Below are positions 1 to 41,633 of a DNA stretch of 41,633 nucleotides, piece after piece. The position numbers were made by a program, and so were the translations under genes. The stretch's first letter is position 1, and every line of letters starts with the position of its first letter. The notes below the pieces were generated by a model. That model saw nothing but the letters and a program-made list of their open reading frames with translations, did not search any database and was not told where the DNA came from. The stretch comes from a virus, in the IMG/VR virus record IMGVR_UViG_3300011115_000294, positions 1 to 41,633 of that record. One strand, given 5' to 3'.

Positions 1-79
1 CCTTGTCTGCCAGAGGCAGAAGGTTTCTTTCAAAGTTTGCCTTTGCATCTGTTGATTCAAACCAATTTGGATATGTCAT
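1..79 (-). CDS. Methyltransferase, 5' fragment created by terminal overlap
   Basis: Read on the minus strand from an ATG at 79-77, this encodes the first 26 residues of the methyltransferase at 40941-41522 and runs off the window edge. It is the same gene seen twice because the window overlaps itself, not a second gene. The ribosome-binding sequence AGGAAGTT lies just upstream, as in the full copy. Confidence 0.85.
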   Translation of the reverse strand, partial: MTYPNWFESTDAKANFERNLLPLADK

Positions 80-100
80 AACTTCCTATTCTCTTTCATC

Positions 101-120
101 GGCTCGCCCTATGGCGAGCC
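101..120 (-). promoter_or_regulatory. Stem-loop in the methyltransferase leader
   Basis: A perfect 8-bp inverted repeat (GGCTCGCC / GGCGAGCC) with a 4-base loop lies about 22 bases upstream of the methyltransferase start, between that gene and the divergent nuclease gene. It repeats at 41544-41563. On the plus strand it is followed by only three T residues, and no plus-strand gene ends before it, so a 5'-leader stem-loop for the minus-strand gene seems likelier than a terminator. Confidence 0.5.
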
Positions 121-192
121 TTTCCCACCCACCACCCCTCTACCCTATACCAATGCTGGTAAAAAAGAAAGGCGTGTCGTTACCAAGTAATC

Positions 193-218
193 TTGGTCAC
201 TGCTGGTATCCTACTGGT
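193..218 (+). promoter_or_regulatory. Possible extended -10 promoter for a leaderless nuclease mRNA
   Basis: The ATG at 219 has no Shine-Dalgarno sequence, but a TGG-TATCCT extended -10-like element at 204-212 would place transcription start at or very near the A of that ATG. Leaderless mRNAs are common in Actinobacteria. No properly spaced -35 box is visible, so this is a weak prediction. Confidence 0.25.
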
Positions 219-413
219 ATGAATGAACTTCCTCCGCACCGCTCGTTTAGTCAGCTATCCACGTGGCAGTCCTGCCCTCAGAAATATTATCTGAGTAAGG
301 TAGCCATGGTTCCAGAAAAGCCCGCAGTATATCTTGCTGCTGGCTCCGCCGTCCATTCAATGTTGGAGTGGTTAAACCATGAGCTCTACCGACAACACTC
401 CACAGGGGATTGA
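219..413 (+). CDS. RecB/Cas4-like PD-(D/E)XK nuclease, N-terminal fragment
   Basis: This 64-residue product matches only the beginning of RecB/Cas4-type nucleases. It has a 'SFSQLSTWQSCPQKYY' helix containing C19, the first cysteine of the usual Fe-S cluster, then the GSAVH motif with H46. It stops at 411-413, where an intact family member would continue. The continuation is found in another frame from 587 onward: this fragment ends STGD and the downstream fragment resumes at LTTKWAEV. An ATG at 219 is chosen because homology begins shortly after it; an in-frame ATG at 153 would add an unlikely 22-residue extension. A small zinc-ribbon gene (379-609) occupies the break. The fragment may pair with the downstream part as a two-chain enzyme, or it may be a relic. 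Family identity is fairly secure; activity is unknown. Confidence 0.7.
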   Translation: MNELPPHRSFSQLSTWQSCPQKYYLSKVAMVPEKPAVYLAAGSAVHSMLEWLNHELYRQHSTGD

Positions 414-609
414 CCAACGTGGCGTACCCAGCAATGAGTGTATTAATTGCGGGAGTAACGTCCAAGTTATCAGAGCAATCTTCTCAGACTACGAACTAGT
501 TATGTGGTTCTTAGATTCTTTTTGTGCCAACTGTGGCTCACCAATGACAGCACCGACACCAGTAGATCACCCAGAATGGAACCCCGATGACTATCGATTT
601 GACAACTAA
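379..609 (+). CDS. Small zinc-ribbon protein inserted in the nuclease gene
   Basis: A 76-residue acidic protein with two CxxC knuckles (C21-C24 and C49-C52) that should bind one zinc ion, followed by a Pro/Asp-rich tail. Its ATG lies inside the 3' end of the nuclease N-terminal fragment, and its stop lies inside the 5' end of the C-terminal fragment, so it overlaps both by roughly 23-35 bases and is probably translated by coupling. It fills an insertion of about 188 bp relative to an uninterrupted nuclease. No specific family is recognised. It could be a DNA- or protein-binding accessory subunit holding the two nuclease halves together, which is speculation. Confidence 0.65.
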   Translation: MSSTDNTPQGIDQRGVPSNECINCGSNVQVIRAIFSDYELVMWFLDSFCANCGSPMTAPTPVDHPEWNPDDYRFDN

Positions 610-1264
610 GTGGGCTGAAGTATTTAATGACGCTGTTCTAGAAACAGAACAGAAGACTGGCATTCCCTCTACGGAGTGGAAGACAGCGGGACGCAAGACC
701 ACCTTGCGTCCTGATGGGGAAGATCTGCCCTTTTGGCAGAGCGATGGACTCAAGCAGGTTGAGGCGTACTATAACTGGTACAAACAATCTGGTTGGAAAA
801 TTGCAACAATGCCCGATGGTCGTCCTGGAATTGAATGGGCTGCTGATGTATTCTTCGGGGGTACACCAGTGCGTATGGTTGTTGATGCGATCTACCAAGT
901 AGGGGAAGACTTGGTTATCGTTGACTACAAGACAGGTTCTAGGACGCCCTTCGGTGCAATCCAAGCAGGTCTCTATGCCTCTGGTATTGAACGTAGTTAT
1001 GGCATCCGCCCTAAGTGGGGAGCCTTCTTCATGACTCGCAAAGGCGAGCTCGATGAATTGATTGACCTATCACATCTGTCAATGGAATATTTTGATTATG
1101 TATTTGGTGCGATGAACGCTTCCGTTTGGGAAGGTTGGTTCCCGCCATCAGTTGGTGACTCATGCAGGATGTGCAGTTTTACGGCACAATGTCCTGCAAT
1201 GGGTGGCAAAGATTTCCCATTACAAATCCAGGGAAAAAGAAAAGGAGATGAACTAGATGACTGA
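587..1264 (+). CDS. RecB/Cas4-like PD-(D/E)XK nuclease, C-terminal catalytic fragment
   Basis: A 225-residue protein carrying the catalytic half of a RecB/Cas4-type exonuclease: D100 in VVDAIY, D113-x-K115 in VDYKTG, and Q126 in IQAGLYA. A C-terminal cysteine trio (C193, C196, C202 in SCRMCSFTAQC) normally binds a 4Fe-4S cluster together with an N-terminal cysteine. That fourth cysteine is C19 of the separate protein encoded at 219-413. The family degrades or resects DNA ends during recombination-dependent replication. No clear ribosome-binding site precedes 587, so translation is probably coupled to the zinc-ribbon gene it overlaps. The downstream gene overlaps its end by 8 bases. Confidence 0.8.
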   Translation: MTIDLTTKWAEVFNDAVLETEQKTGIPSTEWKTAGRKTTLRPDGEDLPFWQSDGLKQVEAYYNWYKQSGWKIATMPDGRPGIEWAADVFFGGTPVRMVVDAIYQVGEDLVIVDYKTGSRTPFGAIQAGLYASGIERSYGIRPKWGAFFMTRKGELDELIDLSHLSMEYFDYVFGAMNASVWEGWFPPSVGDSCRMCSFTAQCPAMGGKDFPLQIQGKRKGDELDD

Positions 1265-1730
1265 ATCTATGTTCTCATATACAGGCAAGCTAAACTCAAC
1301 TGACCTATTCACCGTTCGCGGTAATAGTGTTAGCGAGTTCAGCGCAAATCTAACAGCAGCAGTAGAAGCAATTGCTTCCGCTACTGCGCTACAGCAATCA
1401 CTTAACAACCGCTCAGGTGGTGCGTCAGGTGGTGCATTTGCTGCTTCAGCAGCAGCAGTGCAAGTGCTACAAGATGCTGGTCTCAATCCAACTCCAGTTG
1501 CAGCAGGCACATCCGCTGCAGCAATTGAAGTAATCATGGATCGCTACGGTAATGAATGGACATATGGACATCCAGATGCACCAGCATTGCCAGACGGTCG
1601 AGGTAAGTATGCAAAGAAGAAGGGTACTTCCAAAGCTGGCAAGGCTTATGTTGGTTGGTTTGACCCAGCCAAGGGACCAAAGCCTTTTACTCCAGGTGCA
1701 GTAGAAGCAGAAACTATCTGGGCTAAGTAA
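1257..1730 (+). CDS. Phage protein between nuclease and ATPase, possible DNA-binding accessory
   Basis: 157 residues. The N-terminal half has short beta-like segments and an Ala-rich helix. The C-terminal part (about residues 92-140) reads MDRYGNEWTYG...KKKGTSKAGKAYVGWF, resembling the small 'tough-to-name' ribbon domain that ends many actinophage recombination or SSB-like proteins, but without zinc-binding cysteines. AAGGAG sits 11 bases before the ATG, and the gene overlaps the nuclease stop by 8 bases. Position between an exonuclease and a RecA-like ATPase suggests a single-strand-binding or loader role. No catalytic motif is visible and the function is inferred only from context. Confidence 0.6.
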   Translation: MTESMFSYTGKLNSTDLFTVRGNSVSEFSANLTAAVEAIASATALQQSLNNRSGGASGGAFAASAAAVQVLQDAGLNPTPVAAGTSAAAIEVIMDRYGNEWTYGHPDAPALPDGRGKYAKKKGTSKAGKAYVGWFDPAKGPKPFTPGAVEAETIWAK

Positions 1731-1732
1731 CA

Positions 1733-2566
1733 ATGCGTTCACTGTTGCAGGTAGTGGGAGTTGAATCTCCTGTTGGTCATATGCTTCCAGAGATATTGCC
1801 ACAACTTACTCAATCACAGGTAGTGTTTCGTCAAGCGCAATTGCATTTGATAGCAGCACAACCTGGTGGTGGTAAGACACTACTTGCACTGTGGTACGCA
1901 ATTAATTCTAAAGTTCCTTCGCTTTACTTTTCAGCTGACTCTGACTCCCGAACAATAGCCACTCGTGCAGGGGCAATCCTTATGGAGAGAGAAGTAGCAT
2001 ACGTTGAGAAGATGATGGACTCTGAAGCATCCGTTCTTTTAGAGGATGCACTCGCTGATGGTGCAGGGCATGTTCGATTCAACTTTGATCCGTCGCCTTC
2101 GTTAGAAGATATCGAAGAAGAAATAGAAGCTTGGATAGAACTGCACGGCTCTGCACCACAAGCAATCTTTGTAGACAACTTGATGAATGTTGCTTCAACA
2201 AGCGATAATGAATGGACTGCATTGCGTGATGCAATGTCAGCGTTCCACTATATGGCTCGTGAATACGAGTCAGCATTTATCGTTCTGCACCACGTATCCG
2301 AGAACGAGAAGATGTCTAAGCCTAACTATCCTGCTCCGCGTAAGGCATTGATGGGTAAGGTTGCAGCGTTACCAGAGTTAGTTCTTAGTGTTGCACTAGA
2401 CGGACAGGCAAACGCTTACCGCGTTGCTGTAGTGAAGAACCGACATGGTAAGGCTGACCCAACAGCAGAGATTTACATCTCGCTGTCAGCGGAGGCAAGC
2501 CATATGACTTTGTATAACTCACCTAGTGAATTGCAAAGAGCAAGGACTATGCGTCAATGGCAATAG
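1733..2566 (+). CDS. RecA/DnaB-fold ATPase (RepA-like replicative helicase)
   Basis: 277-residue P-loop ATPase. Walker A is QPGGGKT (residues 43-49), followed by a strand ending LYFSADSD. Walker B is AIFVDN with D149, and a sensor-like VLHHVSE follows near residue 185. This arrangement fits the single-domain RepA/KaiC/DnaB-C helicases used by phages to unwind DNA at forks. The DnaB N-terminal primase-interacting domain is absent. The gene starts two bases after the previous stop and overlaps the next gene by 10 bases, within a replication operon that also encodes separate CHC2 and TOPRIM primase proteins. It could alternatively be a recombinase-type ATPase; a hexameric helicase is favoured because a primase is nearby and no other helicase is seen. 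Confidence 0.8.
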   Translation: MRSLLQVVGVESPVGHMLPEILPQLTQSQVVFRQAQLHLIAAQPGGGKTLLALWYAINSKVPSLYFSADSDSRTIATRAGAILMEREVAYVEKMMDSEASVLLEDALADGAGHVRFNFDPSPSLEDIEEEIEAWIELHGSAPQAIFVDNLMNVASTSDNEWTALRDAMSAFHYMAREYESAFIVLHHVSENEKMSKPNYPAPRKALMGKVAALPELVLSVALDGQANAYRVAVVKNRHGKADPTAEIYISLSAEASHMTLYNSPSELQRARTMRQWQ

Positions 2567-3078
2567 ATATTGAACTTACTGAAAATGAAATTATGGATGC
2601 GTTATTATTTATCCACCGAGTAAGAGAGAATAAGAAACAGTATGAAGTTGTTGACAAAAAATTTGACAAGAACAATTCATCGTACTCGGTTAATCTTATG
2701 GGTCAGCTGGGTGAGATGGCGTGTGGCAAAGGACTTGGGTTACAGGTGGACAGATCGATTTCGCCGAGCGGTGATAATGGACACGACTTATCTACACCAC
2801 TGGGAAAAAATATACAAGTCAAGACATCGACATTAGATAAATTAATCTTTAATGCACCAGAGTTATTTGTATCTGACTATGCAGTATTGGTGCAGTTCTT
2901 TGGTGATAAACAATTGCCACATGTAGATAGTAAATTTTCAATACTTGGTTGGACGACACGAGAATTATTTCTTGCAAATCATTACAAGCATGACTATGGT
3001 TACGGCATCCGATTAGTCATGGACGCTAATCAACTACAACCAATAGAGGTGCTAATCAATGAAGTATCCAAACTTTAG
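2557..3078 (+). CDS. PD-(D/E)XK-like nuclease with a Q-x-K active site
   Basis: 173 residues with a helix GQLGEMAC, then an acidic turn GDNGHDL and a strand KNIQVKTS. This order (helix, Asp, strand with x-x-K) fits the restriction-endonuclease fold, with glutamine in place of the usual Asp/Glu before x-Lys. QxK variants are known among type II restriction enzymes. Other residues show no further domain. The gene overlaps both neighbours (ATPase upstream, WhiB downstream). A nicking or structure-specific nuclease role in replication or host-DNA breakdown is plausible; the substrate is unknown. Confidence 0.6.
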   Translation: MAIDIELTENEIMDALLFIHRVRENKKQYEVVDKKFDKNNSSYSVNLMGQLGEMACGKGLGLQVDRSISPSGDNGHDLSTPLGKNIQVKTSTLDKLIFNAPELFVSDYAVLVQFFGDKQLPHVDSKFSILGWTTRELFLANHYKHDYGYGIRLVMDANQLQPIEVLINEVSKL

Positions 3079-3316
3079 TGAAGCTTTATGTAAAGAGGTT
3101 GGCATTGAATTTTTTTATCCAGAAGATGATGTAAGCATTGTTCCAATAGCAAAAAAGATTTGCAGCAATTGTCCAGTGATTAAAGAATGTTTGGAGTGGG
3201 GTATGCGTCACGAAGCTTTTGGTATCTGGGGTGGCACAGTTCCTCGCGTTAGGATGCAGATGCGTAGACAACTTGGTATTCAATTAGAATCTATTCTTAG
3301 TTCGGACTATGTATGA
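3059..3316 (+). CDS. whiB: WhiB-family Fe-S transcriptional regulator
   Basis: 85 residues with all hallmarks of WhiB proteins: four cysteines (C11, C35, C38, C44) in the C-x(n)-CxxC-x5-C arrangement that binds a 4Fe-4S cluster, the turn GIWGG at 55-59, and a basic C-terminal stretch with several arginines for AT-hook-like DNA contact. WhiB proteins bind region 4 of the principal sigma factor and are confined to Actinobacteria and their phages. This is the best single marker of the host phylum. The gene overlaps the upstream nuclease gene by 20 bases and the downstream resolvase by 4 (ATGA). Likely role: redirecting host RNA polymerase early in infection. Confidence 0.93.
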   Translation: MKYPNFSEALCKEVGIEFFYPEDDVSIVPIAKKICSNCPVIKECLEWGMRHEAFGIWGGTVPRVRMQMRRQLGIQLESILSSDYV

Positions 3317-3666
3317 CAACACCAAGCAAACGTAAAGGCTCACAGTATGAGCGAGATGTAGTCAAGTGGCTAGTCTCGTATGGATTTCCATGCGCTGAAC
3401 GTGCGTATGGTGCAGGTCGTCACGACGACGTTGGTGATATTGATGGCATCGATGGCGTAGTGATAGAATGTAAGAACGAAAAGAAGATCACTCTCAGTGG
3501 CTATCTGCAAGAGCTCTCGGATGAGATGACTCATGCTGATGCTGAGACTGGCGTGGTGCTAATAAAAAAGCGTGGCACTACAAATGTCTCAGAGTCATAC
3601 GCGGTAATGCCCGCATGGCTCTGGGCTGATCTGCTAAAACAGGCAGGTTACAATGGACATAGGTAA
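3313..3666 (+). CDS. Holliday-junction-resolvase-like PD-(D/E)XK endonuclease
   Basis: 117 residues with E13 in the first helix (KGSQYERDV), D42 in GDIDGI and E52-C-K54 in VIECKN. This is the complete E...D...ExK active site of archaeal/phage Hjc-type resolvases. The size matches compact resolvases. The start ATG overlaps the WhiB stop by four bases (ATGA), so translation is coupled. It would cleave branched recombination or replication intermediates before packaging; endonuclease VII at 5890-6177 could do a similar job. Confidence 0.82.
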   Translation: MTTPSKRKGSQYERDVVKWLVSYGFPCAERAYGAGRHDDVGDIDGIDGVVIECKNEKKITLSGYLQELSDEMTHADAETGVVLIKKRGTTNVSESYAVMPAWLWADLLKQAGYNGHR

Positions 3667-3704
3667 GAAGGTGACAGTTACTTACCAACTGAAAAGAGGT
3701 AACT

Positions 3705-4082
3705 ATGCGGTTGATTGCAATAACCGTAGCAACAGTGACATTTATTTTAATGTCACCAGCGGAAGCAAACTCACCACTGCTGACTTTGGAAGCTCGCGTA
3801 ATGGCGATGGACAAGGAACCAGCAATAGAGTTTGCGATAAGCACAGTAACAATGGACAAACAAGAGGCAGCTTGTGCGAAGAAGATTGCGTACAAGGAAA
3901 GCCGATACAACGTGGACTCATACAACAAATCGAGTGGAGCACGTGGAGTATGGCAACTACTATGGGGACAACCCGAGTGGTCCATACTCAAACAAACATC
4001 AGAAGCACACGAGTATGTGCTTCATCGTTACGGAACTTGGTGCAAGGCATACAAGTTCCATCAAGAAAGGAATTGGTATTAA
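3705..4082 (+). CDS. Secreted SLT-type lytic transglycosylase (lysozyme fold)
   Basis: 125 residues. A signal peptide covers about residues 1-21 (MRLIAI core, small residues AEA before the likely cleavage). The mature part has the soluble-lytic-transglycosylase signature: catalytic E65 in YKESRYNV, SSGARGVWQL at 76-85, and a C-terminal RYGTWCKAYKFHQ helix. C57 and C113 could form a disulphide. AGAGGT lies five bases upstream of the ATG. A longer overlapping reading frame beginning at 3653 shows no such motifs and was rejected. The enzyme should be exported and cut peptidoglycan glycan strands. It lies in the replication operon, about 34 kb from the holin/endolysin cassette, so an early or wall-remodelling role is possible. 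Confidence 0.82.
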   Translation: MRLIAITVATVTFILMSPAEANSPLLTLEARVMAMDKEPAIEFAISTVTMDKQEAACAKKIAYKESRYNVDSYNKSSGARGVWQLLWGQPEWSILKQTSEAHEYVLHRYGTWCKAYKFHQERNWY

Positions 4083-4409
4083 GTGAACCAGCCTGAGTTT
4101 CTTGAAGCAGTCTTTAATCATTATGGATTGGACTTACCGCAAGGTGAGAAGTCTATTCTCTGTCCAGTGCATGACGACTCTCGTAAATCTGCTTCAGTTA
4201 ACTCAGACAAGGGCGTCTGGGTATGCTATGCATGTGCTGCTGGTGGTTCTGGTATACAGATCATCATGGCACGTGAACATTTAGCATACCCAGAAGCTCG
4301 GTCATGGGCTGAAAAAAATATTGGGAAAGAATCTTCTACTCCGATTGTTCACAATCGTCGCAGTAAGAAGAGTGGGCGGTGGACTCCACCAAGGCTACGA
4401 TCTCGATGA
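4083..4409 (+). CDS. CHC2 zinc-finger primase subunit
   Basis: 108 residues starting with GTG directly after the previous stop. It contains the CHC2 zinc ribbon of DnaG-type primases: C27-P-V-H30 and C48-Y-A-C51, followed by GGSGIQII, which in full primases leads to the RNA-polymerase core. That core is absent; the TOPRIM catalytic domain is encoded separately at 4933-5580. The protein should recognise initiation sites on single-stranded DNA. Its stop overlaps the start of the proteasome-like gene by 4 bases. The C-terminal 25 residues are Arg/Lys/Ser-rich and may be a DNA-contacting tail. Confidence 0.85.
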   Translation: MNQPEFLEAVFNHYGLDLPQGEKSILCPVHDDSRKSASVNSDKGVWVCYACAAGGSGIQIIMAREHLAYPEARSWAEKNIGKESSTPIVHNRRSKKSGRWTPPRLRSR

Positions 4410-4936
4410 CAACAATCATTGGTATTCAACAAGATAACGGCTGCATTCTTGCAGCCGATTCACGTACCACTGCAGGTGGTAGACCATACTCGCATCCGAT
4501 TATTACTAAGATTAGCAAGCGGGGTAAGTGGTTAGTTGCAGGTGCTGGTGATGTGCAACCATGTGATGTGATACAACATGTGTGGAAACCACCTGCAATC
4601 CCAGCTAACATAAAGGATGTGTATCACTTCATGATTACAACTGTTGCTCCAAGCATGAGGGATTGCATTAAGGAATCTGGTTACGTGCCAGACAAGGATG
4701 ATGCCGAGGCTGGGTTTGAGTTTATACTTGCGGTCAATGGAACCATCTATCAGGTAGACGATTCTTATTCTGTATACTTGCGTGACGATGGGCTCTATGG
4801 CGCAGGGTCAGGGTCAAGCTTTGCACTAGGCGCACTAGCAGGTGGTGCAACATGGAAACAAGCAATGCAGATTGCTGCTCGCAATGATGTATATACTGCA
4901 CCTCCATTCATTACACACAGGCAGGAGAAAGTATGA
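4406..4936 (+). CDS. Proteasome-beta/HslV-like N-terminal-threonine peptidase
   Basis: 176 residues from the ATG at 4406; an upstream in-frame ATG at 4379 would add 9 residues ahead of the conserved Met-Thr-Thr. After Met removal the chain begins TTIIGI, aligning with the mature N-terminus of proteasome beta subunits and HslV. It keeps D17 (AADSRTT), a lysine at 34 (TKI) matching Lys33, the WLVAGAGD strand, a glycine/serine turn YGAGSGSS (S135 in precursor numbering) matching the Ser129 region, and D161 matching Asp166. No propeptide is present, as in HslV. It lies between the two primase genes and overlaps both by four bases (ATGA), so all three are co-translated. No cognate ring ATPase or Pup-like protein is seen. 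It may self-assemble or associate with host components; the target is unknown. Confidence 0.85.
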   Translation: MTTIIGIQQDNGCILAADSRTTAGGRPYSHPIITKISKRGKWLVAGAGDVQPCDVIQHVWKPPAIPANIKDVYHFMITTVAPSMRDCIKESGYVPDKDDAEAGFEFILAVNGTIYQVDDSYSVYLRDDGLYGAGSGSSFALGALAGGATWKQAMQIAARNDVYTAPPFITHRQEKV

Positions 4937-5580
4937 AGACTAATCCCAAACTCATAGATCTCTGGACTAAGGCAGCACACCAGTATCACAACAGCCTTGC
5001 TGGTTCACCAGCAGAGGCTTACCTAACACAACGTGGCATCCTTGATGGAGCCGAAAAATTTTTGCTAGGTTACGTAGCCGAGGTAGCACCTGGTCATGAG
5101 GACAGACTTAGACATCACCTATCCATCCCCTATATAACAGAGGCTGGTGTAGTTGGGTTTAAGTTTCGTCGCATTGATGGCGGGGATCCTAAATACATGA
5201 TACCTACTGGTCAGAAGCACCACCTATACAATGTCAGTGCAATAGTTAATGCAGTTAGCCAAGTGCTAGTAGTAGAGGGAGAAATAGATGCGATTAGTGC
5301 GACTCTTGCTGGGTTCCCAGCGGTTGCCGTTGCTGGCGTCAATGCTTGGAAGCCTTATTTTAGTAGGTGTTTTGATGGGATTGGCACTGTTGTAATCTGT
5401 ACTGACAACGATGCTAAAGAGGATGGCTCTAACCCAGGGCAGGAACTTGCTCGTCGATTGCAGGATGCAATACCTCAAGCTGTCCGCGTGTCGCTACCGC
5501 CAGATAGCGATGTTAATAGTATAATTGTCAACCAAGGAGCGCAAGCATTAGCTGATTTAGTTAATGCAATTAACAACTGA
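4933..5580 (+). CDS. TOPRIM primase catalytic subunit
   Basis: 215 residues. The N-terminal part (WTKAAHQYHNSL...AEAYLTQRGI...GYV) matches the helical/RNA-polymerase-proximal segment of DnaG-like phage primases. The TOPRIM domain follows: VLVVEGEIDA with E115, then VICTDND with D158 and D160, which bind the catalytic metals, then a NPGQELARRL helix. GGAGAAAGT precedes the ATG and the start overlaps the upstream stop (ATGA). With the CHC2 protein at 4083-4409 it should form a two-chain primase making primers for the helicase-driven fork. Confidence 0.88.
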   Translation: MKTNPKLIDLWTKAAHQYHNSLAGSPAEAYLTQRGILDGAEKFLLGYVAEVAPGHEDRLRHHLSIPYITEAGVVGFKFRRIDGGDPKYMIPTGQKHHLYNVSAIVNAVSQVLVVEGEIDAISATLAGFPAVAVAGVNAWKPYFSRCFDGIGTVVICTDNDAKEDGSNPGQELARRLQDAIPQAVRVSLPPDSDVNSIIVNQGAQALADLVNAINN

Positions 5581-5591
5581 AAGGTGCTCCG

Positions 5592-5909
5592 TTGGCGACG
5601 AACAAACTAACCATAGATAACTTCCAAGAAGATGCTCAAGAAATTTATGATGAGCTTCTTGGTATCTTGGTAATGAAACAGATTGACTACGGACCACTTA
5701 ACATTTGGAATGCACCTGGCGGTGCTACGAATGGGTTGATGGTTCGCATGTCCGACAAACTTGAGCGACTTAAGAATCTTATATACAACTCCATCGAGCC
5801 CAACAACGAAGCTCTTGAAGATAGCTTCGTTGACATCGCTAACTACGCCATCATTGCTTTGATGGTAGAGCGGGGTATCTGGGAGAAGTATGCCACGCAA
5901 TCGAAATAA
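5592..5909 (+). CDS. Nmad1/DUF1599-like protein
   Basis: 105 residues from a TTG start preceded by AAAGGTG. The sequence K-Q-I-D-Y-G-P-L-N-I, G-L-M-V-R-M-S-D-K-x-x-R-L-x-N-L and DIANYAIIALM matches the small helical family often annotated as nucleotide-modification-associated domain 1. Members occur widely in phages near nucleotide-metabolism or DNA-modification genes, but their biochemical function is unsettled; a MazG-like all-helical nucleotide-binding fold has been proposed. The 3' end overlaps the endonuclease VII gene by 20 bases. Confidence 0.75.
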   Translation: MATNKLTIDNFQEDAQEIYDELLGILVMKQIDYGPLNIWNAPGGATNGLMVRMSDKLERLKNLIYNSIEPNNEALEDSFVDIANYAIIALMVERGIWEKYATQSK

Positions 5910-6177
5910 AACTTACAATGAGCAACGTGGTTCACGGATTCGTTCTTATGGTATTACCGTAGAACAATACGAAGAGATGCTTGAGTCACAAGGTGGTGGC
6001 TGTTACATCTGTGGTGCTAGTCCATCAGTTCGTGCGTTGGATATAGATCACGACCATCGTACTGGCAAGGTGCGTGGCTTACTCTGCTCTAATCACAACA
6101 GAGCATTAGGTTTATTGGGTGATGATCCCGATCTGTTACTTGCTGCACACACGTACTTGGTTAGGCAATATGTCTGA
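5890..6177 (+). CDS. Endonuclease VII-like (T4 gp49 type) resolvase
   Basis: 95 residues with the recombination endonuclease VII signature: C38-xx-C41, the catalytic DHDH at 53-56, RTGKVRGLLC with C66 and N-H-N-RALG. Canonical members have CxxCN where this one has C66-S-N-H69-N, so the fourth zinc ligand is probably histidine. The enzyme resolves branched DNA ahead of packaging. It overlaps the preceding gene by 20 bases and the sigma-like gene by 8. Confidence 0.88.
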   Translation: MPRNRNKTYNEQRGSRIRSYGITVEQYEEMLESQGGGCYICGASPSVRALDIDHDHRTGKVRGLLCSNHNRALGLLGDDPDLLLAAHTYLVRQYV

Positions 6178-6808
6178 CCTAACAAGAGACCATCCGATAT
6201 GGCAAGAGATCAATGAGATAACATCTGGTATCGCTTGGCATTTATCTAAACGTTATCATCGATTCGTTGAGCTTGAAGATGTTAGACAAGCAATGAATGA
6301 GTACGCATGGAAGCGTAAGGATAAAGTCAAGGAGTACCTTGACCGCGAAGATCCCATTGAGAAGAAGCAAGGGTATAAAGCGTTTCATACATTCATACGT
6401 AGGGCTGGCGAGCGGTATGCTCGTAAGGAAAAAGCCAAAGCTTTAGGTTATGAACTCGGCGATGAATACTTCTATCGCCTCGAGTTAATTGAAAGCTTGA
6501 TCAAGGTTGCTGGTACTGATGAATCATACTTGGCTAACCAAGTATTCGATCCAGATGTACATGGTGTCAAGGTCAAGCGATTGGCTAATGAGGGTAACAA
6601 CTTAGCAGCAATGATTGCTGATGTAGATGCAGCAATGAAGAAGCTAGACTCAAGAATGCAAGGCATTCTTACGTGTCGGTTTGTTAACGACCAGCCATTA
6701 GCTGAGATAGCACTAGCTTGGGACATCTCACCTCAACGTGTTGAGCAACTGATTGCTAAAGGAATCAAAGAGATAGCGGATAAACTGGGAGGGGCTACGC
6801 CTTACTGA
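6170..6808 (+). CDS. Sigma-70-like RNA polymerase factor
   Basis: 212 residues from ATG 6170 (overlapping the previous stop by 8 bases); an upstream in-frame ATG at 6119 would add an implausible hydrophobic extension. The N-terminal segment (AWHLSKRYHRFVELEDVRQ) resembles sigma region 2. The C-terminal 45 residues (LDSRMQGILTCRF...PLAEIALAWDISPQRVEQL) form a region-4 helix-turn-helix that would bind a -35 element. The middle is charged and has no recognisable domain. A divergent phage sigma factor, possibly cooperating with WhiB to select phage promoters, is the simplest reading; a DNA-binding regulator without sigma activity cannot be excluded. Confidence 0.68.
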   Translation: MSDLTRDHPIWQEINEITSGIAWHLSKRYHRFVELEDVRQAMNEYAWKRKDKVKEYLDREDPIEKKQGYKAFHTFIRRAGERYARKEKAKALGYELGDEYFYRLELIESLIKVAGTDESYLANQVFDPDVHGVKVKRLANEGNNLAAMIADVDAAMKKLDSRMQGILTCRFVNDQPLAEIALAWDISPQRVEQLIAKGIKEIADKLGGATPY

Positions 6809-6987
6809 TGAACTATGAATATGAATGTCCAGGTGACGGACAAGTTGTCATCATCGAACGTGGCATGACAGAGGATGAACAAGAGTATGACTGTCCTGTA
6901 TGCGGTAGCACACTAACTAGAATATATAATGCACCACCAATTAAATTTACAGGGACAGGATGGGGAGGTAATCATGCACAAAGCTAA
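6808..6987 (+). CDS. FmdB-type zinc-ribbon miniprotein
   Basis: 59 residues beginning MNYEYECPGDG, with a central CPVCG knuckle and the C-terminal signature I-K-F-T-G-T-G-W-G, all typical of the FmdB putative regulatory family. The first knuckle is reduced to a single Cys (C7). The ATG overlaps the stop of the sigma-like gene by one base (TGATG), and the gene overlaps the glycosyltransferase start by 14 bases. Function of the family is not established; transcriptional or protein-protein regulation is usually suggested. Confidence 0.78.
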   Translation: MNYEYECPGDGQVVIIERGMTEDEQEYDCPVCGSTLTRIYNAPPIKFTGTGWGGNHAQS

Positions 6988-7735
6988 TGAAAAGATGATG
7001 CTTACATGGTGTGACAATGGGATGGTAGACGGTAAGTTCACAGAGGGTTTGGTCTACACAGTTCTGACCAGTGGTTTGCCAATCAGAGGTGCTCAACGTG
7101 TGCAAGGTAATCAGATCGGGCGTCAACGACAGACGGCATTCGATACCTGGTATGCATCAGACTTTGATTGGATTCTCTGGGTAGATAGCGACATCCATGT
7201 AACCAACGATGCGCTGAAAAAAATTTGGGATATAGCTGACGCTAAGACAATGCCAGCTGTTAGTGGTACATACTTTATTTCCAAGGAGAATGAACAGGCG
7301 TTGATGTCTCCGTACCCATGCCTATTCATAGCGCATCCAGATGACATCCATCAGATGTCATACCTACATCCAATGGAACCTAATGCCATAGTTAAATGTG
7401 ATTATGCTGGCTATGGATTCTTCCTGATGCATAGATCAGTGGCTGACAAGATGAAAGAATTTCATGGTCATGACAAGCCATTCTTTGTTGAGCATTCTAG
7501 TGGTGGTACTGATGCTCAGTATGTATCGGAAGACATCCAGTTCTTCATGCTAATGAAGCAAGCTGGTGTCCCACTTCACGCACATACAGGTGCAACAGTT
7601 AAACACATGAAGAGATTTTCTTATGACTATGACTACTATAAATTATTTTGGATCACGCACCTAGTCGCGGACGAGACAGAAAAAAAGGCGGAGGCACAAG
7701 CCCCCGCCCTTGATTCTGAACCTAGTTCCGACTGA
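6974..7735 (+). CDS. GT-A fold glycosyltransferase
   Basis: 253 residues. The ATG at 6974 is favoured over an in-frame one at 6929 because GGGAGG lies six bases upstream. The metal-binding DxD motif is D71-S-D73 in WILWVDSDIHV, followed by a Pro/Ala strand, an acceptor-site acid in YVSEDIQFF and a late histidine region HTGATVKHMK. All fit GT-A nucleotide-sugar transferases. The early position and nearby Nmad1-like gene could indicate glycosylation of modified phage DNA, but a host surface or virion target is equally possible. Its last 14 codons overlap, on the opposite strand, a terminator and the end of a small minus-strand gene. Confidence 0.75.
   Translation: MHKANEKMMLTWCDNGMVDGKFTEGLVYTVLTSGLPIRGAQRVQGNQIGRQRQTAFDTWYASDFDWILWVDSDIHVTNDALKKIWDIADAKTMPAVSGTYFISKENEQALMSPYPCLFIAHPDDIHQMSYLHPMEPNAIVKCDYAGYGFFLMHRSVADKMKEFHGHDKPFFVEHSSGGTDAQYVSEDIQFFMLMKQAGVPLHAHTGATVKHMKRFSYDYDYYKLFWITHLVADETEKKAEAQAPALDSEPSSD
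7680..7708 (-). terminator. Rho-independent terminator of the minus-strand cluster
   Basis: Read on the minus strand, a 9-bp stem (GGCGGGGGC / GCCTCCGCC, one mismatch) with a TTGT loop is followed by seven T residues at 7686-7680. It lies entirely within the 3' end of the plus-strand glycosyltransferase gene and just beyond the last minus-strand gene. It should stop transcripts arriving from 14.1 kb. Confidence 0.85.
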
Positions 7736-7889
7736 TGTCGGAAAAGAATTCTCTTCGTACTGCATCAGCACTACGACATCTCTGATACATCTCTTGCTCA
7801 CCTTGGTGGTAACCAAAGTGTCGACCAACGTAGTACATACTCATGCCTGCTAGTATCTGCATGAGCAAAGTGAATCCGTTGTAGAACAT
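7722..7889 (-). CDS. Small single-span membrane protein
   Basis: 55 residues. It starts at 7889, where TAATG overlaps the upstream stop by one base, with GGAGC nine bases before. Residues 2-22 (FYNGFTLLMQILAGMSMYYVG) form one likely transmembrane helix, followed by a charged, Arg-rich cytoplasmic tail. It is the last gene of the minus-strand cluster and overlaps the glycosyltransferase 3' end by 14 bases. No family is recognised. Confidence 0.65.
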   Translation of the reverse strand: MFYNGFTLLMQILAGMSMYYVGRHFGYHQGEQEMYQRCRSADAVRREFFSDISRN

Positions 7890-8212
7890 TACTGTGCTCC
7901 TATTCGTTTGAGTAAATCATCTGGATTTTCTAGCCTTGCTATCGCACCCTTGCCACCAGTATCTGGACCTGGTGCTGATAGATGCGGGAAGAACTTCTCT
8001 GCTTGTAAGCGGGTACTGAATTCCCCCCATGCCTGCAAGGGAACCCAGTCCGCCAACTTTGCTACAACAATAAACGATTCTCGTTTAAGCCTAGAGTTAT
8101 CTAGTGCCTCAATGATTTCAATCGCTAATGCTGCAGCATCTTCGGAGTTCTCAGCGTCTGGATCTAGTAGCTTGGCTACTAGACGTATCTCTGTTGGACG
8201 TGGCTTGCCCAT
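7889..8212 (-). CDS. Conserved-type actinophage protein, function unknown
   Basis: 107 residues from the ATG at 8212, which shares one base with the upstream stop (TGATG); a longer frame from 8230 would overlap the neighbour further. The N-terminus (GKPRPTEIRLVAKLLDPDAE) is followed by an Ala/Glu-rich helix. The centre reads F-I-V-V-A-K-L-A-D-W-V-P-L-Q-A-W-G and the C-terminus is basic. No catalytic motif or known domain is seen. Confidence 0.6.
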   Translation of the reverse strand: MGKPRPTEIRLVAKLLDPDAENSEDAAALAIEIIEALDNSRLKRESFIVVAKLADWVPLQAWGEFSTRLQAEKFFPHLSAPGPDTGGKGAIARLENPDDLLKRIGAQ

Positions 8213-8343
8213 CAGTAGTTCTTCATACATTGCACGTAGTTCTGGTGTTCAGCCAGTGCCTCACGTGCTTCTAATTCAGTACGTCGTTCTATCTCTGAGT
8301 TACAATATGCACAGATAAGAACAACACTAACTAGATGTATCAT
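8212..8343 (-). CDS. Small protein with N-terminal hydrophobic segment
   Basis: 43 residues. GGAGGAAGC directly precedes the ATG at 8343 (overlapping the upstream stop as ATGA), which gives one of the strongest ribosome-binding sites in the cluster. The first 13 residues are hydrophobic (IHLVSVVLICAYC), followed by a Glu/Arg-rich helix. It could be a membrane-anchored or secreted miniprotein. No family recognised. Confidence 0.6.
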   Translation of the reverse strand: MIHLVSVVLICAYCNSEIERRTELEAREALAEHQNYVQCMKNY

Positions 8344-8567
8344 GCTTCCTCCTTCACTTGCCATTCCTTGTAGTACGGTTCACATACATCACCGTCGACC
8401 TCGTTGTATTTCATATGAGCACCGAACATGAACACGACTTCGTCGCGGTCATCTCCGATTCCGTATGAGTCATGGTATCCACAGTACCATGACCAGCCAG
8501 CGATGGGGGTAATTTTCATACCCCCAACACGGACACCGAGTGTATCTTTGTTGATTAACTTACCCAT
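8340..8567 (-). CDS. Small hypothetical protein, Trp/Tyr/Gly-rich
   Basis: 75 residues from ATG 8567, preceded by GAGGAGGAATCTA; an upstream in-frame ATG at 8609 lies inside the neighbouring gene and lacks a ribosome site. The sequence is rich in aromatics and glycine (GWSWYCGYHDSYGIGDD) and looks like a compact beta fold. No motif of known function. Confidence 0.6.
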   Translation of the reverse strand: MGKLINKDTLGVRVGGMKITPIAGWSWYCGYHDSYGIGDDRDEVVFMFGAHMKYNEVDGDVCEPYYKEWQVKEEA

Positions 8568-8766
8568 TAGATTCCTCCTCTGGTAGTGGTGCATCCAAGA
8601 TGATGTCAATCATGGCATCATCTGCTTCTTTGTGCAGCTCGGGCTCGATCACGCTTGGGTCATCCATCTTTTGTGCATAGATGTGTAGGTAATCGAGTGC
8701 CTTTTGTATGTACTGTGCCAGCCTTGTCGAGATTTTAGGCTGGATGTATAGGTCTTCCTTATCCAT
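8560..8766 (-). CDS. Small acidic helical protein, unknown function
   Basis: 68 residues, predicted mostly helical (RLAQYIQKALDYLHIYAQKM), with an acidic C-terminus. It begins immediately after the stop of the DUF932-like gene (TAAATG). Its last codons supply the GAGGAGG ribosome site of the following gene, an economical overlap seen throughout this cluster. Confidence 0.6.
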   Translation of the reverse strand: MDKEDLYIQPKISTRLAQYIQKALDYLHIYAQKMDDPSVIEPELHKEADDAMIDIILDAPLPEEESNG

Positions 8767-9747
8767 TTAGATTCCCTTCGTTAGTAGGGCAAGAGCCTTG
8801 CTCTTGATGCGGTCAGCCGAACCGTTGATGACACGCTCGGCTCGAGTTGCTTCTGTCTTGTGGCTGTAGTGGTCAGCGTACTCAACCACTGATTGGAACA
8901 CACCGAATGCTGTGCCATACAGTTCTTCTTGTGTGCCAGTTGCACCTTTGTAGATACCTTTGGCTGCATCTCGTGCAGATATTGCTGAGTTGTACTGTCG
9001 CTTCTGCCCTGTTGAAAGCAGTGCATATGGCGATTGCTCAACGAAGGATGGTAGTGACCACATCTTCTTGAAGATGTTGTCTACCTCTACATCGGTTAGC
9101 TTCTCTTGGAGAAGCTTGTTGCCTACGGTTTCGTAGAACTCGATACCAGTGTATGTGACTGGGATAATCTTTCGGATGTCCTCAATCTTGAACTCGGCAT
9201 TGGTTGTGTGCTTGAGTGTGTAGGTCGCTGACTTAGAGAAGATGCCAGCGATCTGATTAGTGCAACGTAAACGTGTCACACTTGGTGCAATCTGCAGTGC
9301 AGTTGAACCATCATGTGAAGTTCGGGCTACTAGATAAGCCTTGTGCTCATCGTTACCAATCTTCACACCTTTGGGTAGCTCGAGCACCATGTATACCTGT
9401 GCTCCGCCTTTGACTTCACCAGCATATGCATATCGTGCATCTCCTGAATCGACCAGAGCATCTAGACCTGAGAACATCTCAGCATTCTGGAATACTTTGT
9501 ATCGTCCACCGACAGTGCCAAGCACTGACTGTGTGTTGTCCTCATTGGTACGGACAGTAGCGAAAGTGTTAGGCACTTCGAGTTGGCTAACACCTGTGTC
9601 TGATACAGCCAACGCTTGAACGTCGGCTAGTGATACGTGCCAGTCGAGACCAGCCTGTGTGGCTGCGTCTCGTGCTGATGTTGCTGTTACTTCTTCACCG
9701 ATAATGCTGTATGCATTACGGCGGGACTTGATTGTTAGGTTAGTCAT
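8767..9747 (-). CDS. DUF932 / phage-plasmid-like protein (TIGR03299 type)
   Basis: 326 residues. Features typical of DUF932 are present: an N-terminal TS-A-R-D-A region, V-L-G-T-V-G-G-R-Y-K-V-F-Q-N-A-E, a TSHDGSTALQIAPSVTRLRCTNQ core (see T-R-L-x-C-x-N) and a helical C-terminus ending in a Lys/Leu-rich tail. The family is widespread on phages and plasmids without an established activity. CGAAAGGA lies eight bases before the ATG. It is the longest gene of the minus-strand cluster. Confidence 0.82.
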   Translation of the reverse strand: MTNLTIKSRRNAYSIIGEEVTATSARDAATQAGLDWHVSLADVQALAVSDTGVSQLEVPNTFATVRTNEDNTQSVLGTVGGRYKVFQNAEMFSGLDALVDSGDARYAYAGEVKGGAQVYMVLELPKGVKIGNDEHKAYLVARTSHDGSTALQIAPSVTRLRCTNQIAGIFSKSATYTLKHTTNAEFKIEDIRKIIPVTYTGIEFYETVGNKLLQEKLTDVEVDNIFKKMWSLPSFVEQSPYALLSTGQKRQYNSAISARDAAKGIYKGATGTQEELYGTAFGVFQSVVEYADHYSHKTEATRAERVINGSADRIKSKALALLTKGI

Positions 9748-9783
9748 GGTAGTTCCTTTCGTGTTGGGTTGTAGGTGAGGGTA

Positions 9784-10035
9784 TCAGATACGGCTGGTGA
9801 AATCAACAACTGCATCTGAGAGTTGGTCATGATAGTGACCAGTAAAGCAGCGGATTTGGTCGTCCTCTCGACGAGCAAACCACGTTACATATGGGTCAGC
9901 TGTTCGGGTATGTGGCTGTGACTGTGTGTCATTGATCCACAAGCATAGGATTACGTAGCCTGATTCATCCCATGCCTTCTTATAATCTATGACAACGGCT
10001 CCGTTGGCACAGACATCTCCTCTGTTTATGCTCAT
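9784..10035 (-). CDS. Hypothetical protein, 83 residues
   Basis: 83 residues beginning MSINRGDVCANG. Beta-rich with a central WINDTQSQ...YVTWFARRED segment and no known motif. The ATG at 10035 overlaps the upstream TAA by one base, and its CGAAAGGA ribosome motif lies inside the 3' end of the preceding gene, encoding the last residues of that protein. Confidence 0.6.
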   Translation of the reverse strand: MSINRGDVCANGAVVIDYKKAWDESGYVILCLWINDTQSQPHTRTADPYVTWFARREDDQIRCFTGHYHDQLSDAVVDFTSRI

Positions 10036-10499
10036 TACTTTTCCTTTCGTTGGCTGTATACAACGCGGTCAACCTCAAACTCCACGCTATCAGGTGTGGT
10101 GTCGAACGTTGGTTCATACATTTCGAATCGTTCTGCTTCTGTTGATGCGGTCTCCTCATCCTTGGCTCGGACGGTGAAGGTTGCATAGACAATGTGTTGC
10201 ACTTGGATTTCATATTCCTTGTCGAAGACAAGTCGACTGCCGTATACACCGTAGAGTATGTCGTCGAGTTCACCGAGTGATATCTCTGTGTCCTCTTCTG
10301 CATCTTGCTCTTCGATCCAGTCATTCACCTTGGTGAATAGCCTGCTTACCTTACGGCGGTGCTCATCTACGATACTGCGATTGGTTGCGAGGTCAACCGT
10401 TAGTGCGTCAACTCGCTTCTCTAGTGCAACCTTCTGCTCCTCGAGATACACAATCTTCTGCTGGTCTGGCGTTACTACTGGTGCTTCTGTTGTCATGGT
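10035..10499 (-). CDS. Alternative internal-start product of the Cys-rich fusion gene
   Basis: 154-residue form starting at the ATG at 10499, which has CGAAAGGAGC nine bases upstream and a stem-loop (10532-10549) just before that. This is the same leader architecture as the genes at 11777, 13440 and 14013. This strongly suggests independent initiation, giving the coiled-coil/acidic domain without the Cys-rich part. Confidence 0.55.
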   Translation of the reverse strand, partial: TMTTEAPVVTPDQQKIVYLEEQKVALEKRVDALTVDLATNRSIVDEHRRKVSRLFTKVNDWIEEQDAEEDTEISLGELDDILYGVYGSRLVFDKEYEIQVQHIVYATFTVRAKDEETASTEAERFEMYEPTFDTTPDSVEFEVDRVVYSQRKEK

Positions 10500-10736
10500 G
10501 TTGCTCCTTTCGGTTGGTTGGTTATCTATATGCACAGCTAAAGCTGTGCTATCTTGACAGGCACATCCCTCGCTGGTGTATGGCACGTTCTTTCCGCAAT
10601 CATCGCACCACTTCTCATCTTCTTTCGTCTGGCATTTGCAACCACAGCAAGGACAACCACAATCATTATGATTGGACTCACCGCATTCATCGCATGACCA
10701 GTTCGAGCACTTGCATTCTTCACACATGATAGGCAT
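10035..10736 (-). CDS. Cys-rich domain fused in frame to a coiled-coil protein
   Basis: 233 residues in one uninterrupted frame. Residues 1-60 hold 15 cysteines in tightly spaced pairs (CEECKC, CDEC, CGCPCCGCKC, CDDC, CAC), probably binding several metal ions; the remaining 173 residues have none. After residue 80 the protein has a coiled coil (about 95-125: LEEQKVALEKRVDALTV) and an acidic beta-rich C-terminus. An ATG at 10499, preceded by CGAAAGGA and a stem-loop, looks like the authentic start of the second part, so the cluster may make both a fused and a short product. The start at 10736 overlaps the upstream TAA by one base. Confidence 0.6.
   Translation of the reverse strand: MPIMCEECKCSNWSCDECGESNHNDCGCPCCGCKCQTKEDEKWCDDCGKNVPYTSEGCACQDSTALAVHIDNQPTERSNTMTTEAPVVTPDQQKIVYLEEQKVALEKRVDALTVDLATNRSIVDEHRRKVSRLFTKVNDWIEEQDAEEDTEISLGELDDILYGVYGSRLVFDKEYEIQVQHIVYATFTVRAKDEETASTEAERFEMYEPTFDTTPDSVEFEVDRVVYSQRKEK
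10532..10549 (-). promoter_or_regulatory. Leader stem-loop H1 (coding overlap)
   Basis: Perfect 7-8 bp inverted repeat (GCACAGC / GCTGTGC; minus-strand loop TTTA) flanked on the minus strand by GATA on the 5' side. It lies 33 bases upstream of the internal start at 10499 and inside the longer fused frame. Similar hairpins stand before 11777, 13440 and 14013. Confidence 0.6.
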
Positions 10737-11047
10737 TACTCTTCCTCCTCTGTTGTGTCGGTTACTAACTTGTTATCCTTGAGGTACTCAAGGACTAGTT
10801 CATCTATCACTTCATAATCCAGCCCGAAGAAATGGTCACCCATATATACGTGCCAGTTATCCTTGACCATACGGTCGAAGGCTTCTTCACGTGTCGAGGT
10901 GAGCACTAGTTCATACTCATCTGGTCGTGAATAGATAGGCTCAAGACTTTGCCAGATAGCAAGGTCTGTCATGCCCATGCGGTGGTATTGGTTGGTGTAG
11001 TTAGACATGGTTGTCTCTACCTGTGCGATCATGAATGATGCTTCCAT
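10736..11047 (-). CDS. Acidic hypothetical protein, 103 residues
   Basis: Start taken at ATG 11047, preceded by GAGGAAC just after the GP88-like gene stop; an in-frame ATG at 11179 would lie within that gene. The sequence has amphipathic helices (AIWQSLEPIYSRPDEYELVLTSTREEAFDRM), a DNWHVYMGDHFFGLDYEVIDELVLEYL segment and an acidic tail. No known domain. Its stop overlaps the next ATG by one base. Confidence 0.6.
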   Translation of the reverse strand: MEASFMIAQVETTMSNYTNQYHRMGMTDLAIWQSLEPIYSRPDEYELVLTSTREEAFDRMVKDNWHVYMGDHFFGLDYEVIDELVLEYLKDNKLVTDTTEEEE

Positions 11048-11054
11048 TTGTTCC

Positions 11055-11777
11055 TCATTTCTTGGTTGAACTGAATCGGATGTCGGCTTTGCCGTAGACA
11101 CAGAGCCCACAACTAACGCAGGCTGAACCACTCGTTGAGATGAGTGGGATTTGCTTGGTAAGTGCAGGACATTTCGCACCTACCTTGCCAGTGATACGCA
11201 CCATTTCATCCTCCGCATCTGCGAATGTGGTGGATAGGTACGCTAGTTTGGTATCTGTTTCATTGCGAACTTGTTCGGCAATGTGTTTGTTCTCGTCATC
11301 TGTACTGTAGTACAGCGAGAGATTGTCAAGTCCCGATAAGGAATAAGCAGCAGACTTGACACGTGTATAGCACCAGAACTGTACATCCTCGTGCATCATG
11401 ATTACTTTCTGCCATGCATACTCGTAGGTTTGGTTGAAGAAGTCGCCGTCCCAGTGGATGCGGAATAACTTCGGGGCATTCCGTCTCTCACAATCCCTGA
11501 TGAAATCAGTAATCATGTCATCAAGTAAGTCAACCATTTGGTTGACGTCTGCGTCCTTCAATAGTTGCCAGTTGTGAACGAGAACTTCTCGCACTCCTTT
11601 GTATACACGCTCGAGCTTGCCTGCATAACATACTTTCTCACAGATGCTGGTTGCATCGGGACAAGAGTATGCCTTGCCTGCTGGTAAGCCAAAGGTGTTA
11701 GCGATTGCAGATGTCTTGCCACTTGGCGAGACTAGGTTGGTAACCTTGCGGTCATTGCTTCTGATTAGCGATAGCAT
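11055..11777 (-). CDS. GP88-like actinophage protein
   Basis: 240 residues. It has the pattern of the mycobacteriophage 'gene product 88' family: LVSPSGKTS..NTFGLPAGKAYSCPDAT near residues 16-43 with C39, C46 and C50 (CEKVCYAG), a FRIHWDGDFF core, and a C-terminal CVSCGLC cluster followed by DIRF. The cysteine groups at both ends suggest metal or Fe-S binding. Function is unknown despite wide occurrence in actinophages. The leader contains stem-loop H2 and CGAAAGGAGAAAG before the ATG. Confidence 0.68.
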   Translation of the reverse strand: MLSLIRSNDRKVTNLVSPSGKTSAIANTFGLPAGKAYSCPDATSICEKVCYAGKLERVYKGVREVLVHNWQLLKDADVNQMVDLLDDMITDFIRDCERRNAPKLFRIHWDGDFFNQTYEYAWQKVIMMHEDVQFWCYTRVKSAAYSLSGLDNLSLYYSTDDENKHIAEQVRNETDTKLAYLSTTFADAEDEMVRITGKVGAKCPALTKQIPLISTSGSACVSCGLCVYGKADIRFSSTKK

Positions 11778-11810
11778 CTTTCTCCTTTCGGTTTGGTCGG
11801 CTTATTCAAG

Positions 11811-11829
11811 AGCATAGATTCTCTATGCT
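11811..11829 (-). promoter_or_regulatory. Leader stem-loop H2
   Basis: Perfect 8-bp stem (AGCATAGA / TCTATGCT) with a 3-base loop reading GAA on the minus strand, preceded there by TATA. It lies in the gap between the genes ending at 11846 and starting at 11777, with no U-tract. It shares loop and position, but not stem sequence, with H3 and H4. Confidence 0.65.
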
Positions 11830-11845
11830 ATAAAGAATGCACGTG

Positions 11846-12034
11846 CTACCCGCAGCACATACCCTCGTTAGTATCTGCACAACACTCAGCGCAGAATGGT
11901 TCGTTGTCCTTCATGGAATTGCGACAGCCATACTCATCCATTGTGTTGGTGCAAGGATGTCCTTCGTATCCAAAGCACACGAGATCCGCGAGCTCGTGTA
12001 TGTTCATGTCCATGATGTGCTTAGTCGTTGTCAT
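11846..12034 (-). CDS. Cysteine-rich miniprotein
   Basis: 62 residues from ATG 12034 (an ATG two codons earlier is possible), with seven cysteines: C20, C28, C37 and C48-x-x-C51-C52, then C60-C61 at the end, in a GHPCTNTMDEYGC...CAECC context. Probably a small zinc-binding protein. It overlaps the upstream gene by 14 bases. No family recognised. Confidence 0.6.
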   Translation of the reverse strand: MTTTKHIMDMNIHELADLVCFGYEGHPCTNTMDEYGCRNSMKDNEPFCAECCADTNEGMCCG

Positions 12035-12293
12035 AATCACACCATGGTTCTAAGTGATGACCTTCGACTATTGTGTAGGCGGGAGCCGTAGGATAGCCCC
12101 GCCATGAGACACCCTTTGGCAGTTGGATTTGTTTATGAGTGAGCCCTTCTGATACCGCATAGATTGCCTCGATGCATGGTTCCACCATGCTAAGAGGGAC
12201 AGGCGGATAGTGATTACCTGTTAGGTGATACCCGATTGACTGGCGAATGTCAATGACATTCTCTGCTAGGTCGTGCGCTGTGTTGCTTCCCAT
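12021..12293 (-). CDS. Conserved-type actinophage protein (NHYPPVP family)
   Basis: 90 residues with an early Y-H-L-T-G-N-H-Y-P-P-V-P-L-S segment, a central helix, LPKGVSWRG and a C-terminal TIVEGHHLEPW. I recall this arrangement from small proteins of many actinobacterial phages; no function is known. The ATG overlaps the upstream TAA by one base. Confidence 0.65.
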   Translation of the reverse strand: MGSNTAHDLAENVIDIRQSIGYHLTGNHYPPVPLSMVEPCIEAIYAVSEGLTHKQIQLPKGVSWRGYPTAPAYTIVEGHHLEPWCDYDND

Positions 12294-12469
12294 TATTCTG
12301 CTCCTTCTGCTAAGTCTTGAAGTATGTCTTCAAGTAGTGCGTCGATAAAGTTGTCAACTCTTCCGTTGATTTCCTCTACTGCCTCAGCAAATGCTGATTC
12401 AGATACATTTCCCTCACGATTATCTTTATAGATAGCCTTGAGTTCCTCTATGTCTATGTGCTTGGTCAT
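12293..12469 (-). CDS. Small acidic helical protein
   Basis: 58 residues, almost entirely helical and acidic (IDIEELKAIYKDN...EAVEEINGRVDNFIDALLEDILQDL). The start at 12469 overlaps the upstream TGA (TGATG), and the stop overlaps the next start (TAATG). AAGGAG of the next gene lies in its last codons. Could be a protein-binding inhibitor-type miniprotein; this is only suggested by composition. Confidence 0.6.
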   Translation of the reverse strand: MTKHIDIEELKAIYKDNREGNVSESAFAEAVEEINGRVDNFIDALLEDILQDLAEGAE

Positions 12470-12663
12470 CAGATTACCTCCTTGATTTCTACGGCTTTGC
12501 CGTATCGCCAGATGAACTTCTCGAACTTGTCATCATCGGGTGATGTGTCTTCCTCTTGCATTGCCTTGCTTATGTGTCCTTCACTGTCGTCAATGACGAA
12601 GAGGACAGAGTCCTCGACGTACTCCCACCAATCGCCGTTCTCGTTTGCTATGTATACGGTCAT
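12469..12663 (-). CDS. Small hypothetical protein, acidic
   Basis: 64 residues, with an aromatic N-terminus (YIANENGDWWEYVEDSVLF), a Ser/Asp-rich middle and KFEKFIWRYGKAVEIKEV at the end. It overlaps the upstream stop by four bases. No motif recognised. Confidence 0.6.
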   Translation of the reverse strand: MTVYIANENGDWWEYVEDSVLFVIDDSEGHISKAMQEEDTSPDDDKFEKFIWRYGKAVEIKEVI

Positions 12664-13019
12664 ACGTGGTACTCCTTCATCTCTTGTTGGTATTCAATGA
12701 ATGCACCGAACGAATGTTCATGCCCTTCATCATTGACTGTCTGTTTCGTAAAGTCCACCACTACAGTGGTGTCCCCTAAGTCCTCGCCGTCAACAGATGT
12801 GAACAAGCCGAAGCCTGTCTCGCTGTTCCATTGGTCGCCGATTAGTTGTGATACAACTATGCGGGCTGCATAGTTCTGGTCTGTCCATCGTGGTGTTGCT
12901 TTGCTTAAAGCAAAGGCTAGTTCTTCACGCCACATAGTCTCGCCCCAGTGTGAGTAGAGTGTGACGTGTGCTTGTTCGTTTGGATATACCTTCAGTACGA
13001 AATTGATACGTGCTCCCAT
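12660..13019 (-). CDS. Conserved-type actinophage protein (SHWG family)
   Basis: 119 residues: GARINFVLKVY..., VTLYSHWGETMWREELAFAL, RWTDQNYAARIVVSQLIG and ETGFGLFTS. This combination is familiar from hypothetical proteins of actinophages and some plasmids. It is probably a small alpha/beta domain with no visible catalytic residues. The start lies directly after the preceding stop. Confidence 0.65.
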   Translation of the reverse strand: MGARINFVLKVYPNEQAHVTLYSHWGETMWREELAFALSKATPRWTDQNYAARIVVSQLIGDQWNSETGFGLFTSVDGEDLGDTTVVVDFTKQTVNDEGHEHSFGAFIEYQQEMKEYHV

Positions 13020-13208
13020 TTAGATTTCTCCTATCTGTTGTAGTAATTCAATGGCTTTTGCCATTGCTTCTTGCCATGAATACCCCTCGGCTGATGCCAG
13101 CGTGGTATTCCAGTCGTCGAGTTTCTCGAACTCGACTGTGTACAGTGTGCCTCGAGGATTCCAAGGCATGTCATCTTCTTGGTGGTTCAGTTTTACTTTG
13201 TAATCCAT
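13020..13208 (-). CDS. Small hypothetical protein, 62 residues
   Basis: Start at ATG 13208 with GAGGAATGAA upstream; a longer in-frame extension to 13325 would lie inside the neighbouring gene. Reads MDYKVKLNHQED...GTLYTVEFEKLDDW then an Ala-rich amphipathic helix at the C-terminus, resembling a small beta-beta-alpha fold. Function unknown. Confidence 0.6.
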   Translation of the reverse strand: MDYKVKLNHQEDDMPWNPRGTLYTVEFEKLDDWNTTLASAEGYSWQEAMAKAIELLQQIGEI

Positions 13209-13209
13209 T

Positions 13210-13440
13210 TCATTCCTCCTCATCACAGTCACTGCCGAACATCTTTTGCCAGCAGGTATCACATGTACCAGAGATAAGCAACTCTCTATCTCCGATAGAT
13301 AAATCAGGGAAGATGTCTTGCACAAACCTACGCTCAGAGCGAGGCATGTAGAGTTCAGTCAACTGCTCAACTGTTGCGGGAACTTGTGTTGTCTGACCGC
13401 ATAAACGGCAGTCAACGTCAAACGTAATCATTGTGCTCAT
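13210..13440 (-). CDS. Small zinc-ribbon protein
   Basis: 76 residues from ATG 13440, preceded by CGAAAGGAGC and stem-loop H3. CRLC near the N-terminus and CDTC near residue 61 form a likely four-cysteine zinc site, separated by a helix with VEQLTELYMPRSERRFVQDIF. The layout resembles zinc-ribbon miniproteins encoded by many actinophages. Function unknown. Confidence 0.65.
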   Translation of the reverse strand: MSTMITFDVDCRLCGQTTQVPATVEQLTELYMPRSERRFVQDIFPDLSIGDRELLISGTCDTCWQKMFGSDCDEEE

Positions 13441-13497
13441 TGGTGCTCCTTTCGATTGGTGTAGAGGGGACAGCGATTTGCCATCCCCCCTTTCTAT

Positions 13498-13514
13498 ACA
13501 CATCTTCGATGTGT
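13498..13514 (-). promoter_or_regulatory. Leader stem-loop H3
   Basis: Perfect 7-bp stem (ACACATC / GATGTGT) with a GAA loop on the minus strand, preceded by GATA. It begins right after the stop of the 37-residue gene and is followed by a G-rich segment that can pair with CCCC further down the 57-base leader, before CGAAAGGA and the ATG at 13440. Confidence 0.65.
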
Positions 13515-13517
13515 TAT

Positions 13518-13631
13518 CTATGAATGACGTGCGAGCCATTCGGTTACGGCGCGACGAGCGACGAACAGACCAAGCGTAAAGCCACTAGTAAATAGGGCTA
13601 TTGCTATTGCAATATAGTCTCCGTAGTACAT
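13518..13631 (-). CDS. 37-residue single-span membrane protein
   Basis: Starts at ATG 13631 with AAGGAGATAACTA upstream and a TAATG overlap. Residues 5-24 (DYIAIAIALFTSGFTLGLFV) form a transmembrane helix, followed by an Arg-containing amphipathic tail. Too short for family assignment. The ribosome site and tight packing between neighbours support its being a real gene. Confidence 0.65.
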   Translation of the reverse strand: MYYGDYIAIAIALFTSGFTLGLFVARRAVTEWLARHS

Positions 13632-13768
13632 TAGTTATCTCCTTCCTTTGAGCGATTACGTATGTCAGCGCAGGGGTAGCAAGTCTTCTCGACTTCGACT
13701 CCAAGTACGAAGGCATCTATGCCTGAGTAGATGATGTCAATTGCTCCGTCACAGTATTGGCATCGCAT
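13631..13768 (-). CDS. 45-residue zinc-binding miniprotein
   Basis: Contains C3-x-x-C6 and C30-x-x-C33, a complete zinc-knuckle pair, separated by a short beta segment (AIDIIYSGIDAFVLGVEV). It overlaps neighbours on both sides by one base (TAATG), and its last codons hold the AAGGAGATAA ribosome site of the next gene. Confidence 0.65.
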   Translation of the reverse strand: MRCQYCDGAIDIIYSGIDAFVLGVEVEKTCYPCADIRNRSKEGDN

Positions 13769-14013
13769 TATGCGCGACCTCCCTTCAGGGTAAGGTAAGC
13801 GTTTGGCTCAACCTTTTGGATTTCATCCAGAACTGTGGTAAAGTTCGGGTATGCCTTGAAGGCTGAGAGGATTGCTTCAATCTTCTTCGAAGATTTAGCG
13901 GTGTTAGTAGTGATGCGTACCTTTGCGAAGATACGCTTATCATCTGGCTTCGACACATGAACAACGCCGTTCTTCACAACGCCGACTAGTGCCTTAGTTT
14001 CAACTGTTCTCAT
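13768..14013 (-). CDS. First gene of the minus cluster, 81-residue hypothetical protein
   Basis: Start at ATG 14013 with CGAAAGGAACACC directly upstream; an in-frame ATG at 14043 lacks a ribosome site. The sequence is basic, with beta-rich N-terminal strands (ALVGVVKNGVVHVSKPDDKRIFAKVRI) and a helical C-terminal half. It is the first gene after the minus-strand promoter and stem-loop H4, so likely among the earliest and most expressed products. Function unknown. Confidence 0.65.
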   Translation of the reverse strand: MRTVETKALVGVVKNGVVHVSKPDDKRIFAKVRITTNTAKSSKKIEAILSAFKAYPNFTTVLDEIQKVEPNAYLTLKGGRA

Positions 14014-14065
14014 GGTGTTCCTTTCGGTAAAGTGCCGAGCCAATTTGATTCGACCCCTTTATCAA

Positions 14066-14084
14066 AACAAATCTTCGATTTGTT
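14066..14084 (-). promoter_or_regulatory. Leader stem-loop H4
   Basis: Perfect 8-bp stem (AACAAATC / GATTTGTT) with GAA loop on the minus strand, about 20 bases downstream of the predicted transcription start and 53 bases upstream of the ATG at 14013. It is the promoter-proximal member of the H1-H4 family. Confidence 0.65.
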
Positions 14085-14109
14085 ATCAAGAAAAGACAGG
14101 TGTGCATGG

Positions 14110-14137
14110 ATCATACGTGCGAGCTGTTAGCAGTCAA
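14110..14137 (-). promoter_or_regulatory. Sigma-70-type promoter for the minus-strand cluster
   Basis: On the minus strand, TTGACT (14137-14132), a 16-base spacer and TATGAT (14115-14110). Transcription should begin near 14103 and run leftward through the small-gene cluster to the terminator at 7680. Both boxes are close to consensus. Confidence 0.8.
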
Positions 14138-14149
14138 TACGTATCGCCC

Positions 14150-14228
14150 GCCATGCTTATGCGTTATGACGCATGGCGCGACACGGCATGCATGACATGA
14201 CGTAGAGCGCATGACATGACACATGACA
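14150..14228. repeat. Inverted and direct repeats between divergent promoters
   Basis: Nested inverted repeats (GCCATGC at 14150-14156 with GCATGGC at 14171-14177; ATGCGT at 14159-14164 with ACGCAT at 14169-14174) lie next to two direct copies of ATGACATGAC (14192-14201 and 14211-14220, 19 bases apart) and a partial third copy at 14223. They are candidate operator or replication-initiator sites between the two divergent promoters. No coding potential is evident. Confidence 0.55.
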
Positions 14229-14270
14229 CACACAGGGTGAGCCAACACACCGAGGATTTACGCTTGAGAT

Positions 14271-14299
14271 TTGACATTGGGCTGGCTGTGTGAGATAAT
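14271..14299 (+). promoter_or_regulatory. Consensus sigma-70-type promoter, rightward
   Basis: TTGACA at 14271-14276, 17-base spacer and GATAAT at 14294-14299. Transcription should start near 14306 and read the small gene at 14347. The match to the housekeeping consensus suggests immediate recognition by host polymerase. Confidence 0.85.
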
Positions 14300-14346
14300 G
14301 TTTGTCGTTGGGAGGTGGTCTCTCAGCATTAGACGAAAGGCAAGAC

Positions 14347-14613
14347 ATGAACACAGCATGGACACATGATGACCTACTCACAGACCTTCAAGCGGAGGTG
14401 CTGGAGGTACGCAAGGAGTACGGAGTACCAAGCCTGAATCACATCCCTGATTTCGAATTGGTCTCTCTCGCATATGCACAGTTGGGCGACCTTGTCCACA
14501 TAGGCAAGGGGCGCGTTGGTATCGTGTATGACATCGCGGAGGTACGTAATGCAAGAGAGTTGCGTATCGTGAGCGATAAGTTCCGCGTAATCATGAAGAG
14601 AGTTTCCCTATAA
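14347..14613 (+). CDS. Small hypothetical protein behind a strong promoter
   Basis: 88 residues from ATG 14347, preceded by CGAAAGGCAAGAC; an upstream in-frame ATG at 14302 would lie at or before the transcription start. It has an acidic N-terminal helix (DDLLTDLQAEVLEVRKEYG) and a C-terminal beta/alpha half with basic patches. It is a single-gene transcript with its own consensus promoter and a terminator 15 bases after the stop. That suggests an immediate-early product, perhaps a host takeover or regulatory protein. No family recognised. Confidence 0.65.
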   Translation: MNTAWTHDDLLTDLQAEVLEVRKEYGVPSLNHIPDFELVSLAYAQLGDLVHIGKGRVGIVYDIAEVRNARELRIVSDKFRVIMKRVSL

Positions 14614-14627
14614 GATAGTTAGGCAAG

Positions 14628-14659
14628 CCCCTCGCGTCAGCACAGGCGCGGGGGGTTTT
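14628..14659 (+). terminator. Terminator after the 14347 gene
   Basis: A 9-bp GC-rich stem (CCCCTCGCG pairing with CGCGGGGGG, one G.U) with a 10-base loop, followed by TTTT. It closes the one-gene transcript. Confidence 0.8.
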
Positions 14660-14689
14660 CGCCTGCGCACAGACACATTTCCACAGGCT

Positions 14690-14716
14690 CACGCATACAT
14701 GCGTGGGTCTTTTTTT
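14690..14716 (+). terminator. Second tandem terminator
   Basis: Perfect 7-bp inverted repeat (CACGCAT / ATGCGTG) with a 2-base centre, followed by seven T residues at 14710-14716. With the terminator 40 bases upstream it isolates the late operon from early transcription. Confidence 0.8.
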
Positions 14717-14942
14717 GTGTTCCGCCCTTGACGACCCCCACCATGTTTAGACCCACCCCCCTCCCTCCCCCCCACTATCCACAAAATAATATTCACCAGA
14801 AAACCAGCTCTGACCAGCACTTATATATATAAATAAAAATAATTACCAAAAGCCCTTGAAACACGCCGACGCTCTAGACCCCTATATAAGTATAAGGCGA
14901 AATACTTATTGAGCCTTCTGTGGCTGGCTTAATGCCAGCCTA
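14717..14942 (+). promoter_or_regulatory. Non-coding leader of the late operon
   Basis: About 225 bases without a gene. A C-rich stretch (14740-14775) is followed by an AT-rich tract (14821-14845), then TATATAAGTATAAGG around 14883-14897 and a perfect 7-bp hairpin (GGCTGGC / GCCAGCC, 14922-14940) immediately before the terminase ATG. A late promoter is expected here, but no pair of boxes with standard spacing stands out. A phage-specific promoter recognised with WhiB or the sigma-like protein would explain this. Confidence 0.45.
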
Positions 14943-16904
14943 ATGGTTATATATGCAAGAGTGGGGATACTTCTGCCCAGACCCCTCTGTACCACTACAG
15001 ACACTGGAGTCCAATTGGAAAGAAATCTATCACCAGAAGAAGCTCGTAAAGAACTCATTGACCTGGTAAGACAAGGCAGGACGATCGCCGACGCCCTAAA
15101 GGTCATCGGACGATCTCGCTCTTGGTATGACACCCAACGCCGAGAAGCCGAGGGCTTCTCAGCTTATGTAGATAATGCTCGTGGTAGAACAGCAGACCTC
15201 GCTGATTCCGCTCGGTCTGGCTTATCTGGGTTTGCAGAGTTCTCTGAGAATTACCTTGGTACTAAAGTACCTCCCCACATGATGAATGTGGTAGACATGC
15301 TAGAAGGCAATGATCCTTCTTGGTTACATGAAAGCATGGTCTATGAAAAGGGGTCGGCGGGGTTATCCCGCCTTCTTGTAAACGTACCCCCTAACCACGC
15401 CAAGACGATGACAATCACAATTAACTACGTCACCTACCGTCTGGTTAAAAATCCTAACATCTCGGTCATGGTTATCTCCAAGACCCAGGAGCAGGCAAAG
15501 AAGTTTTTATATGCGATCAAGCAACGCTTGACGCATCCGAGGTACGCTGACCTTCAGGCAGCTTTTGGTCCAGCAGATGGATACAAAGCTACTGCAGACC
15601 AGTGGTCAGCAACCAAGATTTATCTTGGTGGCGACATCCGCGATAACGATGCTAAAGACCCTTCAGTCGAAGCTATCGGTATGGGCGGGCAGGTTTACGG
15701 AAACCGTGCAGACTTAATCGTTCTTGACGACGTGGTCACTCTGAGTAATGCTTCAGAGTGGGCTAAGCAACAAGAGTGGATTAGACAGGAAGTAGCTTCA
15801 CGCCTACCACCAGGAGGTGGGCAGCTTCTTGTTGTAGGCACACGAGTATCAGCAGTTGACTTATATAAGGAACTCCGCAACCCACAGCATTACACCGATG
15901 GCACATTGCCTTGGTCATATTTGTCCATGCCTGCAGTCTTAGAATATGCAGACAACCCTAAAGACTGGAAATGTCTTTGGGAAAAGACCGAACAACCTCT
16001 TACGGATACTGACGTACCTGACGAGAATGGTTTGTTTGATCGATGGACAGGACCGCGTCTAACGGCGGTCCGTAATGAGGCAGGACCATCTAAGTGGTCA
16101 CTGGTATACCAGAACCTCGATATTGCGGAGAATGCAATCTTCGACCCGACATGCGTCAGAGGCGCAGTCAACGGAATGAGAAAATCGGGTGCATTGGTTG
16201 CAGGCGCAGCAGGACATCCCAACAACCCTGAGAACTTTTACAGGGTCATAGGTATCGACCCAGCAATGTCTGGTGATACCGCTGCTATCGCCTATGCGGT
16301 TGACCGCAGGTCACATAAACGCTACGTCTTAGATGTTCACATCATGACAGCTCCTACACCTGCAGCAATTCGTTCTCTTATCAGGGAATGGACCGATGCG
16401 TATAAACCGCATACGGTCATTGTGGAATCAAATGCTTTTCAGCTTTTCCTTACACAAGACGAAGAGATTCGTAACTTCCTGTCGACCCGAGGTATTAGTT
16501 ATAGACCTCACTACACAGGAAATAATAAACAGGATCCAGAGTTTGGCGTTGCCTCTCTGGCTCCACTGTTCGGCTCCCTCACTAAGCGGGATGGAGTCAT
16601 GAACAACTTCAAGCATGCTGATGATAACTTAATTGAATTACCAGACAGCTCGAAGAATGAACACGTCAAAAAGTTAATAGAACAATTAGTAACCTGGCAA
16701 CCAGGAGTACAAGGCAAGAAGCTCAAGATGGATGCCGTGATGGCATTATGGTTCTGTGAGATCGTAGCCAGAGAAACTTTATTAACTTCGACTAACGTAC
16801 CAAACTTTATCAACAATCAATATACACCTCGTGGTGAGATTGAATCAAGATACATCATCAACTTAGATGACCTCGCTGCACAACAGCGAACTGTGAGATT
16901 GTGA
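14943..16904 (+). CDS. terL: Terminase large subunit
   Basis: 653 residues from ATG 14943. A TTG at 15015 with GGAG five bases upstream is a serious alternative start and would remove 24 poorly conserved residues. Residues about 30-70 form a helix-turn-helix-like segment (GRTIADALKVIGRSRSWYDTQRRE) resembling small-terminase DNA-binding domains. The ATPase has a Walker A-like PPNHAKT at 149-155 and Walker B LIVLDD at 258-263. The RNase H-fold nuclease begins with IGIDPAMSGD (D439). The protein would dock on the portal, cut concatemers and pump DNA. No separate small terminase is recognised. It is the first late gene, and its stop overlaps the portal start. Confidence 0.93.
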   Translation: MVIYARVGILLPRPLCTTTDTGVQLERNLSPEEARKELIDLVRQGRTIADALKVIGRSRSWYDTQRREAEGFSAYVDNARGRTADLADSARSGLSGFAEFSENYLGTKVPPHMMNVVDMLEGNDPSWLHESMVYEKGSAGLSRLLVNVPPNHAKTMTITINYVTYRLVKNPNISVMVISKTQEQAKKFLYAIKQRLTHPRYADLQAAFGPADGYKATADQWSATKIYLGGDIRDNDAKDPSVEAIGMGGQVYGNRADLIVLDDVVTLSNASEWAKQQEWIRQEVASRLPPGGGQLLVVGTRVSAVDLYKELRNPQHYTDGTLPWSYLSMPAVLEYADNPKDWKCLWEKTEQPLTDTDVPDENGLFDRWTGPRLTAVRNEAGPSKWSLVYQNLDIAENAIFDPTCVRGAVNGMRKSGALVAGAAGHPNNPENFYRVIGIDPAMSGDTAAIAYAVDRRSHKRYVLDVHIMTAPTPAAIRSLIREWTDAYKPHTVIVESNAFQLFLTQDEEIRNFLSTRGISYRPHYTGNNKQDPEFGVASLAPLFGSLTKRDGVMNNFKHADDNLIELPDSSKNEHVKKLIEQLVTWQPGVQGKKLKMDAVMALWFCEIVARETLLTSTNVPNFINNQYTPRGEIESRYIINLDDLAAQQRTVRL

Positions 16905-18676
16905 CATCAATGAAAGAACTTGTAAATGCATTCGAGCAATTAAAAGCTCGTAACTCCGAGCGCGATAAGCGCATGCGCGAGGTTGCTCTTGTTAGAGCTG
17001 GCAATGCCGATCAGGTCTTCCGTGGTTTATTCCCAGAAGGCATTTGGTCACGTCCTATTATTGCCAACCTCATTGACGTTGTCGCAAGAGATGTTGCTGA
17101 ACAAGTCGGTGTTCTACCTACCATTACTGCTGCTGGTGATTCATCTCTTGATGATAACCAGCGTTCCAAGGCTGACAAGCGTACCAAGATTGCAAACTAT
17201 TATGTTGCATCATCTCGGCTTGGAACGGAACTACTGCGTGGCGCAGATCAGTTAGCAACCTATGGCTTTGTTCCTTTACGAGTTGAACCAAACTTTAAGG
17301 ACAAGCGACCACACATCCATGTGGAAAACTCAATGGGTGCTTATTACGATATGGATCGCTTCGGTGTTGTAAACACCTACGCTCGTCTATATCACCGTAA
17401 AGCTGGAGACTTGGCTGCTCACTTCCCCGAGCATGCCGATGCAATTCTTCAAACAAATACTTATACACGTGGCGACGGTAACAGTTTGTTACAGGTCGTA
17501 CGTTGGACAGACAGACAAAAGACTGTTCTATTTTTACCAGATCGTGGGGGGTTAGTACTTGCAACAACACCAAACAAGGCGGGTATCGTCCCAATTGCAA
17601 TTGCTCAACGTCCTTCTTTGGATGGCGAGACCAGGGGTCAGTTCGACGATGTACTACCTGTTTACGCAGCGAAAGCGCGACTTGCTCTCCTTACTATGGA
17701 AGCTGTTCAGAAGTCTGTTGAAGCTCCACTTGCTCTTCCTAATGATGTTACTTCTTTATCCATTGGTCCTGATTCAGTCATTCGTTCTAACTCTCCTGAG
17801 AAAATTCGTCGTATCAATCTGGATGTACCTCAGTTCGCGTTTGCGGAGAACAATGTCCTAGCGGATGAAATGAAATTGGGAACACGTTTCCCTCAAGCAC
17901 GTGCAGGACAAGCAGAAGGATCAGTAGTTACTGGTCAAGGCGTAAAAGCTTTGATGGCAGGATACGATTCACAAGTTAAGATTTACCAATCAATTCTTGG
18001 TGAGGCAATCGGACAAGCAATTTCATTTGCGTTTGCAACTGATGAAGCATACTTCCCAGAGATTACTCGTGAAGTATCCGCAACTGCTAACGGAGTTCCT
18101 TACAAGTTAAAGTACAAGCCATCTTCCGACATTAATGGAAATTATGGCGTGACCGTTGAGTACGGTCTTATGGCAGGTTTAGACCCTAACCGTGCATTGG
18201 TATGGGGTCTACAAGCTCGTGGAGATAAGTTAATCTCTCGCGGAATGTTGCGTCGCAACCTTCCTATCTCGCTTAATGCTGGTGAAGAAGAGCGAGCAAT
18301 CGACATTGAAGAGATGCGTGATTCCCTTAAAGCGTCCGTATCACAAATGGCTGCAGCAATTCCACAAATGGTAATGCAAGGTCAAGACCCAATGAAGATT
18401 GTAGAAAAAATGGCAAGCGTTATTACAGATCGCAAGAAGGGTATCCCTCTTGAAGATGCAGTAGCAAATGCTTTTAAGCCAGAACCAGCACCAGAAGCCC
18501 CAGCAGGACAACCAGGAATGCCAGAACAACCAGCAGTTCCTGAACCTGGAATGGGTGGAGGACAAGCACCACAACTTCCTCAAGGTAGACCAGCAATGCA
18601 AGAACTGCTTGCAGGTCTAACAGGTGGAGGAAATCCAAATCTAGCAGCGAGAGTAACTCGTCAGATACCAGCATAA
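16901..18676 (+). CDS. Portal protein
   Basis: 591 residues. A GTG at 16901 overlaps the terminase stop (GTGA); an ATG three codons later (16910) is equally possible. It shows the portal layout: helical N-terminus with FPEGIWSRPIIANLIDVVARDVAEQVG, a mixed core, a long helix with KARLALLTMEAVQKSVEAP and, after residue about 525, a Pro/Gln/Gly-rich disordered tail. Position directly after terL supports the call. Twelve copies would form the DNA-entry vertex. Confidence 0.85.
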   Translation: MTSMKELVNAFEQLKARNSERDKRMREVALVRAGNADQVFRGLFPEGIWSRPIIANLIDVVARDVAEQVGVLPTITAAGDSSLDDNQRSKADKRTKIANYYVASSRLGTELLRGADQLATYGFVPLRVEPNFKDKRPHIHVENSMGAYYDMDRFGVVNTYARLYHRKAGDLAAHFPEHADAILQTNTYTRGDGNSLLQVVRWTDRQKTVLFLPDRGGLVLATTPNKAGIVPIAIAQRPSLDGETRGQFDDVLPVYAAKARLALLTMEAVQKSVEAPLALPNDVTSLSIGPDSVIRSNSPEKIRRINLDVPQFAFAENNVLADEMKLGTRFPQARAGQAEGSVVTGQGVKALMAGYDSQVKIYQSILGEAIGQAISFAFATDEAYFPEITREVSATANGVPYKLKYKPSSDINGNYGVTVEYGLMAGLDPNRALVWGLQARGDKLISRGMLRRNLPISLNAGEEERAIDIEEMRDSLKASVSQMAAAIPQMVMQGQDPMKIVEKMASVITDRKKGIPLEDAVANAFKPEPAPEAPAGQPGMPEQPAVPEPGMGGGQAPQLPQGRPAMQELLAGLTGGGNPNLAARVTRQIPA

Positions 18677-18690
18677 CTAAGGAGAAACAA

Positions 18691-18840
18691 ATGTTTGGAA
18701 AGCAAGGAAAAGCAGCAAAGGCAAACGTAAGTACAGCAATCATGGGCAAGAAGAATGCTGGAAAAGTTGTCGGAGCAGGTGGAGTAAAGCAAGGCACTTT
18801 GTCAAAAGGCACAAAGGGCAACACAAACAAGCTTAAGTAA
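18691..18840 (+). CDS. 49-residue Lys/Gly-rich basic protein
   Basis: Very basic, low-complexity miniprotein (KQGKAAKAN...KGTKGNTNKLK) with AAGGAG seven bases before the ATG. It lies between portal and the first LysM protein. Similar tiny Lys-rich products occur after the coat gene. A DNA-condensing or packaged protein is possible; no family is recognised. Confidence 0.6.
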   Translation: MFGKQGKAAKANVSTAIMGKKNAGKVVGAGGVKQGTLSKGTKGNTNKLK

Positions 18841-18851
18841 AGGATAAGGTT

Positions 18852-20189
18852 ATGGCAGCGAAGAAACCAAAAGCTCCAAAGAAGTTTAAGCAGGCGCGTA
18901 AAGCTGCCGTAGCCGACGCTAAAGGGGCTTTCACAAGCGGAAAGACCAAAGCAGTACGCCGTGATCCAATGGCAAAAGTATCTGCAGAAGATAAGGCAGT
19001 TCTTTCAGAAGTAAAGAAAGAAGCCAAAGCAGGTTACATTACCGATGATCGTGGTAATAAAGTGTTTAGCAAGCCAACTGAAACGGCACAAGAGCGAATT
19101 GCTCGTGATCGCCGTGAGGCTAAAGCTGCAGTTGATCGCATGTATGCAAAAGAAGACGCAGCAGCTAAGGCTACTAAGCCTAAGCCTACTGTTGGTGGAA
19201 CTGCTGGAACAGCAGCAAAGCCAAAGCCTGGATTAGCAACACAAATTAAAAAAGATGTTGCAAAAGTAAAAGCTAACAAAGAAGCAGCAAAGCCAAAGCC
19301 TGGCGTTAAGAAGCCTGGCGTAACTCGTGCAGAAAAGTCTGCTGCTAATAAAGCAGCATGGGCAAAGATGTCACCAGCAGAACGTAAAAACTGGGCAGCA
19401 ACTAAAGGCAAGGTTGCAGGAACTGGCGTTAAGCCAACTACACCAAAAACTGTTGCAACAAAGCCAAAAGTTAAGACTGGTGTTGCAGCCAAAGGTGAAC
19501 TTACAACAGCAGCACAAGTTGACAAATACAAAGCAGCAGTTGCTGCTGGTAAGTCAAAGGGTGAAGCAGTTCGCATTGCTAAAGGTGGAGCATCTAACCT
19601 TCCTGCAGTTATAACAAAGCAGGGAACAAAAACAGTTGCAAAGCAAGCTGGTGTTAAAGCAGCACTTGCAACAGCAGGTAAGACTGCAGCTAAAGGCGCA
19701 TGGAAAGTTACAGGTGGCAAAGTAGGTCTTGCACTTACTGCAGCATCACTTGCAGCTGGTCCATTATTTGATGCACTTAATAAAGGTGCTAAAAAAGGAA
19801 GCATGCCTGGCGGAAATCAAAATATGACAACAGGTCGCGGTGGACGTCCACAAGGATTTGTTGAAGATAAGAAAGTTTTACCTAAGCGTCCAGAAGGTTC
19901 ATACCCAAAGGGTGGCGGTAAAGGTCTTAAGATCGGTCCTGGTGGAACAACTACTGATTACAAAGTTGAACACGGTGACACACTTTCAGGTATCGCTAAG
20001 AAAGCTGGCGTAACTCTTTCAGAGTTGATGGCAGCTAATAAGAAAATTAAAGATCCTCGCAAGATTTATCGAAACACAACAGTGAAGATCCCTAATAACA
20101 AGCCAGCTCCTAAGCCAATGTACACAGGTCCAGTTCCATACGTACCAGGATCTAAAGCAGCGAAAGCATACGAAGCTTCAAGAAAGTAG
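18852..20189 (+). CDS. Lys/Ala-rich virion protein with C-terminal LysM
   Basis: 445 residues. Residues 1 to about 290 are dominated by Lys, Ala, Thr and Pro in imperfect repeats (AAKPKPG, TKPKPTVGG), probably disordered and strongly basic, possibly DNA-binding. Around 290-312 lies a hydrophobic Ala/Leu stretch (GLALTAASLAAGPLF). A LysM domain follows (about 371-417: YKVEHGDTLSGIAKKAGVTLSELMAANK...TVKIP), which binds peptidoglycan N-acetylglucosamine. AAGGATAAGGT precedes the start. Likely a virion component helping genome delivery through the wall. Confidence 0.75.
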   Translation: MAAKKPKAPKKFKQARKAAVADAKGAFTSGKTKAVRRDPMAKVSAEDKAVLSEVKKEAKAGYITDDRGNKVFSKPTETAQERIARDRREAKAAVDRMYAKEDAAAKATKPKPTVGGTAGTAAKPKPGLATQIKKDVAKVKANKEAAKPKPGVKKPGVTRAEKSAANKAAWAKMSPAERKNWAATKGKVAGTGVKPTTPKTVATKPKVKTGVAAKGELTTAAQVDKYKAAVAAGKSKGEAVRIAKGGASNLPAVITKQGTKTVAKQAGVKAALATAGKTAAKGAWKVTGGKVGLALTAASLAAGPLFDALNKGAKKGSMPGGNQNMTTGRGGRPQGFVEDKKVLPKRPEGSYPKGGGKGLKIGPGGTTTDYKVEHGDTLSGIAKKAGVTLSELMAANKKIKDPRKIYRNTTVKIPNNKPAPKPMYTGPVPYVPGSKAAKAYEASRK

Positions 20190-20195
20190 TAATCC

Positions 20196-20612
20196 ATGTC
20201 TATGATGCAACCCAATCCTGGCGCGGTATCTGGTCCTGGAAAGTTTTCCAAGCGACCAGATATCCCAGCGCAGGGTGCTAAAAGATTACCTAATGCAGCC
20301 TATGGCGAGCAAAAGGATTTTCTTGCACAACAGGCGGGCGCACCAATGGCAAAATCTGCTAATCCATTAGGCAGTGTTATTCCGTTATCTGCGCAAACTA
20401 ACCGACCAAATGAACCTGTTACTGCAGGTGTTGATGCTGGTCCAGGTCCAGGCAGTGAAGTACTAGGACTTAAAGCACCCAGTGATGTACAAGTAGGAGA
20501 CTTAACTGCATTACAAAAGTATCTACCTTTAATGATGCAGTATGCAGATTCACCTAATTCAACTGGAACAATGAAAGCATTTGTTAAATATCTACGGAGT
20601 CAAACTGAATGA
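20196..20612 (+). CDS. Probable small structural protein, 138 residues
   Basis: Pro/Gly/Ala-rich N-terminal two thirds (likely disordered), with a C-terminal helix DLTALQKYLPLMMQYADS...MKAFVKYLRS. It follows the LysM gene by six bases and overlaps the next start by four (ATGA). Context suggests a head or ejection component. No family recognised. Confidence 0.6.
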   Translation: MSMMQPNPGAVSGPGKFSKRPDIPAQGAKRLPNAAYGEQKDFLAQQAGAPMAKSANPLGSVIPLSAQTNRPNEPVTAGVDAGPGPGSEVLGLKAPSDVQVGDLTALQKYLPLMMQYADSPNSTGTMKAFVKYLRSQTE

Positions 20613-20815
20613 AAGTATTCAAGAAGTTCGAGGAGAATCTCGAGTATCTTGGGTTTGAGTTGGCTCCAGTAGCATGGGATTTAGCTCGTTTTCCTTTTGA
20701 GTCTGATAGTGATCGCATTGATTTACTTAATGAATTAACTACAGCTCCAGAAGGGGGAATGACTAATGTCGCAGATGCAACCACAGCCAACACCAACTCC
20801 CAACTGGTGGGATAA
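20609..20815 (+). CDS. Small hypothetical protein in the head region
   Basis: 68 residues, with an N-terminal helix/loop (KVFKKFEENLEYLGFELAPVAWDLARFPFES) and an Asn/Thr-rich end. It overlaps the giant virion gene by 50 bases, and its coding region supplies that gene's AAGGGGGA ribosome site. Function unknown. Confidence 0.6.
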   Translation: MKVFKKFEENLEYLGFELAPVAWDLARFPFESDSDRIDLLNELTTAPEGGMTNVADATTANTNSQLVG

Positions 20816-23800
20816 GTACTATGCTGAAACACCAGCAACCGCTCCTGGACCAACGTATTCACCTGTAGATTCTTTTAAGAAACAACAGTTTGATAATACT
20901 AAAGTCGGTGGAATTGAAAAAGCTATTGTTCCTAAGATCGCTTCTGGAATTGAAAAGGCAAAGAATAGTCCATTTGGTTTTATTGTAAATCCAGCCATGA
21001 AGGTTATGGAGACAGTAGGCAAATACGTAGTTCAACCTATTACACAGGGTGTCTCTACTGCTCTTCTTGTTCCACAAGCTCTTGGTCAAGGCAAGGGCGT
21101 ATCTAGTTTTAGATACGCATCCCAGCAAGCCAAGAAGATCTCAATGGGTCAGGCTCTTGCCACATCTGTAGGCGGAGTTGTTGGATCTGTATTACCAGAT
21201 GCAATTACTCCTACATTCATGGACAGCAACTTTAACGTCTTTGATGACAAACAACGAGACAATGCATTCAGAGATGAATGGCTTGGAATTGTTGCATCAG
21301 GTGGAACAGATTTAACTCTCGCATTGCTTGGTACTAAAGGTGCTGGAGCAATAACTCGTGCAGGTGTAAAGACTGCAGTTGGATCAAAAAAGATTCTTAC
21401 AACTGCAGATATGAATACATTCCGCGCTAAAGTTGAAGACACTGTTGCTTGGGCTGCTGCCAAAACTGGCGAAGCACCTACATCTGGTCTTGGTGTTCTT
21501 ATTGATGACGCAGTTAAAGAGACAAATCTAACTCGTCTTGCTGCGAATCCTTTGATTTCAGAAACTGCAAACCCATATCGCACAGCAACAATCGTCTCTC
21601 GTCTTGATAATCATCGAGATGTTGGAGATTACCTGCTTGCCGAACGTGGTGATACTGCAGCATTCATGCGTTTAATGCAAAGCAAGCCAGTACTTGCTGA
21701 CCATATTGACAATTATGGCATTAACCGATTTGAACCAATTTCAGATTTTTCTAAAATTGGATTAGATGCAATCAGTCCTAAGTTGACAACTCGCTATCAG
21801 GCTATTATTGATGCCAAGCGAGCATCTGATCCTAAATTTTCTGACGCACTTGATGACTTTATGTCCAAGGCAACTAGTGGCGTACTTGAAAGTTATCAAC
21901 CAGGTAAGTATGGCGTACTAGAAAAGCTAAACCTCGGTAAGCAAAAGCTTGCTTTGCAAGCTAAGTATGGTGATATCAAACTATTTGGTCGAGACGGTGG
22001 CGAAGGCTGGCGTTCAACTGTATATCAGACAGATGTTTATGATCGTGCCGTACGTGCTATTGCATGGGTGGGTTCAGGTCGACCACAAGGTCACATCAAT
22101 GTTTCTAACCCACGTAGGTTTGAAGCAGCCAATGATTTACTATCAGACCTTAACCGTTTGCAAATGCTACGCGGTTCAGAAGGTGCAAAGTTTAAGCGCG
22201 ATATGGTTGAGAAGTTCCTTGCAGCACAGGATGATACTCAACGAGCAATGGCTCTTGCGCAAGTAGAACAACAAGTCATGATTAGACTTGCTAATAATTA
22301 CGGTGTTCGTGGTATCGATGATATCAAGACTAATAAAGATGCAGTAGACCAAATTACTAAATGGCATGCTGGCGTTAGTGAGCGTCGTCAAACATTAACT
22401 CAATATGCGACCAAGCATGGATTTATACCAGATGAAGATGGAAACCTTAACGTAACCAACTTCTTTGCTGTATCAAATGAAGCTCAGACTGTACCAATGC
22501 TTGATTTCCGTAAGTTAGAAATTGAAGTTATTGTAAATACTAAGCGTTCACTTGGTGCAAGAGCACCAATTACTAAAGGTCAAGAGCTTGGAGCATTTGC
22601 CTCTAAGGTTGGAATGTCTGTAGGTCAAGTTCTTGACACAGCCAATATGGTATTTAATAACTTAAACCTACTTCGCTTTGCATACATCCCAAAGAACTCA
22701 ATGGTTGATCCATTTGCTCGTGGAAGTATGGCACTTGAATCAATGGAACTTGTAAAAAACGGAATGCCTGGTGTACAGAACATTGTTCACAATACAAGCC
22801 TACGTGCAGAACAAGCAAAGCGTTGGATTCCTGGAACCAATAGCGCAGCATCACGACGTCAAGAGAAAGCCGTCCTCAAAGAGATGGATATTCTTGCTGG
22901 TGATCTTAAAATTGCTGTCGAACCATGGGAAGTAGCACAAAAGAATTTTGATGCAGCCGAAATGGCATGGCAAGCAGCACGTACAGCGCAAGCAAAAGCT
23001 GAAGCACTAGCCAAAAAAGCTACCAAAGCGACGCAAGCACAAGCAGATGCTGCAAAACATGCAGCAGATTACGAACTTTGGAAAGCGCAAGACGCTTTCT
23101 ATAAGGCAACAGATGATTTAGACCGAACCGCACAACAGGTTAATGGTTTATCTGTACTTATTGAAAAGAAGCGTGGTCTTATTTCAGATGAGGCTAAAGC
23201 ACAGGGTGCTTTGCGCAATCGTAAACTGCTAGGTCAAGAAGCAGAAGTCATTACTGTCAATGGTAAAGAATATGCAATTGCAGGTCTTGCAGATCCCAAC
23301 ATTCGTGGTGCTAAAGCCTACATGTCTGAGATCGATTCAACACAAAACTTTTATAGTACATCTATGCAGGCTGAATATAGCCGTCGTCTACGTGCAGAAG
23401 GCTCACGATTTGTCACAATCAAGCGTAACGAGGGTAAGCCTTATTGGAATGCGTTAGCACATATTGCTAATCGTCAGATTCGTAACGAACTTGAGATGCC
23501 TTTAGGCATGATGATGCGTGGTGAATCAGACGGACAGATTCTTAAATGGCTTTATACAGGTGATGCTGGTAAAGAATACCGACGTCGTATGTCATCACGT
23601 GCTGGTCATCAAATGACTCAAGATGAATTTGCATCATGGGTTAGCACAACAAGCGACAAGCTTCGTAAGATGTATCCAAGTGAAGAACTACGTAAACTTA
23701 TTTTAGAACGAGATGTCTCAATCAAGGAAACAGAAATTCTTCTTCGCAATAGACCAGATCTACTTGAGTCTATCGAAGGTCCAAACATTAATCTTAATGA

Positions 23801-25721
23801 TTTGAACTGGGCTGAAAAGAGATTTGCTAATTTAGCTGGAGTTACTGATGCAGCATGGCGCGTTCTTGCGTTATCTGAAAACAGAATGGTTCGTAATCCA
23901 CTCTTCTTGAATTACACAAGAGATGAAATGCGAACACTTATCAATGCAGCACAACGTGCTGGCATTGACCCATCAGATGCAGTGGTTAATAACCAGATGC
24001 GTCAGGTTGCCTATCGTAATGCACTAGCACGTGTGGAACAAACACTGTATTCATCACGTCGCCTCACCAATGGTATGTACGCTGCTCGTTTTGCAATGTC
24101 ATTCCCTCTAGCGTTCTTTAATAGCCAGGTAGTTGCCATGAAATTGATGGCTAAGAACCCAATGAATGCATATTGGTATAACAGTATTGCTAATGCTTTT
24201 GATAACTTTGAAGCATACGAAGACCAAGATGGAAACACATATGCAAAGATGTCAGATGTTCCACCAGGGACTCAGGTAAACGTTAAGTATCCGCTTCCAT
24301 TGGGAGACAAGCTCCCTCAGTGGGCAAAGGATGCGCTTAAGCCATATACAGACTCACGTGGTGGTGGGCTTAAATGGAATCCAAAGCAAATGGAATTCAT
24401 GATTGCAGATCCAAGCGTGTCTTGGTTTGGAACCGTTGGAATTTCACAGCTTGTTAAAGATGGATTTACAGCACCTTTTGGTTTATGGACAATTCATGGT
24501 GAAGACATTGCAAAGAACATACGTTCCACATTTGGTGATGACTTTTATGAAAACAGTATTCTTTATGGTGGTTACCCACAAGAAGGTGGCAACCTAGTAA
24601 GCACAGCAGTTAATACAATTGCTCCAGGCTATTTACGTTCAGCACTGGATAAGATTGGCATACTGCGTAGTGATCGATTCGTCGATGAAGTGTTTACTAA
24701 CTATCGCGTTCTTTATTCAGAATGGGATCGCAATGGACGTACAGGCGAACCTCCTAGCATGGCGGTTGCTGCTAAAGCAGCGGGCAATATGTCTTTCATT
24801 CGTTCTGTGGTTCAATTCTTTGCTCCTATCTCAACAACTTTTGATCCAGTAACTCGTGCTGCTACACAGTATTACAGCGACCTACTTACCCAGTTTGGTG
24901 GCGACTACGACCTAGCACAGAAGAAGATGGAAGAAGAATGGGGTATTGACTCCATTGCTTTGATTGGTTCGAACCAAAAGAATATTGCTGGTGTAGCTGC
25001 TAACTACTCAGATATTAAAATGATTCGTAATAACCCAGCCCTTCTTGAGAAGATTGGTCGTTGGGATACTAAATACGCATCAATGTTATCTGCTGGATAC
25101 GGTGAGTTAACAGATCAATATTCAACTGAGATCGCTGCAATCTATAAGAGATTAAATTTCCCTGGTGGATACAACTCTCCTCTTACTCAAAAGAAGAGTG
25201 CAGAAGAACTAAGAGTTGATATTGAATCACGCCGTGGGTGGGCTGAATATCAGAAAGCCACAGAGTGGCGTGATTCAGTTATGGCTCAATATGGAGTTAC
25301 TTCGTCATATCAAGTTAGATACCAATCACTTGGTATTAAAGCAGAGTATGACCGAATGGTTAAAGCAATCCAAACAGATTTTCCAGGTTGGGCTGATAAT
25401 CGTTCAGCAAGCCAAAGAGATTTCTGGGGCGTAACAGTTCCAGCAATCCAGGAGATTGCTAATGATCCTAAGTGGAGACAATATGCCGATGGTAAAGGTG
25501 ACAAGTGGACAGAGATTGCCTACTGGTTAACCCAAGCTAACGCATTCAAACAACAGTATGCCCAGGCAATGAGCAGTGATGCTCGTAAAGCAGATCTTAA
25601 AGCACAGTTTTCGCAATTTCATTATAACTTTATGCAAGTTGCAAGCGATGACTTTTCAACATTTGCAGCAAGGTGGTTAGAGAACATGCCCGAACTAAGT
25701 ACAGAATTGGTGGCTTCATAA
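20766..25721 (+). CDS. Giant (1651-residue) virion protein, probable ejection protein
   Basis: Largest gene of the genome, about 12% of it. The N-terminus is Pro-rich (PQPTPTPNWWDKYY). Residues 70-180 hold several Ala/Gly/Val-rich, potentially membrane-active stretches. A strongly helical, Ala/Lys-rich coiled coil spans about 730-800 (EMAWQAARTAQAKAEALAKKATKA). Further hydrophobic segments occur near 1100 (ARFAMSFPLAFFNSQVVAMKL). No enzyme motif is apparent. Size, helical content and place between portal and coat match the internal or ejection proteins of podoviruses rather than a tape measure, which would follow tail-tube genes. Start is ATG 20766, preceded by AAGGGGGA. Confidence 0.6.
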   Translation: MSQMQPQPTPTPNWWDKYYAETPATAPGPTYSPVDSFKKQQFDNTKVGGIEKAIVPKIASGIEKAKNSPFGFIVNPAMKVMETVGKYVVQPITQGVSTALLVPQALGQGKGVSSFRYASQQAKKISMGQALATSVGGVVGSVLPDAITPTFMDSNFNVFDDKQRDNAFRDEWLGIVASGGTDLTLALLGTKGAGAITRAGVKTAVGSKKILTTADMNTFRAKVEDTVAWAAAKTGEAPTSGLGVLIDDAVKETNLTRLAANPLISETANPYRTATIVSRLDNHRDVGDYLLAERGDTAAFMRLMQSKPVLADHIDNYGINRFEPISDFSKIGLDAISPKLTTRYQAIIDAKRASDPKFSDALDDFMSKATSGVLESYQPGKYGVLEKLNLGKQKLALQAKYGDIKLFGRDGGEGWRSTVYQTDVYDRAVRAIAWVGSGRPQGHINVSNPRRFEAANDLLSDLNRLQMLRGSEGAKFKRDMVEKFLAAQDDTQRAMALAQVEQQVMIRLANNYGVRGIDDIKTNKDAVDQITKWHAGVSERRQTLTQYATKHGFIPDEDGNLNVTNFFAVSNEAQTVPMLDFRKLEIEVIVNTKRSLGARAPITKGQELGAFASKVGMSVGQVLDTANMVFNNLNLLRFAYIPKNSMVDPFARGSMALESMELVKNGMPGVQNIVHNTSLRAEQAKRWIPGTNSAASRRQEKAVLKEMDILAGDLKIAVEPWEVAQKNFDAAEMAWQAARTAQAKAEALAKKATKATQAQADAAKHAADYELWKAQDAFYKATDDLDRTAQQVNGLSVLIEKKRGLISDEAKAQGALRNRKLLGQEAEVITVNGKEYAIAGLADPNIRGAKAYMSEIDSTQNFYSTSMQAEYSRRLRAEGSRFVTIKRNEGKPYWNALAHIANRQIRNELEMPLGMMMRGESDGQILKWLYTGDAGKEYRRRMSSRAGHQMTQDEFASWVSTTSDKLRKMYPSEELRKLILERDVSIKETEILLRNRPDLLESIEGPNINLNDLNWAEKRFANLAGVTDAAWRVLALSENRMVRNPLFLNYTRDEMRTLINAAQRAGIDPSDAVVNNQMRQVAYRNALARVEQTLYSSRRLTNGMYAARFAMSFPLAFFNSQVVAMKLMAKNPMNAYWYNSIANAFDNFEAYEDQDGNTYAKMSDVPPGTQVNVKYPLPLGDKLPQWAKDALKPYTDSRGGGLKWNPKQMEFMIADPSVSWFGTVGISQLVKDGFTAPFGLWTIHGEDIAKNIRSTFGDDFYENSILYGGYPQEGGNLVSTAVNTIAPGYLRSALDKIGILRSDRFVDEVFTNYRVLYSEWDRNGRTGEPPSMAVAAKAAGNMSFIRSVVQFFAPISTTFDPVTRAATQYYSDLLTQFGGDYDLAQKKMEEEWGIDSIALIGSNQKNIAGVAANYSDIKMIRNNPALLEKIGRWDTKYASMLSAGYGELTDQYSTEIAAIYKRLNFPGGYNSPLTQKKSAEELRVDIESRRGWAEYQKATEWRDSVMAQYGVTSSYQVRYQSLGIKAEYDRMVKAIQTDFPGWADNRSASQRDFWGVTVPAIQEIANDPKWRQYADGKGDKWTEIAYWLTQANAFKQQYAQAMSSDARKADLKAQFSQFHYNFMQVASDDFSTFAARWLENMPELSTELVAS

Positions 25722-26539
25722 TGGCTAAGAACCCAGAACCAAGATACGGTCCTAATGGAGAAAGTCTTGTACCAGGAACTGCTGCATATAACAAAGGTTC
25801 CAAGGTAAGACCTGTACTTACAAACACTGGAACAAGTTCATCATACCCATCATTTGCTCCTAACGTTCCTGGCATTCAATTGCCAGGTCTACCACCTGCA
25901 CGTTTTGCCTCACCAGATGAAGCTAAAGACTGGTTTAAGTATCTACCTACTAAGAACAAATCTTTATATAATGACTTTATTGCAGACATCACACGAAAAG
26001 GTATATCTAAAAAATATGCACAAACCGTGTGGAATGATGCAGTTGGTTGGACACAATCATTAGGTAGCACAAGTGGCAATCCATTTGAATATCTTAATGT
26101 AATGGACCCATCTTTATATCAAGCTGAAGGTTCTAAGATTAAGTATGGAACGCAGGCTCAAAAAGATTCACGTGTTACACAGTACAGTGGTTCATCTGCT
26201 GCTCAACAAATCAGCGATGAGATGGAACGCAGACTTGGTCGCAGAGCGACACAGTCTGAAATTGATGCATATACCGCAGGTGTTAATGCAGCAGCCAAGA
26301 AAGAACCTTCAACATTTACTGGTTCAACTACAACCACTGCTCCTAAAGGCAAGAACACATTAGGTTCAACTGCAACAACTGGAACACAGACTACTGGATT
26401 TGATCCAACAATGTTTGCTCGTAACTTTGCAATGTCTCGTCCAGACTATGCCGAGTCATTTGCAGCAAATACATTCTTAGGTCTAGTTGAAAAACTTCTT
26501 AAAGATCCTAATGCAATTGGAAATGTGGTGGGTGGCTAA
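25721..26539 (+). CDS. Probable virion protein, 272 residues
   Basis: Starts at 25721, sharing a base with the previous stop (TAATG). A Pro/Gly-rich N-terminus is followed by a helical domain (ARFASPDEAKDWFKYLPTKNKSLYNDF...YAQTVWNDAVGW) and a Thr/Ser-rich linker (about 205-235). A C-terminal helix carries MFARNFAMSRPDYAESFAANTFLGLVEKLL. Belongs to the same co-translated block as the giant protein and the two LysM proteins. No known domain. Confidence 0.6.
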   Translation: MAKNPEPRYGPNGESLVPGTAAYNKGSKVRPVLTNTGTSSSYPSFAPNVPGIQLPGLPPARFASPDEAKDWFKYLPTKNKSLYNDFIADITRKGISKKYAQTVWNDAVGWTQSLGSTSGNPFEYLNVMDPSLYQAEGSKIKYGTQAQKDSRVTQYSGSSAAQQISDEMERRLGRRATQSEIDAYTAGVNAAAKKEPSTFTGSTTTTAPKGKNTLGSTATTGTQTTGFDPTMFARNFAMSRPDYAESFAANTFLGLVEKLLKDPNAIGNVVGG

Positions 26540-27771
26540 TGGCATATACAGTTAAAACTGGCGATACGCTTAGTAAAATTGCAGCTGCTAATGGAACTAC
26601 AACTGCAAAGATTATTGCAGCTAATCCATTCTTAAAAAGCAATCCAAAGTATAATGGTGGATCTACAATCTTTAGTGGCACTGTGCTTCAAATGCCAACA
26701 CAGTCTGGTGCATCAACTGACTTAAACACAGCAGTTAACAATGCAACTAGTGGTAGCAATACTGGCAGTAATACTGGAAGCAATACTGGTAGTGGTACAT
26801 CTAGTGGTACATCAAGCCAAGCTGCAACCAAGATTGACAAGCTTGACAAAGCTACATTGCAAGCTAAATTCGGTATTGCTGCTGGTGTTATTGGTGCAGA
26901 CGGAAGTCTTGAGGCAGTACTTAATCAAATTTTAGATCAACAAATTACATCTGAGGCATTAATGACTCAGATGATTCAGAACACTACATGGTATAAGAAC
27001 CAAACAGATACCCAGCGTCAATATGCATATTATAAAGAAACAAATCCTGGGCAATATGCTGCAGACTTGCAACTTAACGCAAGCAATATTGTTAAACAAT
27101 TTATGGGTAATGGTATAACCATTACATCAGCACAAGCTATTGATTATGCACAGCAAATGATGCAGTCAGCCATTATTAAAGATGGCAAGGTTGTTCGTTA
27201 TGACCAAGAGTTCCTTAATAAGATTATGGCTAACGCTATTGACTTTAGTAAGAAGAGCACCATTGGTGGCAAGACAATCTATAACTTAACTGGAAAGTTA
27301 GAGACAGTATCTAACGAACTTTACAAGCGGGCATGGGAATATGGATTCCCAGCAAGCATGTCAAATACACGATTTGAATCATGGTTTGAAAATAGTATGA
27401 AGGGTCTTATTGCTGGAACTCTTAATGCAGAAGATCTGGATAATGAACTTCAGAAGCAAGCAATGTCAATGTTTCCTGGTCTAACAACTCAACTATCTCA
27501 AGGCAAAACATTACGTGATGCAGCTGATCCATGGTTAACAGCAATTGCTGACACATGGGAAACAGATGTTAATTCATTGGATCTTAATAATGATTATGTT
27601 CAGCGAGCACTTAACTACACAGATGAAAAGGGAAATGTAACAACAATGAACCTTTATGATGCTAAGAAAATGGCTCGTCGTTCTAGCAACTGGGATTACA
27701 CAAGCACAGCAAAAGAGGAGAAGACCAAGATTGCATCAACGGTTCTCCGCGACTTCGGATTCCTGGGGTAA
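26539..27771 (+). CDS. Virion protein with N-terminal LysM
   Basis: 410 residues. A LysM domain opens the protein (residues 3-53: YTVKTGDTLSKIAAANGTTTAKIIAANPFL...TVLQMP). A Ser/Gly/Thr repeat linker (NTGSNTGSNTGSGTSSG, about 70-95) leads to a helical domain of about 300 residues, with QMIQNTTWYKNQTDTQRQYAYYK typical of phage wall-penetration or ejection proteins. The C-terminal domain resembles that of the next gene in predicted helical content. Start overlaps the previous stop (TAATG). Confidence 0.75.
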   Translation: MAYTVKTGDTLSKIAAANGTTTAKIIAANPFLKSNPKYNGGSTIFSGTVLQMPTQSGASTDLNTAVNNATSGSNTGSNTGSNTGSGTSSGTSSQAATKIDKLDKATLQAKFGIAAGVIGADGSLEAVLNQILDQQITSEALMTQMIQNTTWYKNQTDTQRQYAYYKETNPGQYAADLQLNASNIVKQFMGNGITITSAQAIDYAQQMMQSAIIKDGKVVRYDQEFLNKIMANAIDFSKKSTIGGKTIYNLTGKLETVSNELYKRAWEYGFPASMSNTRFESWFENSMKGLIAGTLNAEDLDNELQKQAMSMFPGLTTQLSQGKTLRDAADPWLTAIADTWETDVNSLDLNNDYVQRALNYTDEKGNVTTMNLYDAKKMARRSSNWDYTSTAKEEKTKIASTVLRDFGFLG

Positions 27772-27775
27772 GTAG

Positions 27776-29425
27776 ATGCCAAGAGATTATATGATGGCTG
27801 ATGGTGGCGGTAGCGCACTTGCCTCAGCAGTAGCTGATTATGGAATGACATTCAGTGAGAAGAATGCTTCCGCTGCCTCCGCTGCTAACGCAGCTGCTGC
27901 AGCAGCTGCACCTGTTACACCACGTGAGTTTGTTACAGTAAAGCCAGGAGATACTTTCTCCCAGATTGCCAAAGATAATGGCATGACAATCAAGGAACTT
28001 CTTGCTATCAACCCAACAATTGATAACAATCCAAAGTATAACAATGGTTCAATGATTTGGTCTGGCACAAAGATTTATACTGAGCCAGCTAAGCCAGCAC
28101 CTGGTGGTGCTGCAACTGATTCTCAGAATTGGGATAAGTATAAAAACACTAGCACTGCAACAGCAACTGCTACAAGTACTAGTACAGCAACATCTACTAA
28201 TACTTCCACATCCACGGCTACGTCTACAGCAACTAGTACAGCAACTAGTACAGCAACTAGTACGGCAACTAGTACGGCTACATCAACATCGACTGCTACA
28301 TACGGCGGATCAACAACATTTGTTAATCCAATAACCGCAGCAACTGGTGCGGTTGATTCGCAAATTGCAGATTTGCTTGCTCAAATTCAAGCAATGCAAA
28401 ATACATTTAATAAGCCAGTGGCAAAAACAGTTGCTTATGAAAAGACTATACGCAAGTCTGGCGGAGTTGTAGAAGTCTGGCAAGTTATGTCAGATGGAAC
28501 TATGGGTCAAATGGTTGACACGTATACTGATTTTGGTGCTCGTGATTCAGTACTTAAAATGTTTGAAAACACAGGTCTTGGTTCTGGATTTTTAGATTCA
28601 TTAATGAAATCCATTGACAAAGTATATGAAGAAAACATTATGCCAACCGATGCTCAGATCCTTAATAGTATCTATGACAGCGATGCATATAAGACCCGCT
28701 TTGCTGCTAACGAAACAATTGCTGCACGTATGAAAGATGGCAAGGGTAGACCTGGCGATAAACTTCTTACACCATACGAATATATCCAAGCAGAAAAAGG
28801 ATACGAATCAATTCTTCGTGAGGCTGGATTACCAATTGGTTTCTATGATACACAAGACGACTTCCGTCGTCTTATTGAAAACTCAGTCAGCGTAAGCGAA
28901 CTTACAGACCGTGTTAATATTGCAAAGAATGCTTTACAAAATGCTGATTACAACACCAAGAATGCTCTTAAAGAATATTACGGTTGGACAGAAGGCGAAC
29001 TTGCTGCATATATGCTTGACAGCGAAAAGGCTTTTGACTTAGTTAACTCTAAGTTTAAGTACACAACCGAAGAAGCTAAGAAGATGTACGGCGCAGCCGA
29101 AATCGGCGGTGCTGCTGCACGTGCTGGTCAACTATCTGACAAAGCTTTCGCAGAAGAAATTTATACATCTGGTAAAGGTGCTCAAGCAGAGTCAGCCTTC
29201 CAGTCTGCAGCTGCAAACCAAGCTGATTACCAAAGACTTACAGGTCTTTATGGTGAACAAGGTGGCACTCAAGATCTAGCTCGTGAAGAGCTTGCTCTTG
29301 CAGGTGGCGCAGATGTAACAATGAAGAAGAAGCGATTAGCTTCTAAAGAACGTGCAATGTTTGCACAGAAATCAGCAATTGATGCGTCCTCTCTTGGACG
29401 TCGTAGTAAAAAAGCTGACGTATAA
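27776..29425 (+). CDS. Virion protein with LysM and a Thr/Ser/Ala repeat linker
   Basis: 549 residues. An N-terminal Ala-rich helix (about 28-45) precedes a LysM domain (49-100: FVTVKPGDTFSQIAKDNGMTIKELLAINPTI). A long linker (about 125-180) is made of TATS-type repeats, in part from exact 12-bp units. The C-terminal helical domain holds LPIGFYDTQDDFRRLIENSVSVSELTDRV, related in style to the preceding protein. Such architecture (wall binder on a flexible stalk) suits a virion protein that tethers or guides DNA through peptidoglycan. Confidence 0.75.
   Translation: MPRDYMMADGGGSALASAVADYGMTFSEKNASAASAANAAAAAAAPVTPREFVTVKPGDTFSQIAKDNGMTIKELLAINPTIDNNPKYNNGSMIWSGTKIYTEPAKPAPGGAATDSQNWDKYKNTSTATATATSTSTATSTNTSTSTATSTATSTATSTATSTATSTATSTSTATYGGSTTFVNPITAATGAVDSQIADLLAQIQAMQNTFNKPVAKTVAYEKTIRKSGGVVEVWQVMSDGTMGQMVDTYTDFGARDSVLKMFENTGLGSGFLDSLMKSIDKVYEENIMPTDAQILNSIYDSDAYKTRFAANETIAARMKDGKGRPGDKLLTPYEYIQAEKGYESILREAGLPIGFYDTQDDFRRLIENSVSVSELTDRVNIAKNALQNADYNTKNALKEYYGWTEGELAAYMLDSEKAFDLVNSKFKYTTEEAKKMYGAAEIGGAAARAGQLSDKAFAEEIYTSGKGAQAESAFQSAAANQADYQRLTGLYGEQGGTQDLAREELALAGGADVTMKKKRLASKERAMFAQKSAIDASSLGRRSKKADV
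28226..28273 (+). repeat. 12-bp tandem repeat in the LysM linker
   Basis: Four head-to-tail copies of ACAGCAACTAGT (the last with one change, A to G), encoding Thr-Ala-Thr-Ser. Looser copies flank the array. Unit-number changes by slippage would keep the frame and alter linker length. Confidence 0.85.
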
Positions 29426-29566
29426 CTAAGTTCCGTTCCTGATCGACCAGCCCAGGTAACGAGTATCAGTCTGGTAGTCATCACGTCTATGAATCACTTC
29501 CCCTTGTGAGGAGTACGTGTGGTGCAAACCCGATGAGGGTCCAACAACTAATAGGGAGAAAAAGCA
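29426..29566 (+). promoter_or_regulatory. Non-coding 141-base leader before scaffold and coat
   Basis: The longest gap in the late operon. It contains possible local pairings (ACCAG/CTGGT around 29441-29474; ACCC-GATGA-GGGT around 29527-29540) and ends with AGGGAG seven bases before the ATG. No open frame of note and no standard promoter boxes. A structured leader or RNA-processing site boosting scaffold and coat expression is the best guess. Confidence 0.4.
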
Positions 29567-30025
29567 ATGGCAGAATATAACGAGTACGAAACGTTCGAAG
29601 ACGATACCGAAGACTACGGTACTGACTTAGTAAAGAAACTACGCAAGCAAGTAGATCAACTTTCCAAGCAAATCAAGGAAAGAGATTCACAGCTTGAGGA
29701 GTATCAGACATATAGTCACGAAGCAGCTATCGGAGAAGTACTAGAAAGTTTTGGTCTCAATCCAAGAATCGCAGCATTTATTCCATCGGATATTGAAGCC
29801 GACGAGGAAGCAGTAGCTGAATGGTTAAATGAATACGGCGATGCCTTTGGCATTACTGCCGTTGATGAATCAGAGTCTTTTGAAGAAGACCCTGATGCTC
29901 AAGCATTTGAGCAAATGTCGAATTTTGAAGATGGTGATGTCGACCCATCAGTGGGTCGTGACATTCATTCATTGATTAGCAATGCTACTTCAGTGGAAGA
30001 ACTCACCAACTTCTTAAAACGGTAA
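29567..30025 (+). CDS. Scaffolding protein
   Basis: 152 residues, highly acidic. An N-terminal coiled coil (about 20-48: LVKKLRKQVDQLSKQIKERDSQLEEY) leads to GLNPRIAAFIPSDIEADEEAVAEWLNEYGDAFG, a segment characteristic of actinophage scaffolds. The C-terminal helix-turn-helix-like end (SVGRDIHSLISNATSVEELTNFLKR) probably binds the coat protein. It sits immediately upstream of the major capsid gene, as expected. It would guide procapsid assembly and then leave the head. Confidence 0.82.
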   Translation: MAEYNEYETFEDDTEDYGTDLVKKLRKQVDQLSKQIKERDSQLEEYQTYSHEAAIGEVLESFGLNPRIAAFIPSDIEADEEAVAEWLNEYGDAFGITAVDESESFEEDPDAQAFEQMSNFEDGDVDPSVGRDIHSLISNATSVEELTNFLKR

Positions 30026-30058
30026 CAATACAATCAACCCTAATAGAAGGAATTAAAC

Positions 30059-31033
30059 GTGCCAACAACACCAGCCACGTCAACAACGACATCCTCGATG
30101 TCGAACTTGATCCAGACTGCGTATGACAAGTACATTGAGTTTAACCTTCGTTCAGAACCAATGTTTCGCAAGTTTGCGGACAAGCGTCCTGTCGATGTAA
30201 CAAACCCAGGTAACACTGTCGTATTCCAAGTCTACACAGATCTATCTCGTGCTACTTCAGCACTAACTCAAACAGCTGATCCAGATGCAGTAGAGCTAAG
30301 CAACACCAACCGCGTCCACGTAACAGTGAACGAATACGGTAATGCTGTTCTAACAACTGAGCGTCTTGCTCTTGAGTCTCTATCAGCAATCGATCCAGCA
30401 GTTGCAGACATGTTGTCTTTCAACATGCGTGACTCACTGGACTCACTTGTATGGGCTAAGTTAACTGCCCTAGCAACAGGTCGCTACACAGGAACAACTT
30501 CTGCTGACGAATCAACAGTCAACGGACAAGATGTTTCTGCTTCAACTTCAGCAGCTAACTTCACAGCAGCACTTGCTCGCCGTGGTGTAGCAAAGCTACG
30601 TGGAGCAAATGTTCAGACACGCGAAGGCGGTCTTTACACTGCACTAATCCACCCAGATGTTTCATACGATCTTCGTTCTGAAGCACAAACATCAGGATCT
30701 GCTGTATGGCAGCTTCCTCACACATACACCGAAGCAGGTGTAGGTAACCTATGGTCTGGCGAGATCGGAATCTTCGATCAGGTTCGCTATATCGAAACAC
30801 CTCGTGCTGAATCTGTTTCAGGTTCTGGTACATCAAAGGTATACGCAACAGTTCTACTTGGAAAGCAGGCTCTTCTTGAGGCTGTCTCATACGAGCCAAA
30901 GACTGTTATCGGTCCAGTTACAGATAAGTTGATGCGCTTTCGCCCAGCGGGCTGGAAGGGTCTTCTTGGATGGAACGTCTTCCGTACAGAAGCACGTTAC
31001 GTTATCAAGAGCAAGTCAAGCATCGCGTCTTAA
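30059..31033 (+). CDS. Major capsid protein (N4-gp56/P22 coat-like)
   Basis: 324 residues from a GTG start with AGAAGGAA upstream. Signature parts include an N-terminal LIQTAYDKYIEFNLRSEPMFRKFADKRPVD arm, GNTVVFQVYTDLSRAT, VTVNEYGNAVLTTERL and a late IGPVTDKLMRFRPAGWKGLLGWNVFR segment. All match the N4-gp56-type branch of HK97-fold coat proteins. Codon choice is regular and AT-poor third positions are favoured, as usual for the most expressed gene. It is followed by a stem-loop. Confidence 0.88.
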   Translation: MPTTPATSTTTSSMSNLIQTAYDKYIEFNLRSEPMFRKFADKRPVDVTNPGNTVVFQVYTDLSRATSALTQTADPDAVELSNTNRVHVTVNEYGNAVLTTERLALESLSAIDPAVADMLSFNMRDSLDSLVWAKLTALATGRYTGTTSADESTVNGQDVSASTSAANFTAALARRGVAKLRGANVQTREGGLYTALIHPDVSYDLRSEAQTSGSAVWQLPHTYTEAGVGNLWSGEIGIFDQVRYIETPRAESVSGSGTSKVYATVLLGKQALLEAVSYEPKTVIGPVTDKLMRFRPAGWKGLLGWNVFRTEARYVIKSKSSIAS

Positions 31034-31040
31034 TTTGACG

Positions 31041-31066
31041 GAGAGGGGCAGGCAACTGCCCCTCTC
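31041..31066 (+). terminator. GNRA-capped hairpin after the capsid gene
   Basis: Perfect 11-bp stem (GAGAGGGGCAG / CTGCCCCTCTC) closed by a GCAA tetraloop, eight bases after the capsid stop. It is followed by TACTT rather than a T-run, so it is probably a partial terminator or 3'-end stabiliser that raises capsid mRNA relative to downstream genes. Confidence 0.7.
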
Positions 31067-31080
31067 TACTTAAGGAAACT

Positions 31081-31293
31081 ATGAGCGAAGAATTAGATCT
31101 AATTACACCGCTTCAGGCTTACGCTTACGAAGCGCATGAAATGTATAAAGCATTTATGGATGCTGGCTTTAGTGATGCTGAAGCTTGGGATCTATTAACT
31201 CGCCAATTACCAGACTGGGAATTTCCCGCACCAATGTCAGAGAATGACATGGATGATTTTGAGGAAGAAGAAGAAGATGTCAGCGAAGAATGA
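31081..31293 (+). CDS. Small acidic protein after the capsid gene
   Basis: 70 residues: an amphipathic helix (LQAYAYEAHEMYKAFMDAGFSDAEAWDLLTRQL) and a Glu/Asp-rich tail. AAGGAAACT precedes the ATG. The helix resembles small helical proteins often found after actinophage capsid genes. Function unknown. Confidence 0.65.
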   Translation: MSEELDLITPLQAYAYEAHEMYKAFMDAGFSDAEAWDLLTRQLPDWEFPAPMSENDMDDFEEEEEDVSEE

Positions 31294-31423
31294 AAAGTAC
31301 GCTTCAAAGAAAGCTATGAAGAAGCACGAAGGTTCTGAAGGCAAGAAAGAAATGATGATGGAATACGGCAAGGTTAAGAAAATGGGCGTTAAGAAGCCAA
31401 CTGTTAAGAAGAAGGGTAAGTAA
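31274..31423 (+). CDS. 49-residue Lys/Met-rich basic protein
   Basis: Basic miniprotein rich in Lys and Met (KKAMKKKHEGSEGKKEMMMEY...KKPTVKKKGK). Its ATG lies in the Glu-codon tail of the upstream gene, whose GAAGAAGAAG run could act as a weak ribosome site; overlap is 20 bases. Possibly DNA-binding or packaged. No family recognised. Confidence 0.6.
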   Translation, partial: KMSAKNEKYASKKAMKKHEGSEGKKEMMMEYGKVKKMGVKKPTVKKKGK

Positions 31424-31424
31424 C

Positions 31425-31481
31425 ATGCCAGCAAAGATGTGCAAGAAGTGTGGTAAAGCTAAGTCAAAGTGTAAGTGCTAA
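31425..31481 (+). CDS. 18-residue Cys/Lys miniprotein
   Basis: MPAKMCKKCGKAKSKCKC: four cysteines (CxxC and CxC) among nine lysines/basic residues, fitting one zinc ion. It exactly fills the gap between neighbours: the ATG starts two bases after the previous TAA, and its own TAA shares a base with the next ATG. AAGGGTAAG lies just upstream. The snug placement supports translation despite the tiny size. Confidence 0.5.
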   Translation: MPAKMCKKCGKAKSKCKC

Positions 31482-31645
31482 TGCCAAAGAAATCAGTTAA
31501 AGCAGTAATGCATGAATTCAAAGCAGGTGGATTGCATTCTGGTAAAGGTGGCAAAGTAGTTAAAAACCCAAAACAGGCAGTAGCTATTGCACTGTCAATG
31601 ACTGGTAAATCTAAGCCAATAATGAAGAAGGCAAAGAAGAAGTAA
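31481..31645 (+). CDS. DUF6496-like small basic protein
   Basis: 54 residues with V-M-H-E-F-K-A-G-G-L-H-S-G, KVVKNPKQAVAIALS and a Lys-rich end. This matches a small family (DUF6496 type) common near structural genes of environmental phages and also in bacteria. Its function is unknown. Start shares one base with the previous stop. Confidence 0.72.
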   Translation: MPKKSVKAVMHEFKAGGLHSGKGGKVVKNPKQAVAIALSMTGKSKPIMKKAKKK

Positions 31646-31921
31646 ATGGACCCAAGACTAAAACGAGCAGGTGTATCTGGCTTTAATAAGCCCAAGGCTA
31701 CGCCTAGTCACCCAAAGAAGTCACATATTGTTGTAGCTAAATCTGGTACACAAGTAAAGACTATTCGTTTTGGTCAACAAGGTGTATCTGGTTCTCCAGA
31801 GAAATCTGGTGAGACAAAGAAGTATCGTCAACGACGCCAATCATTCAAGGCTCGACATGCAAAGAATATATCTAAAGGTGTTATGTCAGCAGCCTATTGG
31901 GCAGACAAGGTGAAGTGGTAA
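31646..31921 (+). CDS. Conserved phage head-region protein, basic, 91 residues
   Basis: Reads PRLKRAGVSGFNKPKATPSHPKKSH, VKTIRFGQQGVSGS, RQRRQSFKARHAKNI and SAAYWADKVKW. This pattern is very common in environmental phage genomes next to capsid or connector genes. It is strongly basic and probably nucleic-acid-binding. Role not established. It begins directly after the previous stop. Confidence 0.72.
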   Translation: MDPRLKRAGVSGFNKPKATPSHPKKSHIVVAKSGTQVKTIRFGQQGVSGSPEKSGETKKYRQRRQSFKARHAKNISKGVMSAAYWADKVKW

Positions 31922-32175
31922 TGGCAAAGGTATTTCGTGGACCAACATACAAATACAGACCTGGTCGTGAGTATGACCTATGGTTTGTTTCTTATCCTAT
32001 TGGTAAGAGCGTTGTTAAAACTGGTGGCGTTTGGAAAACAATAGTTGTCCCACAGGATTCAGATCTAGCAACATACCAACGTGTATTACGCGGTGGTTAT
32101 GACAACGTCATAACAGATGCAGAAGCATCAGAACTAACAGCAGCGGGATACGGAGATTACATTTTCAATGTCTAA
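31921..32175 (+). CDS. Small structural-region protein, 84 residues
   Basis: Start at 31921 shares a base with the previous stop (TAATG). Basic aromatic N-terminus (AKVFRGPTYKYRPGREYDLWFVSYPIG), VWKTIVVPQDSDL and an acidic C-terminal helix with DAEASELTAAGYGDYI. Possibly a head-completion protein. No domain recognised. Confidence 0.6.
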   Translation: MAKVFRGPTYKYRPGREYDLWFVSYPIGKSVVKTGGVWKTIVVPQDSDLATYQRVLRGGYDNVITDAEASELTAAGYGDYIFNV

Positions 32176-32410
32176 TTGTAGATCAGGTTGTAAAACCCAA
32201 GACCATGCTAACTGGGGTGAGTGTGCCAAGGCAGCTAACTTTAGTATTACAGACCCTCTGTCTAGTGCAGCAAACAAACTTACAAATAAAGAACTTAATG
32301 CGTATAGAAACGCAAGGAAAGATGGCATTCAGCCAGCATCAACCAAGATAAAGGACATTGAAAAAGCTGTCCGTATGTCTGATAAAGCAGGAAAGGCGTT
32401 ACAAGCATAA
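32168..32410 (+). CDS. Small Cys-containing protein, 80 residues
   Basis: N-terminus MSNCRSGCKTQDHANWGEC has three cysteines and a histidine suited to zinc binding. The rest is helical and basic (NKLTNKELNAYRNARKDG), ending in a Lys-rich helix. Related N-termini recur in environmental actinophages. Overlaps both neighbours. Confidence 0.62.
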   Translation: MSNCRSGCKTQDHANWGECAKAANFSITDPLSSAANKLTNKELNAYRNARKDGIQPASTKIKDIEKAVRMSDKAGKALQA

Positions 32411-33309
32411 TGGCTACGTTAAATCAATTAACAGAACAAACGCTTGGTGAGATTAATGGCTATGTCCGTAACCAGGAATCGGTAACGATTGCACTTAATA
32501 CCGTTGATGGTGACGACCTATCTATTGCAGTTGACGATGCAGCAGCTATAAGCAAAGGCATCATTGAGATTGATGATGAACTCTTATATGTAAAGAAATC
32601 TATTGCAGCAAGTGGTACGTTATCAATCCTTGGAACATCAGCTAATCCTGTTGGTAGAGGATGGCGTGGAACTACAGCAACTAGCCACGTATCTGGCTCC
32701 GTTGTAAGAAATAATCCTTTATTCCCAAGGACACAGGCTAAGCGAGCCATACTTGAAACTATTAAAGGTATGAACTTCCCTGTCATTAAAGAAACAAATT
32801 TTGATTTTACTGGTTCACAATACGCATACTCTATCCCAGCTGAAGTAGTAGATATTACTGGTGTCTCATGGGAACTACCAGATGCTACTGGAGTATGGGC
32901 TCTTATTAAAAGATGGCGTATTGATACTAACTATTATGATGAAGATACAGATACATACGGTCAGGCTATCGTGCTTAATGAAGCACCTATGGCTGGTGCT
33001 CGTATTAACGTTCAATACACAGCGTACCCAACAACCATTACAGATAGCCAAGAGTTGACAGTAAGCGGTCTTCCCGCATCATGTGAAGATGTTGTTCGTC
33101 TTGGTGCTATGTATCGTTTGCTTTCAACGGTAGACCCAGGCAAGGTAATTGCCACATCAGTTTCTGCAGACGCATTAGATCAACCAGTATCAGCTGGCGC
33201 ATCTACTACTGCTGCTAAATATTTATTCCAGCTTTACTCCGTCCGCCTTGCGGAAGAGGTGGCAAAGCAGCAAGCCAACTTCCTCAACATAATCCAGTAC
33301 CAGAGGTGA
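32410..33309 (+). CDS. Head-tail connector / adaptor-like protein
   Basis: 299 residues. The N-terminal half holds a beta domain with IEIDDELLYVKKS and VGRGWRGTTATSHVSGSVV, a pattern frequent in phage connector or tail-attached proteins. The C-terminal half has helices (EDVVRLGAMYRLLSTVDPGK...LFQLYSVRLAEEVAKQQANFLN) like gp6-type adaptors. The place between capsid block and fibres agrees. Start shares a base with the upstream TAA. Confidence 0.65.
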   Translation: MATLNQLTEQTLGEINGYVRNQESVTIALNTVDGDDLSIAVDDAAAISKGIIEIDDELLYVKKSIAASGTLSILGTSANPVGRGWRGTTATSHVSGSVVRNNPLFPRTQAKRAILETIKGMNFPVIKETNFDFTGSQYAYSIPAEVVDITGVSWELPDATGVWALIKRWRIDTNYYDEDTDTYGQAIVLNEAPMAGARINVQYTAYPTTITDSQELTVSGLPASCEDVVRLGAMYRLLSTVDPGKVIATSVSADALDQPVSAGASTTAAKYLFQLYSVRLAEEVAKQQANFLNIIQYQR

Positions 33310-33312
33310 TGA

Positions 33313-35034
33313 ATGCCAACACAAGCACGTTACTATAGTTCGAACGCAGCTAAGACAACTCTTGCTGCATCGATAAGTTCTTCAGCAGTAAGCCTTACGC
33401 TTGCTGCTGCAAGCAATCTACCTTCACAGTATCCATATACACTCATTCTTGAGAAGGATACAGCTAATGAAGAAGTAGTCGAAGTTACCAGTCTGGTAGG
33501 TACTGCCTATCAGATCACTCGTAACATTGACTCATCAGGTGCTAAGGCACATGCCTTTGGTGCTAACGTTGAACACGGCGTATCGGCTCGAGACTTTACC
33601 GAGTCTCGCCAACACGAAGTAGCAACTACTGATATCCATGGTATTACAGGCGACGTTGTCGGTACTGGTGGAACACAGACTCTTACTGGAACAAAGACAT
33701 TATCGGCAGCAATCATTACCGCTGCTGGTGTAATCAATGCTAATAGCTACAAGATTACAAACGTAGCGACACCAACAACATCTGGTGATGCAGCTAACTT
33801 AGCATATGTAACTGGTATTGCTGGTTCTGCTACCGCTGCTGCAAGCAGTGCAACTGCTGCAGCAACTAGTGCATCTAGTGCTGCTACTTCAGCAACCTCG
33901 GCAGCAACCTCTGCATCTAGTGCAACTACTGCAGCTACTAATGCTGGTACGGCATCATCTGCTGCAGCCACGTCAGCTTCTTCGGCATCTACTAGTGCTA
34001 CATCAGCAGCAACTAGTGCCAGTTCAGCAGCAGCTTCTGCTTCTGCAGCATCTACTTCACAATCTAGCGCATCAACTTTTGCCACCTCTGCTGCTACTTC
34101 TGCTACGTCTGCTGCCACTAGTGCATCTAGTGCAGCAGCATCAGCATCGGCTGCAGTAACTTCAGCTAACTCTGCAGCTACCAGCGCAACATCCGCAGGA
34201 ACATCAGCGTCTTCTGCTGCTGGTTCTGCATCATCTGTTGCTGGTCAAGTTGCATCTGGTCTTGTTAGAGATATGGGATCTATTACAGATACAGATACAA
34301 GTACTGGTACATGGGTTTCATTATCTTCACTAGAAGTTAATACTCAAACGTATGCCAGCTCTGCTGCAACTAGCGCATCAAGCGCAGCGACCTCTGCTTC
34401 ATCCGCTGCAACATCTGCATCAAGTGCATCTGCTTCTGCTGCAACTGCTACAACATCAGCAGGAACCGCTACAACATCAGCAGCACAGGCAGCAACATCA
34501 GCTACCAGTGCTGGTACATCTGCAGCCTCTGCTGCTACAAGTGCATCATCTGCTGCTACTAGCGCAGGTTCTGCTGGAGTATCAGCGACAGCAGCACAAA
34601 CAAGTGCAACAAGTTCTGCTGCATCACAATCTGCTGCTGCAACTTCTGCTTCTTCGGCTGCTACATCAGCTGGTTCTGCTGGCGTCTATGCAACCAACTC
34701 GCTTACCAGTGCAAACTCTGCTGCAACATCAGCAACTAGTGCAAGCACATCAGCATCTTCGGCATCAACATCTGCCTCATCTGCTGCTACTAGCGCGACT
34801 AGTGCAGCAGCCAGTGCAACCACAGCTGCAAGTTATATACCATCAATGACTGGTAACTCTGGAAAGTATTTAACAACAACAAATGGTATTGCTGCTTCTT
34901 GGGCAACGGTTGACGCTTTGCCTACACAGACTGGCAATGGTGGCAAATACTTAACAACCAATGGAACCTCAGCAACTTGGGGAACTATTACAACAGATCC
35001 AATACCAGACATTCTAATGATGATGGGAGCATAA
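33313..35034 (+). CDS. Tail fibre with Ala/Ser/Thr repeat shaft
   Basis: 573 residues. An N-terminal beta domain (1-105: TTLAASISSSAVSLTLAAAS...ILEKDTANEEVVEVTSL) is probably virion-bound. It is followed by HGITGDVVGTGGTQTLTGTKTL, typical of phage fibres. Residues about 175-515 are Ser/Ala/Thr repeats of the ATSASSA type, expected to form a trimeric coiled shaft. A non-repetitive module (about 310-345: RDMGSITDTDTSTGTWVSLSS) interrupts them. The C-terminus has two copies of NGGKYLTTNG-like strands and ends ILMMMGA. It would recognise or reach the host surface. Confidence 0.8.
   Translation: MPTQARYYSSNAAKTTLAASISSSAVSLTLAAASNLPSQYPYTLILEKDTANEEVVEVTSLVGTAYQITRNIDSSGAKAHAFGANVEHGVSARDFTESRQHEVATTDIHGITGDVVGTGGTQTLTGTKTLSAAIITAAGVINANSYKITNVATPTTSGDAANLAYVTGIAGSATAAASSATAAATSASSAATSATSAATSASSATTAATNAGTASSAAATSASSASTSATSAATSASSAAASASAASTSQSSASTFATSAATSATSAATSASSAAASASAAVTSANSAATSATSAGTSASSAAGSASSVAGQVASGLVRDMGSITDTDTSTGTWVSLSSLEVNTQTYASSAATSASSAATSASSAATSASSASASAATATTSAGTATTSAAQAATSATSAGTSAASAATSASSAATSAGSAGVSATAAQTSATSSAASQSAAATSASSAATSAGSAGVYATNSLTSANSAATSATSASTSASSASTSASSAATSATSAAASATTAASYIPSMTGNSGKYLTTTNGIAASWATVDALPTQTGNGGKYLTTNGTSATWGTITTDPIPDILMMMGA
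33820..34840 (+). repeat. Degenerate repeats encoding the fibre shaft
   Basis: About 1 kb of imperfect GCAxCTAGTGCATC-like units coding for Ala, Ser and Thr in a near-heptad rhythm, interrupted at about 34255-34350 by a non-repetitive module. Such DNA is prone to in-frame length change by recombination. Confidence 0.75.
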
Positions 35035-35035
35035 G

Positions 35036-35239
35036 ATGCCTGCATTTGCATTACAACTTCGTCGAGGAACAACAGCACAGCACTCGGCATTTACAGGCTT
35101 GGTTGGTGAAGTAACAATCGACACCGACAAAGACACCATTGTGGTTCACGATGGTGTTACAGCTGGAGGATATCCTTTAGCAAAAGCATCCGAAGCAGGT
35201 AGCGTCGGATTAGATCCATTCTTACTTATGGGAGCATAA
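35036..35239 (+). CDS. Stand-alone Mtd_N-like tail protein
   Basis: 67 residues matching the N-terminal domain of the Bordetella phage major tropism determinant: LQLRRGTTAQHSAF, GEVTIDTDKDTIVVHDG and GGYPLAK. In most phages this domain anchors a larger receptor-binding protein; here it stands alone. It ends FLLMGA, recalling the end of the preceding fibre (LMMMGA). Probably a small trimeric adaptor on the fibre. No diversity-generating reverse transcriptase is present. Confidence 0.8.
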   Translation: MPAFALQLRRGTTAQHSAFTGLVGEVTIDTDKDTIVVHDGVTAGGYPLAKASEAGSVGLDPFLLMGA

Positions 35240-35242
35240 AAC

Positions 35243-35572
35243 ATGGCATATAAAGTACTTGGTCGTAAAGCCGCTGCCGCAACAACTGCGGAAGAACTTT
35301 ACGCAACACCTTCGGCATCGGCTGCAGTAGTTTCATCTATTGTAATTGCTAACCGCGCATCTGCTGCACGAACATATCGTCTGGCTGTAAAGCCAGCAAC
35401 AGGAACAACCCTTGCTACAGAGCATTATCTTGCTTACGATGTAAGCATTGCAGCTAATGATTCAGTAGCACTTACTCTTGGAATTACTCTTGCATCAAGC
35501 AATGTAATTGTTACATACGCATCTGCTGCTGATCTTACATTCACAGCATTTGGTTCTGAATTATCCGCTTAA
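35243..35572 (+). CDS. Small beta-rich tail protein
   Basis: 109 residues with IVIANRASAARTYRLAVKPATGTTL and a Val/Thr-rich beta sandwich afterwards (VALTLGITLASSNVIVTYASAADLTF). This resembles small tail accessory proteins found beside fibres in environmental phages, perhaps a baseplate or head-decoration domain. No enzyme motif. Confidence 0.65.
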   Translation: MAYKVLGRKAAAATTAEELYATPSASAAVVSSIVIANRASAARTYRLAVKPATGTTLATEHYLAYDVSIAANDSVALTLGITLASSNVIVTYASAADLTFTAFGSELSA

Positions 35573-35595
35573 TTTAATCGTTAGGACTTCTCTCA

Positions 35596-36552
35596 ATGGC
35601 AATATCAAAATTTAGCAATTCAACTGTTGCTACTGGTTTTCCTAAATTAAATACATTCTGGGATCAAATTTCACCAACCGCTAATCTTTTGGAATATATT
35701 GTTGTTGCAGGTGGTGGCGGAGGTGGATCACACATTGGCGGTGGTGGAGGCAGTGGTGGTTTTACCACATCAAGAACTTTTGCAATCGTTAATGGAACTT
35801 CCTACACCGTAACAATTGGTGGTGGAGGAACTGGATCTACAACTACAACTGATCCAGATGGAACCAACGGAAGTAATAGTGTTTTTTCTACTGTTACTGC
35901 AATCGGTGGCGGTAAAGGTGGATCAGGTTATTCAGATGGATGGGCTGGTGGGTCTGGCGGTGGCGGAGCTCACGGAATCAATTCTTCAGTAGGTGGTTTT
36001 CCAACTGCAAACCAAGGCAACTACGGTGGTAACGGAGTTCAATCTGGAAACCATGCTGGCGGTGGAGGTGGTGGAGCAGGAGCTGATGGAACTAATGGAA
36101 CTTCAGCAGGATCTGCTCACGGCGGTGCAGGAATTGAAAACTCTATTCTTGGAACATCTTACTATTGGGCTGGTGGTGGAGGTGGCTCCAACGGTGTAAA
36201 TAGTTCTGGTCCTATCGGTGGCAATGGCGGAATAGGTGGCGGAGGAGGAGCCTCCGTTGAAGGAACTAGTGCAACAGCAGGAACTGGCGGTGGAAGTGCA
36301 TTAGCTTCTGGTGGCAATGGTTCTACTGCAAGTCCTGGTCCTGCTGCAAAAGCTGGTAATGGTGGAACCAATACTGGCGGAGGCGGTGGTGGAGGATCGC
36401 ATGCAAGTGGTGACGGTGGTAATGGTGGATCGGGCATAGTTATTGTTCGTACAACTAGAGCTGCTGCTTCAACTACAGGATCTCCAACATATACAACTTC
36501 TGGTTCATATCACATCTATAGATTTAATGGCGATGGGAGTATTACTTACTAA
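35596..36552 (+). CDS. Glycine-rich tail adhesin 1
   Basis: 318 residues. A short N-terminus (SKFSNSTVATGFPKLNTFWDQIS) is followed by LLEYIVVAGGGGGGS and then about 240 residues of Gly-rich repeats, likely polyglycine-II helices as in T4-like gp38 adhesins. The C-terminal module is AAASTTGSPTYTTSGSYHIYRFNGDGSITY-like. A receptor-binding role is likely. The next gene is a diverged copy. Confidence 0.75.
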   Translation: MAISKFSNSTVATGFPKLNTFWDQISPTANLLEYIVVAGGGGGGSHIGGGGGSGGFTTSRTFAIVNGTSYTVTIGGGGTGSTTTTDPDGTNGSNSVFSTVTAIGGGKGGSGYSDGWAGGSGGGGAHGINSSVGGFPTANQGNYGGNGVQSGNHAGGGGGGAGADGTNGTSAGSAHGGAGIENSILGTSYYWAGGGGGSNGVNSSGPIGGNGGIGGGGGASVEGTSATAGTGGGSALASGGNGSTASPGPAAKAGNGGTNTGGGGGGGSHASGDGGNGGSGIVIVRTTRAAASTTGSPTYTTSGSYHIYRFNGDGSITY

Positions 36553-37484
36553 TGACTACTCGTAAATTTTCTACATTCAGTATTAAGACTGGATCTAAAT
36601 CTTCTGATGTATCACCTAATATAATTCCATCCGTTACTGTTGACTTTTTAGTTGTAGGTGGTGGTGGTGGTGGTGGTTATGGAGAATCAGCAGCACAGGG
36701 TGTTGCTGGTGGCGGTGGTGCTGGTGGACTTCGTTCTTCAGTAACAGCTACTGGTGGTGGAGGAACACTTGAGACACCTTTAACTCTTCGCATTGGTTCT
36801 ACCTATACAATAACTATTGGTGCTGGTGGAAATTCTTCAAGTTTTAATTCAGTACAAGGTGGTGCTGGTCAAAGATCTAGTATATCTGGTACTGGTATAA
36901 CAACGATTGTTTCCGCAGGTGGTGGAGGCGGTGGGTCATTTAATAATTCTGCTGGACTATTGCCAAGAAATGGTCGTGAAGGTGGGTCTGGCGGTGGAGG
37001 TGCTACTTATGGTGGTGCTGGCAATGGCGGTGCTGGCTGTGCAAACCAAGGTTATGCAGGTGGAAATGGACTAGAGTCTGCTCCTTCTGCTGGTGGCGGT
37101 GGCGGTGCTGGAGCTGTTGGTGGTGTTGGAACCGCTAATGGTGGTGCTGGTGGTGCTGGAGTAGCTGTATCAATTACTGGAAGCTCTGTTACTTATGCAG
37201 GTGGCGGTGGCGGAACATCACGAAGTGGTTCACAAGGTGCTGGTGGTGCTGGCGGAGGCGGAGCTGCTGCTGTTACAGGTAGTTCACCAAGTGGAACTGC
37301 AAATACTGGTGGCGGTGGTGGTGGAAGAGGCATGGGTGTTACATCTGGTGGAAATGGCGGAACTGGTGTTGTAATCCTTAGAGCATTACAAGCAGCAGCA
37401 TCTACTACAGGTTCACCAACTGCAACAACATCAGGTTCATATTATATTTATACATTTACTGGTAGCGGAACTATTACTTACTAA
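36552..37484 (+). CDS. Glycine-rich tail adhesin 2
   Basis: 310 residues with the same plan as the upstream protein: short N-terminus, VDFLVVGGGGGGG, long Gly-rich body, and C-terminal AAASTTGSPTATTSGSYY ending SGTITY. The start shares one base with the upstream stop (TAATG), so both are made together. The pair probably arose by tandem duplication and divergence, which could widen host range. Confidence 0.75.
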   Translation: MTTRKFSTFSIKTGSKSSDVSPNIIPSVTVDFLVVGGGGGGGYGESAAQGVAGGGGAGGLRSSVTATGGGGTLETPLTLRIGSTYTITIGAGGNSSSFNSVQGGAGQRSSISGTGITTIVSAGGGGGGSFNNSAGLLPRNGREGGSGGGGATYGGAGNGGAGCANQGYAGGNGLESAPSAGGGGGAGAVGGVGTANGGAGGAGVAVSITGSSVTYAGGGGGTSRSGSQGAGGAGGGGAAAVTGSSPSGTANTGGGGGGRGMGVTSGGNGGTGVVILRALQAAASTTGSPTATTSGSYYIYTFTGSGTITY

Positions 37485-37493
37485 GGAGAAACA

Positions 37494-37859
37494 ATGGCAC
37501 ATTTTGCAAAGCTAGATGAAGATAACAATGTTATTGCTGTCCATGTAGTTAATAACGATGTCATTACTGTGGATGGTTCTGAATCAGAACAAGCAGGAAT
37601 TAATTTTTTAACAGATCTTCATGGTCATTCTAACTGGAAACAAACATCATATTCAGGATCAATAAGAAAAAACTATGCAGGAGTTGGTTATATCTACGAT
37701 GCATCTCGTGATGCATTTATGTCAAAGCAACCGCATGAATCTTGGATACTTAATGAAGAGACCTGTAAATGGGATGCACCAATTCCATATCCTTCTGATG
37801 GTAAAGATTATTATTGGAATGAAGACACAACATCTTGGCTAGAAATAGAAACAAATTAA
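37494..37859 (+). CDS. Conserved environmental-phage tail protein
   Basis: 121 residues: MAHFAKLDEDNNVIAVHVV, SYSGSIRKNYAGVGYIYD, SRDAFMSKQPHESWILNEETCKWDAPIPYP and a final YYWNEDTTSWLE. This family is very common among marine and freshwater phages, near fibre genes. Function unproven. AAGGAG precedes the ATG by six bases. Confidence 0.75.
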   Translation: MAHFAKLDEDNNVIAVHVVNNDVITVDGSESEQAGINFLTDLHGHSNWKQTSYSGSIRKNYAGVGYIYDASRDAFMSKQPHESWILNEETCKWDAPIPYPSDGKDYYWNEDTTSWLEIETN

Positions 37860-37869
37860 GGAGAAATAA

Positions 37870-38058
37870 ATGAACGCAAAGTTTCAAGCAATGGCTTTAT
37901 CATGGTTCCGTGCATCAGCATCAGCTACAATTGCGCTTTACCTAACTGGCACAACAGATCTTAAGACATTAGCAATGGCAGCATTAGCTGGTTTCCTCGG
38001 ACCAATCCTTAAGTGGCTAGATCCATCAGCCACAGATTTCGGTCGCGGAGCAGAGTAA
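37870..38058 (+). CDS. Putative holin
   Basis: 62 residues with two hydrophobic helices (about 9-27 and 32-48) and charged ends (MNAKFQ at the start, DFGRGAE at the end). It is the first gene of a three-gene lysis cassette with the next membrane protein and the M15 endolysin. AAGGAG lies six bases before the ATG. A holin would collect in the membrane and release the endolysin. Confidence 0.7.
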   Translation: MNAKFQAMALSWFRASASATIALYLTGTTDLKTLAMAALAGFLGPILKWLDPSATDFGRGAE

Positions 38059-38261
38059 TGTCTACCAACGAATGGGCTGGCTTGGCTGTTGCCACTGCCA
38101 CAATAGTTGCCAGCTTTGCTGGCTCAGTTCGTTGGTTAGTTAAGCACTACCTCACAGAATTGAAACCAAATTCAGGCAGCTCGATGCGTGACTCACTCGA
38201 CAGATTAGAACTTCGTGTTGACAGCCTGTATGAACTAGTAGCTGGAAAGAATCGTGAATGA
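38058..38261 (+). CDS. Membrane-anchored coiled-coil protein of the lysis cassette
   Basis: 67 residues from ATG 38058 (TAATG overlap). One transmembrane helix (about 7-26: AGLAVATATIVASFAGSVRW) and a C-terminal heptad segment (MRDSLDRLELRVDSLYELVAG). This topology resembles second holins or holin regulators. Overlaps the endolysin start by four bases (ATGA). Confidence 0.65.
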   Translation: MSTNEWAGLAVATATIVASFAGSVRWLVKHYLTELKPNSGSSMRDSLDRLELRVDSLYELVAGKNRE

Positions 38262-38764
38262 CAACTGTAGCCAAGAAAGCCACTCCTGCTGCAATTGCTG
38301 TGCTCCGTCAAGCGACGGCACTGCAACCAAAGCGGAAGAAAGCAAGCGATGGTCTTCTACCATCTGCTGCTCATGTCAAACAAAGCCCGACTTCGGACCA
38401 CAATACTGGGCTAGCAGTAGATCTGACACATGATCCTGCAAACGGTATTGATTGCTTTGATATCTTTCAGAAGCTTAAAGAAGACAAGCGTGTTAAGTAT
38501 TTAATTTTTACTGGCAAGATCTGGTCAAAAGAAAAAGCTAAAGCAGGAGACCGTAACTATACAGGTAGCAACTTGCATCACAAGCATCTTCATATATCTA
38601 TCAATGATGGCATGGGTAATGACACCAGCCCATGGTTCTGGTGGATGAATCAACCTAAATTAATTAATCAGGTTAAGGCAGTAATTGCTGCCGTACCAGT
38701 AAAGAAAGCTTACCCAGCAGAAGATACATCTAAATGCTGTCAGCACTGTCCGTCTAAGAAGTAG
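38258..38764 (+). CDS. M15-family peptidase endolysin
   Basis: 168 residues. Zinc-binding M15 motif: SDHNTGLAVDLTHD with H48 and D55, then HHKHLHISI with the last metal histidine at 110-112. This is the D-alanyl-D-alanine carboxypeptidase / L-Ala-D-Glu peptidase fold. A Cys/Lys-rich tail (CCQHCPSKK) with three cysteines ends the protein. There is no signal peptide, so a holin is needed for export. It cleaves peptidoglycan stem peptides and complements the transglycosylase made from the left arm. Confidence 0.82.
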   Translation: MTTVAKKATPAAIAVLRQATALQPKRKKASDGLLPSAAHVKQSPTSDHNTGLAVDLTHDPANGIDCFDIFQKLKEDKRVKYLIFTGKIWSKEKAKAGDRNYTGSNLHHKHLHISINDGMGNDTSPWFWWMNQPKLINQVKAVIAAVPVKKAYPAEDTSKCCQHCPSKK

Positions 38765-38773
38765 GGGTAAATC

Positions 38774-40681
38774 GTGGCAACGACCAACAAGTATCTTAAA
38801 GGTGATCTACCTATTGCTATTAGCACTAACGTGCCTACAGCATTGGTTCGCTACGGCAGGGAAGACTTTGCTGCAAGCTATGCCATTGGTAACACACCTT
38901 GGTTATCAGCTGCATCTGACAACAACCGTATCAGTCGTATCACTACGACTTACCAGAAGGAACGTATTGACCAAGGAACATTGACTGGCGAACAGTCATT
39001 GACAAACTGGTGGTTACGGTCTGCTACATCATGGCATCATGGTGCGGGCGAGCAATACTATGACGCTGACAGTAGTGATCTTTATCGCTATTATGAATCA
39101 AACAACATAGACCCATGGACTCTTGGTGAATTAAAACTTCTACCTGCTACAACAAACCTAACAACTTCTTCAGCCACTAGTCCTGCCACGGTATCTAGCG
39201 GAACATTTTATATTTCTGGTGGTGCTGTTAAATTCTATAACGGATCAACTACCACAACAACATCATTAGGAACATCAACAACTGCACAAACTTTAACATC
39301 AGATGGAACCTATGCATTGGTAGGAACTAACGATGGTATCTATCAGGTAACCACAGCGTTAGCTGTGACTAAGTTATACTCCAAGAAGACAGGTGTTACC
39401 ACACAAACAGTTCAATCTATTGCATATGTCAAAGATAGAATTGTTGCTGGAGTTATGCACGATAACACAGATATGAATCTCTATGAGTTGGCAAGAAATC
39501 CAACCAGTCCACCTGTAAACATGGCTAGTGGTGATATAAGGTTTACCTTTGCCAATTCATCTATAACATTTAATTCAATTGCAGAATTACCAAGTGCTGT
39601 TGTGGTTGCCTATACACAAGGTGCTATATCACGTGTTCAAATGTACACAATTAATCCAACCTCACCTACCGCTGCAATAGTTGGACCAACTATCATTGCT
39701 GAGTTACCTCGTGGTGAAACAGTTAATCAACTGCGAACATACCTTAATGAGTTTGTAATCCTTGCTACAACAAAAGGTTTACGTATTGGAACTATTGGGA
39801 CAGATGGTCAATCATTTACTTACGGTCCCATCAACGTCGATGGCGATGTAAAAGATGTAGCACAAGATGAATCATATGTATATGCGACAAGATCAAATCT
39901 TGTTTCAGGTTCTGCTGGGTTATGGCGTCTTAATCTTGGTCAAGTGATTGACAACGGTTATGCCTACGCTCCAGATCTTGTAACAGATAGCAATGCTCCT
40001 AACGGTGTAGCTTTTGTTGGAACTACTGGATTAAAATTTATGACATCCTCATCTGGCACATGGGTAGAACATGCAACTACCTTGGCTGCATCTGGCTACC
40101 TTAGCTCTGGATTAATCCGATGGGGTACTGGAGAAAAAAAACAACCAGTATCACTAAGCATTAAGTCAGATCCAGATTCCAGTGGAACACTTGGGTTTAA
40201 CCTTGATGATAACGCTGACCAACTATTAACAACTGGAACAGTTCCATTTGGTCCTAACACTGAAGCTGCGCTTGCTAGTTATATATCACCAGCTGACGTA
40301 TTCCAAGTTACATTTAATTTTGCGCGAGATACAACTACATCATCACTTGGACCAACGCTAACTGAATGGCAAGTACGTGCTCTTCCATCACCACTGCGTT
40401 CACGAACAATAACAATACCTTTGCTTTGCTATGAGGAAGAAAGAGATCCAAATGGAAACACACGAGTCTCAAACCCATGGGAGAGAATCCAATACCTTGA
40501 GTCTATTGAGCAGAATGGCGGAGCAGTACTCTACCAAGATTTCAACTCAGGAGAAGAAAGAATCTGTGTTATCCGTGCTATTCAGTTTGAGCAAACTGCA
40601 CCTCCCACTTTTGCAAGCGGGTTCGGCGGTATCGTCACACTGCAATTGCAAACAATTGACACAGAAGAAGTAGTAGTTTGA
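38774..40681 (+). CDS. Large tail protein, possible beta-propeller
   Basis: 635 residues from a GTG start. The N-terminus (LVRYGREDFAASYAIGNTPWLSAASDNNRISRI) and QSLTNWWLRSATSWHHGAGEQYY belong to a tail-protein type seen in actinophages. The middle carries repeated blade-like beta segments (TSDGTYALVGTNDGIYQVT, YVKDRIVAGV, VAQDESYVYATR). The C-terminus is a beta domain (RSRTITIPLLCYEEERDPNG) like distal-tail or tail-tip proteins. Its place after lysis genes is unusual but recurs in related environmental phages. Confidence 0.65.
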   Translation: MATTNKYLKGDLPIAISTNVPTALVRYGREDFAASYAIGNTPWLSAASDNNRISRITTTYQKERIDQGTLTGEQSLTNWWLRSATSWHHGAGEQYYDADSSDLYRYYESNNIDPWTLGELKLLPATTNLTTSSATSPATVSSGTFYISGGAVKFYNGSTTTTTSLGTSTTAQTLTSDGTYALVGTNDGIYQVTTALAVTKLYSKKTGVTTQTVQSIAYVKDRIVAGVMHDNTDMNLYELARNPTSPPVNMASGDIRFTFANSSITFNSIAELPSAVVVAYTQGAISRVQMYTINPTSPTAAIVGPTIIAELPRGETVNQLRTYLNEFVILATTKGLRIGTIGTDGQSFTYGPINVDGDVKDVAQDESYVYATRSNLVSGSAGLWRLNLGQVIDNGYAYAPDLVTDSNAPNGVAFVGTTGLKFMTSSSGTWVEHATTLAASGYLSSGLIRWGTGEKKQPVSLSIKSDPDSSGTLGFNLDDNADQLLTTGTVPFGPNTEAALASYISPADVFQVTFNFARDTTTSSLGPTLTEWQVRALPSPLRSRTITIPLLCYEEERDPNGNTRVSNPWERIQYLESIEQNGGAVLYQDFNSGEERICVIRAIQFEQTAPPTFASGFGGIVTLQLQTIDTEEVVV

Positions 40682-40893
40682 TTGAAACATATTTACCGTT
40701 AGTACTACCAGAAGAAAGATCGCCATTGGTTACACAAGTACGTGTAGCTCTTAATGTTGCTGGTGATGATCGGCTAGATGCTCCCCTACAGGAATTACTT
40801 AAAGGGTTGCAGCATCGCTATGACATCCCAGCAGTCGGGTGCATCAATAAAGCCACGCTGGATGCGCTCGCAGTTGCTCCACCAGAATGGTAG
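40678..40893 (+). CDS. Peptidoglycan-binding-like miniprotein
   Basis: 71 residues from a TTG overlapping the previous stop (TTGA). The second half (LLKGLQHRYDIPAVGCINKATLDAL) matches the PG-binding-1 pattern of a helix, L..G.ID..T...L. The N-terminus is Pro/Leu-rich. No signal peptide or catalytic domain. It may be a detached wall-binding part of an endolysin or a tail-tip accessory. Last gene of the late operon. Confidence 0.65.
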   Translation: MIETYLPLVLPEERSPLVTQVRVALNVAGDDRLDAPLQELLKGLQHRYDIPAVGCINKATLDALAVAPPEW

Positions 40894-40903
40894 GGCTGAA
40901 GGA

Positions 40904-40937
40904 GAGGGGGAATCAGAAATGATTCCCCCTCTTTTTT
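40904..40937 (+). terminator. Strong terminator of the late operon
   Basis: Perfect 12-bp stem (40904-40915 with 40920-40931) capped by a GAAA tetraloop and followed by six T residues, 11 bases after the last late gene. It sits three bases before the convergent methyltransferase stop; the opposite strand lacks a T-run, so it acts mainly rightward. Confidence 0.92.
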
Positions 40938-40940
40938 CAT

Positions 40941-41522
40941 TTATATAATCTTTCTTAACCAGAGTTGGTAGTTGTCTTCTATTCTTTCCACTCTTCCAAT
41001 AAGTAAATGAAGTAATGCATCTATCGCATAACGTGGATCATAGAAGTCACCCTTGCCTAGACTCCATCCATAATCATCGAAGGCAATGATGCCACCGACC
41101 TTGAGTTTGTCATAGGCATTTGACCCATCACGCAACACAGCAAAGGCGGTATGGTCTCCATCTACATAGATGAAGTCAAAGATTTGCTCATCACCTATAC
41201 CAGCAAAATATCTATCGCTGGTCATCTGCATTGTTAATACTTGGTTGTCGGCAAGAGCTTTTGCGTTCTTCTCTTGGTATGTTTTGTATACATCTTTCCA
41301 GTCCATATTGTGATGGACTGCCTCATCAGAACCTTCCCATGTATCTACATCTACAAGGAATGAATGCGGTTGCTTGAGAATATTCTCGACCATCCACTTG
41401 GTTGCATCCCCTGTATAAGCACCAATCTGAAGGCACTTGATCTCCTTGTCTGCCAGAGGCAGAAGGTTTCTTTCAAAGTTTGCCTTTGCATCTGTTGATT
41501 CAAACCAATTTGGATATGTCAT
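40941..41522 (-). CDS. SAM-dependent methyltransferase (Methyltransf_24-like)
   Basis: 193 residues. Class I Rossmann motifs: CLQIGAYTGDA (30-40, SAM-binding glycine loop), FLVDVDTWEGSD (D58-D60), FDFIYVDGDHTAFAVLRD and KLKVGGIIAFDDYGW. This is the pattern of Methyltransf_24/TylF-like enzymes that methylate sugars or small molecules in phage and cell-surface loci. AGGAAGTT precedes the ATG at 41522. It is the sole minus-strand gene of the right end, convergent with the late operon and divergent from the nuclease gene. Target unknown; a sugar or virion glycan is possible given the glycosyltransferase at 6974. Confidence 0.8.
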   Translation of the reverse strand: MTYPNWFESTDAKANFERNLLPLADKEIKCLQIGAYTGDATKWMVENILKQPHSFLVDVDTWEGSDEAVHHNMDWKDVYKTYQEKNAKALADNQVLTMQMTSDRYFAGIGDEQIFDFIYVDGDHTAFAVLRDGSNAYDKLKVGGIIAFDDYGWSLGKGDFYDPRYAIDALLHLLIGRVERIEDNYQLWLRKII

Positions 41523-41619
41523 AACTTCCTATTCTCTTTCATCGGCTCGCCCTATGGCGAGCCTTTCCCGCCCACCACCCCTCTACCCTATACCAATGCT
41601 GGTAAAAAAGAAAGGCGTG
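41444..41619. repeat. Terminal direct repeat, right copy
   Basis: Right-hand copy of bases 1-176, with a single A/G difference. After 41619 the two copies diverge: the left copy continues into the nuclease gene, while the right copy ends in 14 bases that are the reverse complement of 110-123. Confidence 0.95.
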
Positions 41620-41633
41620 AAAGGCTCGCCATA
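41620..41633. repeat. 14-base inverted copy of the leader hairpin at the window end
   Basis: AAAGGCTCGCCATA is the exact reverse complement of 110-123 (and of 41553-41566). It replaces the sequence that follows the repeat at the left end. It may be an assembly fold-back artefact or a real alternative junction. Confidence 0.8.

What the first reader, a model, noticed from the sequence alone, without database searches (positions are those of the whole stretch)
10532..14084. Family of covarying stem-loops with GAA loops in leaders of the minus-strand cluster
Four perfect 7-8 bp hairpins (10532-10549, 11811-11829, 13498-13514, 14066-14084) stand 33-58 bases upstream of starts that all have CGAAAGGA. 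Three share the loop GAA, and all share a (G/T)ATA(A/G)CA-like left side, but stem bases differ with full compensation. Lack of U-tracts argues against terminators. They may be mRNA-stabilising 5' caps, RNase processing sites or protein-binding elements splitting a long transcript into units.
Basis: seen in the sequence. Interest (0 to 1): 0.72.

Follow-up and report, generated by a model that had tools for sequence, protein, structure and literature searches.

The report
Covarying leader hairpins in phage operon
Freshwater viruses of (probably) actinobacteria carry about four copies per genome of one small, strictly base-paired hairpin, each just upstream of a gene in a single leftward operon, most likely marking where the messenger RNA is split, protected or regulated.

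Summary
All four hairpins are at the stated coordinates, 33-57 nt upstream of starts with an extended Shine-Dalgarno (CGAAAGGA). Perfect hairpins alone are not remarkable here, because this genome has about 6x more than expected. These four are different: they belong to one family (consensus GAT-ARCANANC-loop-GNTNTGYT-AU-rich tract-GG).

I found 252 matches in 80 loci of related freshwater phages. Near-complete genomes carry 3-6 copies, nearly always 4, on one strand of one operon. Among 82 distinct sequences four stem pairs covary, with no G-U pair and no mismatch except an optional outermost pair. Loops left free in a scan proved to be almost only RWA triloops or UUUA. At one site the hairpin spans 17-20 nt between constant flanks, which argues against a double-stranded promoter or operator.

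Rfam, bacterial genomes and 51 of 52 distant GP88-carrying loci lack it. Portal-related Streptomyces phages have analogous leader hairpins with UNCG loops.

Best reading: a new, factor-recognised mRNA boundary element (processing, stability or regulation). Function is untested. The absence of G-U also fits DNA template switching, or less likely a DNA-level hairpin. Verdict: new variant of a known kind (phage intercistronic leader hairpins).

The parts
14066..14084 (-). element A: 8-bp hairpin, loop GAA, leader of first gene of the leftward operon
   Evidence: hairpin present at this leader in every relative that covers it
14085..14098 (-). 5' flank of A, TGTCTTTTCTTGAT
   Evidence: conserved in relatives
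14057..14065 (-). AU-rich, C-poor tract 3' of hairpin A
14019..14026 (-). extended Shine-Dalgarno CGAAAGGA of gene 1
13768..14013 (-). gene 1, 81 aa, basic, conserved directly downstream of element A; function unknown
13498..13514 (-). element B: 7-bp hairpin, loop GAA
13489..13497 (-). AU-rich tract ATAGAAAGG 3' of hairpin B
13466..13488 (-). second hairpin of leader B (GGGGATGGC-AAATC-GCTGTCCCC), covarying and using G-U pairs in every variant
13447..13454 (-). Shine-Dalgarno CGAAAGGA after B
13210..13440 (-). gene downstream of B (76 aa)
11811..11829 (-). element C: 8-bp hairpin, loop GAA
11801..11810 (-). AU-rich tract CTTGAATAAG 3' of hairpin C
11783..11790 (-). Shine-Dalgarno CGAAAGGA after C
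11055..11777 (-). GP88 family gene (PF17338) downstream of C
10532..10549 (-). element D: 7-bp hairpin, loop TTTA
10522..10531 (-). AU-rich tract ATATAGATAA 3' of hairpin D
10505..10512 (-). Shine-Dalgarno CGAAAGGA after D
10035..10496 (-). gene downstream of D (153 aa, unknown)

Best explanation
The four hairpins are copies of one sequence-defined element that works in the messenger RNA of the leftward operon. The operon is probably read into one long transcript (inferred). Each element sits in the first leader or just after the stop codon of one cistron, 32-60 nt before the next start (shown). A phage or host factor recognises the short perfect stem, its RWA or UUUA loop and the AU-rich flank. 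It then defines a boundary there, most likely by cutting in, or protecting up to, the AU-rich tract 3' of the hairpin. This would leave the upstream mRNA with a 3' hairpin and the downstream mRNA with a short leader carrying a strong ribosome-binding site (inferred). Family, position, fold and sequence constraint are shown here; the factor, the cut and the effect on expression are inferred.
For: Recurrence at orthologous leaders in relatives with fully compensated stems; 252 model matches and 3-6 (nearly always 4) per genome on one strand. 82 distinct rows with 97 double-change cells against 28 +/- 3.6 in shuffles and at most 16 when slid. Loops left free in a scan come out as RWA or TTTA. The hairpin precedes the start by 32-60 nt in nearly all cases and usually lies within about 25 nt of the upstream stop; the 3' tract is AT-rich with almost no C, then G. 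At site B identical flanks enclose hairpins of 17, 18, 19 and 20 nt, so the fold matters and not dsDNA spacing. All window hairpins fold as single strands at -5 to -12 kcal/mol as RNA, so a set stability is not what is conserved. Portal-related Streptomyces phages have analogous leader hairpins with UNCG loops in their leftward cluster. Precedent: T4 gene 32 mRNA is cut by RNase E 71 nt upstream of the start (PMC3014915), and CUUCGG leader hairpins stabilise phage mRNAs (PMC8948821).
Against: No transcript ends are known. There is no G-U pair among 82 distinct rows, which is unusual for an RNA helix, while hairpin B2 in the same leader uses G-U in every variant. RNA folding of whole leaders A and B gives alternative pairings for the arms (paired probability about 0.7). 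No candidate nuclease or RNA-binding protein was identified; the gene 1 fold matched nothing.
Confidence: 0.5

Rival explanations
1. Protein-binding regulatory RNA site: a phage protein binds the hairpin to control translation or to modify RNA polymerase (like nut boxB), without cutting the RNA.
For: Sequence constraint beyond stability, with invariant pairs, loop rule and flank. Stem stability varies from -5 to -12 kcal/mol. Conserved short basic gene 1 right after element A.
Against: No boxA-like motif is common to the sites. The Shine-Dalgarno lies well outside the hairpin and is mostly unpaired in leaders B, C and D. Gene 1 has no fold match to RNA-binding proteins.
Confidence: 0.25
2. DNA-level hairpin: the element acts as an extruded hairpin in the non-template DNA strand, for example as a promoter or polymerase signal like the hairpin promoters of phage N4.
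For: No G-U (G-T in DNA) pairs in 82 rows. The closing pair and loop C-RWA-G resemble the C-GNA-G loop needed for N4 promoter hairpin extrusion (PMC4496689). No other conserved promoter upstream of element A.
Against: In N4 the stable loop is on the template strand; here it is on the coding strand. The structural 1651-aa protein shows no polymerase domain (not excluded). The absence of G-U is also expected from template switching (PMC8794818).
Confidence: 0.1
3. Double-stranded promoter or operator with an inverted repeat, like the ESAS elements of cluster K mycobacteriophages.
For: Inverted repeats upstream of starts in one gene cluster. ESAS contain SigA-like hexamers around an inverted repeat (PMC11373665). 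The phage encodes a sigma-like factor at 6119-6808.
Against: The interval between the flanks varies by 3 nt at the same site. No sigma-70 pattern at the hairpins. ESAS repeats were judged not to form compensated hairpins (PMC3203893). The loop is strand-specific.
Confidence: 0.08
4. Hairpin-dependent pause site or weak intrinsic terminator.
For: Hairpin followed by 8-9 nt of weak A/U hybrid and then G.
Against: No U run; none was called as a terminator. The genes downstream need read-through.
Confidence: 0.05
5. Functionless by-product of template-switch mutation that makes perfect palindromes.
For: Excess of Watson-Crick-only hairpins throughout the genome.
Against: Strict consensus, loop rule, fixed number, strand and positions; never broken in any copy found.
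Confidence: 0.02

Closest known systems
T4 intercistronic CUUCGG hairpins and the gene 32 leader hairpin
   Same: Hairpin in a phage intercistronic leader some tens of nt before a start; several copies per genome; cited as stabilising or processing-associated (PMC8948821, PMC3014915)
   Different: T4 hairpins use the UUCG tetraloop with free stem sequence; here loops are RWA or UUUA, part of the stem and both flanks are fixed, and copies are confined to one operon
SAS/ESAS elements of cluster K mycobacteriophages
   Same: Repeated inverted repeat upstream of a conserved ribosome-binding sequence before a subset of non-structural genes of an actinobacteriophage (PMC3203893)
   Different: ESAS repeats are imperfect 17-bp arms with spacers of mostly 4-13 bp, show little support for mRNA hairpins, and overlap putative SigA promoters (PMC11373665); here stems covary perfectly and no promoter hexamers are present
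Leader hairpins of Beephvirinae Streptomyces phages (WRightOn, Kumquat, Abafar, Dennebes)
   Same: Perfect hairpins in most leaders of the leftward cluster of portal-related phages, in front of a conserved Shine-Dalgarno
   Different: GC-rich stems, UNCG or other loops, unrelated sequence; WRightOn has no match to the model
N4 virion RNA polymerase promoter hairpins
   Same: Short stem, three-base loop, C-G closing pair, purine first and A last in the loop (PMC4496689)
   Different: Those act as template-strand DNA; here the loop strand is the coding strand and no such polymerase was recognised

Membership tests
T4-type CUUCGG intercistronic hairpins | C(UUCG)G tetraloop | tested here: not met
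   Loops are GAA, AAA, GTA, ATA or TTTA
T4-type CUUCGG intercistronic hairpins | Intercistronic or leader position upstream of a start | tested here: met
   Hairpin end 32-60 nt before the start in nearly all copies
T4-type CUUCGG intercistronic hairpins | Stabilises or is processed in mRNA | not testable with these tools
   No transcript data
Cluster K SAS/ESAS | SAS sequence GGGATAGGAGCCC at starts | tested here: not met
   Starts carry CGAAAGGA instead
Cluster K SAS/ESAS | Imperfect 17-bp inverted repeats without compensation | tested here: not met
   7-8 bp perfect compensated stems
Intrinsic terminator | GC-rich stem followed by a U run | tested here: not met
   None called at the four sites; tract is mixed A/U
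N4 vRNAP hairpin promoter | Stable hairpin loop on the template strand of the downstream genes | tested here: not met
   C-RWA-G loop lies on the coding strand at all sites
N4 vRNAP hairpin promoter | Virion-packaged single-subunit RNA polymerase in the genome | tested here: inconclusive
   The 1651-aa structural protein matches only an unknown PHROG and no Pfam or PDB sequence
RNase III processing site (T7 type) | Long, about two-turn, double-stranded stem | tested here: not met
   Stems are 7-8 bp
lambda-type nut site | boxA plus boxB with GNRA-like pentaloop | tested here: not met
   Loops are 3-4 nt; no common boxA-like motif in the aligned flanks
Known Rfam RNA family | Match at gathering threshold | tested here: not met
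   No match in the window

The most novel reading that the evidence does not exclude
The element is recognised as a folded DNA strand rather than as RNA: a coding-strand mini-hairpin with C-RWA-G or C-TTTA-G loops that acts as a phage transcription signal at the head of each operon segment, a coding-strand counterpart of the N4 hairpin promoter. The absence of G-U pairs would then reflect DNA pairing.
Probability: 0.1. Interest if true: 0.85.

Novelty: new variant of a known kind. Interest (0 to 1): 0.52.

Why it matters
It is a compact, sequence-defined cis-element shared by a large group of uncultivated freshwater phages and absent from Rfam. Its strict Watson-Crick covariation makes a clean test case for whether compensated helices arise by selection through G-U intermediates or by replication template switching. 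If it is a processing or binding site, it would be a portable RNA boundary element and a handle on how these phages time early genes.

Tried and rejected
Sigma-70 promoter upstream of A (14137-14110): present in the window and a few relatives but not conserved. Loop stability from nearest-neighbour parameters, RNA against DNA: the energy tables did not separate triloops, so uninformative. N4-like polymerase in the 1651-aa protein: no Pfam or PDB sequence match; not folded, too long for the tool. Gene 1 as an RNA-binding protein: confident AlphaFold model (pLDDT 86) but no meaningful fold match in PDB or BFVD. Presence in bacterial genomes: two pattern hits, in Helicobacter and Anaeroplasma, about what chance gives. 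Copying of elements between sites within a genome: identical stem and loop in only 19 of 279 within-genome pairs, slightly above permutation (mean 10.4, 6/1000). Literature searches on freshwater actinobacterial phages and on phage leader hairpins gave nothing directly on this element.
Full report
Observation. The window is a freshwater phage contig from IMG/VR with about 190 bp of near-identical terminal repeat, so it is essentially a whole genome. The leftward cluster from 14.0 to 7.9 kb includes GP88 and DUF932 genes; the remaining genes (replication, a sigma-like factor, structural genes) mostly run rightward. CGAAAGGA is an extended Shine-Dalgarno; it also precedes genes without hairpins and is widespread in distant GP88 phages that lack the hairpins.

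Chance. Perfect hairpins with stems of 7 bp or more are about 6 times commoner in this genome than in dinucleotide shuffles (66 against 10.8), 22 times in the leftward operon by window counts, while hairpins with one G-T pair are only about 2 times in excess. T7 shows a deficit. So a perfect hairpin in itself proves little here. What matters is the family.

The family. A GP88 search gave 28 close relatives. In all of them that cover the sites, the same leaders carry perfect hairpins with different, fully compensated stems, although site D is missing from some genomes. A degenerate pattern found the element in many further phage contigs. When the loop and two stem pairs were left free, 74 of 113 contexts paired at both free pairs, and the loops of those were AAA 46, GTA 14, ATA 7, GAA 2 and five singletons; with 4-nt loops, 18 of 22 were TTTA, whereas unpaired chance hits had mixed loops. 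A covariance model from 62 copies found the four sites in the window at E of 3e-8 or better, the next hit being the opposite strand of site D at 0.036 (the four sites were in the training set). It found 3-6 sites in each of 15 near-complete genomes, nearly always 4, the main hits all on one strand within a few kb, and 252 matches in 80 loci. It found none in 51 of 52 distant GP88 loci and none in two portal relatives. Rfam has no match, and bacterial genomes have only chance hits.

Anatomy. The consensus is GAT-A-R-C-A-N-A-N-C, loop RWA or UUUA, complementary arm, 8-9 nt almost free of C and rich in A/U, then G. Among 82 distinct aligned rows, four pairs change on both sides (97 cells against 28 +/- 3.6 in shuffles), with no G-U pair and no mismatch except the optional outermost A-U. 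The 80 lowest-scoring matches that I inspected were all perfect. The second hairpin of leader B also covaries but uses G-U in every variant, a useful internal contrast. The hairpin ends 32-60 nt before the start in nearly all copies and usually lies close to the upstream stop; in some phages copy B lies inside the end of the upstream reading frame. At site B, constant flanks enclose hairpins of 17 to 20 nt, which a bipartite promoter or dimer operator could hardly tolerate. No sigma-70 promoter is conserved upstream of A.

Reading. Strand-specific loops, leader position, variable length between fixed flanks and a sequence constraint that goes beyond stability (-5 to -12 kcal/mol) fit an mRNA element recognised by a factor. 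Portal relatives among Streptomyces phages (38% identity; Beephvirinae) have perfect hairpins in most leaders of their leftward cluster, several with UNCG loops, before a conserved Shine-Dalgarno, so the design recurs although the sequence does not. T4 offers the precedent: gene 32 mRNA is cut by RNase E 71 nt upstream of the start (PMC3014915), and CUUCGG leader hairpins are reported to stabilise phage mRNAs (PMC8948821). I therefore favour a boundary element for processing or protection (0.5), then a regulatory protein-binding site (0.25).

The unusual part is the absence of G-U. It could come from replication template switching, which is proposed to create and maintain perfect RNA stems (PMC8794818) and fits the genome-wide excess of Watson-Crick-only hairpins. 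It could also mean that the active form is DNA: N4 promoter hairpins need a C-GNA-G loop (PMC4496689), similar to C-RWA-G here, but on the template strand. I give that about 0.1. A reporter with G-U substituted stems would separate RNA from DNA.

Comparison. ESAS/SAS of cluster K mycobacteriophages are the nearest described arrangement in actinobacteriophages, but their repeats are imperfect, were judged not to support mRNA hairpins, and overlap promoter hexamers (PMC3203893; PMC11373665). The element fails their defining features, and those of terminators, RNase III sites and nut sites. It is a new sequence family of a known kind of thing.

Gene 1. The 81-aa basic protein encoded right after element A is conserved across the close relatives and several more distant ones. 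Its model is confident (pLDDT 86) but has no informative structural match, so no link to the element can be claimed.

Host. No host was shown directly. That the host is an actinobacterium is inferred from the portal relatives being Streptomyces phages and from the freshwater relatives; it is not tested.

Noticed in passing
window 1-41633, strongest 7880-14600: Genome-wide excess of perfect Watson-Crick mini-hairpins (6x, 22x in the leftward operon), mostly inside coding sequence, with hardly any excess of G-T containing ones: a template-switching signature.
   Followed up: partly
window 12843-12875: Overlapping perfect palindromes sharing arms (AACTATGC..GCATAGTT and TAGTTGT..ACAACTA), as serial template-switch events would leave.
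   Followed up: no
window 13466-13488: Second hairpin in leader B with constant AAATC loop, G-U pairs and covariation; in some relatives followed by a short T run.
   Followed up: partly
window 14013-14056: Leader A also seems to hold a second stem-loop just upstream of the Shine-Dalgarno, with changed sequence but similar shape in relatives.
   Followed up: no
window 11839-11862: Terminator-like hairpin overlapping the stop codon just upstream of element C in the window.
   Followed up: no
window 1-190 and 41444-41633: Direct terminal repeat of about 190 bp (93% identical, 126 bp exact), so the contig is essentially a whole genome.
   Followed up: yes
window 20766-25721: 1651-aa protein of unknown function (phrog_10618) among structural genes, similar in size and position to gp10 of Streptomyces phage WRightOn.
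   Followed up: partly
window 31041-31066 and 40903-40932: Perfect 11-bp and 13-bp hairpins between genes, possible terminators.
   Followed up: no
L308 36-43.5 kb, L310-L312: Portal-related Streptomyces phages carry perfect leader hairpins, several with UNCG loops, in most gaps of their leftward cluster, before AACAAGGGAGAG-like Shine-Dalgarno sequences.
   Followed up: partly
L295 (82,688-bp contig): Contig of about twice the genome size carries eight elements in two groups of four: two phage genomes joined or a concatemer-like assembly.
   Followed up: no
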